From positions 13,750-56,041 of the forward strand of contig JAUNGM010000027.1 in NCBI GenBank assembly GCA_030524545.1: a stretch of DNA of 42,292 bases, given 5' to 3'. Each line of letters starts with the position of its first letter. Position 1 is the stretch's first letter. The DNA comes from Eubacteriales bacterium. GTDB lineage: Bacteria; Bacillota; Clostridia; Lachnospirales; Lachnospiraceae. A program made the translations under genes and the position numbers. Of this stretch, positions 1-42,292 are shown in pieces. The notes under the pieces are model-generated. The model saw only the letters and a program-made list of their open reading frames with translations. It was not told where the DNA came from and made no database searches.

Positions 1-58
1 ACAGTAGTTATACTTTTTGTACAGTAGTTATACTTTTGGTGCAGCAATTATGTTTTGC
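1..58. repeat. Short tandem repeat of about 20 bp, three units
   Basis: Two nearly identical 20-bp units (ACAGTAGTTATACTTTTTGT at 1-20, then a copy with one change at 21-40) are followed by a diverged third unit at 41-58. The repeat lies just upstream of the decayed gene at 114-828 and touches the window edge, so more units may exist outside. No function can be assigned; it is AT-rich and could overlap a promoter. Confidence 0.7.
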
Positions 59-113
59 TTTTGTCATCATTTATATTTTTCTCAAATATCAGAACAAGAA
101 GGGATGCGGCTCC

Positions 114-828
114 ATGGCAAAAACGGTTGCAATCGGAAAGCAGGACTTTGAAAAAATTATTTCCGGAAATTATTTTTATATAGATAAAACACATTTTATT
201 CGTGAATGGTGGGATAGTGGAGATGATGTCAAATGAGTGGTCCGGACGGGAAATCTATACACTCTCCCTGACGAATAAAGAAGTGCGAATTATGTTTACA
301 AATATGGTACGAACCTGGTTTGCCGGAAGTGACACGGTTTATAATCAATTTGTAAAGGCTCTGCTTCTCGGCGATCTTGATGCCATGAACCAGTACATGA
401 ATAAGGTTTCCCTGGAAACCTTCAGTTCCTTTGATGTGGGAAAAAGGGCCTCCGATCACTCTGAACCTGAACGGTTCTATCACGGATTTGTCCTTGGACT
501 GATGTCAGAACTGCTTGGAAAATATCATATTCTCTCTAACAGAGAAAGCGGCTTCGGAAGATATGATGTTATGCTGGAGCCATTGCAGCAGGGGCTGGAT
601 GGAATCATCCTGGAATTTAAAGTTTTTGAACCTCAAAAAGAAAAAAGCCTTATAGACACAGTAACACGAGCTTTGGAACAGATCCATTTCAAAAATTACG
701 CTGCCGCCCTGACTGCCAAAGGAATACCTGAAGAAAAAATCCGTAAATACGGCTTCGCCTTTGAAGGAAAAAAAGTTTTAATTGGAGAAGCCGCAAAGGG
801 CTGCTGCTCAGATATATCTGAAAGCTGA
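114..828 (+). pseudogene. Decayed AAA-ATPase-like / PD-(D/E)XK nuclease family gene with internal deletion
   Basis: The first 40 codons (from ATG 114, MAKTVAIGKQDFEKIISGNY...) match the N-terminus of the AAA-ATPase-like/PD-(D/E)XK proteins common in gut Firmicutes and Bacteroidetes. That frame stops at 234-236. Its C-terminal half continues in another frame from about 225 to 828, with the typical SNEWSG...YTLSLTNKEV segment and the nuclease-like core (GRYDVMLEP, DGIILEFKVF). Intact members are usually above 500 residues, so roughly 300 residues, including the P-loop region expected right after WWDSGDDV, are missing and the junction shifts the frame. I infer a deletion near 225-235. The C-terminal part could still be expressed from an internal start (ATG near 202), but the ATPase portion is gone. 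No partner gene is visible. Confidence 0.85.
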
Positions 829-829
829 A

Positions 830-873
830 TCAATCCCCCGACGGGAATTCTGTGAAACCTGCCGGGGGATTGA
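830..873. terminator. Strong hairpin between convergent genes
   Basis: An 11-bp perfect stem (TCAATCCCCCG at 830-840 with CGGGGGATTGA at 863-873) with a 22-nt loop sits between the end of the decayed gene and the end of the Rrf2 gene. Neither side has a good U-tract, so it may be a weak bidirectional terminator or an mRNA 3'-end stabiliser. Confidence 0.5.
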
Positions 874-920
874 CTCTTCGATCGTCTTTGCCATGAAGCC
901 AATCTCATCCATATGGGCAT

Positions 921-1355
921 TTAAATATAATACATATCCTGCTCATAACCGCTGCGGGTCAGATAATCTTCCTTCAGATCTTTCAGTGTAAGATTCTGCA
1001 TGATGTCATCCAACTGCTGATTAATCCGGTCGATCAGAAGGGTCTGGATCGCGTCGGAGATGTTCTTTTCTTTTCCGTCGTCTGTTTCCAACTGGTAGCT
1101 TCCTTCCAGAGCAAGCAGAATCTCGGAAACGGTGATAGATTCCGGAGGTTCCTTCAGCAGATATCCGCCCTGAGGGCCTTTGACACTCTTTACGATCCCG
1201 GCTCTTCTAAGACTTGCAAATACCTGCTCCAGGTACTGCGGAGAAATCTCATTTCTCTCCGCAATGCTGTTCAAAGAAACGTGACCGTTCGCCGAATAAA
1301 CTGCCAGATCTATCAATGCTCTCAGACCATACCTGCTTTTTTTCGAAAACTTCAT
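921..1355 (-). CDS. cymR: Rrf2-family transcriptional regulator, CymR-like
   Basis: This 144-residue protein starts MKFSKKSRYGLRALIDLA, the standard Rrf2 opening. A winged helix-turn-helix follows (about residues 24-66, VSLNSIAERNEISPQYLEQVFASLRRAGIVKS, then GPQGGYLL wing). It contains no cysteine, so it cannot hold the Fe-S cluster of IscR/NsrR-type members. That points to the CymR branch, which represses cysteine and sulfur uptake genes and in Bacillus acts in a complex with CysK. The gene lies 11 bp behind cysK; its ribosome site GGAGG directly follows the cysK stop, so the two are co-transcribed. I infer that it controls the two palindrome-bearing promoters at 2387-2403 and 15903-15917. 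The exact effector cannot be read from the sequence. Confidence 0.85.
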   Translation of the reverse strand: MKFSKKSRYGLRALIDLAVYSANGHVSLNSIAERNEISPQYLEQVFASLRRAGIVKSVKGPQGGYLLKEPPESITVSEILLALEGSYQLETDDGKEKNISDAIQTLLIDRINQQLDDIMQNLTLKDLKEDYLTRSGYEQDMYYI

Positions 1356-1366
1356 ATATCCTCCGT

Positions 1367-2299
1367 TTACTCTGCAAATAACGGAGTGGAGTAATACCTG
1401 TCTCCGGTATCCGGGAGAAGCGCTACAATTGTTTTTCCTTTATTTTCCGGACGTTTTGCAAGCGCAATGGCTCCATGAAGGGCTGCACCGGAGGAGATTC
1501 CCACAAGAACGCCTTCCTTCTTAGCCAGTAACTTACCTGCTGCAAAAGCATCGTCATTCTCAATCTTAATGATCTCATCATAGATCCTGGTATTCAGTAC
1601 ATCCGGCACAAAGCCTGCGCCGATACCCTGGATCTTATGAGGGCCGCCTTTTCCTTCGGAAAGTACCGGAGAGCCGGCAGGCTCGATTGCGACTACCTTC
1701 ACATCCGGATTCTGGGATTTCAAATACTCGCCTGTACCTGTCAGAGTTCCGCCTGTACCAACACCTGCAACAAAAATATCAACCTTACCGTCCGTATCAT
1801 TCCAGATCTCCGGTCCTGTGGTTGCTCTGTGGATAGCCGGATTTGCCGGATTTACAAACTGTCCCGGGATAAAGCTGTCAGGGATTTCTGCTGCCAGCTC
1901 TTCTGCCTTGGCAATGGCACCCTTCATTCCCTTGGAGCCTTCTGTCAGAACAAGTTCCGCACCATATGCTTTCAGAATGTTTCTTCTTTCCACGCTCATG
2001 GTTTCCGGCATGGTCAGGATAATACGGTAACCCTTGGATGCTGCAATCGATGCAAGGCCGATTCCCGTATTTCCGGAAGTAGGCTCAATGATTACGGAAC
2101 CTTCTTTCAGAATGCCTTTCTCCTCTGCATCCTCGATCATCGCTTTGGCGATTCTGTCCTTGACACTTCCTGCGGGATTAAAGTACTCTAATTTCACAAG
2201 GATGGTAGCTTCCAGTCCAAGATCCTTCTCTACATTTGTCACCTCTACAAGCGGTGTGTTTCCAATCAGTCCTAATGTTCCTTTATAAATTCTGCTCAT
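1367..2299 (-). CDS. cysK: Cysteine synthase A (O-acetylserine sulfhydrylase)
   Basis: A PLP-dependent fold-type II enzyme of 310 residues that makes cysteine from O-acetylserine and sulfide in the cytosol. The PLP lysine is K47 in NPAGSVKDR. The TSGNTG phosphate/substrate loop lies near residues 73-78, and the GTGGTLTG phosphate-binding loop follows. Length is normal for CysK. The start at 2299 is preceded by GGGAGG seven bases upstream. It has its own promoter (2370-2398), separate from the upstream sulfate operon, and is co-transcribed with the CymR-like gene. In Bacillus, CysK also serves as co-regulator of CymR, and the gene order here suggests the same pairing. No serine acetyltransferase gene (cysE) is present in the window. 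Confidence 0.96.
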
Positions 2300-2369
2300 G
2301 ATAAATCCTCCCTTTTTCGATTTTTCTAACCCTATATTTCATACGTGATTAATATGTTTTATTAATTGT

Positions 2370-2403
2370 ATTATATTCCACATTTTCCTATTTGGCAAGT
2401 AGG
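2370..2403 (-). promoter_or_regulatory. cysK promoter with palindromic operator
   Basis: On the minus strand TTGCCA (2393-2398) and TATAAT (2370-2375) are 17 bp apart. A 17-bp near-palindrome CCTATTTGGCAAGTAGG (plus strand 2387-2403; one mismatched pair) covers the -35 box. The same CTATTTGnCAAnTAG core covers the -35 box of the sulfate operon promoter, and 27 of 34 bases from operator to -10 agree between the two. This is a strong candidate site for the CymR-like regulator; the assignment is inferred. Confidence 0.8.
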
Positions 2404-2429
2404 TTTTTTATTTTTTTATAAACACATTT

Positions 2430-3662
2430 TTAATCCTCCGATGCCCTGATTGCTGCAATGAAATCCTCTTCTAAATCCGCCCCATTCTCAATCCCGACAC
2501 TGACGCGGATGGAGTCGTCATACACACCGGCTGCTGCCTGCTGTGCCGGGGTACTGTGAATATAAATGGTCGAAGCCGGATGGATTACCAGTGTGCGGAC
2601 ATCTCCGATATTCGTAGCTTTACAGGCATATTTCAGTCCGTTGATGATCTTATACGCCCGTTCCCTGCTTCCGGCCCGGATGGTCAGGATTCCGCCCCCA
2701 AGCCCTCTGCACTGCCTCTCTGTCAGCTCTCTGTACGGATTGTGGGGAAGAAGCGGATAATTCACCGAGATGCCCGCCAGGGAATCAAGCGCCAAAGCCA
2801 GCCTTTTTGCATTTTCGCAGATCCGCTCCATGCGAAGCCCCATCGTTTCCATGCCGATAATATTCAGAAAACCGTTCATCGGCGCAAGGCAGCCGCCCAT
2901 ATTTCTCCAGATGCCGTTGCGCAGCTTGGCAAGATAAGCAAATTTCCCGAATTTCTTATATTTTTCAAAGCCCTGATACCGTTCCGGATTCCACCGAAAT
3001 CTGCCGCTGTCGATGATCAGACCGCTGATGGAGTTTCCGCCGCCGTTGATGTATTTGGATGCGGAATGGATGACAATATCCGCCCCCAGATCCAGAGGTC
3101 TTACCAAATACGGGGTAGCCGTCGTGTTATCTGCAATAAACGGGACTCCTCTTTCATGGAGAAAATCCGCAACCCTTTGAATATCCACCACATCCAGTCC
3201 CGGATTCCCGATGACCTCCCCGAATACGGCTTTTGTCCTGTCCGTAATCAGAGGTTCAATTTCCTCTACGGTAATATGCCCGGCAAATCTGGTCGTGATG
3301 CCGAACTTCTCCAGATCGCCAAAAAGATCGATCGTTCCGCCGAACAATCCGCTTCCGGCAATCACCTCATCTCCGGCTCCCAGAATATTCAAAAGTGCCA
3401 GTGTGATGGCAGACATGCCGGAGGAACAGGCCACTGCACCGATCCCGTTTTCCAACTCGCAGACTCTTCGTTCAAAATCGTCCACCACCGGATTGGAGAT
3501 CCTGCTGTAGGAAAAACCCGGCGCCCTGTTTTGAAATACTTTTTCCAGTTCTTCTGCAGTTTCATAGGTGAACGCGCTCACCTGGCTGATTGGCGGCACA
3601 GTTGCTCCATAGGGATATTTTCTGACTTCTTTTCCATGTAATAATTTTGTATTAAATTCCAT
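2430..3662 (-). CDS. metY: O-acetylhomoserine sulfhydrylase (MetY-type, PLP)
   Basis: A 410-residue Cys/Met-metabolism PLP enzyme. The PLP lysine is K203 in HSASKYINGGGN; ADNTTATPYLVRPL and CSSGMSAI are family landmarks. The enzyme replaces the acetyl group of O-acetylhomoserine by a sulfur nucleophile to give homocysteine. It is the last gene of the sulfate operon, directly after genes for a JAMM protease, an E1-like enzyme and a ThiS-like carrier. By analogy with Wolinella MetY it probably takes sulfur from the HcyS thiocarboxylate rather than free sulfide. A methionine gamma-lyase role is possible for the superfamily but fits the neighbourhood less well. The ribosome site upstream of ATG 3662 is modest (AAGGCGGTG). 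Confidence 0.88.
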   Translation of the reverse strand: MEFNTKLLHGKEVRKYPYGATVPPISQVSAFTYETAEELEKVFQNRAPGFSYSRISNPVVDDFERRVCELENGIGAVACSSGMSAITLALLNILGAGDEVIAGSGLFGGTIDLFGDLEKFGITTRFAGHITVEEIEPLITDRTKAVFGEVIGNPGLDVVDIQRVADFLHERGVPFIADNTTATPYLVRPLDLGADIVIHSASKYINGGGNSISGLIIDSGRFRWNPERYQGFEKYKKFGKFAYLAKLRNGIWRNMGGCLAPMNGFLNIIGMETMGLRMERICENAKRLALALDSLAGISVNYPLLPHNPYRELTERQCRGLGGGILTIRAGSRERAYKIINGLKYACKATNIGDVRTLVIHPASTIYIHSTPAQQAAAGVYDDSIRVSVGIENGADLEEDFIAAIRASED

Positions 3663-3688
3663 TCTACACCGCCTTTTCCTATTTCATT

Positions 3689-4108
3689 TTATTCAATCTC
3701 TGTGTAAACAATCGCCTCTTTGAAAACCTGATTGCCTTCAATGATAAAAGCGTTTAATACCGGGTTCCCGGGTTCCATGAGAGATAGGATCAGATACCGG
3801 ATATTTTTATCATAAGCCAGACGTTTATCTTCCTCTGAAGGACGCGACGGTGATTCCGGATGCGAATGAAAATTCCCGATAAGCTTCCATCCGTTTTTTC
3901 TTATATCCTTCACTGCAGCAAGCTGTTCTTTGGGATCCATGGAAAAATGCTCCCTGCTCTGATCCAGATTCTGCAGGTAATACACTTTTTCCACATGTTT
4001 TTCTTCCCCTTCGATCGTACCGCCTAAAAGCCCGCATACCTCATTCGGCAGACCTCTTTTGGCATAATCCACGATTTCGTCAAAATCTTTTTTTCTAATA
4101 TAGATCAT
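3689..4108 (-). CDS. hcyD: JAMM/MPN metalloprotease acting on the sulfur carrier (HcyD-like)
   Basis: A 139-residue single-domain MPN(+) protein. The zinc site is complete: E23 (LPNEVCGLLGG), H81 and H83 in FHSHP, S91 and D94 (HxH-x7-S-x2-D). Such small bacterial JAMM proteins include Mec, which cuts cysteine off CysO, and HcyD of Wolinella, which trims the carrier C-terminus and later releases homocysteine. The gene sits between hcyF and metY in one operon. The neighbouring carrier ends GGGAC, past the usual Gly-Gly, so a trimming protease is needed. Function is therefore assigned by family plus context. Confidence 0.88.
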   Translation of the reverse strand: MIYIRKKDFDEIVDYAKRGLPNEVCGLLGGTIEGEEKHVEKVYYLQNLDQSREHFSMDPKEQLAAVKDIRKNGWKLIGNFHSHPESPSRPSEEDKRLAYDKNIRYLILSLMEPGNPVLNAFIIEGNQVFKEAIVYTEIE

Positions 4109-4175
4109 ATCCCTATCCTCTGCTTTCGGAAATATTTCACATCATTACGCTTTTCTGCCGGTCTGTGGAAACACT

Positions 4176-4982
4176 TTAAATTCCCTCACATACGGTCTGC
4201 TCATAGTCGATCAGCTCCGTGATCGTCGGATGCTCTCCGCATACCGGGCAGGAGGACGTCTTTTTCGGAAGGGTAATGGTATGGAATTCCATTTTCAGCG
4301 CATCATAGGTCAGCAGCTTTCCTACCAGAAGGTTCCCGATCCCCAGAAGGTATTTCAGTGCCTCCATGGCCTGAAGGCTTCCGATCACACCGCCCATGGC
4401 CCCGATCACACCTGCCTGTTTGCAGGTAGGCACCGCATCCTTTGGCGGCGGAGACTTAAATACACAGCGGTAACACGGTCCCTGCCCCGGGACATACGTC
4501 ATAAGCTGTCCCTTAAACCGGATGATTCCCGCATGGGAAAACGGCTTTTTCTCCATCACACAGGCATCGTTGATCAGAAACTTGGCCGGAAAGTTATCGG
4601 TTCCGTCAATGACAAAATCATAGTCCCGGATCAACTCCCGGATATTATCTGCCTGCACAAATTTCCGGTAGGTATGTACCACTACATCCGGATTCATCGC
4701 TTCCATGGTTTCCTTTGCAGACTTTACCTTGGCCTTTCCCACATCCTCCGTGCTGTGGATGATCTGTCTCTGAAGATTTGAAAGATCTACTTCATCCGCA
4801 TCTGCGATCCCAATGGTGCCGACGCCTGCCGCTGCCAGATACATGGCTGCCGGCGCTCCAAGCCCTCCTGCACCGATAATCAGGACCTTACTGTTCAGAA
4901 GCTTTTTCTGTCCCTTCACTCCTACTTCTTTCAGGATGATATGTCTGGAATAACGTTCCAGTTGTTCATTGGTAAAAGCCAT
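4176..4982 (-). CDS. hcyF: E1-like adenylyltransferase for the sulfur carrier (HcyF/ThiF/MoeB family)
   Basis: A 268-residue ThiF/MoeB/HesA-type enzyme. It has the GAGGLG nucleotide loop at 37-42, the DADEVDLSNLQRQ motif near 61-73 and a zinc site of C170, C173, C245 and C248. A candidate acceptor cysteine is C187 in VPTCKQAGVIG. It would adenylate the C-terminal glycine of HcyS so that sulfide can form a thiocarboxylate. I place the start at 4982, not 4988, because GGAGGTG lies about eight bases upstream and the ATG overlaps the hcyS stop as TAATG. That overlap implies translational coupling to its carrier substrate. A thiamine or molybdopterin role is less likely, as no thi or moa genes are nearby. 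Confidence 0.9.
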   Translation of the reverse strand: MAFTNEQLERYSRHIILKEVGVKGQKKLLNSKVLIIGAGGLGAPAAMYLAAAGVGTIGIADADEVDLSNLQRQIIHSTEDVGKAKVKSAKETMEAMNPDVVVHTYRKFVQADNIRELIRDYDFVIDGTDNFPAKFLINDACVMEKKPFSHAGIIRFKGQLMTYVPGQGPCYRCVFKSPPPKDAVPTCKQAGVIGAMGGVIGSLQAMEALKYLLGIGNLLVGKLLTYDALKMEFHTITLPKKTSSCPVCGEHPTITELIDYEQTVCEGI

Positions 4983-5191
4983 TAGCATGCACCTCCGCCC
5001 ATGAAATAAATAAATTCAACGGAATCTCCTTCTTTCAATTTCGTATCCGCAAATTCATCTCTGTCCACAAAATCATCATTCAGGGACACCGTCACATATT
5101 CCGGTGTCTCTACCTTTTCCAGTTCAATTAATTTCTCAATATTGATTCCATCCTGAAACTCTTTCTTTTCTCCTGCTACTGTCAAAAACAT
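4982..5191 (-). CDS. hcyS: ThiS/MoaD-like sulfur carrier protein with C-terminal extension (HcyS-like)
   Basis: A 69-residue beta-grasp carrier. The start at 5191 is chosen because AGGAG lies seven bases upstream; the longer reading from 5221 would overlap the thioredoxin gene and has no such site. Family features are the short core ending KLKEGDSVEFIYFMGGG. Mature ThiS/MoaD proteins end in Gly-Gly, whereas this one continues with Ala-Cys. That means it must be processed before adenylation, as described for HcyS-Ala of Wolinella, and the neighbouring JAMM protease is the obvious candidate. The GGAGGT codons for the glycines also serve as ribosome site for hcyF. Confidence 0.9.
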   Translation of the reverse strand: MFLTVAGEKKEFQDGINIEKLIELEKVETPEYVTVSLNDDFVDRDEFADTKLKEGDSVEFIYFMGGGAC

Positions 5192-5201
5192 GGCTTTTCT
5201 C

Positions 5202-5531
5202 CTATTCCGCCCTTCCGGCATATTTTTCGATTACTTTTTCCAGCTTATCCCGGGGTACGATTCCCTTCAGCCGTTCATCTTCTTTTCCATTCCGGAAAAA
5301 CAGGACCGTCGGATAGACCTCTACCCCGTATTCATCTTTCAGCTCTTCAGAAAAAGCCGCATTGACCTTGACAATCTTTATTCTGGATTCATATGCATCT
5401 TCCATTTCCCCAAGCACCGGGGAAAACTGCTTGCATCCGAGGCAGCCGTCCGAATAAAATTCTACCAGCACCGGTTCTTCTGCCTCCAGCACCTCTTTTG
5501 TGAAACTCTGTTTATTGACTCTCTTTGCCAT
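5202..5531 (-). CDS. Thioredoxin-family protein with CLGC active site
   Basis: A 109-residue thioredoxin fold protein without signal peptide, so cytosolic. The redox site is C30-L-G-C33 (YSDGCLGCKQFSP) instead of the usual CGPC; the cis-proline segment VEVYPTVLFF is present. It lies between the sulfite reductase and the sulfur carrier genes, with the hcyS start 10 bp past its stop. Plausible jobs are electron supply to APS or sulfite reduction, or keeping carrier or enzyme cysteines reduced; the sequence does not decide between these. Confidence 0.88.
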   Translation of the reverse strand: MAKRVNKQSFTKEVLEAEEPVLVEFYSDGCLGCKQFSPVLGEMEDAYESRIKIVKVNAAFSEELKDEYGVEVYPTVLFFRNGKEDERLKGIVPRDKLEKVIEKYAGRAE

Positions 5532-5585
5532 GATTTCTCCTTCTCTGCATAGCTACGGGCCGCACATCAAAACCGGCCGTCTCTT

Positions 5586-6488
5586 TTACTTCCTGCTTTC
5601 CTGTGTTTCTGCGCCTCCCTGTACTTCTGCTCCCTCATAAGCTGCCGTGATCACCTTTTTAAACTGATCCCAGCCGACTCTGTCCAGAGTAAATTTAAAG
5701 CGTTCTCCCGGCTTTGCATGGTCATCAAAAAATTGTATTGCAGCATCTGTCACACGATAAAGCTGCTCCTCCGTTTTGATCAAAGGAAGAAGCGTATCTC
5801 CCTGATAGATCGTATTTCCAAACAGGCCGCCGAAGGATACCAGATATGCGCTTTCTCCTTCCCATGCATCAAACGGGCAGGACTTTACGCAGCGTCCGCA
5901 GTAATTACATTTGGAAAAATCTGCTTCCAGCTTTCCGTCCTTGATTTCAATCGCCTGTGAGCGGCACGCCTTTTCACAGACGCCGCAGAGCGTACATTTT
6001 TCCTCATTCCAATGCACATACAGTGCTCCTTTAACACCAAGATCGTTCTCCTCTGCTTTCAGGCAGTTGTTCTGGCATCCTGTCACGCCGAACTTAAATT
6101 TGTGCGGCAGCTCTCTGGCATAATACCGTTTATCAAGCTCCTTTGCGATCCGGTATGTATCAATATTCCCGCTTGGACAGACACCGTTTCCCTGACAGGC
6201 CGTCACCGTCCGCACTCTCGGTCCGCACACGCCCGGCTTGCAGCCGCCCTTTGCCAGTTCTTCCTTCACGGTTTCAATATCCTCATATTTTACGAAGGGG
6301 ATCTCTACTCCCTGCCTGGAAGTCAGATGGACATATCCCTGTCCGAATCTGTCCGCTACTTCCTGAATAATCCGCAGGTTTTCTGCGGTAAGAGTCCCTC
6401 CTACCACCTGAAGCCGAAGGGAGAAATATCCCTTCTGCTTCTGCCGCATAAAGCCGCCTTTCTTTAAACCAGAATAATCAATTGCCAT
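5586..6488 (-). CDS. Siroheme-type sulfite reductase with ferredoxin domain
   Basis: A 300-residue protein. An N-terminal nitrite/sulfite reductase half-domain (about 15-75) is followed by the siroheme/4Fe-4S ligand pattern C98-x5-C104-x33-C138-x3-C142 (ACQGNGVC and GCQNNC). Inserted after it are two 4Fe-4S motifs: C165, C168, C171, C175 and C194, C197, C200, C204, the latter continuing CP. It should reduce sulfite to sulfide with electrons from ferredoxin or the adjacent thioredoxin. It resembles the small, single-subunit reductases related to AsrC/Dsr rather than the large CysI. Position after CysN and before the carrier genes makes it the sulfide source for HcyS. A nitrite-reducing role cannot be excluded from sequence alone. 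Confidence 0.88.
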   Translation of the reverse strand: MAIDYSGLKKGGFMRQKQKGYFSLRLQVVGGTLTAENLRIIQEVADRFGQGYVHLTSRQGVEIPFVKYEDIETVKEELAKGGCKPGVCGPRVRTVTACQGNGVCPSGNIDTYRIAKELDKRYYARELPHKFKFGVTGCQNNCLKAEENDLGVKGALYVHWNEEKCTLCGVCEKACRSQAIEIKDGKLEADFSKCNYCGRCVKSCPFDAWEGESAYLVSFGGLFGNTIYQGDTLLPLIKTEEQLYRVTDAAIQFFDDHAKPGERFKFTLDRVGWDQFKKVITAAYEGAEVQGGAETQESRK

Positions 6489-6540
6489 CGTATTTCTTCT
6501 CCTTCCTCATTACACAATGTTAAAATGGATATATGTCCAT

Positions 6541-8187
6541 TTATATATAATCTCCCTCCAGAGAAATATAACTGCTGAAAGATGATATCTTTTTAATAAA
6601 CTCTACGATTCCGTCTACGGAATCTCCTGCCTCCTCCTGCCAGTCATAATAATAGAAATCCTCTTTTCGAAGAAGCGTCTTCTGTGCTTTCTCGTCCTTC
6701 AGAAGCAGCAGCACGAGGATTCCCGCATTGTTGAGATGCCGCACTGTTTTTTCGTAATCCTCTCCATCCTCCGGTTCATAAAGGTAGGTATGGCGTCCGA
6801 GCGTCCCCAACTGCTTTTCTGCTTTTTGTACAAGCTCTTTTGTAAGGCCGTCCTTTTCTGCGATAAATTCAACCGTCACAGGGGTCTGCCCTTTCAGGGC
6901 CGCACGCAGTTCCCTGACAGTAGTTCCCTGACTCTGTTCTTTTGTAAGTTCCCTCACTTCTTCAATGACGCCGCATGCGGATGTCATGTTTGTCACACGG
7001 TCAATCAGAAGCAGCTCTCCCAGGGTCTTATGATGACGAAACTCGTCTGCAATGATCCTGTCGGAAAATTTCAGCCTGCACACCGCGATCTCATTCTTTG
7101 TCAACGTCTGTGCAGCTTTCTTTTCTCCGCTGTTTACATCAATGGAATACAGGATTTCCGTCATTTCACCGGGGATCATTCTGGTTCCTACTTTGACAAA
7201 GAAATCCTTCCCCTTTTCCAGAGGAATATCATCCATCCAGAGAATCGATGCAGTCACATCCTCCGTGATCTTCGCACCGGACTCTTTCGACAACACACAT
7301 CCTCTGGAAACATCTACTTCCCTGTCAAGCTGAATGGTCACAGGCTGGCCCATAAACGCTTCTTCCGCCTGTCTGTCACCCACATAAATACTCTTTACGT
7401 GTGCCTGCTCTTTGCTTGGAAGGGCGGTGAGCAGATCTCCCACCTGCACGGAACCCGCCTCGATCTGTCCCTGGAATCCGCGGAACTCGTGATTCGGACG
7501 GCAGACTCTCTGTACCGGCAGATAGAAACCTTCTTCCTGTTCCGTATCCGTAACCTTCACCTGCTCCAGATACGGCAGAAGCACCTCTCCCTGATACCAC
7601 GGCATATGGCCGGATCTTTTTGTTACATTATCCCCTTCCGTAGCCGATACCGGAATGGTAGTGACATCCGCAAGAGCCAATTCCTCCGAAAGCTCCCGGA
7701 TCTGTTCCGAAATTTCCCGGAATCTTGCTTCGCTGTAATCCACCAGATCCATTTTATTTACCGCAAATACAAAGTGGCGGATTCCCATCAATGCGCAGAT
7801 CCTTGCATGGCGCCTGGTCTGGATAAGCACGCCCTGCTTCGCATCGATCAGGATCACTGCAAGATCCGCAAAGGAAGCACCTACAGCCATGTTTCTGGTA
7901 TACTCCTCATGCCCCGGCGTATCAGCCACAATAAAGCTTCTGTGATCTGTGGTAAAATAGCGGTATGCCACATCAATGGTAATTCCCTGCTCCCGCTCTG
8001 CCATCAATCCGTCCAGAAGAAGGGAATAATCAATTTTTCCTTCTCTGCTTCCTACACGGGAGTCCAGCTCCAGAGCCTTTTCCTGGTCTGCATAAAGCAG
8101 CTTGGCGTCATACAGAATATGTCCGATCAGGGTGGACTTACCGTCATCCACGCTGCCGCATGTAATAAATTTCAATAATCCTTCCAT
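6541..8187 (-). CDS. cysN: Sulfate adenylyltransferase GTPase subunit with a degenerate APS-kinase-like tail
   Basis: The start is set at 8187 (GGGAGGG 11 bases upstream, one base after the cysD stop), giving 548 residues. Residues 1 to about 430 are the usual CysN: G1 loop GSVDDGKST, DTPGHEEYT, NKMDLVD, then EF-Tu-like barrels. It hydrolyses GTP to drive APS formation by CysD. The last 116 residues are extra. The stretch TKELVQKAEKQLGTLGRHTY, followed by NNAGILVL, resembles APS kinase (CysC). The GxxGxGKS P-loop is replaced by FIAEKDGLTKE, and the domain is shorter than a real kinase. It is therefore probably a non-catalytic remnant. Confidence 0.93.
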   Translation of the reverse strand: MEGLLKFITCGSVDDGKSTLIGHILYDAKLLYADQEKALELDSRVGSREGKIDYSLLLDGLMAEREQGITIDVAYRYFTTDHRSFIVADTPGHEEYTRNMAVGASFADLAVILIDAKQGVLIQTRRHARICALMGIRHFVFAVNKMDLVDYSEARFREISEQIRELSEELALADVTTIPVSATEGDNVTKRSGHMPWYQGEVLLPYLEQVKVTDTEQEEGFYLPVQRVCRPNHEFRGFQGQIEAGSVQVGDLLTALPSKEQAHVKSIYVGDRQAEEAFMGQPVTIQLDREVDVSRGCVLSKESGAKITEDVTASILWMDDIPLEKGKDFFVKVGTRMIPGEMTEILYSIDVNSGEKKAAQTLTKNEIAVCRLKFSDRIIADEFRHHKTLGELLLIDRVTNMTSACGVIEEVRELTKEQSQGTTVRELRAALKGQTPVTVEFIAEKDGLTKELVQKAEKQLGTLGRHTYLYEPEDGEDYEKTVRHLNNAGILVLLLLKDEKAQKTLLRKEDFYYYDWQEEAGDSVDGIVEFIKKISSFSSYISLEGDYI

Positions 8188-8188
8188 C

Positions 8189-9142
8189 TTAGAAATAGCC
8201 CTCCCTTTTTCTTCTTTCCATGCTGCCTGCCGCTTCATGGTCAATCACACGGCTGGTACGCTCCGAGGATACGGCGCTTAACGTCTCTTCTATGATTGCA
8301 TCCAATGTATCTGCCCCGGACTCCACGCCTCCGGTGAGAGGATAACAGCCAAGCGTGCGGAATCTGACTTTCTTATACTCTACCTTTTCGCCCTCTTTTA
8401 ATTTCAGCCTGTCGTCGTCCACCATGATAATGTTGCCGTCCCGGAAGATTACCGGCCGTTCCTTTGCAAAATAAAGGGGTACGATATCAATGTTTTCTCT
8501 GCGGATATACTGCCAGATATCCTTTTCCGTCCAGTTCGAGATTGGAAATACGCGGATGCTTTCCCCTTTCTGAATCTTTGTATTATAGAGCTTCCACATC
8601 TCCGGCCTCTGGTTCTTCGGATCCCATGCCTGGGCTGCGTTTCTGAAAGAAAAAATCCTCTCTTTTGCCCTGGATTTTTCCTCGTCTCTCCGTCCTCCGC
8701 CGAAGGCCGCCGTAAACTGGTATTTGCTCAAAGCCTGCTTCAAAGCCTGGGTCTTCATAATATCCGTGTAGGCGGAGCCATGGTCAAAGGGATTGATCCC
8801 TGCTTTGACTCCTTCCTCATTGGTATAGGAAAGCATTCTAATTCCATATTTTTCTGCAGTTTTATCACGGAACTCAATCATTTCATGAAATTTCCAGGTG
8901 GTGTCGATATGCAGAAACGGAAACGGCGGTTTTTCCGGATAAAATGCCTTCAGAGCCAGATGCAGCATCACGGAACTGTCTTTCCCTATGGAATAAAGCA
9001 TTACCGGGTTTTCACATTCCGCAGCAACCTCACGGATGATATAAATCGCTTCCGCTTCCAGTGCATCAAGGTGCGTCGTATTATCAGGTATACCTCTATC
9101 GGCGCAGCCAGTGCGCCCGGAATTATGTAATAAATCTCCCAT
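8189..9142 (-). CDS. cysD: Sulfate adenylyltransferase catalytic subunit
   Basis: A 317-residue PP-loop ATP pyrophosphatase of the CysD/PAPS reductase superfamily. The PP-loop is [40 protein letters not shown] and [12 protein letters not shown] are CysD landmarks. It joins ATP and sulfate to APS with CysN. The start at 9142 has GGGAGG seven bases upstream; the upstream-extended reading from 9229 has a low-quality N-terminus. Followed directly by cysN. The long [10 protein letters not shown] segment and [12 protein letters not shown] distinguish it from a PAPS reductase. Confidence 0.95.
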
Positions 9143-9240
9143 TTCAAATCCTCCCTGTTTTCCTGTCTTCTTTCCAATTGCTGTATTGTCACAGCCAAAT
9201 CTCCTCAAACGGCTTTCTGCCGCTTCCATATAGAGATGCT

Positions 9241-9555
9241 TCAGTATTTATTTGAATCTTTTTTATTAATTCGGATCGTTTCCACATTTCCGAATGCATC
9301 TTCCACTCTCCAGGTGCTGATATCACCTTTTTCGGAAACCGTAAGCACGCTTCCTCTGCCCCCGATATCCGCTCCCAGATAAAACAAAATGGCGTTTACC
9401 GGACATTCCTTCACACAGGAGGTGCAGCCCCAGCAGTCCCGGATATGACGGATCTCTGCCTTTCCGTCCACTCCCTTTTTGATCAGGTTTCCCGGACAGG
9501 CTTCCGTGCATTGTCCGCACCCGATACATTTATCCTTCTGAATCCGTATGCTCAT
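9241..9555 (-). CDS. aprB: APS reductase beta subunit, short ferredoxin form
   Basis: A 104-residue ferredoxin with two 4Fe-4S sites: C10, C13, C16, C20P and C41, C44, C47, C51P, the arrangement of AprB ([15 protein letters not shown] and [13 protein letters not shown]). The start at 9555 is backed by GGAGGG seven bases upstream; it overlaps the last 26 bases of aprA. AprB of sulfate reducers is near 150 residues and has a C-terminal tail wrapping AprA. That tail is largely absent here, as in assimilatory-type clusters. It passes electrons to the AprA flavin for APS reduction. Confidence 0.9.
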
Positions 9556-11323
9556 GACAAATCCCTCCGTTCTTAAGATTCCGGTAAATGATCTGAATCT
9601 CTCCGTCAACCATTCTCGAATTTACAAATTTCCGCCACTTTTCGGATTTTTCGGGATAATCCGTATTCTCGCCGAAGCTGTGCCATCTCGTTTCCTTTCT
9701 GGCTGCCAGATGAGCAATGACTGCCTGGCAGACGATCAGGCGCTCCCGCACCTCATAGATCCGAAGGAGGTCATCCATATCCCCGGCATGAAGCTTATAA
9801 AGAAGCGGCATAAGCTCCCGGATCTTCTTTGCGGCAATAGCCAGACGTTCTTCATTGTACCTGTAGTCCGTATGGATGCCGCCTGCATATTCGTCCATAA
9901 TCTTCTGCATGGCTTCCTCAAGCTGTTCTGCCGAAAAGCCGCTTTCTTCCCCGGCCAGGAATGCTTCATATTCTGCCTTTTTCTCCTGTGCATCGTTTGG
10001 AATCCCGGGTTCTGTCCCGTCTGCTGACGGTCCCCGGTCTTTGTATTCCCTGTCGTTCTGTTCCTTTTCTCGCTGCTCCCGGCCGTTTTGTTCCCGGTCT
10101 TCGCTCTCTGCATCCTCCTGCGCGAGGTATCGCAGCACCGCTTCCGCAGCGATCTCCCCTTCCGCCAGGGCGCCTGTCACATATTTCTGCGGACATCCGC
10201 CCGCCACATCACCTGCTGCAAAAAGTCCCGGAACCGTCGTACTTCTGTCCGCATTTACCCAATAGCCGCTGGCCGTATGGCCGCCCACAATGTACGGCTC
10301 CGTTCCCTCAATCTCCACATTTTCTTCCACCGGTCCCTTTCCGCATTCCAGCCACCGAAGGGTCTGGCTCGGCGCCATATTCAGATATGCTTTGTACAAA
10401 TCCTGTTCCTGTTCTTTGGATATCCCCGTTGTCCGGAGATAACAGGGGCCTCTCCCCGCACGATTCTCCATGACTGTCCCGTACACTCTCCCGGAAGTTG
10501 TCAGCCCGTATTTTGTTTCGTAAATCTCTCCCCGGGCATTTACCTGTTTCGCACCGACGCCCTGTGCGATCGTTCCCGTAGGTGCGATTGTATCCTTACA
10601 CCGCAGTGCAATGAAACGCATCTCAAATGTAGTCATTTCTGCTCCGGCAAGAATTCCCATGGCATATCCTGCTCCCGTATTAAAAGGAGGATACCACATC
10701 TTATGCCTGGAAAAGCCGGGATTATTTGGACGGTAAAGTCCCGCTGCTCCTCCGGCAGCACAAATCACCGCTTTTGCATGAATTTCATAAAAAACAGGCT
10801 TATTTACGTCAAAACCATATGCTCCTCTTACTACCGTCCGGCCATGCTCCTCCACCAGCCTGTAATCCGTAATATTTACATGATTCAGCACTGTTACATT
10901 GTCCTGGCGTGCGGTTTCCTCCGCAAGCAAAGGCTTCATATTCTCCCCGTTGATCTTGATATTCCGGTTTCCTCTTGCAACATACCGGCCCTTCTCATCT
11001 TTCAGAATGACCAGTCCAAACTCCTCCATCTTCTTTGTCACATGATTCAGCCTCCGGGACATAGTGAGAAGAAGATCCTCTCTCACGATTCCCGCCGCAT
11101 CCTTTTTGGCGTACTCCACATAGTCCTCGGGTTTCCTGCCTTCCGTTATGTAAGCATTGAGTGCATTTACCCCTGCTGCCAGACAGCCGCTTCTTTTGAT
11201 ATTTGCCTTCTCTGCGACCACAATGCGCTTATCCTTTGCAGCGCCTAACGTAATCGCGGCAAAACAGCCTGCCGTACCGCCGCCGATGATCAGTACATCC
11301 GTTTCTATTTGCCTTGTCTCCAT
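9530..11323 (-). CDS. aprA: APS reductase alpha subunit (flavoprotein) with charged insert
   Basis: A 597-residue FAD protein of the fumarate reductase/AprA family that reduces APS to sulfite and AMP. The FAD loop is IIGGGTAGCFAA (13-24). AprA-like stretches are NALNAYITEGRKPEDYVEYA, AAGGAAGLYRPNNPG and WYPPFNTGAGYAM, and the second FAD motif is VPGLFAAGDVAGG. The direct neighbours cysDN and aprB support APS reductase over fumarate or aspartate oxidase. Residues 402-447 form a highly charged, repetitive E/R/Q/D-rich stretch that looks like an insert between the FAD domain and the helical C-terminal domain. The start at 11323 has AAGGGGG upstream. Confidence 0.9.
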   Translation of the reverse strand: METRQIETDVLIIGGGTAGCFAAITLGAAKDKRIVVAEKANIKRSGCLAAGVNALNAYITEGRKPEDYVEYAKKDAAGIVREDLLLTMSRRLNHVTKKMEEFGLVILKDEKGRYVARGNRNIKINGENMKPLLAEETARQDNVTVLNHVNITDYRLVEEHGRTVVRGAYGFDVNKPVFYEIHAKAVICAAGGAAGLYRPNNPGFSRHKMWYPPFNTGAGYAMGILAGAEMTTFEMRFIALRCKDTIAPTGTIAQGVGAKQVNARGEIYETKYGLTTSGRVYGTVMENRAGRGPCYLRTTGISKEQEQDLYKAYLNMAPSQTLRWLECGKGPVEENVEIEGTEPYIVGGHTASGYWVNADRSTTVPGLFAAGDVAGGCPQKYVTGALAEGEIAAEAVLRYLAQEDAESEDREQNGREQREKEQNDREYKDRGPSADGTEPGIPNDAQEKKAEYEAFLAGEESGFSAEQLEEAMQKIMDEYAGGIHTDYRYNEERLAIAAKKIRELMPLLYKLHAGDMDDLLRIYEVRERLIVCQAVIAHLAARKETRWHSFGENTDYPEKSEKWRKFVNSRMVDGEIQIIYRNLKNGGICHEHTDSEG

Positions 11324-11382
11324 ACGGCTTCCCCCTTTCTCCGTAAATCGTTCATGGTGACCCTGTCTATGACTCCTCTTTT

Positions 11383-12441
11383 TTAAATTACAAGAGAATC
11401 TTCCTTTAAGGAGTTATTCTCCACCAGATATGCCTGATCGCCCCGTGTCAGAAGCATTCTGTAAAGGAATACGTCCACGGTCTCTCCGGCCTGTACGGGT
11501 CTTTCATCCAGCCCCCTCTTAGCAGTAAGGACTGCTTCTCCTACACGGACACGAAGCTCAATGGCATCACCGCGGAAAGCCACCCGTTCCACTACTCCCT
11601 GCGAAGCGGAGCTTTTATACTTCTGCACCTCATCCAGTTTTGTGATTTTTATAAATTCCGGACGGATAATTGCCTTTTCCCCTTTCAGCGGTTCCTCAAA
11701 GCTTCTGAATATCCGGTAATTTTCCACAACCGACGGCTGCCCGAAAAAGGCTGCGGTAAAAGCGGTTTCCGGACTTTGGTAGATTTCCAGAGGCGTTCCC
11801 TTCTGCTCGATTTTTCCCTGATTGGTAATGATGATCTCATCCGCCACTTCAATGGCCTCTTCCTGGTCATGAGTTACAAAGATACTGGTAATCCCCAGCT
11901 TCTCGATCATCTCCTTCAGCCAGCTCCTCAACTCCTTGCGGACCTTGGCATCAATCGCCGCAAACGGTTCATCCAGAAGCAGAAGCTGCGGATTAGGTGC
12001 CAGCGCCCTGGCAAATGCCACCCTCTGCCGCTGTCCTCCGGACAACTGGCTGGGATACCGTTTTTCCAGGCCGGTAAGCCCAATCAGATCAACCAGCTCT
12101 GTCACTCTTTTTTTGATCCTGCTCTTCTCTTCCTTTTGTACTTCCAGGCCAAAAGCAATATTTTCATAAACGGTCATATACCGGAACAATGCATAGTTCT
12201 GGAACACAAAACCGATTCCCCGCTTACTTGCAGGAATGTCATTGACCACCTTCCCGTCAATCACGATCTCGCCGCTGTCCGGCGTTTCCAGTCCTGCGAT
12301 CATTCGAAGAATCGTTGTCTTTCCGCTTCCGCTCGGCCCGAGAAGACCGATCAGTTTTCCCTTTTCAATACCGAAGCTCACATGATCCGAAGCTTTATAG
12401 CTTCCAAATGTCTTATTAATATCTTTCAATTCTACGTACAT
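11383..12441 (-). CDS. cysA: Sulfate ABC transporter ATP-binding protein
   Basis: The start at 12441 (MYVELKDINKTF) is preferred because GGAGG lies five bases upstream; the longer start at 12495 has none. The 352-residue protein has Walker A GPSGSGKTT, Q-loop FVFQNYALF, signature LSGGQRQR, Walker B LLLLDEPFA and the H-loop VTHD. A C-terminal regulatory TOBE-like domain runs from about 235 (EKAIIRPEFIKI...). It powers CysTW for sulfate or thiosulfate import. The cysW-cysA spacing is 69 bp from 12511 to this start. Confidence 0.93.
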   Translation of the reverse strand: MYVELKDINKTFGSYKASDHVSFGIEKGKLIGLLGPSGSGKTTILRMIAGLETPDSGEIVIDGKVVNDIPASKRGIGFVFQNYALFRYMTVYENIAFGLEVQKEEKSRIKKRVTELVDLIGLTGLEKRYPSQLSGGQRQRVAFARALAPNPQLLLLDEPFAAIDAKVRKELRSWLKEMIEKLGITSIFVTHDQEEAIEVADEIIITNQGKIEQKGTPLEIYQSPETAFTAAFFGQPSVVENYRIFRSFEEPLKGEKAIIRPEFIKITKLDEVQKYKSSASQGVVERVAFRGDAIELRVRVGEAVLTAKRGLDERPVQAGETVDVFLYRMLLTRGDQAYLVENNSLKEDSLVI

Positions 12442-12510
12442 GTCTTCCTCCATTCCGTCTTTGCCCTGACTTTTCTGTTTTTCCTGCTCCTGCATCCGTA
12501 AACTGCAGCT

Positions 12511-13332
12511 CTAAATTTCTTTTTTCCCGAGATACTCCACAATACTTCGCAGAATCAGAATGATCACTGCCATGAGGACCAGAATGGACGATACCGCAAA
12601 GGCAGGCACATACTGAAATTCATTAAACAGGATTTCAATATGCAGAGGCAGGGTATTCGTCTTTCCTCTCAAATGGCCGGACAATACGGAAACCGCTCCG
12701 AACTCTCCCATTGCTCTTGCCGTACAAAGTACCACGCCGTATAAAAATGCCCACTTAATATGAGGAAAAGTTACTTTCCGGAAAATCGTCAGCCCGTTTG
12801 CTCCCATCAATGCCGCCGCTTCCTCCTCATCCGTCCCCTGTGCCTCCAGAACAGGAATCAATTCCCTGGAAACAAACGGAAATGTCACAAAGATCGTAGC
12901 CAGAACAATTCCGGGAACTGCAAAAACGATCTTGATATCCCATGCTTTCAGCAGCGGATACAGCGGGCTCTGTTTTCCAAATGTCAGTATGTAGATCAAG
13001 CCGGCAATGATCGGGGAAACCGTAACCGGAATATCAATCAGTGTCGTCAGCACCTTTTTTCCTTTAAAGTGATATCTGGTCAGTGCCCATGCGGCAAACA
13101 GCCCGAAAACACTGTTGCAGAGCAGCGCCAGAACCGTCGCCTCCACAGTGAGCCAAAAAGCTTTGACCGTATATTCATCCAAAATAGCCTCTTTATAAAA
13201 TTCCCATCCCTTACGCAGCGCCTCCGTGATCACCGTGATCAGCGGAACAACCAGCATAATGACCAGAAAAAGGACGCTGATGCCGATCAGAAGCCACTTA
13301 AAAGGGCCTGAATCTTCTCTTCTTTTTTCCAT
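12511..13332 (-). CDS. cysW: Sulfate ABC transporter permease
   Basis: A 273-residue membrane protein with about six hydrophobic helices. The EAA loop reads ELIPVLEAQGTDEEEAAALMGANGLTIFRKVTFP, typical of CysW/CysT. The ATG overlaps the cysT stop as TAATG, and AAAGGAGG lies nine bases upstream, so the two permeases are translationally coupled and form the membrane channel. It lies directly ahead of cysA. Confidence 0.93.
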   Translation of the reverse strand: MEKRREDSGPFKWLLIGISVLFLVIMLVVPLITVITEALRKGWEFYKEAILDEYTVKAFWLTVEATVLALLCNSVFGLFAAWALTRYHFKGKKVLTTLIDIPVTVSPIIAGLIYILTFGKQSPLYPLLKAWDIKIVFAVPGIVLATIFVTFPFVSRELIPVLEAQGTDEEEAAALMGANGLTIFRKVTFPHIKWAFLYGVVLCTARAMGEFGAVSVLSGHLRGKTNTLPLHIEILFNEFQYVPAFAVSSILVLMAVIILILRSIVEYLGKKEI

Positions 13333-14168
13333 TATGCATTGCCTCCTTTCAGCAAACGGTTGTTTCTTGCCTGCACAAAATTGATCAAAAACAGGATTAA
13401 AAAGGATGCCGCCAACATCACAAGCGCGATGGCAGAAGCGCTGGCATAATCATATTCCTGAAGCTCGGACATAATCATCAACGGTGCGATTTCCGTATAA
13501 TACGGTTTATTACCTGCGATAAACACGACGCTTCCGTATTCTCCGATACATCTCCCGAACGCCAGCCCCGTACCTGTCAGCAAAGCAGGAAACAGTTCCG
13601 GAAAGATGACTCTCCGAAAAATCGTTGCCGGAGATGCCCCAAGTACCATAGCCGCCTCTTCATAAGCACCGTCCAGTTTTTCCAATACCGGCTGCACTGC
13701 ACGGACCACAAAGGGTATTCCAATAAAAACCAGGGCAACTGTGATACCGATCCTGGTATAAGCGATCTTTATTCCGAATCTTGCAAAAAAAGCGCCGATA
13801 AATCCGCTGTCCGCAGTCAGGGAGGTGAGCGCAATGCCGGCAACGGCCGTAGGCAGTGCGAACGGAAGCTCGATCATGCCGTCCATGATTCTCTTACCCG
13901 GAAATTCATACCGTACAAGCACCCATGCCAGGATAAGTCCCATCACCGCATTGATTGCCGAAGCAACCAATGCAGTGATAAAGCTCACATAAAAGCTGGA
14001 AAGCACTCTCGCCCTTGTAACCGTCTCAATAAAATCCTTCCAGCCAAGCTCCGCCGTAAAGACAGCCAGCGAAGCCAATGGGATCAACACTACAACACTC
14101 AGTATGGCAACCGTTACTCCCATGGAAATACCAAAACCGGGAATCACTCTCTTTTTTGCCTTTTTCAT
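13332..14168 (-). CDS. cysT: Sulfate ABC transporter permease
   Basis: A 278-residue, six-helix permease; the EAA loop is VVRAVQPVLEKLDGAYEEAAMVLGASPATIFRRVIFP, followed by the family's FGRCIGEYGSVVFIAGN segment. It partners CysW. The gene begins 15 bp after the sulfate-binding protein stop. CysT (CysU) and CysW are told apart by order and similarity; sulfate versus thiosulfate specificity is not decided by sequence. Confidence 0.92.
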   Translation of the reverse strand: MKKAKKRVIPGFGISMGVTVAILSVVVLIPLASLAVFTAELGWKDFIETVTRARVLSSFYVSFITALVASAINAVMGLILAWVLVRYEFPGKRIMDGMIELPFALPTAVAGIALTSLTADSGFIGAFFARFGIKIAYTRIGITVALVFIGIPFVVRAVQPVLEKLDGAYEEAAMVLGASPATIFRRVIFPELFPALLTGTGLAFGRCIGEYGSVVFIAGNKPYYTEIAPLMIMSELQEYDYASASAIALVMLAASFLILFLINFVQARNNRLLKGGNA

Positions 14169-14183
14169 ACAACTACCTGCTTT

Positions 14184-15200
14184 CTATTTCTCGTAGATCT
14201 GATCAAAAACGCCTCCGTCAGCAAAATGGACTTCCTGCGCTTCATCCCATCCGCCGAAATCATCAATCGTTACAAGCTCCAGCTCAAGGTCAAAAACATC
14301 TGCATATTCCTTCAGAATCTCCTCATTGGACGGACGGTAGAAATTGTCCCCCTCAATTCTCTGTGCTTCATCAGAATACAGATAGTTCAGATATTCTGTC
14401 GCTACCTCTCTGGTGCCCCTGTCATCCACTACTTCATCTACCACTGCAACAGAAGGCTGTGCCAGGATACTGATGCTTGGAGTTATAATTTCATAATCAT
14501 CCGGATAATCCCTGATGGAAAGGAACGCTTCATTTTCCCATGCAAGAAGCACATCCCCCTGTCCGTTCTCTACAAAGGAAGTGGTGGCTCCTCTTGCGCC
14601 GGAATCCAGCACCAGCACATTTTCATACAGCTTTTGAATGTAGTCCTTTATTTTCTCCTCGTCTCCGTCAAATTCTTTGTCCGCGTATGCCCATGCAGCC
14701 AGATAGTTCCATCTTGCACCGCCGGAAGTTTTGGGATTCGGGGTAATAATCCCCACATCCTCTTTTACCAGATCCCCCCAGTCCTGAATATTCTTCGGAT
14801 TGCCCTTTCTTACAAGGAAAACGATCGTGGATGTATAGGGAGAGCTGTCCAGAGGGAATTCATCAACCCATCCGTCCTCAATAAGCCCCGCGTCCTGCAC
14901 CGCTTTCACGTCATATTCCAGTGCAAGCGTTACAACGTCTGCTTCCAGGCCGTTGGCAACCTCCAGTGCCTGTTTTCCGGAACCGCCGTGAGACTGTGTG
15001 ATCTCCACATCCTGGCCGGTTTCTTCCTTCCAATGCTCCTGAAAGATCTTATTGTACTGCTCATACAGCTCCCTTGTAGGATCATAAGAAACATTTGTGA
15101 TTTCCACCGTATCATCCGCCAGAACGGTTGCCGCTCCATTTACGGTTCCCAATGCAAGAACTGCTGCCAATCCCAAAGTAACTACTCTATTTTTTTTCAT
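14184..15200 (-). CDS. sbp: Sulfate/thiosulfate-binding protein
   Basis: A 338-residue periplasmic-type binding protein. The start at 15200 is fixed by AGGAGG nine bases upstream. A Sec signal peptide covers residues 1-28 and ends VLA|DD. Family landmarks are SYDPTRELYEQYN, SHGGSGKQALEV, NPKTSGGARWNYLAAWAYA and GQGDVLLAWENEA. No lipobox cysteine is present, which is unusual for a Gram-positive binding protein that needs anchoring near the membrane. The Shine-Dalgarno is contributed by a repeat element (15208-15256) that recurs twice elsewhere in the window. Confidence 0.94.
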   Translation of the reverse strand: MKKNRVVTLGLAAVLALGTVNGAATVLADDTVEITNVSYDPTRELYEQYNKIFQEHWKEETGQDVEITQSHGGSGKQALEVANGLEADVVTLALEYDVKAVQDAGLIEDGWVDEFPLDSSPYTSTIVFLVRKGNPKNIQDWGDLVKEDVGIITPNPKTSGGARWNYLAAWAYADKEFDGDEEKIKDYIQKLYENVLVLDSGARGATTSFVENGQGDVLLAWENEAFLSIRDYPDDYEIITPSISILAQPSVAVVDEVVDDRGTREVATEYLNYLYSDEAQRIEGDNFYRPSNEEILKEYADVFDLELELVTIDDFGGWDEAQEVHFADGGVFDQIYEK

Positions 15201-15207
15201 AATACAT

Positions 15208-15256
15208 TTCCTCCTAACTGCGCGTGTTCTCCGCGCATCCTGATATGCCCGAAGGC
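15208..15256 (-). repeat. Shine-Dalgarno-bearing hairpin repeat, copy A
   Basis: Read on the minus strand the element contains GGGCATATCAGGATGCGC, a loop, GCGCAG, then TTAGGAGGAAA, and the sbp start codon follows. TGCGC and GCGCA form a hairpin. Two further copies (32935-32981 and 32986-33034) lie before the DUF4867 gene with about 80 percent identity over 48 bp. Confidence 0.8.
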
Positions 15257-15300
15257 CCTTTTTTCGCTGTCTCAACAATCGAAGTTAATGTTTCCGTCTT

Positions 15301-15546
15301 TCAGTCACCTGTTTTTCTCACAAGCAATTGATAGGTGCCGTCATCATTCTTCAGCAGCTTCAGCACCTGATGGCCTTCTTCCTTAATGCTTCTCGGCACA
15401 TTCTGTACCGGTTCCCCATCATTCAGTCTGATGGAAAGCACCTGCCCGTCATCCAGCTCCTCCAAAGCCACCTTTGCCTTTACAAAAGTAATCGGACACA
15501 CAACATCCGTAATGTCCACCACACCATCAACGTAAATTTCTGCCAT
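15301..15546 (-). CDS. TusA/SirA-like sulfur-handling protein
   Basis: An 81-residue TusA-fold protein starting MAEIYVDGVVDITDVVCPITFVKAKVALEEL. The Cys-Pro is at residues 17-18, but the usual CPxP is CPIT. The start at 15546 has GGAAGGAAG upstream. The protein may shuttle persulfide sulfur; as first gene of a sulfate operon it could deliver sulfur to HcyS or another acceptor. YedF-like roles are possible. A longer in-frame reading exists upstream (ATG 15687) that runs through the terminator; see the findings. Confidence 0.87.
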   Translation of the reverse strand: MAEIYVDGVVDITDVVCPITFVKAKVALEELDDGQVLSIRLNDGEPVQNVPRSIKEEGHQVLKLLKNDDGTYQLLVRKTGD

Positions 15547-15610
15547 CTTTCTTCCTTCCCTTCTCTTTCTCCTGTCCGGATACTTCTTTTTCTGTTTTTG
15601 TTCTCCGGCC

Positions 15611-15648
15611 AATAAAAAAGACGGAAGATATTTCTGTTCCCCCGTCTC
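15611..15648 (-). terminator. Leader terminator (attenuator) before the sulfate operon genes
   Basis: On the minus strand AGACGG (15647-15642) pairs with CCGTCT (15624-15619), with an extra AA:TT beside a GGG bulge, and is followed by TTTTTTATT. It lies between the leader peptide and the first structural gene, so it should end transcription unless an alternative fold forms. The upstream segment CGTCTC (15716-15711), inside the leader ORF, is complementary to GAGACG (15648-15643) and could act as antiterminator. Confidence 0.75.
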
Positions 15649-15686
15649 AAAAGCCGCAAAAAATCGTGCTTCCTGTGCAGACCGCA

Positions 15687-15806
15687 TTATATTCCGCACC
15701 TATCAGAAGAGAGACGACAAGAAACCTGAATATTCATAAAGCAACACATACACATGGACATATCCTTACACATCTTTTGCTCCATAAAATAACTTCTGTT
15801 TCTCAT
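15687..15806 (-). CDS. Cysteine- and methionine-rich leader peptide
   Basis: A 39-codon ORF read on the minus strand, with ATG at 15806, stop TAA at 15689-15687, and AGGAG about eight bases upstream. Residues include KMCKDMSMCMCC at positions 11-22; in total six Cys and seven Met among 39. It follows a consensus promoter by about 70 nt and precedes a terminator. The composition is that expected of a leader peptide that senses charged Cys-tRNA and Met-tRNA, controlling the sulfate and homocysteine genes below. The stop overlaps another ATG (TAATG). I do not know a described leader like it in Clostridia; the gene assignment is inferred. Confidence 0.75.
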   Translation of the reverse strand: MRNRSYFMEQKMCKDMSMCMCCFMNIQVSCRLSSDRCGI

Positions 15807-15884
15807 ACTTCCCTCTCCTCTCATTGTTTTATCATTCTTTTTTCCTATTAACCTATCTGTTTAATATGTTTATTTGATGATGCT

Positions 15885-15917
15885 ATTATATGCCGACTAT
15901 TCCTATTTGTCAACTAG
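15885..15917 (-). promoter_or_regulatory. Promoter of the sulfate operon with palindromic operator
   Basis: On the minus strand TTGACA (15913-15908) and TATAAT (15890-15885) are exactly 17 bp apart, a full consensus promoter. The 15-bp palindrome CTATTTGTCAACTAG (plus strand 15903-15917) covers the -35 box. The same core sits on the cysK promoter. A perfect promoter needs tight control, which fits repression by the CymR-like protein plus attenuation downstream. Confidence 0.85.
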
Positions 15918-16042
15918 ATTTTATATTTCTTTTCATTTTTTTGGTAATATAAATTGCCGAAGTAAACGCCTACCCATAACGCGAAATCTGTGATAGAATA
16001 AGAAAGGCAAGCTTTTACAAGAAGAAAGGCAGGTTCAGACCG

Positions 16043-18175
16043 ATGAAAATATATAACCAGAAATTTGTAACCGAATATCCCATGGAAGTCTCACCCATGG
16101 CAGAAATCTCAGGGTATCCTGTCCGTCCCGGAATGTTTGAAGTGAATGGAGCAACACCGCTGCAGAGCGGAGTGAATTTTACGATCCATACCCATAGCGG
16201 TACCTCCTGCGAACTGCTGCTCTTTCACAGAGGACAGGAAGAACCGTTTGCAATCCTTCCCTTCCCCGAGGCTTATAAGATCGGAGATGTATACTCCATG
16301 ATCGTATTTGGCCTGAATATTGAAGATTTTGAGTATGCTTACCGCATCGACGGGCCATACTGTCCGGATAAGGGGCTTCTTTTTGACAAAAAAAATATCC
16401 TGCTGGATCCTTATGCAAAGGCGGTCGCCGGCCAGCGCATCTGGGGCTATAAACAGGAAAATGCCTATCATGCCCGTGTCGTAAAAGACATGTTTGACTG
16501 GGGTGATGCGCCGCAATCCAACCGGGAAATGAGCGATCTTGTCATTTATGAGCTTCATGTAAGAGGCTTTACCCAGCACCTCTCCTCCGGTGTACAGCAC
16601 AGAGGAACCTTTGCAGGACTCATGGAAAAAATTCCCTATCTGAAGGAGCTGGGCATTAACGCCGTGGAACTGATGCCGATCTTTGAGTTTGACGAGACTG
16701 TAAATACCAGGGAAGTCAACGGGCAGAAGCTGCTGGAATACTGGGGCTATAATACCGTAAGTTTTTTTGCCCCCAATACCAGCTATACGGCTGCCCAGGA
16801 ATACAATCAGGAAGGAACTGAACTGAAAACTTTGATCAAGGCGCTTCACGATAACGGCATTGAAGTCATTCTTGACGTTGTGTTTAACCACACAGCGGAA
16901 GGCAATGAAAAAGGCCCTTCCTTCTGTTTTAAGGGCCTTGACAATAATGTTTATTACATGCTGACACCAGACGGCAACTACTACAATTTCAGCGGCTGCG
17001 GAAATACGCTCAACTGCAACCATCCCATTGTCCAGCAGCTGATTCTGGAATGTCTCCGCTACTGGACTGTCAGCTACCGGGTGGACGGATTCCGCTTTGA
17101 CCTTGCCAGCATTCTCGGAAGAAATGTAGACGGTTCCCCCATGAACAACCCGCCCCTCCTTAAGAGCTTGGCCTATGATCCGGTTCTCAGCAATGTGAAG
17201 CTGATCGCAGAGGCCTGGGATGCCGGCGGCATGTACCAGGTAGGAAGCTTTCCTGCCAGCAGACGCTGGGCAGAATGGAACGGCAGATACCGGGATTCCC
17301 TTCGCGGCTTTCTGAAAGGAGACTGCTGGCAGTCCTGGAATGCCGCATGGAGCATTTCCGGCTCCGGAGACCTTTACGGCGGATTTTATGAAGACCAGAA
17401 CAACAATTATGCAGGCTATAACTCCTGTGTCAATTTCCTTACCTGCCATGACGGCTTTACGCTATATGACCTTTACGCCTACAACGATAAGCACAACGAA
17501 AGCAACGGATGGAACAACACGGACGGCTCTAACAACAACTTAAGCTGGAACTGCGGCACAGAGGGTGAAACCAATAACCAGGAAACTCTCCGTCTCCGTT
17601 ACCGCATGATCCGCAACGCATGTGCGATCCTTATGTGCAGCCGCGGAACGCCGATGTTCCTGGCAGGCGACGAATTCGGGAATACACAGTTCGGCAATAA
17701 TAACAGCTACTGTCAGGACAATGAGATTTCCTGGCTGGACTGGAATCTGCTGAACAGAAACCGGGACTTATTTGAATTTTTCAAATTCATGATCCACTAT
17801 CGCTTCAAACATCCTGTGATCCGCAAAAAGCTCCCGGATGCCGTCTGCGGAATGGATCCGATCCATACCCACAACCTGAACGCAGAGGATGTCACGATCC
17901 CGCAGGACGCCAGAACCTTCTCCGTAAGCTTTGCAGGCTATAACCGGGAAAGAGGACGGGACGATCTGGTCTATATCTCCGTGAACTCCTACTGGGAAGA
18001 TGTCACCATCACCCTTCCCAACCTGCATCAGCGCGGCTCATGGTACTTAAGCGTCAATACGTATGGCGACGGCCAGGGCCGCTACTGCTACCCGGAAGGC
18101 CAGGAAACCCGCATTGACAGCACCTTTGTTCTCCGTGCAAGATCCGTAGCGGTCTTCACCGGAAGAACGTTTTAG
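16043..18175 (+). CDS. glgX: Glycogen debranching enzyme, isoamylase type (GH13_11)
   Basis: A 710-residue protein: an N-terminal CBM48-like domain (about 25-110), then the GH13 barrel with nucleophile D353 (VDGFRFDLAS), acid/base E390 (LIAEAWDAGG) and D470 (TCHDGF). It hydrolyses alpha-1,6 branches of glycogen or amylopectin in the cytosol. Length and motifs are those of GlgX; there is no signal peptide. It is transcribed alone on the plus strand from the region divergent to the sulfate operon, and ends in a strong terminator. Its promoter is not obvious; TAGAAT near 15992-15997 is a weak -10 candidate. No glg partners are adjacent. Confidence 0.93.
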   Translation: MKIYNQKFVTEYPMEVSPMAEISGYPVRPGMFEVNGATPLQSGVNFTIHTHSGTSCELLLFHRGQEEPFAILPFPEAYKIGDVYSMIVFGLNIEDFEYAYRIDGPYCPDKGLLFDKKNILLDPYAKAVAGQRIWGYKQENAYHARVVKDMFDWGDAPQSNREMSDLVIYELHVRGFTQHLSSGVQHRGTFAGLMEKIPYLKELGINAVELMPIFEFDETVNTREVNGQKLLEYWGYNTVSFFAPNTSYTAAQEYNQEGTELKTLIKALHDNGIEVILDVVFNHTAEGNEKGPSFCFKGLDNNVYYMLTPDGNYYNFSGCGNTLNCNHPIVQQLILECLRYWTVSYRVDGFRFDLASILGRNVDGSPMNNPPLLKSLAYDPVLSNVKLIAEAWDAGGMYQVGSFPASRRWAEWNGRYRDSLRGFLKGDCWQSWNAAWSISGSGDLYGGFYEDQNNNYAGYNSCVNFLTCHDGFTLYDLYAYNDKHNESNGWNNTDGSNNNLSWNCGTEGETNNQETLRLRYRMIRNACAILMCSRGTPMFLAGDEFGNTQFGNNNSYCQDNEISWLDWNLLNRNRDLFEFFKFMIHYRFKHPVIRKKLPDAVCGMDPIHTHNLNAEDVTIPQDARTFSVSFAGYNRERGRDDLVYISVNSYWEDVTITLPNLHQRGSWYLSVNTYGDGQGRYCYPEGQETRIDSTFVLRARSVAVFTGRTF

Positions 18176-18188
18176 TCCAAATGCAAAG

Positions 18189-18235
18189 AACACGCCGGTC
18201 TGAACAAATGCTCTTCAAACCGGCGTGTTATTACT
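18189..18235. terminator. Bidirectional terminator between glgX and the serine hydrolase gene
   Basis: A perfect 11-bp stem, AACACGCCGGT at 18189-18199 with ACCGGCGTGTT at 18219-18229, is followed on the plus strand by an AT-rich tail (ATTACTCTTTT). Genes converge here, so it probably serves both. Confidence 0.85.
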
Positions 18236-18261
18236 CTTTTCTCTGCTGAACTCTCTGCGGA

Positions 18262-19434
18262 TCATTCCCCAAGCAACACATTTCTCAGCTTTCTTGTCAG
18301 GGGAATAGTTCCTGCGTCTTTTTTCTGCTGCATCATAAGGATTGTCATATTCTCCTTTGGAAAATTTGCAAAATAACAGCCAAGCCAGCCGTCCCAGCCA
18401 TACTCTCCCTCCAGTGACAGTCCGCTTGTCCGTCCCGTATCTTTCACTCTTCGCATCAGGTGGGAATATGTGTAACCTTCCAATCCAAGCCACTGTTCCA
18501 TGGCATCCTGCTGATTCCGTGACAATTCCCCGGAAGTCAGGAACCGCACCGTCTTCAGAGACATCACCCGGATTCCGTTCAGGCTTCCTCCATTTAACAG
18601 CATCTGCGCAAATTTTGCATAATCATCAATGGTGGAAACGAGTCCCGCACCTCCTGATTCAAAAGCCGGTGCGCTCTTCATATCGTATGAGATCACCAGA
18701 TTATTCCCCGTGTATGGGACCATACTTCCATCGCCGGCTGTTTCATACGCATCCGCTAACCTGTGCTGCTTTTCCTCAGGCACCCAAAAACCCGTGTCTT
18801 TCATTCCAAGAGGTGCAAAAAGATACTTCTCAAGAAACTCCCCGAACCGCATCCCGGACACCTTCTCTATCACAGCGCCGAGAATATCCGCTGAAAGCCC
18901 GTAGCACCAGGAGCTGTCCGGGTCGAAAGCCAGCGGGATCGAACCAATATGGTTCGCAAACTCCTCTGTGGTCACTGCCTGCTCCGTGTCCATCTTCGTC
19001 TCACACTCCTGAAGATATTCCAGAATCATTTTACCTGCCTGCGTATCTTCTCCTCCGTATGTTAATCCCGATGTCATATTCAGAAGATGAAGGCTTGTAA
19101 TTGGTTTCTTTGCCGTGCGGAACGTTCCGTTCTCCTCTATCTGAAGTCCCCGGAAACCCGGAAGAATCTCCTCCACCGGCTGTGCCAGATCCAGCTTCCC
19201 CTGCTCCATAAGAATCATGGCTCCCGCTGCCGTAATGGGTTTTGACATGGAATAAAGACGAAAAATCGTGTCCCTGCGGATTTCACACTTCTCTTCCCGT
19301 TTTTTGTAGCCGCGGTTTGTATAAAAAACTTCCTCATTCTCTTTCCGGACCAGCATGCTCATCCCTGCTGTAATCCCGTCCGCAATGGCCTCATCGATCA
19401 GCCCGCAAAGCCTTGCTTTTGTCGTCTCTTTCAT
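18262..19434 (-). CDS. Serine hydrolase of the beta-lactamase class C/esterase family
   Basis: A 390-residue cytosolic protein with the serine nucleophile in S62-M-S-K65 (LYSMSKPITAAG), and the family segments YGGEDTQAG, CYGLSADILG and LEGEYGWDGW. Such proteins are often esterases rather than antibiotic-hydrolysing enzymes. It ends the sugar ABC/GH3 cluster, 23 bp after the GH3 stop, so a role in removing ester groups (for example acetyl) from imported sugars is plausible but inferred. No signal peptide. Confidence 0.85.
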   Translation of the reverse strand: MKETTKARLCGLIDEAIADGITAGMSMLVRKENEEVFYTNRGYKKREEKCEIRRDTIFRLYSMSKPITAAGAMILMEQGKLDLAQPVEEILPGFRGLQIEENGTFRTAKKPITSLHLLNMTSGLTYGGEDTQAGKMILEYLQECETKMDTEQAVTTEEFANHIGSIPLAFDPDSSWCYGLSADILGAVIEKVSGMRFGEFLEKYLFAPLGMKDTGFWVPEEKQHRLADAYETAGDGSMVPYTGNNLVISYDMKSAPAFESGGAGLVSTIDDYAKFAQMLLNGGSLNGIRVMSLKTVRFLTSGELSRNQQDAMEQWLGLEGYTYSHLMRRVKDTGRTSGLSLEGEYGWDGWLGCYFANFPKENMTILMMQQKKDAGTIPLTRKLRNVLLGE

Positions 19435-19457
19435 TCTAAAATGCTCCCTTTTAAAAA

Positions 19458-21551
19458 TTATCGTTCAAAAAGAAGTTCCACCGGAGCATTTCCGGTCAGT
19501 TCCCGGCTGCGGGCATCCGGCTGGGAACACCCTACATAAAACGTAAAGCGGTGTCCCTCTTCTCTTCTTTCTCCTGTATCATCCACGATTGTAAATACTT
19601 CATCCGAAACCGGTATCTGCACTTCTTTCTTTTCTCCCGCACCAAGATGGATTCTGGCAAATCCGCAGAGTACCGGATTTCCGGGAGCATGGGAAGATTC
19701 CATATTTTTCACATAAACCTGAACCACATCATCCGTTTCCATAGTGCCGCTGTTTTCCGCCTCTGCCCGGATCATCAGTCCGTTCTCTCCGGTAACCGCT
19801 TCTGCGGAAACGACCTGTACATTTCCATAGGTCAGGCCATATCCAAAGGGATACTGCGCCGTTTTCTCCATATAACGGTAGGTTCTGCCTTTCATGGAAT
19901 AATCGGTAAATTCCGGCAGTTCCTCCAGAGAATTATAAAAGGTCACCGGAAGCTTTCCGGACGGAGAAACCTCCCCGAACAGGATCCTTGCAGCAGCACT
20001 GCCGCCCCGGGCGCCCGGATACCACATATCGATCACAGCGTCAAAATGTTCTGCAGCATAGCTCAGATCAATATCGCTTCCCGCCATCAGGCAAAGCACC
20101 ACAGGTTTGCCCGTCTCCGCAACGGCTTCCATCAGCTCCCTCTGCACCTTCGGAAGCTGAAGATCAACTTTGTCGCCGGATGCATAGCTGTTTCCGGTAT
20201 CTCCTTCTTCTCCCTCCAGAGTCTCATCCAGGCCCACGCACAAGATCACCACATCACTCTGATCCGCCACGATCTTCGCTTCGGACAGACGGTCCTGCTC
20301 ATAAGCCAGTGCTTCCGTCCTGTCCTTAAAAAGCTCACACCCCACAGAAGTATAGACACGGACATCCTCTCCCAGATAATCCTGAATTCCTTCCTGGATA
20401 GTCACATACCTGGATGCGGTACCATGATAATTTCCGATCAGCGCCCTGCGGCTGTCCGCATTAGGACCGATAATTCCAATAGACTTCAGATTTTCTTTTT
20501 TCAGAGGCAGAATTCCATTATTTTTCAGAAGCACCATACTCTTTTCCGCAGCCTTCTGCGCAATCTGCAGATGCTCCGCTGACTCCACTTCCGAATATGG
20601 GATACTGTCAAATTCGCTTCCGTCAAACATTCCAAGAAGATAACGTGTGGTAAAGAGCCGTACAACCGCTTCCGTAATCGTCTCTTCTTTGATCAGTCCG
20701 GCTTCATACGCTTTCAAAACATGTAAATAAGTATTGCCGCAGTTCAGGTCACATCCTGTATTGACAGCCAGAGCCGCCGATTCCTTCGGCGTTGCAGTAA
20801 TCATATGGTTTTCATGAAAATCACGGATTGCCCAGCAGTCCGAAACAAAATGTCCCTCAAATTTCCATTCTTCTTTTAAAATTTTCTGCAATGCCGGGCT
20901 TGCACAGCTTGCTTCCCCATTGACCCGGTTATAGGCCCCCATGACTGCTTCCACCCCGGCCTCCTCTACCAAAGCCTGAAAAGCCGGAAGATACGTTTCA
21001 TACAGATCTTTCGCACTTACCTGTGCATCAAATTCATGGCGCAGCTCCTCCGGCCCGGAATGGACTGCAAAATGCTTGGCACAGGCAGCAGTCTTCATCG
21101 TTTCGCCGTCTCCCTGAAGGGCTTTTACATAAGCAACTCCAAGACGGCTGGTCAGATACGGATCCTCGCCATAAGTCTCATGTCCTCTCCCCCAGCGCGG
21201 ATCCCGGAAAATATTGACGTTCGGCCCCCAAAAGGTCAGCCCCTTGTAAATATCCCTGTCCTCTTTGCCGGAATAGGCATTATATTTGGCACGTCCCTCT
21301 GTTGCTACCACATCTGCGATTTCTTCCATCAGTTCCGTATCAAAGGCAGCCCCGAGAGCGATCGCCTGCGGAAATACCGTAGCCTGTCCGGCCCGCGCAA
21401 CTCCGTGAAGATTTTCATTCCACCAGTTATACGCCGGTATTCCCAATCGTTTAATTGCAGGGGCATTATATCTCATTTGGCTTGCTTTCTCCTCCACAGT
21501 CATCTGTGCAACAAGCGCCTGTGCTTTTTTTCTTGCCTCTTCTCTCTTCAT
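19458..21551 (-). CDS. GH3 glycoside hydrolase (beta-glucosidase/beta-xylosidase type)
   Basis: A 697-residue GH3 enzyme. The N-terminal (beta/alpha)8 domain contains YNWWNENLHGVARAGQATVF and the nucleophile D238 in HFVSDCWAI; then come the beta-sandwich domain (LLKNNGILPL, GPNADSRRALIGNYHG, YPGARGGSAAARILFGE) and a C-terminal fibronectin-III-like domain. No signal peptide, so it acts on sugars imported by the neighbouring transporter. NWWNE...GVARAG is often seen in xylosidase/arabinosidase members, but SDCWAI and length do not settle the specificity. Confidence 0.93.
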   Translation of the reverse strand: MKREEARKKAQALVAQMTVEEKASQMRYNAPAIKRLGIPAYNWWNENLHGVARAGQATVFPQAIALGAAFDTELMEEIADVVATEGRAKYNAYSGKEDRDIYKGLTFWGPNVNIFRDPRWGRGHETYGEDPYLTSRLGVAYVKALQGDGETMKTAACAKHFAVHSGPEELRHEFDAQVSAKDLYETYLPAFQALVEEAGVEAVMGAYNRVNGEASCASPALQKILKEEWKFEGHFVSDCWAIRDFHENHMITATPKESAALAVNTGCDLNCGNTYLHVLKAYEAGLIKEETITEAVVRLFTTRYLLGMFDGSEFDSIPYSEVESAEHLQIAQKAAEKSMVLLKNNGILPLKKENLKSIGIIGPNADSRRALIGNYHGTASRYVTIQEGIQDYLGEDVRVYTSVGCELFKDRTEALAYEQDRLSEAKIVADQSDVVILCVGLDETLEGEEGDTGNSYASGDKVDLQLPKVQRELMEAVAETGKPVVLCLMAGSDIDLSYAAEHFDAVIDMWYPGARGGSAAARILFGEVSPSGKLPVTFYNSLEELPEFTDYSMKGRTYRYMEKTAQYPFGYGLTYGNVQVVSAEAVTGENGLMIRAEAENSGTMETDDVVQVYVKNMESSHAPGNPVLCGFARIHLGAGEKKEVQIPVSDEVFTIVDDTGERREEGHRFTFYVGCSQPDARSRELTGNAPVELLFER

Positions 21552-21606
21552 ATCTGTCTCCTTTAGTGACGATTGCCGGAAGATCCCGGCACTGCTCCGT
21601 CTGTAT

Positions 21607-22464
21607 TTATCCTTTTACCGCACCGGTAGTCAGACCTTCCACAATCTGGTTGCTAAACATACAATATACAATAACCGTCGGTGCAATTGCAATAATAATC
21701 GCTGCAAACATCTGCACATAGTTGGTAGCATACGGTCCGACGAAATACGTCAGAGTTACCGGAAGCGTCTTCTTCTCCGGATCCGAAATAAAAACCATTG
21801 CCAGAAGAAGCTCGTTCCAGTTATTGACAAAGGTCATAAGCCCGGATACAAAGAATCCTGTTCTGCAAAGCGGCAGCGCAATTTTAAAGAAACATCTGTA
21901 AATCCCGCATCCGTCAATGGCCGCTGCCTCAAACAGCTCTCCCGGCATAGATCTGAAGAACCCTGTCAGCAGGAAGATCGTCATAGGCAGGGAAAATGTA
22001 ATATACGGAAGCATCAGGCCGAATCTGGAATTGGTCAGCCCCAGTTTTGCAAAGCGCACAAACAGCGGAATCAGAATACAGTGTACAGGCACCATCATTC
22101 CGATCAGGAAGAATGTATGCATTCCCTCGGAAAGTTTCCATCTCATCCTTCCAATGGCAAAAGCCGCCATTGCGCCGAAGAACATACTAACGATCAGTGT
22201 CACACCGCAGACCAGAACGGAGTTCACAAGTGCCTTGCCCAGTTTTCCCAGCGTCCACGCCTCGGCATAATTGGCAAACTGCATCGCCTTCGGCAGGGAA
22301 AACGGTGCGGACATGACCTCCGCATTATCTTTCAGGGAAACCGACAACATCCACAGAAGCGGTGCGATATAAATAACAGCCAGAACGACCAGCAGCACAT
22401 AAATGGCTATGATGACCGGGCTTAATTTTTTTCTTTGTGTTTTTGTTACTCCTTTATCACCCAT
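21607..22464 (-). CDS. Carbohydrate ABC transporter permease (MalG-like)
   Basis: A 285-residue, six-helix permease of the CUT1 class. The EAA loop is FFRSMPGELFEAAAIDGCGIYRCFFKIALPL. It starts 17 bp after its partner permease ends. Cooperates with the MalF-like permease at 22482-23369 and the binding protein at 23553-24848. No ATPase is present in the cluster, so a shared MsmK-type ATPase elsewhere is likely. Confidence 0.93.
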   Translation of the reverse strand: MGDKGVTKTQRKKLSPVIIAIYVLLVVLAVIYIAPLLWMLSVSLKDNAEVMSAPFSLPKAMQFANYAEAWTLGKLGKALVNSVLVCGVTLIVSMFFGAMAAFAIGRMRWKLSEGMHTFFLIGMMVPVHCILIPLFVRFAKLGLTNSRFGLMLPYITFSLPMTIFLLTGFFRSMPGELFEAAAIDGCGIYRCFFKIALPLCRTGFFVSGLMTFVNNWNELLLAMVFISDPEKKTLPVTLTYFVGPYATNYVQMFAAIIIAIAPTVIVYCMFSNQIVEGLTTGAVKG

Positions 22465-22481
22465 GCTTATCCCCCTTTCTC

Positions 22482-23369
22482 CTATGATTCATATGTTTCT
22501 ACCTTGATCACTTTCTTAACAAGCAAAGTGACGATCAGGCACAAGATCAGCAAAACTACGGAAATCGCACTGGCATAGCCATATTTGAAGTAATTAAAGC
22601 CTTCTGCGTACAGCTCCGTGGCCAGCACCTCTGTCCTGTGATTCGGTCCGCCCTGGGTCATGTTGTAGACCAGGTCAAAGAATTTCAGGGAACCGATACA
22701 GTTCAGGGAAAGGGAAGTCACGATCATCGGTTTGACCAATGGCATGGTAATGTAGCGGAAAGCTTTCGGCTTGGATGCGCCGTCTATATAAGCGGCTTCG
22801 TAAATATCCCGGGAAATACCGGTAATCTGTGCCATATAAAGCATCATATTCTGTCCTACATACTGCCACAGCGCCACAAATGCGATCACCCACATCGGAA
22901 GTACAATGAAGCCTTTGGATTCCATCAGCCACATAGGTCCTTTGATTCCGATCTTAGCCAGAAGCTGGTTAATACCGATCTTCGGATTGAACATAAATGC
23001 CCACAGCAGACCAAGAGCTGCAGAAGACAATACACAGGGAAGGTAATAAATATTCTTAAATACATTTCTTCCCTTTGGAATATTAGTCAAAAGCACTGCC
23101 AGGACCAGACCGATGATCTGCTGGCTGACAGCCGAAAATATCATAAAGAAAATAGAGTTTTTCAGGGCAATCCTGAAGGTTGCATCTTTAAACAGCAATT
23201 TCTTATAATTCGCCAGCCCGATAAATTCCGGCGGCGTCAGTGCCGCATAGTCACAAAAAGAATAATACACCATCTGAAAGATCGGGATTACCAGAATGAC
23301 TACGAACATAAGAAACGCAGGGGCTGTAAATACAAAAATAGCCTTTTTATCTCTTAAAATCTTATCCAT
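22482..23369 (-). CDS. Carbohydrate ABC transporter permease (MalF-like)
   Basis: A 295-residue membrane protein with about six helices and the EAA loop ISRDIYEAAYIDGASKPKAFRYITMPL. ATG 23369 has AAAGGAG five bases upstream. It lies 183 bp after the binding protein gene across a stable hairpin (23454-23502), an arrangement that usually lowers expression of membrane components relative to the binding protein. Confidence 0.93.
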   Translation of the reverse strand: MDKILRDKKAIFVFTAPAFLMFVVILVIPIFQMVYYSFCDYAALTPPEFIGLANYKKLLFKDATFRIALKNSIFFMIFSAVSQQIIGLVLAVLLTNIPKGRNVFKNIYYLPCVLSSAALGLLWAFMFNPKIGINQLLAKIGIKGPMWLMESKGFIVLPMWVIAFVALWQYVGQNMMLYMAQITGISRDIYEAAYIDGASKPKAFRYITMPLVKPMIVTSLSLNCIGSLKFFDLVYNMTQGGPNHRTEVLATELYAEGFNYFKYGYASAISVVLLILCLIVTLLVKKVIKVETYES

Positions 23370-23453
23370 AGCTGCTCCTTTCTTACCGCGCAGGTCTGTT
23401 TTATGCAGAAAGCGCGCCTATGGAGCCGTTTCCTGCATATCTGTCATAAATGG

Positions 23454-23502
23454 GAAAGGCCGCTGGCAAACACGACTTACCTCCGTTCTGCAGCGGCCTT
23501 TC
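23454..23502 (-). other. Intercistronic hairpin between binding protein and permease
   Basis: A perfect 12-bp GC-rich stem, GAAAGGCCGCTG at 23454-23465 with CAGCGGCCTTTC at 23491-23502 and a 25-nt loop. On the minus strand no strong U-tract follows (CCATTTATG), so it looks like a partial terminator or a 3'-end stabiliser of the binding-protein message. Confidence 0.7.
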
Positions 23503-23552
23503 TTCATTTATCCTTTATGGATTTCATTTACCATAGTCTGTCATGGAGTTGC

Positions 23553-24848
23553 TTATTCCCAAACATTCTCCTCATAGAATGTCTGTACGGTCTGGAATGC
23601 TTCTTCCGGAGTCTGGTTGCCAAGGAAGATATCAACCATTGCGTTGTCGAAGCAATCGCCTGCTTCTACAGATGCCAGAGACTCGTTATAGAATCCGAAG
23701 GTACCTGTTGCATTTGCCATAATGTCCTGAACATATTTAAGCTGTGCCGGAGCTGCATCATAATCGATTTCGATATTTTTGATGATCGGGAATTTGCCGC
23801 CTACTTCTGCTGTGTATTTCTGAGCAGTTTCATCTGTAAACGTCTTCATCAGGGCGATAACTGCATCCTGATGCTCGGTTGTGGAGCTCATCATCAGGTT
23901 GTCTGTTTTTACGATCATACGGTTCGGGTCATTTGCTCCGTCGATTCCAGGGAACTGGAATACGCCGCATTTGCCTTCGAAATCCGGGTTATTTCCATTG
24001 ATCTGAGCAATTGCCCAGGAGCCCTGAACCAGCATAGCTGCTTCGCCGTTATAGAAGTTTGCCGTAGCCTGGTCGTTGGAATCACCTGCTGCTGTTTCCT
24101 GGAAATACTGGGATAATTCTTTCAGTTTTTCGCCTGCAGCGATGCAGTTTTCGTCTGTCCAGTTTGCCTCGTGGGAAGCAATCGCACCCAGATCCACACC
24201 CTGACGGTCACAGAGATAACCTGCTACCATGGAGAGACACCATGCAGTACCTGCGGAACAGGAGATCGGAGCATAGCCTGCTTCCTGAATCTTCTTGCAC
24301 ACTTCCAGCAGTTCGTCATAGGTTGCCGGAACTTCTACGCCTACCTCTTCAAAAATCTCGGTATTGTAATATACACATGCTGCGGCAAAGTTGGTCGGAA
24401 CTGCCATGATCTTGCCGTCATAGGTCATTCTCTCAAAAATACCGTCTGTAAAGGTTCCATACCAGTCAGCTTCCTGATTGGTCAGAATGTCTGTCAGATC
24501 TGCTGCTGATCCCGCATTTACATACACATCCATGTTCGGTCCCGGGTTGCAGATAAAGCAGTCCGGGGTCTGTCCTGCAGCAATGAGGGCATTTAATTTG
24601 CCGTCATATTCTTCCAGGTTTGTGGTGATCGGGGTTACATGATATTTGCCTTCATATTCCGTATTGTAGCGGTCAATAACCTCTTTATAGCCTTTTGTGA
24701 TCAGGTCCTCGGTTGCTTCCAGATCATCCCAGAACATCCAGGTGATCTCTTCTGCCTCATCTGCACGAACGGTGACTGCCGCACCGGAAAGCATTCCTGT
24801 TACCATTGCCATAGACAACGCTGCTGATATCCATTTTTTCTTACTCAT
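23553..24848 (-). CDS. Carbohydrate ABC transporter substrate-binding protein
   Basis: A 431-residue family-1 binding protein. Its signal peptide (residues 1-29) has the core LSMAMVTGMLSGAAVTVRA and cleavage between A29 and D30. Where a lipoprotein would have LSGC, this one has LSGA. Aromatic-rich sugar-binding segments include TWMFWDD, YNTEIFEEVG and LVQGSWAIAQING. First gene of the sugar operon, divergent from the AraC regulator. Confidence 0.92.
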   Translation of the reverse strand: MSKKKWISAALSMAMVTGMLSGAAVTVRADEAEEITWMFWDDLEATEDLITKGYKEVIDRYNTEYEGKYHVTPITTNLEEYDGKLNALIAAGQTPDCFICNPGPNMDVYVNAGSAADLTDILTNQEADWYGTFTDGIFERMTYDGKIMAVPTNFAAACVYYNTEIFEEVGVEVPATYDELLEVCKKIQEAGYAPISCSAGTAWCLSMVAGYLCDRQGVDLGAIASHEANWTDENCIAAGEKLKELSQYFQETAAGDSNDQATANFYNGEAAMLVQGSWAIAQINGNNPDFEGKCGVFQFPGIDGANDPNRMIVKTDNLMMSSTTEHQDAVIALMKTFTDETAQKYTAEVGGKFPIIKNIEIDYDAAPAQLKYVQDIMANATGTFGFYNESLASVEAGDCFDNAMVDIFLGNQTPEEAFQTVQTFYEENVWE

Positions 24849-25192
24849 AAATATCCTCCTTTACCTCTTTCTGTTTTTGTTTTTTTGTTTTGTTATTTCC
24901 GTTTCTGTGTTTCGATGAATAAATGATACCAAATAAAATTGTATTTATCTTTATAATTATTGTTCTTTAGCTACGAATTATTGCTTTATTTTTAAACGCA
25001 TTGTCAAATTTAAACAAGTTTTATCCTATTTTTTTGTTAATTATAGCGCATTAAAAACTTCTTTCGTTTTTCTATTTTCCCATTTTTCACAAATTAGGTG
25101 GACTATTTTTCTTTTTTTATGATAATATAAATTTATAACTTTCGCAATTTTTCACATTAATAAATATTTTCTTTTTGACAAGGGTGATAAAA
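24849..25192. promoter_or_regulatory. AT-rich divergent promoter region (binding protein / AraC)
   Basis: No gene is visible. It should hold promoters for both directions. On the minus strand TTGACA is present at 25007-25002, with an AATAAT about 19 bp downstream; the spacing is too long for confidence. I could not find a clear operator or cre site. The long leader of the binding protein gene holds no obvious hairpin. Confidence 0.45.
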
Positions 25193-26047
25193 ATGATTGA
25201 AAATCTCAATGGCATTCATGAAACAGTAAACTACAGAAATGATATGGAAATCTGTCTGTACAACAATGATGAAGCAGAAGATTATCCGCCTCACTGGCAC
25301 ATTCCTTTTGAACTGATCATGCCGACAGAAAACAGCTACCGTGCCAAATGCGGCAATAATGAATATTTTATCCGGGAAGCAGATATTCTCATTATCTGCC
25401 CGGGCGTTATCCACGAACTTTTTGCACCGGATCATGGGGAACGGATGATTTTCCAGTCCACCCTTTCTTCTATTGCCTCTAATGAATTGGATGTGCTCTC
25501 CTCCATCATCAGCCCGGCTATACTGATTACCCCGGAGAAATATCCCCAGATTCACGGAGAGATCCATCAGCTTATGCTGAAGATCAAAAAAGAGTTTGCC
25601 GATGGCCTTCCTTACAGCGGAACAGTGGTGTACTCGCTTTTTCTCCTGATCCTGGCGGAAGTGGGAAGAAATCATGCGGAGATCATCCAGCAGAATTTTG
25701 ATGCCAAAAACAGCAAGCAAAAAGAATATATGGAAAAGTTTCTTTTTGTCACCAATTATATCAGCGATCATTTTACAGAGGATCTTACCCTTGAGCAGGT
25801 GGCCTCTCTGGCAGGCTTCAGCAAATACCACTTTACACGCCTTTTCCGGCAGTATGCAGGCACTTCTTTCTATAAATACCTGAACCAGAAACGCATTGCC
25901 CATGCCAAAAACCTGCTCCTGGATCCCGACCTTTCTGTTACCGAAGTAGCGCTCCAGTCGGGCTTTACCAGCATCTCTGCGTTTCTCCGCATGTTTCGCC
26001 TTGCAAATAACTGCACACCAACGGAATTCCGCAAGATGTATGACTGA
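25193..26047 (+). CDS. AraC-family transcriptional regulator of the sugar ABC/GH3 operon
   Basis: A 284-residue regulator, from ATG 25193 with AAGGG upstream (an alternative TTG start at 25175 adds six residues). The N-terminal cupin-like domain includes PPHWHIPFELIMP. The C-terminal double helix-turn-helix (about 190-284) has TLEQVASLAGFSKYHFTRLF and SVTEVALQSGFTSISAFLRM. Divergent from the sugar operon, so likely its activator; the inducing sugar is unknown. Confidence 0.92.
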   Translation: MIENLNGIHETVNYRNDMEICLYNNDEAEDYPPHWHIPFELIMPTENSYRAKCGNNEYFIREADILIICPGVIHELFAPDHGERMIFQSTLSSIASNELDVLSSIISPAILITPEKYPQIHGEIHQLMLKIKKEFADGLPYSGTVVYSLFLLILAEVGRNHAEIIQQNFDAKNSKQKEYMEKFLFVTNYISDHFTEDLTLEQVASLAGFSKYHFTRLFRQYAGTSFYKYLNQKRIAHAKNLLLDPDLSVTEVALQSGFTSISAFLRMFRLANNCTPTEFRKMYD

Positions 26048-26075
26048 CCAGGATTCCAATTACGCATATATACCA

Positions 26076-26120
26076 AGAAGCTGCCGCACAATTACCACAG
26101 GTAATGTACTGACAGCTTCT
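26076..26120. terminator. Hairpin between convergent araC-type and DUF1700 genes
   Basis: AGAAGCTG (26076-26083) pairs with CAGCTTCT (26113-26120), and an inner ATTACC/GGTAAT stem sits at 26091-26105. U-tracts are weak, but the position after two convergent genes supports a bidirectional terminator. Confidence 0.55.
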
Positions 26121-26184
26121 GAAAATGTCACTGTTATTCTGTTATTCACAGCCTGCCGTCTGCAGCCGGCATCAAAACCGTTCT

Positions 26185-26682
26185 TCAGGATCTTCGGCGG
26201 ATCCAGGAAATAAGGGTAAGAATCAGCCCTGCAATGATAATAACAGGCAACACCGTTCCAATAAGAATAATCAGCCCTATGATCACAGCGGCGGCAATGG
26301 CAATTACAATCGCTTTTCCATACCAGGTTGTCAGATCCAGCCTGTAACTATGATGTTTCACATGCCCCTGCCGGTTCCCGCTATCCTCCTGACTGCCGTA
26401 ACCGGCGTCCTCATAGACCCGGCTGTCATATCCCTGACTCCCATATCCGGATCCGCTGCTCTCATAAATGCCTTGACCGGACTCCGGGTCGGTATCCAGA
26501 AGAGTCTTGGCAATCAAACGAGGATCGCCCAGTTCCGCAAGAACTTCTTCCTCGCTGCGCCCCCGTCCTGTCTGTTCCTCTATATAATCACGGTAATACC
26601 GCACATGGGCTTCTGCCTTACCTGCCTGTATCTGGCCGGATAACTGTATTCTCAGCGTCTCCAGGAATTCAGTCTTAGTCAT
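26185..26682 (-). CDS. DUF1700 (HAAS) domain membrane protein
   Basis: A 165-residue protein starting MTKTEFLETLRIQLSGQIQAG, with GGAGAG upstream. The N-terminal HAAS/DUF1700 helical domain (residues 1-65, YRDYIEEQTGRGRSEEEVLAELGDP) is followed by a Gly/Ser/Tyr-rich linker (70-105) and two hydrophobic C-terminal helices. Family members usually lie next to a PadR-like regulator and couple signals to the membrane; no PadR gene is adjacent here. Function unknown. Confidence 0.85.
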   Translation of the reverse strand: MTKTEFLETLRIQLSGQIQAGKAEAHVRYYRDYIEEQTGRGRSEEEVLAELGDPRLIAKTLLDTDPESGQGIYESSGSGYGSQGYDSRVYEDAGYGSQEDSGNRQGHVKHHSYRLDLTTWYGKAIVIAIAAAVIIGLIILIGTVLPVIIIAGLILTLISWIRRRS

Positions 26683-26811
26683 ACAATTCTCTCCATTTTC
26701 ACATATATTGTGTTTCGATGTTATGGTATATTCTAACATACTCCCGACAGATAGCAATGGTTCAAATTATAAAATTTTCATGAAATAATTGCCGAAAAAT
26801 CAAGAAAATCA

Positions 26812-26840
26812 TTGACAGCTTTTGGATAAAGTGCTAGAAT
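26812..26840 (+). promoter_or_regulatory. fhs promoter
   Basis: TTGACA (26812-26817) and TAGAAT (26835-26840) are 17 bp apart, directly ahead of the riboswitch. This is a near-consensus vegetative promoter; control is expected at the RNA level. Confidence 0.85.
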
Positions 26841-26860
26841 TCAAAATAACAATTAAGAAA

Positions 26861-26935
26861 TCGCTGATGACTGGCGGAGCAGTGGAGTTTACCACAAGGG
26901 AATCAGCGGTTTGTTACAGCCGACCGTCTGGGCAG
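26861..26935 (+). promoter_or_regulatory. ZTP/ZMP riboswitch (pfl motif)
   Basis: Conserved pieces are in order: P1 GCTGAT (26863-26868) with ATCAGC (26902-26907), the GACTGGCGGA core (26869-26878), P2 GTGG/CCAC, AAGGGAA after P2, then GCCGACCGTCTGGGC (26919-26933). These are hallmarks of the pfl RNA, which binds the folate-stress alarmones ZMP/ZTP. The GGGC of P3 is also the first base block of the terminator stem, so ligand binding would favour P3 and read-through (an ON switch). It controls fhs, a known target class. Confidence 0.93.
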
Positions 26936-26967
26936 TATTTGATTTTATCAAATACTGCCCTTTTTTT
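26930..26967 (+). terminator. Riboswitch-controlled terminator before fhs
   Basis: A 13-bp perfect stem, GGGCAGTATTTGA (26930-26942) with TCAAATACTGCCC (26948-26960), a 5-nt loop and a run of seven U. Its 5' edge shares GGGC with the aptamer P3. Confidence 0.95.
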
Positions 26968-27038
26968 ACCCTTAGTCAGGGCCCGGCTGTCTTGTTGTGT
27001 ATAAAAGAAGGCCTTTAACAATGAAAGGAGAAGAACTC

Positions 27039-28724
27039 ATGGGATTCAAAAGTGACATCGAAATCGCACAGGAATGCGAAATGCTTCCAATCACTGACAT
27101 TGCAGCAAAAGCAGGTATTGACGACAAATATCTGGAGCAGTACGGCAAGTACAAAGCAAAAATCGACTACAATCTGTTAAAAGATTCCGACAAAGAAAAC
27201 GGCAAACTGATCCTGGTTACCGCGATCAACCCGACACCGGCAGGTGAAGGTAAGACCACCACAACCGTAGGCCTTGCAGACGGTATGCAGAAACTTGGCA
27301 AAAACGTTATGGTAGCTCTGCGTGAGCCATCCCTCGGACCGGTATTCGGCGTTAAGGGCGGTGCTGCAGGCGGCGGATACGCACAGGTAGTTCCGATGGA
27401 AGACATCAACCTGCACTTCACAGGTGACTTCCATGCCATCGGCGCAGCCAACAACCTTCTGGCAGCAATGATCGACAACCATATCTTCCAGGGCAACGCA
27501 TTAAACATCGACCCGAGAAAGATCACCTGGAGAAGATGCGTGGACATGAATGACCGTCAGCTCCGTAACGTAGTAGACGGCCTTGGCGGTAAGACCAACG
27601 GCATGCCTCGTGAAGACGGCTATGACATCACCGTTGCTTCCGAGATCATGGCAGTTCTCTGTCTTGCAAGCGACATCAAAGACCTGAAAGCAAGACTTTC
27701 CAGGATCATCATCGGATATACCTACGGCAAAGTTTCCGAGCAGAAACCGGTTACCGCAGGTGACCTTCATGCAGAAGGCGCTATGACCGCACTTCTGAAA
27801 GATGCCCTGAAACCAAACCTGGTTCAGACCCTGGAGCACGTTCCTGCAATCGTTCACGGCGGACCATTCGCAAACATCGCTCACGGATGTAACTCCGTAA
27901 CCGCAACCAAGATGGCTCTGAAATTAGCTGATTACGCTATTACAGAGGCAGGCTTCGGCGCTGACCTCGGTGCAGAGAAATTCCTGGATATCAAGTGCCG
28001 TATGGCAGGCCTGAAACCGAACGCAGTTGTAATCGTAGCTACCGTACGTGCCCTGAAATACAACGGCGGCGTAGCTAAGGCTGACCTGAACACCGAAAAC
28101 CTGGAAGCTCTGGAAAAAGGTCTTCCGAACCTTCTGAAACACGTAAACAACATTAAGAACGTATACAAACTTCCATGTGTGGTTGCCATCAATGCATTCC
28201 CGACCGATACCAAGGCAGAGCTTGACCTGGTAGAAGCAAAATGTAAAGAACTTGGCGTAAACGTAGCTCTTTCCGAAGTATGGGCAAAAGGCGGCGAAGG
28301 CGGCGTGAAGCTTGCTGAAGAAGTGATCCGTCTTGTTGAAGAGCCGAACGACTTTACATACTCCTACGAACTGGAAGGCAGCATCGAAGACAAACTGAAC
28401 GCTATCGTTCAGAAGATCTACGGCGGCAAGAAGGTTGTCCTGACTGCAAATGCTCAGAAACAGGCAAAAGAACTGGAAGCTCTCGGCTTCGGCAACTGCC
28501 CGATCTGTGTAGCTAAGACTCAGTACAGCTTAACGGACGACCAGACCAAGCTCGGCGCTCCGACCGATTTCGAAGTAACGGTACGTAACCTGAAGATCTC
28601 CGCAGGCGCAGGCTTCATCGTAGCCCTGACAGGTGAGATCATGACCATGCCGGGTCTGCCGAAGGTTCCGGCTGCAGAAAGAATCGACGTAGACGAAACC
28701 GGAAAGATCACAGGACTGTTTTAA
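27039..28724 (+). CDS. fhs: Formate-tetrahydrofolate ligase
   Basis: A 561-residue enzyme (start 27039, AAGGAG eight bases upstream) that makes 10-formyl-THF from formate, ATP and THF. It is used in one-carbon metabolism, in purine synthesis and, in acetogens, in the Wood-Ljungdahl pathway. The P-loop is [11 protein letters not shown] (66-76); [20 protein letters not shown] and [13 protein letters not shown] are family landmarks. Codon choice is more uniform than the neighbours', suggesting high expression. It is monocistronic after the ZTP riboswitch. Confidence 0.97.
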
Positions 28725-28763
28725 TTCTTTAGAAAAGAAGTAATTTAAGAACTAAAGGAAACC

Positions 28764-29066
28764 TTGAGGGGGCCCATCTCAAAGTTGCGAAGCCCGAAGG
28801 GCCCCCTCAAACTCCCCCATCTTGGGCACGCCGGCTGCGCGATAGGATATTCCAAATGGCATATAGCCAATGCTAGTGCCATGCGCACCTGCCTGCGCAG
28901 CAGGATATCTAAATGGCATATAGCCAATGCTAGTGCCATGCGCACCTGCCTGCGCGGCAGGATATCTAAATGGCATTTTATTGGAAAAAGTATCCGGCTG
29001 CGGGCGTGGCCAACAGGGGAGCGCGAGGGGAGTGCGGCCTTCGCAACTGTGAGCTCTCCCCTCGCA
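28764..29066. repeat. Repeat island with palindromes and tandem units
   Basis: No gene. The stretch after fhs contains a 12-bp perfect stem TTGAGGGGGCCC/GGGCCCCCTCAA (28764-28810), the tandem repeat at 28837-28976, and a 10-bp stem GCGAGGGGAG/CTCCCCTCGC (29023-29065). It is more GC-rich than its surroundings and shows no transposase or terminal target duplication that I can see. The palindromes at both ends resemble a short non-autonomous repeat element; small ORFs in it are by-products of the repeats. Confidence 0.7.
28837..28976. repeat. Tandem repeat of 57-58 bp, about 2.4 copies
   Basis: Units run 28837-28894, 28895-28951 and a partial one 28952-28976. They share GGCATATAGCCAATGCTAGT and CCATGCGCACCTGCC, and differ mainly in the first dozen bases. 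Each unit contains TGGC...GCCA and TGCGCA inverted repeats. Copies are contiguous, without spacers, so it is not a CRISPR array. Confidence 0.9.
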
Positions 29067-29098
29067 CCACTTTATAGATACTCCATATTTATAACCCG

Positions 29099-29135
29099 AA
29101 AATACCCCGAAGGAACCATCCCTTCGGGGTATTTT
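29099..29135. terminator. Terminator between fhs and xylB (convergent)
   Basis: A perfect 15-bp stem, AAAATACCCCGAAGG (29099-29113) with CCTTCGGGGTATTTT (29121-29135), and a 7-nt loop. The T-rich arm serves both directions; it ends the xylB transcript 19 bp after its stop. Confidence 0.9.
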
Positions 29136-29154
29136 CTATAAAATAATAAAAAAA

Positions 29155-30612
29155 TCAGAATAATTCTTTCATTGTCGGATACAGTTTTCTGAACTGCTGG
29201 TATTTCTCTTCATATTTGGCTACCAGCTCCGGTTCCGGTTCTACGGTGTCTACCACTTTGGCCAGCTTTTTGCCGATGGTCTCTACGTCCGGGTATGCGC
29301 CGCAGCCTACGGCTGCAAGCATTGCACCTCCCATGGAAGGTCCTTCCTCATTTTCCAGAACATCTACCTTTAAGTTCATGATGTTCGCGATCATCTTTTT
29401 CCAGAGCGGACTCTTGGCACCGCCGCCGCAGATCTTGGTGCGTTCGATTTTGATTCCAAGGCTTCTTGCTACCTCAAGAGAATCGCGAAGGCCGAACGCA
29501 ACGCCCTCCAGAACAGCCTGTGTCATGTCTGCTCTTGTGGTGTCCATGGACATACCAAAGAATACGCCTCTTGCATCCGGGTTGTTGTGCGGGGAACGCT
29601 CTCCCATCAGGTACGGAAGGAAGAATACGTGGTTTTCGCCAAGTTTGGTAATTGGTGCCTGCTCTGCCGCAAAGTCCTTTGTCTGAAGGATTTCCTCTGC
29701 CCACCATTTGTTGCAGGAAGCTGCGCTCAGCATACAGCCCATCAGATGATAGCTGCCGTCCGCATGGTCAAAGGAATGGAGGGCATTGTTTTCATCAACG
29801 CCGAATTCTTTGCTGGAAATAAAGATCGTTCCGGAGGTTCCAAGGGAAATGTTGCACTGTCCGTCTCCAACCGTTCCGGTTCCTACGGCTGCAGCCGCAT
29901 TATCACCTGCGCCTGCTACTACCTTAACATCCGCAGACATGCCAAGTTCTTCTGCCACTTCCGGTTTCAGGGTTCCTACGACTTCCCAGCTCTCATACAG
30001 CTTCGGAAGCTGTGCCTCCGTAATGCCGCAGATTTCCAGCATTTCTTTGGACCAGCAGCGGTTCTTGACATCCAGAAGAAGCATACCGGAAGCATCGGAT
30101 ACGTCTGTACAGAAAGAACCTGTCAGGCAGTATGCCAGATAATCCTTCGGAAGCATGATCTTTTCTACTTTTTCGAATTTCTCCGGCTCGTTTTTCTGCA
30201 TCCAGAGAATCTTCGGTGCGGTAAAGCCTGCAAATGCAATATTTGCCGTATACTGGGAAAGCTTGTCCTTGCCGATGACATTGTTCAGATAATCGGTCTC
30301 CGCTCCGGTACGTCCGTCGTTCCAGAGGATTGCAGGACGGATGACTTTATCATCTTTATCGAGAGTTACCAGGCCGTGCATCTGGCCGCCAAAGCCGATT
30401 CCTGCTACCTGTGACTTGTCAATGTCTTTGGTCAGTTCCTTGATTCCCTCCAGACTCTGGGTGAACCAGTCCTCCGGGTTCTGCTCGGACCAGCCCGGAT
30501 GCGGGAAGAACAAAGGATATTCTTTGGATACGATGTTGCAGATCTTACCGGATTCTTCCATGAGAAGCAGTTTTACAGCGGAAGTTCCAAGGTCAACGCC
30601 TATATAATACAT
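29155..30612 (-). CDS. xylB: Xylulokinase-type FGGY kinase
   Basis: A 485-residue FGGY kinase; the start at 30612 has AGGAGG eight bases upstream. ATP-site loops are YYIGVDLGTSAVKLLLMEE and SLGTSGTIFISS; GGQMHGLV, LWNDGRT and GGGAKSPLWKKMIAN are XylB-like. It phosphorylates D-xylulose to xylulose-5-phosphate. It follows an isomerase of the fucose/arabinose type, not a xylA, so the actual ketose may be different (for example ribulose or a lyxose-derived sugar). The name rests on family similarity. Confidence 0.88.
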   Translation of the reverse strand: MYYIGVDLGTSAVKLLLMEESGKICNIVSKEYPLFFPHPGWSEQNPEDWFTQSLEGIKELTKDIDKSQVAGIGFGGQMHGLVTLDKDDKVIRPAILWNDGRTGAETDYLNNVIGKDKLSQYTANIAFAGFTAPKILWMQKNEPEKFEKVEKIMLPKDYLAYCLTGSFCTDVSDASGMLLLDVKNRCWSKEMLEICGITEAQLPKLYESWEVVGTLKPEVAEELGMSADVKVVAGAGDNAAAAVGTGTVGDGQCNISLGTSGTIFISSKEFGVDENNALHSFDHADGSYHLMGCMLSAASCNKWWAEEILQTKDFAAEQAPITKLGENHVFFLPYLMGERSPHNNPDARGVFFGMSMDTTRADMTQAVLEGVAFGLRDSLEVARSLGIKIERTKICGGGAKSPLWKKMIANIMNLKVDVLENEEGPSMGGAMLAAVGCGAYPDVETIGKKLAKVVDTVEPEPELVAKYEEKYQQFRKLYPTMKELF

Positions 30613-30684
30613 TTCATTTTCCTCCTGATACATTCATAAAACAGTTCCTGTCGTACGGGTCATTACCGTAGATTATACCATTAC

Positions 30685-30720
30685 TGCAACATCCCAAGAG
30701 AATTCTCCTGGGATGCTGCA
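30685..30720 (-). other. Perfect minus-strand palindrome between isomerase and xylB
   Basis: A 36-bp inverted repeat (TGCAACATCCCAAGAGAA, then its near reverse complement) with an EcoRI-type centre GAATTC. The two mismatches are A.C on the plus strand but G.U wobbles in the minus-strand RNA, so the stem is fully paired only in the mRNA of this operon. No minus-strand U-tract follows, so it is more likely a processing or stability element than a terminator. Confidence 0.75.
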
Positions 30721-30753
30721 AAAAAAGTCATATATGATATTCAAACAGTTCTA

Positions 30754-32241
30754 TTATCCCCACGGATTCTCTGTCGGATATCTTACGCCTGCCGGCTGGT
30801 TGTAGCCGATTTCTTCTACCGGAACACCGATGTATTTGAATACCTCGAACAGAGCTTTGCCGTGATGTCCGAATGCAACAGCGCCGTGATGCGGATATCC
30901 TCCTTCGATCAGTACGTGACGGTAGAAACGTCCCATTTCCGGAATTGCAAATACACCGATGGAACCAAAGGAACGGGTTGCTACAGGAAGAACTTCGCCG
31001 TGTGCGATGTATGCGCGCAGTTTGTTATCGGAAGTGCTCTGCAGACGATAGAAGGTAATATCGCCAGGTTTGATATCGCCTTCCAGAGTTCCCTGAGTAA
31101 CTTCAACCGGAAGAGATCTTGCCATAATCATCTGGTACTTCATCTCGCAGAAGGACAGCTTGCTGGAAGCAGTATTTCCGCAGTGGAAGCCCATGAAGGT
31201 ATCTTTGTGTGTATAGTTGAATTTGCCCTCGATGGACTCTGCATACATATCCTTCGGTACGGAGTTGTTGATGTCCAGAAGGGTAACAATGTCATCGCTG
31301 ACAACGGTTCCGATGAATTCGCTTAAGCATCCGTAGATATCTACTTCACAGGATACCGGAATGCCCTTTGCAGTCAGACGGCTGTTTACATAGCAAGGTA
31401 CAAATCCAAACTGGGTCTGGAATGCCGGCCAGCATTTGCCTGCGATTGCAACATATTTGCGGTATCCTCTGTGTGCCTCGATCCAGTCAAGGAGAGTCAG
31501 CTCATACTGAGCAAGCTTTGCAAGGATTTCCGGTTTCTTGTTGCCTGCGCCAAGCTCTTCTTCCATTTCTTTTACAACTGCAGGGATCCTTTCGTCTCCT
31601 GCATGTTTGTTGAATGCTTCAAACAGGTCAAGCTCGGAGTTCTCTTCGATCTCAACGCCGATGTTGTAAAGCTGTTTGATCGGTGCATTACATGCAAGGA
31701 AATTTAACGGACGCGGTCCGAAGCTGATGATCTTCAGGTTGTTCAGTCCTTCGATTGCTTTTGCGATCGGAAGGAATTCATGAATCATATCTGCGCAGTC
31801 TTCTGCGTCGCCAACCGGATATTCCGGAATGTATGCTTTTATATTACGAAGCTGCAGGTTGTAGCTTGCATTCAGCATACCGCAGTACGCATCGCCGCGG
31901 CCCTGAACCAGGTCGTTCTGGGTTTCTTCTGCTGCTGCGATGAACATCTTCGGTCCTTCAAAATGTTTTGCAAGAAGAGTTTCGGAGATTTCCGGTCCGA
32001 AGTTTCCAAGGTATACGCAAAGAGCGTTGCAGCCTGCTTTTTTGATATCTTCCAGAGCCTGAACCATATGGATCTCGCTCTCTACGATACAGATCGGACA
32101 TTCATAAATGTCTGCTGCATCATATTTCTTTGTATATGCGTCTACTAAAGCTTTGCGTCTGTTTACGGACAGGCTCTCCGGGAAGCAGTCACGGCTTACA
32201 GCTACGATTCCGATTTTTACCTTTGGCATGTTGTCAATCAT
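30754..32241 (-). CDS. L-fucose/L-arabinose isomerase family protein
   Basis: A 495-residue protein of the FucI/AraA fold superfamily. ATG 32241 has AAGGAG nine bases upstream. It contains the N-terminal KVKIGIVAVSRDCFPESL, GKCWPAFQTQFGFVPCYVNSRL, and a C-terminal CGNTASSKLSF...VEVTQGTLEGDIKPGDITFYRL; metal ligands are likely among the E/D residues of CEVDIYG. It should interconvert an aldose and ketose. Since the next genes encode XylB and DUF4867, the substrate is uncertain. Confidence 0.85.
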   Translation of the reverse strand: MIDNMPKVKIGIVAVSRDCFPESLSVNRRKALVDAYTKKYDAADIYECPICIVESEIHMVQALEDIKKAGCNALCVYLGNFGPEISETLLAKHFEGPKMFIAAAEETQNDLVQGRGDAYCGMLNASYNLQLRNIKAYIPEYPVGDAEDCADMIHEFLPIAKAIEGLNNLKIISFGPRPLNFLACNAPIKQLYNIGVEIEENSELDLFEAFNKHAGDERIPAVVKEMEEELGAGNKKPEILAKLAQYELTLLDWIEAHRGYRKYVAIAGKCWPAFQTQFGFVPCYVNSRLTAKGIPVSCEVDIYGCLSEFIGTVVSDDIVTLLDINNSVPKDMYAESIEGKFNYTHKDTFMGFHCGNTASSKLSFCEMKYQMIMARSLPVEVTQGTLEGDIKPGDITFYRLQSTSDNKLRAYIAHGEVLPVATRSFGSIGVFAIPEMGRFYRHVLIEGGYPHHGAVAFGHHGKALFEVFKYIGVPVEEIGYNQPAGVRYPTENPWG

Positions 32242-32313
32242 GATAATTATCTCCTTTTCATTTTGTTTTGTTGAGTTTTCGTTTGATTTATGTTCGATTT
32301 ATAATGTTCGTGA

Positions 32314-32931
32314 TCAGTCAATACTGATGTTTTCGCCCTTCAGGCCGTTAAATGCGCCTTCGATGCCGGCTTCTTCGTGTGCAATGAGCCATTTGTTCTT
32401 CGCTGTCATCAGGCTGTCCTCGCCGGTTTTGGCCGTTTCAAAGGTCAGGTCTGTGTTGGTTCCTGCCGGAAGTACGACTACACACTGGAAACCGCCGTCG
32501 TTTACGTGGCATGGTGCATAGTGAAGGGTCGTTGCGTAAACTTCAATTCCTGTTCCTGCAGGTACAAGGAATGCTTCAATCTTCGATGTATCGTATGTAA
32601 AATCATCCTCAATATCCTGCTGGCATCCGATCAGCAGTACCAGGTCGGTCACTGCTACATTGATCTCGGAATTGCGGTGGTACTCTACTGCGTTCAGTTT
32701 TTTATTGTGGCCGTTGCAGTAGCCGATCTGAATAGGAAGTCCCCCGTATCCCTTATTCTTAAGATCCTTTGCCACATCCAGCGCTTCCAGTTCTTCTACG
32801 GAAGGAACATAGATCACATCCTCCGGAACCGGTGTGTGCTTCATTTCTTTCAAAAGTGCGCTGAAATCATAACCCTCTAATACCTTTCCGTATTTGCGGA
32901 AAGAAGCATCTGCTACATTTTGAATCTTCAC
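32314..32931 (-). CDS. DUF4867 family protein
   Basis: A 205-residue protein. The start is taken as GTG 32931, because AGGAGG sits five bases upstream; the ORF-extended methionines run into the repeats. Visible motifs are VEYHRNSEINVAVTDLVLLIG, PAGTGIEVYATTLHYAPCHV and GFQCVVVLPAGTNTDL. The His/Glu pattern (HRNSE, HYAPCH) suggests a cupin-like metal-binding beta barrel. The family has no assigned function; its constant neighbourhood with a sugar isomerase suggests a carbohydrate role (for example ligand or lactone binding), which is inferred. Confidence 0.8.
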   Translation of the reverse strand: MKIQNVADASFRKYGKVLEGYDFSALLKEMKHTPVPEDVIYVPSVEELEALDVAKDLKNKGYGGLPIQIGYCNGHNKKLNAVEYHRNSEINVAVTDLVLLIGCQQDIEDDFTYDTSKIEAFLVPAGTGIEVYATTLHYAPCHVNDGGFQCVVVLPAGTNTDLTFETAKTGEDSLMTAKNKWLIAHEEAGIEGAFNGLKGENISID

Positions 32932-32934
32932 CTT

Positions 32935-33034
32935 TTCCTCCTTACTGCGCATGTTTCTGCGCATCATGGTATGCCCGCAGGGTATTTCCTCCTTACTGCG
33001 CGTGTTTTTTGCGCATCATGGTATGCCCATAGGC
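32935..33034 (-). repeat. Shine-Dalgarno-bearing hairpin repeat, copies B and C in tandem
   Basis: Copy C (32935-32981) and copy B (32986-33034) each read, on the minus strand, GGGCATACCATGATGCGC, a loop, GCGCAG, TAAGGAGGAAA. Copy C supplies the ribosome site of the DUF4867 gene; copy B has its own unused ribosome site 51 bp upstream. The rest of the gap (33035-33148) holds no gene and no clear promoter. Confidence 0.85.
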
Positions 33035-33148
33035 CTTTCTGTTGTCCGGCGGCACGTTTTCCATGTATCCCTTCGTACCGCTTCTCTCTTGCTGGTGATA
33101 TCAGGATACCATAGAAACAAATTTCCTGCGCCGGTTTTCTTGTCTAAT

Positions 33149-34012
33149 CTATAGCACTTTTTTGACATTTTTATTTTCTGAAGGCACTTTTTCACGGCTT
33201 TTTGCTGCACTTGGAAGGATACCGTATCTTTTTCGGAATTCCTTGGAAAAAGCCCGGCTTGTGCAAAATCCATTGTCCATGGCAATCTGGCCGATGGTCT
33301 TATCCGTATTCATCAGCTCCCGGTGGGCATAAGTCATGCGGATATCCTGCAAATATGCTTTAAAATTGACCTTTGCATATTTTTTGAACATCCTGGACAG
33401 ATATTCTGCGGAATAGCCGAAGGTGGCTGCCACATCCGAGAGCTTTAAATCCTCCGTATAGTGTTCCCGCATATATCCCGTTATCTTTGACAGGGCATCC
33501 AGCCTGCGGCTGTAACGCAGTTCCTGTTCTTCCACCTCCGTCACACGATAATAGCCTACCATACGGTACAGAATTTCGTAGTACAGAGATCGGGTACGAA
33601 GCTCATATCCCAGCTGCTGCTGTGCATATACCTGATAAAGCTTCTGAATCAGCCCTGCCAAATGGGCATCCTGCCTGGGATCTCCCGAAGTGCTGGAGAA
33701 GCGAATATATCTCTGTGCAGTAAAATAATCCCCGAATTGCTTCAAAGGAATCTGCAGCACCACTGTCTCATTCTCCTTCTGTGCATAGATCGAGTGAATT
33801 TCGTTGGAATTAATAATCAGAAATTCCCCCGCATGAAGGGGATGCTCCACTTCATTGAGATAAAAGGACAGGGAGCCTTCCAGAACCGCAAAAATTTCGA
33901 TAGATGTATGCCAGTGCTTCTCCCTGATATAATTTCCGCTGCCTCCCTCAAACAGAAAAAGCTTAAAAGGCAGGTCTTCGTTTGGAATAATCAATTCATG
34001 CTGAAACTCCAT
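33149..34012 (-). CDS. AraC-family transcriptional regulator
   Basis: A 287-residue regulator; the start at 34012 (MEFQHELIIPNED) has GGAGGG four bases upstream. The N-terminal cupin (HWHTSIEIFAVLEGSLSF) is followed by the C-terminal double HTH (KLSDVAATFGYSAEYLSRMF, GQIAMDNGFCTSRAFSKEF). It lies just upstream of, and co-directional with, the DUF4867-isomerase-xylB genes, and probably activates them on sensing the sugar. The longer ORF from 34279 has a non-family N-terminus and is discarded. Confidence 0.9.
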   Translation of the reverse strand: MEFQHELIIPNEDLPFKLFLFEGGSGNYIREKHWHTSIEIFAVLEGSLSFYLNEVEHPLHAGEFLIINSNEIHSIYAQKENETVVLQIPLKQFGDYFTAQRYIRFSSTSGDPRQDAHLAGLIQKLYQVYAQQQLGYELRTRSLYYEILYRMVGYYRVTEVEEQELRYSRRLDALSKITGYMREHYTEDLKLSDVAATFGYSAEYLSRMFKKYAKVNFKAYLQDIRMTYAHRELMNTDKTIGQIAMDNGFCTSRAFSKEFRKRYGILPSAAKSREKVPSENKNVKKVL

Positions 34013-34083
34013 AATCCCTCCTGATTGTCTGTCAGATTTTTTACGCCATTTACTAAGCCTTTTTGCTGCCGCCAAAGCCCTGC

Positions 34084-35217
34084 TTACTTCAGGCAGGTTT
34101 CCAGCATATCTCCTGCAATACACATTCCCGGTTTCAGGCTGTCGATCGAAATCCACTCTTCTCTGGTATGTGCGCCTTTTCCCTGAATCAGGCCGATGGT
34201 GGCTGCAGGAATTCCCATGGAAAGAGGAATATTGCAGTCTGTAGAACCGGATCTTAATTCCGCAGGTTTTCCGGTCCATTTCTCCAGTGCCTCTTTACAG
34301 GTTTTCTCTACGCGTTTCTGCCCCTCACTCTTCTCTCCCGTCTTTCCGCAGGGACGCTCTCCAAGCAAAGTCACCCGGATCTCCAGGCCCTTCTCCCGGA
34401 ACTCTTCCAGCACATTCTCAAAGTTCTGCTTCACAACCAGCATGCTTTCCCTGTTATCCGAACGGAATTCAAAAAGCATTTCCGCCTGCTGCGCTATAGT
34501 ATTGACAGAGGTTCCTCCCTGGATCATACCTACATTATAGGTGGTTTTACTGCCGTCCTGCGGTACCTGGTACTGATACAATTTCTCAATCATTTTTGAC
34601 AGATACGCAATGGCATTCCGGTTTCCGAAATCAGAATAGGAATGGCCTCCTTCTGTCAGGACTTCCACGCGATACCTTTCTGAGCCAACGGCCCTGGTAC
34701 AGATATCATCCGCATTGCCGTCAAAGGAAATCACCTGCTGCAGGCGGTCTTCATACCTTGCCACCAGTGCCCTGGCACCTTTGAGATTTCCAAGCCCTTC
34801 CTCACAGGCATTCGGGGAAATGACAATTCCGCAGACGGTCTCCGGCTTTTCCATGGCAAGATAGCGGGCCATCATCAGAAGAATGGCCAGATTTGCCGTA
34901 TCATCGCCTACGCCCGGGGAAAAGAGCTTTCCGTCTCTCTCTTCCACTCCCATAGGTTCCATATCCGGAAATACCGTATCCATATGGGCCATAAAAATCG
35001 CTACCGGCCTGCCTTCCTCACAGGCATAGGGATAAATCACGTTCAGCGCCTCATCAATAAAAACGCCCTCTGCTCCCTGAGCCTCCAACCATTTTTTACA
35101 AAACTCTGCCCGCCGTTCCTCATGATGGCTTGGAGCCGGAATACTGCATAATTCTTTTAACAGTTCAAACACCATTTTCTCATTCTCTTTCACATATTTT
35201 TCCAGACTTTCTCTCAT
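34084..35217 (-). CDS. M20 family metallopeptidase (peptidase T-like)
   Basis: A 377-residue cytosolic zinc peptidase; the start at 35217 has AGGAGG eight bases upstream. Motifs are AIFMAHMDTVFP (first zinc His and Asp), GVGDDTANLA, PNACEEGLGNLKGA (Glu pair) and the C-terminal GKGAHTREEW. It cleaves small peptides or acylated amino acids. It lies 71 bp before the AraC gene and is not functionally linked to the sugar genes in any obvious way. Confidence 0.9.
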   Translation of the reverse strand: MRESLEKYVKENEKMVFELLKELCSIPAPSHHEERRAEFCKKWLEAQGAEGVFIDEALNVIYPYACEEGRPVAIFMAHMDTVFPDMEPMGVEERDGKLFSPGVGDDTANLAILLMMARYLAMEKPETVCGIVISPNACEEGLGNLKGARALVARYEDRLQQVISFDGNADDICTRAVGSERYRVEVLTEGGHSYSDFGNRNAIAYLSKMIEKLYQYQVPQDGSKTTYNVGMIQGGTSVNTIAQQAEMLFEFRSDNRESMLVVKQNFENVLEEFREKGLEIRVTLLGERPCGKTGEKSEGQKRVEKTCKEALEKWTGKPAELRSGSTDCNIPLSMGIPAATIGLIQGKGAHTREEWISIDSLKPGMCIAGDMLETCLK

Positions 35218-35391
35218 TTTCTGTTCCTCCTGGATTTCTTCATACATAGAATCGGAAGCTTCATGCTGCATTTTCCCTAATGGGATAAGCCCCTGTTTTT
35301 CTCTGTATTATACACGCATCATACGGAGAAATCCATGGACTTCTTTCAAAAAAAGACAGAACTATGACCAGGAAGCCCTGCTGCGGGCAAA

Positions 35392-35436
35392 AAAATAAAG
35401 CATCCCGGAATATCTCTTCCAAAGACACTTTATTTT
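35392..35436 (-). terminator. Terminator of the trp operon
   Basis: On the minus strand AAAATAAAG pairs with CTTTATTTT, with an inner GGAA/TTCC stem and a U-rich end. It lies directly after the trpA stop at 35444. The rest of 35218-35443 contains no gene. Confidence 0.75.
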
Positions 35437-35443
35437 CTGCTGC

Positions 35444-36226
35444 TTACAGAATGCCTCTTACCCCATCCTTCATGGATTTCACATATTCTTTAATGTAAGG
35501 TACACATTCCTTCCCATAGGTTTCACAAAGCTTCACAATGGCAGAACCCACGATTACCCCATCTGCCTGCGCTGCCATTTTGGCAGCCTGTTCCGGAATG
35601 GAGATTCCAAAGCCGACTGCACAGGGAATATCTTTCTCTTTCTTTACAAGCTGAACCATCGCCCCGATATCTGTGGTGATCTGTGAGCGCATTCCGGTTA
35701 CACCAAGAGATGAAACGCAGTAGACAAAGCCCTCCGCTTCCTTTGCAATCTGTGCAATCCTCTCGTGGGAGGTCGGAGCGATCAGAGAAATCAAATCCAG
35801 GCCGTATTTTTTGCAGACCGTATCAAATTCCGCCTTTTCTTCAAAAGGAACATCCGGCAGGATCAGGCCATCCATCCCAATCTCCGCCGCAGTCCTTACA
35901 AACCGCTCTGTTCCGTAGGAAAATACTACATTGGCATAGGTCATAAAGACCATGGGGATTTTGGAATTCCTGCGGATTTTTACCACCATGTCAAAAATCT
36001 TATCGGTAGTCACCCCTCCGGATAAGGCCCGCACATTGGCACCCTGGATTACCGGCCCCTCTGCGGTAGGGTCGGAAAAGGGAATGCCAAGCTCGATCAG
36101 GTCTGCTCCGGCTTCTTCCATGGCATAAACGATCTGCTCCGTTACTTCCAGAGAAGGGTCTCCGCAGGTAATAAACGGGATAAATGCCTTTCCCTCTGCA
36201 AATGCTTCTGTAATTCTCTTATTCAT
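35444..36226 (-). CDS. trpA: Tryptophan synthase alpha chain
   Basis: A 260-residue TIM barrel that cleaves indole-3-glycerol phosphate. Catalytic residues E45 (LIELGIPF) and D52 ([11 protein letters not shown]) are present. The ATG at 36226 has GGGGAGG six bases upstream and overlaps the trpB end by eight bases, so expression is coupled. Works as an alpha2-beta2 complex with TrpB. Confidence 0.96.
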
Positions 36227-37403
36227 GGATATCCTCCCCTCTGTAACGTGCAATGGCTGCACAATCCTTGTCTCCCCGTCCGGAAATAGTGATGACCACA
36301 CTCTGGTCTTTCCTCATTTCCGGTACGATCTTGCGGGCGTATGCCACGGCATGGGCGCTCTCGATCGCCGGAATGATTCCTTCTGTTCTGGATAAGTATT
36401 CAAATGCTTCCACGGCCTCCTCGTCTGTTACAGGCACATATTCCGCCCTTCCGATATCGTAGAGGTGTGCATGCTCCGGTCCGATGCCCGGATAGTCCAG
36501 ACCTGCGGAAATGGAATACACCGGGGCGATCTGACCATACTCGTCCTGGCAGAAGTAAGACTTCATTCCATGGAAAATGCCAAGCCGGCCTGTTGCAATG
36601 GTTGCTGCCGTTTCTGCTGTATTTACTCCTCTTCCGGCTGCCTCACAGCCGATCAGACGAACTTCTTTATCTTCGATAAAATGATAGAAGGTACCGATGG
36701 CATTGGAGCCGCCGCCTACACAGGCCAGAACCGCATCCGGCAGCTTTCCTTCTTTTGCCAGCATCTGCTCTTTGATCTCTTTGGAGATCACCGCCTGGAA
36801 ATCCCGGACGATCGTGGGAAACGGATGAGGTCCCATCACAGAGCCAAGAACATAATGGGTATCTGCAATCCGGTTTGTCCATTCACGCATGGTTTCGGAT
36901 ACGGCATCCTTCAGGGTTGCTGTTCCGGAGGTAACAGGATGAACCGTTGCCCCAAGGAGACGCATGCGGTATACATTCAGTGCCTGGCGCTCCGTATCCT
37001 CCTTCCCCATAAAAACCTCGCACTCCATCCCCATCAGGGCTGCTGCCGTTGCCGTTGCTACGCCGTGCTGGCCTGCACCTGTTTCTGCAATCACACGGGT
37101 TTTTCCCATTTTCTTTGCCAAAAGCACCTGCCCCAGGACATTATTGATCTTGTGGGCACCTGTATGGTTCAGATCTTCTCTTTTTAAATATACTTTTGCA
37201 CCGCCCAGGTCTTCTGTCATGTGGGCTGCATAATACAGACGTGACGGACGTCCTGCATATTCGTTTAACAGTTCTGTCAGCTCCCGGTTAAATTCCGGGT
37301 CATCTTTATAATGAAGGTATGCCTCTTCCAGCTCCAGTACCGCATTCATCAGGGTTTCCGGAATATACTGGCCTCCATGGATACCAAATCTTCCATTGGA
37401 CAT
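36219..37403 (-). CDS. trpB: Tryptophan synthase beta chain
   Basis: A 394-residue PLP enzyme joining indole and serine to tryptophan. PLP lysine K85 lies in [11 protein letters not shown]; the GGGSNAIG phosphate loop is also present. Starts [19 protein letters not shown], the standard TrpB1 N-terminus. Follows trpF by 26 bp. Confidence 0.97.
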
Positions 37404-37429
37404 AATTCTTTCTCCTCTCGTTTCTCATA

Positions 37430-38053
37430 TTAATCTATTTCTTCACAATTCAGTTGTCTTATTGTCCGGACAGCTTCCATAATTTTGGCCGGGTCTTTTT
37501 GCCGCTTGGTTTCCAGGCTGCTGCTGAGATCTACTGCCCAGGGATGAAGCATTTCAACAGCTTTTCCCAGGTTTTCCGTACCAAGACCTCCTGCAAGGAA
37601 ATACGGCCGGGAAAGTGTGGGAACCAGGGACCAATCAAAGGTTTTTCCCGTTCCTCCGCCCCCCTGGTCCAGAAGGATATAGTCAGCCGTACTGCTAAGC
37701 GCCTCCCGGATATCCTCCTTGGTCTTTATGGAAAAGGCTTTGATCAATGGCTTATCCGTATAATTGCGGAGCGACCGGATATACGCCTCGTCCTCCTGCC
37801 CATGAAGCTGGGCAAGGGCAATACACCCTTCCTCCAGAAGCCTGGCAGGCAATTCCACCGGAGCATTCACAAACACTCCCACCGGAAGAATTCCCTTCCC
37901 AAGCCCTGCGGATAATCGTTTTACTTCTTCCCCGGAAATACTCCGGAAGCTTTTGGGAAATTCCACAATAAATCCGGCAAAATCCGGCCCGGCAGCATTT
38001 ACAGCACTTATATCCGCCGTACTCCGAAGCCCGCAGACTTTTATCTTTGTCAT
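37430..38053 (-). CDS. trpF: Phosphoribosylanthranilate isomerase
   Basis: A 207-residue TIM barrel; the N-terminal KVCGLRSTADI contains the catalytic cysteine, and the later D in LLDQGGGGTGKTFDWS is in the family position. Converts phosphoribosylanthranilate to CdRP. Transcribed after trpC, 22 bp away, in the usual order. Confidence 0.94.
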   Translation of the reverse strand: MTKIKVCGLRSTADISAVNAAGPDFAGFIVEFPKSFRSISGEEVKRLSAGLGKGILPVGVFVNAPVELPARLLEEGCIALAQLHGQEDEAYIRSLRNYTDKPLIKAFSIKTKEDIREALSSTADYILLDQGGGGTGKTFDWSLVPTLSRPYFLAGGLGTENLGKAVEMLHPWAVDLSSSLETKRQKDPAKIMEAVRTIRQLNCEEID

Positions 38054-38075
38054 CTCAAATTCCTTCTAAACTTTC

Positions 38076-38915
38076 TTATTCCTTTTCTGCTGCTTTATGA
38101 GATTCTTCTGTAAGCGGCCCTCCGTTCAGCATCTCCAAAGCCGCCCTTTTATCCGTACTGCGCATCAGCGTTTCTCCAATCAGCACAGCATCTACCTGCT
38201 TCTCATAAAGCTTTTGGATATCCCCGCCTGTGCGGATACCGCTTTCAGAAACAAAAACCACGTCTCTCGGTGCAAGCTCCCGAAGCCGGATACTGTTGCT
38301 CACATCTACCTGAAAGGTGCGCAGGTCGCGGTTATTCACTCCGATGATCTTCGCCCCGGCAGCCAGTGCCCTCTGCACTTCCTCTTCATCATGTGCCTCC
38401 ACCAGGGCATCCATGCCGAGTGTTTCTGCCAAAGTGCGGTATTCCAAAAGCTGCCCGTCATCCAAAATGGCACAGATCAGCAAAACAGCAGAAGCTCCCA
38501 GGGCCTTTGCCTGATAGATCATATACTCATCCACCGTAAAATCCTTCCGCAAGACCGGAATCCTCACAGAAGCCGCAATCTCTTCCAGATAGCGGTCATC
38601 TCCTAAAAAATAAAACGGCTCTGTCAGGCAGGAAATAGCCGCAGCCCCTGCTGCCTCATATTCCCGCGCAATTTCCAGATAAGGAAAATCCGGTGCGATC
38701 ATCCCTTTCGAAGGTGATGCTTTTTTTACTTCACAAATGTAGGACATTCCGGATTTCTTCAAGGCCTGGTAAAAGGAAGGCCTGGATACAGCCCTGCCCG
38801 CTGCCTCCTGCGCCCTGATTTTCTGTTTTAAGGCTTCCAGGGGCATACTGCGTTTTTCCGCTTCGATCCGCTCTCTTGTTTTTGCTGCGATTTCTTCCAG
38901 TATATTTCTGCTCAT
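38076..38915 (-). CDS. trpC: Indole-3-glycerol phosphate synthase
   Basis: A 279-residue TIM barrel, with [15 protein letters not shown] (catalytic lysines), [24 protein letters not shown] and [12 protein letters not shown]. The start overlaps the trpD stop as ATGA, a translational-coupling arrangement. Converts CdRP to indoleglycerol phosphate for TrpA. Confidence 0.96.
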
Positions 38916-39922
38916 TTGTTGGATTCCTCAATAAACTCTTCCAGTTTCTTTAAAGCAGCTCCGCTGTCAATGAGATTTTCTGCCATACGAACACCTGATT
39001 CTATAGTGGCAGCCTTTCCGGTAATATACAGAGAAGCACCGGCATTTAAGCAGACTGCCTGACGCTTCGGTCCTTTTTCCTCGCCGGATAAGATTGCTTT
39101 TGTGATGGCTGCATTTTCCTCGGGAGTTCCTCCAACCAAATCTTCCTTGGAGCATCTGGAATAGCCGAACTGCTCCGGCGTGATTTCATAAGACTGGAAC
39201 CACCCGTCACGGATTTCGCAGACAGAAGTCGGGGCGCTCATGGAAATCTCATCCAGTTTATCCTGCCCGTAGACCACCATGCCGCGGACTACCCCCAGCT
39301 TTGCCATAACCTGCGCCAGCGGTTCTACCAAACTCTCATCAAATACTCCCATCAGCTCCATATTAGCACCTGCCGGGTTGCTGAGAGGCCCAAGGATATT
39401 GAAGACCGTACGGATTCCCAGCTCTTTGCGGATTGGTGCCACGTATTTCATGGCAATGTGATAGTTCTGGGCAAACAAGAAACAAATGTTGATTTTTTTC
39501 AGGATCTCCGCACTTCGTTCCGGAGAAAGGGTAATCTTCACACCAAGGGCTTCCAGCACATCTGCCGCGCCGGATTTGGAGGAGGCTGCTCGGTTGCCGT
39601 GTTTTGCCACCGGAACACCGCCTGCCGCAATGACAATGGATGATGTGGTGGAAATGTTAAAGGAATTTGCACCGTCTCCTCCGGTTCCTACGATTTCCAG
39701 GACATCCATATCGTGAAGGAGCTTGATGCAGTGTGCTCTCATTCCGGCTGCGGATGCGGTAATCTCGTCAATCGTTTCCCCCTTCAGGGAAAGAGCTGTC
39801 AGATAAGCGGACATCTGAACAGGAGTCGCCTCTCCGCCCATAATCTCATTCATAACCGCTTCTGCTTCTGTATAAGTCAGGTCTTCTTTCCTGGAAAGCT
39901 TAATAATGGCTTCTTTGATCAT
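38912..39922 (-). CDS. trpD: Anthranilate phosphoribosyltransferase
   Basis: A 336-residue enzyme; the start at 39922 is preferred to 39937 because GGAGG lies six to nine bases upstream of it, within the longer reading. It has the [17 protein letters not shown] phosphoribosyl loop, [21 protein letters not shown] and [14 protein letters not shown]. It attaches phosphoribosyl to anthranilate. Preceded by a 120-bp purine-rich gap after trpG that holds no gene. Confidence 0.95.
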
Positions 39923-40042
39923 TTTCTTCTCCTCCATCTCTCTTTTCCTTTCGCTTTTTAGCGCTTTTTATGTTTCTTTTTATATTTCTTTTCATTTCTC
40001 TGTCTATTTCATGGTATCTTGCACTTCATCCTGCCGTTCAGC

Positions 40043-40642
40043 TCATAACATTGATTCATTACGGTTCGGCTGCCGCACTGCTTTCATAAAATTCTCAATC
40101 ATCGTTTTTCCGTCCGGCGTCATGACAGATTCCGGATGGAACTGTACTCCAAAAACAGGATATTCCCTATGTTCTACAGCCATGACTTCACCGTCCCCGG
40201 ACTCAGCGGTAATCTTCAATACTTCCGGCAGGCTTTCCCGGACTGCCGCAAGAGAATGATATCTTGCGGCCGGAAATTCGTCCTGCATTTCCTGAAAAAG
40301 AACGCTCTCCCCGATTTTATGTATCGTCTTCTGCTTGCCGTGCATCAGTTCTTTTGCATAAGATACCGTACCGCCAAAGGCTTCACAGATGGACTGGTGC
40401 CCCAGGCAGACCCCCAGAACAGGAAGCTTTCCGGCAAAATAACGGATGGCCTCTATACAGATTCCCGCATCAGCCGGTTTCCCCGGACCGGGTGATAAGA
40501 TAAGGGCTTCCGGGTGCATTGCTTCAATCTCTTCTACTGTATAGTCATCATTCCGGATAACTTTGATATCCGGTTCTACCGAACCGATCAACTGATAAAG
40601 ATTATAGGAAAAACTGTCGTAATTATCGATCAATATTATCAT
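40043..40642 (-). CDS. trpG: Anthranilate synthase glutamine amidotransferase subunit
   Basis: A 199-residue class I amidotransferase; nucleophile Cys in VLGVCLGHQSI, His/Glu in VQFHPESV, and SPGPGKPADAG. The ATG overlaps the trpE stop (ATGA), with AGGAGGG upstream. Supplies ammonia to TrpE. A p-aminobenzoate role (PabA) is possible for such subunits, but the operon indicates tryptophan. Confidence 0.95.
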   Translation of the reverse strand: MIILIDNYDSFSYNLYQLIGSVEPDIKVIRNDDYTVEEIEAMHPEALILSPGPGKPADAGICIEAIRYFAGKLPVLGVCLGHQSICEAFGGTVSYAKELMHGKQKTIHKIGESVLFQEMQDEFPAARYHSLAAVRESLPEVLKITAESGDGEVMAVEHREYPVFGVQFHPESVMTPDGKTMIENFMKAVRQPNRNESML

Positions 40643-42126
40643 TCCAATCCCTCCTGTGCCTGTGTGATGGCATTTACCACTGCCCTGGCTTTGTTGCAGC
40701 ATTCCTCAAATTCCTTTTCCGGTACGCTGTCCGCCACGATTCCCGCACCGGAGCGGATGCAGATGGCTCCGTTCTTTTTATAAACAAGCCTGATGGCAAT
40801 GCAGGTATCCAGATTTCCTGCAAAATCCAGATAGCCGATGGCTCCCCCGTAAATTCCCCGTTTGCTCTGCTCCAACTCTTCAATGATCTGGCAGGCCCGG
40901 AATTTCGGTGCCCCGGAAAGGGTTCCTGCAGGAAGGATAGCATCTACGGCATCCACAGCATCCTTCCCGTCTTTTATCGTTCCGGTCACTGTACTGCCCA
41001 GATGCATCACATGGGAGAAACGTTCCACACAGAGATATTTTTCTACCTCTACACTGCCGATGCTGCTGATCTTGCCGATGTCATTTCTTCCCAGGTCTAC
41101 CAGCATATTGTGTTCCGCCAGTTCCTTTTCGTCTTTCAAAAGACCGGCTTCCAGTTCCAGATCTTCCTGACGTGTCTTTCCTCTTGGTCTTGTTCCTGCA
41201 AGAGGGAAGGTGCTCAGCTTTCCGTTTTCCAGCTTTACCAGAGTTTCCGGCGAAGCGCCTGCTATTTCAATATCATCACTGGTAAAATAAAACATATACG
41301 GAGACGGGTTCGTTGCCCGAAGGACACGGTAAGTATCAAAAAGGCTGCCCTCTGCTTTGGCTCTCATGGGATTGGAAAGTACCACCTGGAAAATGTCTCC
41401 CTCCCGGATATAATGTCTGGCCGTTTCTACCATCTGACAGTATTTTTCTTTCGGGAACTGGGGCTGAATCTCAGATTGCAGCTTTAACTGTCTGAATTCT
41501 TTTTTCGGCCCGTATTTGATCAGTTCCGCCATATCCGCAAGGGTCTGCTCTGCTTTTTTATAGGAGCTTTCCGGATCATCTGTCATAACGCCTGTGATCA
41601 GAAGGATTTTCTGACGGTAATGGTCAAAGGCGATCACCTGGTCGAAGAGCATCAGATCCATATCACGGAAGTCAGGTTCCTCATGATCTTCCAGCTTCAG
41701 TTTCGGCTCGCTGTATTTGATGTAATCATAGGAAAAATAGCCTACCAGGCCTCCGGTAAATGGCGGCATTCCCTCAATTACAGGACTTTTATAGCGGCTC
41801 AGGATCTCACGAAGGGTATTGCCGGGGTGGGCGACCTGTCTGGTTGTCTCTTCTTTTTGCCCGTCTGCTGAGGTCTGCCGGATTCGCATCAGACCGTCTG
41901 TGCAGGTGATTTCCATGGTTGGCTGATAGCCAAGGAAAGAATATCTTCCCCAGACCTCCGTCTGGCTGGCACTTTCCAGAAGATAGCAGTGCTTGCTTGC
42001 CTTTCGGAGTGTACGCATGACTTCTACGGGAGTGTAGCGGTCTGCATAAAGTTCCCGGCATACAGGAATGCGGCGATATTGGCCCAGGGATGCCAGTTGT
42101 TGAATTGTAGATAGATTTGGATACAT
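40639..42126 (-). CDS. trpE: Anthranilate synthase component I
   Basis: A 495-residue chorismate-using enzyme; the start at 42126 has AGGAGG eight bases upstream. It carries the N-terminal LLES feedback-binding motif (YLLESASQTEVWGRYSFLG), FPLAGTRPRGKT, DLGRNDIGKI and LSGAPKFRACQII. It makes anthranilate with TrpG and is probably inhibited by tryptophan. The leader that would carry a T-box or attenuator lies mostly outside the window. Confidence 0.96.
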   Translation of the reverse strand: MYPNLSTIQQLASLGQYRRIPVCRELYADRYTPVEVMRTLRKASKHCYLLESASQTEVWGRYSFLGYQPTMEITCTDGLMRIRQTSADGQKEETTRQVAHPGNTLREILSRYKSPVIEGMPPFTGGLVGYFSYDYIKYSEPKLKLEDHEEPDFRDMDLMLFDQVIAFDHYRQKILLITGVMTDDPESSYKKAEQTLADMAELIKYGPKKEFRQLKLQSEIQPQFPKEKYCQMVETARHYIREGDIFQVVLSNPMRAKAEGSLFDTYRVLRATNPSPYMFYFTSDDIEIAGASPETLVKLENGKLSTFPLAGTRPRGKTRQEDLELEAGLLKDEKELAEHNMLVDLGRNDIGKISSIGSVEVEKYLCVERFSHVMHLGSTVTGTIKDGKDAVDAVDAILPAGTLSGAPKFRACQIIEELEQSKRGIYGGAIGYLDFAGNLDTCIAIRLVYKKNGAICIRSGAGIVADSVPEKEFEECCNKARAVVNAITQAQEGLE

Positions 42127-42292
42127 GTTTAGTGCCTCCTGTATTTGTTTATAATGTAATTTATGATAAAGGGAAGGTTCAAAATCATCGTCCGACAGTA
42201 GTACGCCGTGCACTTCTTACGTGCGAGCACACTCTCTCACTACTGCGCCGTGCACTTCACGAAGCTTAACGCTTCGTTCAGTCGCGGGCTTC
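42127..42292 (-). promoter_or_regulatory. trpE upstream region with a 42-bp period repeat and hairpin
   Basis: No gene. CGCCGTGCACTTC occurs at 42204-42216 and again at 42246-42258, each preceded by similar bases. ACGAAGC/GCTTCGT (42259-42277) forms a 7-bp stem. A weak TTGAAC is visible on the minus strand near 42182-42177, but no clear -10 box, and I see no T-box GGTGGTACCGCG-like sequence or run of Trp codons here. The window ends 166 bp above the gene. Confidence 0.55.

Follow-up and report, generated by a model that had tools for sequence, protein, structure and literature searches.

The window (the whole stretch of 42,292 nucleotides of DNA from a gut Blautia species that we analyzed) contains a long run of genes for sulfate assimilation, which begins with tusA and is preceded by a short ORF rich in Cys and Met codons. 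The locus raises the question of whether translation of this ORF decides if the operon is transcribed. Based on sequence and calculation, we consider it quite probable that the leader works as a leader-peptide transcription attenuator of the tusA operon, in addition to probable CymR-like control of the promoter.

The tusA operon and its leader

All features of the operon and its leader lie on the minus strand. Genes were named from family matches, and cysW and aprB from their translations. The first structural gene is tusA (15301..15546; Pfam PF01206, 70.6 bits). It is followed, within 3689..15200, by sbp (ATG at 15200), cysT, cysW, cysA, aprA, aprB, cysD and cysN, and then by the sulfite reductase, thioredoxin, thiS-like, thiF and JAMM peptidase genes. 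The last of the run is a metY-like gene of the O-acetylhomoserine sulfhydrylase family (2430..3662; TIGR01326, 383 bits against a cut-off of 495), which starts 26 nt past the JAMM gene. Neighboring genes are at most 100 nt apart and some of them overlap. From tusA to metY the run provides for taking up sulfate, reducing it to sulfide and forming homocysteine. In line with the earlier observation that the amino acids encoded in the leader match the products of the operon, the genes fit Cys and Met supply. The ThiS/ThiF/JAMM/MetY group resembles the thiocarboxylate route to homocysteine.

Upstream of tusA, a TTGACA box (15913-15908) and a TATAAT box (15890-15885), separated by a 17-nt spacer, match the promoter consensus at 12 of 12 positions. 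The leader ORF (15687..15806) runs from an ATG at 15806 to a stop at 15689-15687 and has 39 codons plus the stop. It is preceded by the Shine-Dalgarno (SD) sequence AGGAG (15819-15815) and encodes the peptide MRNRSYFMEQKMCKDMSMCMCCFMNIQVSCRLSSDRCGI, with six Cys (four TGT and two TGC codons) and seven Met residues. An alternative in-frame ATG at 15824 would extend the ORF to 45 codons; no SD sequence was seen for it. Codons 11-22 (15741..15776) form the Cys/Met run KMCKDMSMCMCC. For the consensus promoter, the 39-codon ORF with its ribosome site and residue counts, and the position of the run, our results agree with the first-pass annotation.

None of 20,000 dinucleotide shuffles reached the 12 Cys and Met codons of the ORF body (start codon omitted), and none reached the observed eight within 12 codons; the Cys count alone was equalled in 187 of 20,000. 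The remaining two frames contain two and three stops and no Met, and one of them has four Cys. We also scanned 1.46 Mb of loci for intergenic, SD-led ORFs of 12-60 codons with an ATG start. At least three Cys in ten codons occur in 11 of the 138 distinct ORFs, and five of these 11 are leaders, the window leader among them.

Alternative RNA structures and the predicted switch

The leader ORF is followed by an intrinsic terminator (15614..15648) made up of an 11-pair hairpin (15648-15638 with 15628-15618) and a T run (15619-15614), in line with the stem and U-tract reported earlier. The terminator scanner overlooked this hairpin because its loop limit is 8 nt and the loop here has 9. Segment 2 (15711..15730), the 5' strand of the putative antiterminator, can form 16 pairs with segment 3 (15632..15648), its 3' strand: 15730-15728, 15725-15720 and 15717-15711 pair against 15648-15632. 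Segment 3 overlaps the 5' arm of the terminator (15648-15638). The complementarity between CGTCTC (15716-15711) and GAGACG (15648-15643) noticed in the first-pass annotation is correct, but the helix is longer. Segment 1 (15812..15821), which contains the SD sequence, pairs with 15705-15714 when the ribosome is absent (segment 1:2 pairing 0.75, equalled in 8 of 200 shuffles).

The fold of 15840-15590 stands out from shuffled sequences (z -3.98; 0 of 200 equally good), but that of 15740-15605 by itself is unremarkable (z -1.34; 18 of 200 equally good), a point against the attenuator. The probability of the antiterminator was calculated for the free RNA downstream of the ribosome (footprint +14), with the 3' arm of the terminator still untranscribed. 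Without a ribosome it is 7e-7, segment 2 then being held by the SD region. It amounts to 0.56-0.76 with the A-site at codons 11-21, falls to 0.48 at codon 22, 0.27 at codon 23, 0.15 at codon 24 and 0.06 at codon 25, and is 0.00 from codon 27. With footprints of +17 to +11, codon 21, 22 or 23 is the point at which the probability drops under one half; this point marks the end of the CMCC cluster in the leader. Two results count against the attenuator: the switch lacks a sharp edge (with a footprint of +12, the value at codon 24 is 0.49), and early stalls at codons 1-10 free segment 2 too (0.29-0.77). Folding with and without a stalled ribosome had been proposed as a check, and it favors the attenuator: a stall in the run is predicted to leave segment 2 free for the antiterminator, which is lost with a ribosome further along or with none.

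In the full-length fold the terminator prevails after every stall (0.63-0.97); therefore, antitermination would require kinetic commitment. For a stall at codon 21, the best antiterminated fold lies 1.7 kcal/mol above the terminated one. Among 500 shuffles compared with this stall, 8 reached the pairing, 7 reached the energy gap and none reached both, so that the earlier interpretation of stalling and antitermination gains support from calculation.

Sequence and calculation thus supply a promoter, a Cys/Met ORF with an SD sequence, a terminator and three RNA pairings that exclude one another. Like a classical attenuator, the leader has a short SD-led ORF between the promoter and the first structural gene, an excess of codons for the end products (Cys and Met), an intrinsic terminator ahead of tusA and, in silico, an antiterminator whose availability depends on ribosome position. 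With ample charged Cys-tRNA (and Met-tRNA), the ribosome would pass the run and cover segment 2; the terminator would then form and transcription would end before tusA. With scarce charged Cys-tRNA (or elongator Met-tRNA), the ribosome would stall at codons 12-22, segment 2 would capture segment 3 ahead of the synthesis of the terminator 3' arm, and the operon would be transcribed. If the leader were left untranslated, segment 1 would pair with segment 2 and the terminator would form by default. A CymR-like Rrf2 protein probably adjusts promoter strength as well. The attenuator would serve Cys chiefly. Cys is the firmer signal in this model, because Met shortage would starve initiation too; slowed initiation would favor termination, counter to the attenuator reading for Met. 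Of the scarcity of Cys or Met originally suggested as the signal, the Cys part is the safer.

Might the terminator be controlled without translation, by a T-box, an S-box or an unknown aptamer? The source genome does have such elements (14 T-box matches, nine of them above the cut-off, and one SAM riboswitch), located on other contigs. At the window leader, neither the T-box (RF00230) nor the SAM riboswitch (RF00162) model of Rfam gave a match, and a lax Rfam search of 15500-15960 returned one microRNA match (E 4.2) and nothing more, which makes an RNA element of this kind very improbable. The sole Rfam match at the gathering level in the window is a ZMP/ZTP riboswitch at 26857-26940 (67.6 bits).

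Probable promoter control and the neighboring cysK gene

A 130-nt gap with a promoter separates the metY-like gene from cysK (above the TIGR01139 cut-off) and an Rrf2-family regulator gene (together 921..2299). The regulator, downstream of cysK (921-1355), scores 117 bits with the CymR model NF047409 against a cut-off of 195. The direct Cys-forming gene, cysK, has its own promoter, and no leader was found upstream of it, which counts against the attenuator. This promoter (window positions 2300-2420) resembles that of tusA: the two regions align with a score of 83, the maximum among 300 shuffles being 59. The alignment points to putative operator elements of the Rrf2/CymR type, AATAGGAA (15907-15900) and ATAGGTTAATAGG (15856-15844), within 15844..15907. 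The shared promoter sequence and the Rrf2 gene beside cysK suggest that a CymR-like repressor acts on both promoters; as regards membership in a CymR regulon, the promoter sequence is shared and the Rrf2 protein falls below the CymR cut-off.

Such a repressor might even be the only control, the ORF and the terminator being incidental or lowering basal transcription. The adjoining Rrf2 gene, the promoter alignment far above shuffles and six named Blautia sbp loci without such a leader all fit this explanation. Yet it leaves unexplained the excess of Cys and Met codons, the ribosome-dependent alternative pairing and the fact that Cys/Met leaders turn up repeatedly ahead of related genes, and we regard promoter control alone as rather unlikely.

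Distribution of the window leader

When the window peptide was searched against 64 Blautia genomes, it found itself (E 5e-22), and all other matches had E-values of 0.007 or worse; those inspected looked unrelated. No counterpart was thus found in the 63 other genomes, and no comparable leader at the 57 other tusA loci of the genus and family. The comparison with related genomes proposed in the first-pass annotation found the exact leader in the source genome only. Since the leader occurs in one of 64 Blautia genomes and at one of 58 tusA loci, it offers no covariation, which counts against the attenuator. A same-strand gene, mostly for sulfite reductase or a JAMM protein, ends within about 200 nt ahead of tusA at each of the 57 other loci (56 identified by ORF, L008 by BLAST; none in the window). 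At L061 the upstream gene is unrelated and therefore tusA may begin its own unit there; L061 has no leader. Homologous operons that keep the terminator and lose the ORF had been named as evidence that would speak against attenuation. No such case was seen, which is a weak test, because the other tusA loci have a gene shortly upstream and there is no same-start operon among the 57 to compare.

The same searches bear on whether the product of the leader ORF is a small, Cys-rich protein that has a function of its own. Six Cys per 39 residues could bind metal. Against this stand the lack of an NCBIfam match, a single Pfam match at E 0.13, the absence of a convincing homologue among the 63 genomes and the overlap of the ORF with segment 2, which leave a separate protein function extremely improbable.

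Cys and Met/Cys leaders ahead of sbp

Cys or Met/Cys leaders, picked by eye, precede sbp at 34 of the 106 loci with a placed start, some of which are possibly one genome under two handles. The counted leaders are short and SD-led, contain Cys either close to the stop codon or clustered in a run, and end 24-186 nt upstream of sbp (32 measured). They include the sets ..LVRANFRFGRC, ..SAGGxxRC and ..HNWRNGRMC.., a leader with CCCCC (L188) and the Met/Cys-rich leaders L195 (MRENLNRKSMVYRKMCCRMCMAQR) and L122 (MRENRLLCKMRCRGEMCIGGCRIVS..), the two most like the window leader. A motif scan of 1.46 Mb built from the sbp leaders gave 31 rows, every one before sbp. The occurrence of Cys or Met/Cys leaders before other sulfate-transport genes and before metY (see below) further supports the stalling interpretation. 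No such leader was found at the six named Blautia sbp loci (L114, L134, L147, L148, L157 and L159).

Several other observations concern these loci. In L188 (about 4583-4724), the leader MKQLSKTSGTQEGCCCCCMF.. has five consecutive Cys codons and lies 186 nt ahead of sbp. Cys-containing TTG frames at L157 and L159 were judged not to be leaders. Sequestration of the sbp SD sequence, considered as a general mechanism, turned out not to be general among the 32 leaders tested (near copies L132 and L156 excluded): L146, L151 and L160 have an SD sequence that is buried after the leader stop and that a stall opens, in L125 and L188 it is buried and a stall does not open it, and a few other leaders show the effect in a milder form. 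No clear terminator was found in the 32 gaps between leader and sbp; L151 and L152 pass a simple test, neither convincingly. Promoters of some leader loci (e.g. L117, L119, L127 and L272) carry palindromes like CCTACC..GGTAGG, possibly an Rrf2 operator.

A leader scaffold with a CGA codon before Met or Cys

A profile built from nine sbp leaders was searched against 391 genomes of the class. Its matches showed this scaffold, here with Met as the final residue, ahead of metY-type genes and of genes for MetQ/NlpA-like lipoproteins (below the NCBIfam cut-offs; L225 exceeds that of Pfam). The conserved peptide R-x-N-x-R-x-G-R-(Met/Cys) is thus shared by leaders of metY, of metQ-like genes and of sbp. 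In the L225 lipoprotein the MetQ/NlpA match comes in two stretches, the best of which aligns the N-terminal half of the protein with the C-terminal half of the profile; this order hints at a possible circular permutation, and L269 looks alike by eye. A second profile found the scaffold in Blautia and Lachnospiraceae, the source genome included. There, the leader MNHLFQELLRENFRNGRMCCCR (GRMCCCR; loci L240/L251, G000:C4:42708-42770, minus strand) lies 118 nt upstream of a second metY, which passes TIGR01326. CCGGCAG occurs just past the stop of this leader and in a downstream hairpin arm, and therefore an alternative pairing is possible. At 23 scaffold-leader loci, again including the source genome, the downstream protein matches the window MetY.

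The Arg codon preceding Met or Cys is CGA in all 60 of 60 distinct scaffold leaders, an invariance to which shared descent contributes. Because the profile searches were made at the protein level, the CGA codon was not selected for. The leaders come from L221-L235, L240-L287 and the sbp loci L117-L160; the set omits exact duplicates, L231, L250, L281 (no start), profile matches below 19 bits, and sbp leaders lacking both Arg-Cys and the scaffold. CGA makes up 5.8% of 3,801 Arg codons in the long frames of the scaffold-leader loci and 18 of 176 at other Arg positions of the scaffold leaders; it is found in 7 of 10 further Arg-Cys leaders without the scaffold. The residue after CGA is Met in 37 leaders and Cys in one before metY, Met in three before metQ-like genes and Met in four with the gene unassigned. 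Before sbp it is Cys in nine and Met in six, the Met group being related and having Met then Cys.

A terminator stands 20-65 nt past the stop in four of the scaffold leaders. Two of them, L272 and L274, precede metY; L273 precedes a gene that looks nitrogenase-like by eye, and for L287 no gene was called. The L273 leader is of the Met type, and its nitrogenase-like protein may, as a lead, have a methionine-salvage role like methylthio-alkane reductases. In L272, L274 and L287, CTCCCG lies 5 nt past CGA-ATG and complements the 5' arm of the terminator, so that the predicted stall point falls within about one codon of the antiterminator edge. The pairing test is weak (14, 12, 37 and 142 of 200 shuffles equally good for L272, L273, L274 and L287). 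Once the A-site holds the Met codon (footprint +14), the terminator already prevails (0.81, 0.78, 0.86 and 0.99, respectively); these results do not demonstrate starvation-driven antitermination, and the response of these terminator-bearing leaders may have either sign. An Rfam search of ten leader loci gave no match.

The window leader was considered as a member of the scaffold family and rejected, since the scaffold searches (A1 and A3) match only the metY leader in the source genome; the window ORF has no in-frame CGA codon. This bears on whether the peptide acts through its sequence, by nascent-chain arrest or in some other way, in place of simple codon starvation. Related leaders keep R-x-N-x-R-x-G-R before Met/Cys, beyond the needs of codon counting, but the window leader is without the scaffold and its visible feature is the codon run; we consider an action through the peptide sequence distinctly unlikely.

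We see about even chances that Clostridia share a modular sensor for sulfur amino acids, a leader peptide that combines the fixed scaffold with an invariant rare CGA immediately preceding the Met or Cys codon. Swapping this codon would change which amino acid is sensed, with Met ahead of metY and metQ-like genes and frequently Cys ahead of sulfate-transport genes. Primed by the slow CGA and by the conserved nascent chain, the ribosome would need just one such codon. On this reading, the window leader would be a functional relative, a codon run with its own terminator gained in one Blautia lineage. Given the invariant CGA, one can test whether the sensitivity of such a one-codon sensor depends on a rare codon.

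Comparison with known systems

The trp, his and leu operons have ribosome-mediated transcription attenuators. In its predicted working the window leader is like these classical leader-peptide attenuators: trp, his, leu and ilv attenuators likewise combine a promoter, a leader ORF carrying codons of the amino acid that the operon makes and an alternative terminator and antiterminator. Unlike them, the window leader mixes Cys and Met codons, serves a sulfate-assimilation and homocysteine operon and is found in Clostridia. If the attenuator reading is true, leader-peptide attenuation in Firmicutes would extend to Cys and Met. The hosts are common gut bacteria whose sulfur control is usually ascribed to T-boxes, S-boxes and CymR; the earlier statement that Cys and Met control in Clostridia usually runs through T-boxes and S-boxes gives an incomplete picture. 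The literature searched, from which subscription journals are mostly missing, yielded no description of these leaders of Clostridia. Canestrari et al. reportedly described Cys-run leaders of actinobacterial cys operons in 2020.

The comparisons that follow refer to excerpts of the cited papers. Corynebacterium ilvB is a case of a ribosome-mediated attenuator (PMC11109978). In actinobacteria, leader ORFs with Cys codons likewise stand ahead of cys genes; unlike for the window leader, no conserved terminator was found there according to the excerpt (PMC1262725), and translation attenuation is cited for mycobacteria (PMC13236596). With uORFC-8-2, the predicted cysS leader of Rhodobacterales, the window leader shares tandem Cys codons, a 3' U run and predicted read-through at low charged Cys-tRNA; uORFC-8-2 controls cysteinyl-tRNA synthetase in Alphaproteobacteria, and Met codons go unmentioned in the excerpt (PMC8632094). 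The His leader peptides before hisS/hisZ in Bacilli are similar in that attenuation replaces a T-box in Firmicutes, and different in amino acid, genes and class (PMC2965389). Finally, in the Cys T-boxes and S-boxes of Clostridium, as excerpted, premature termination likewise answers Cys or SAM supply, but there the RNA itself senses tRNA or SAM, free of translation (PMC2940859), whereas in the window leader the ribosome would do the sensing.
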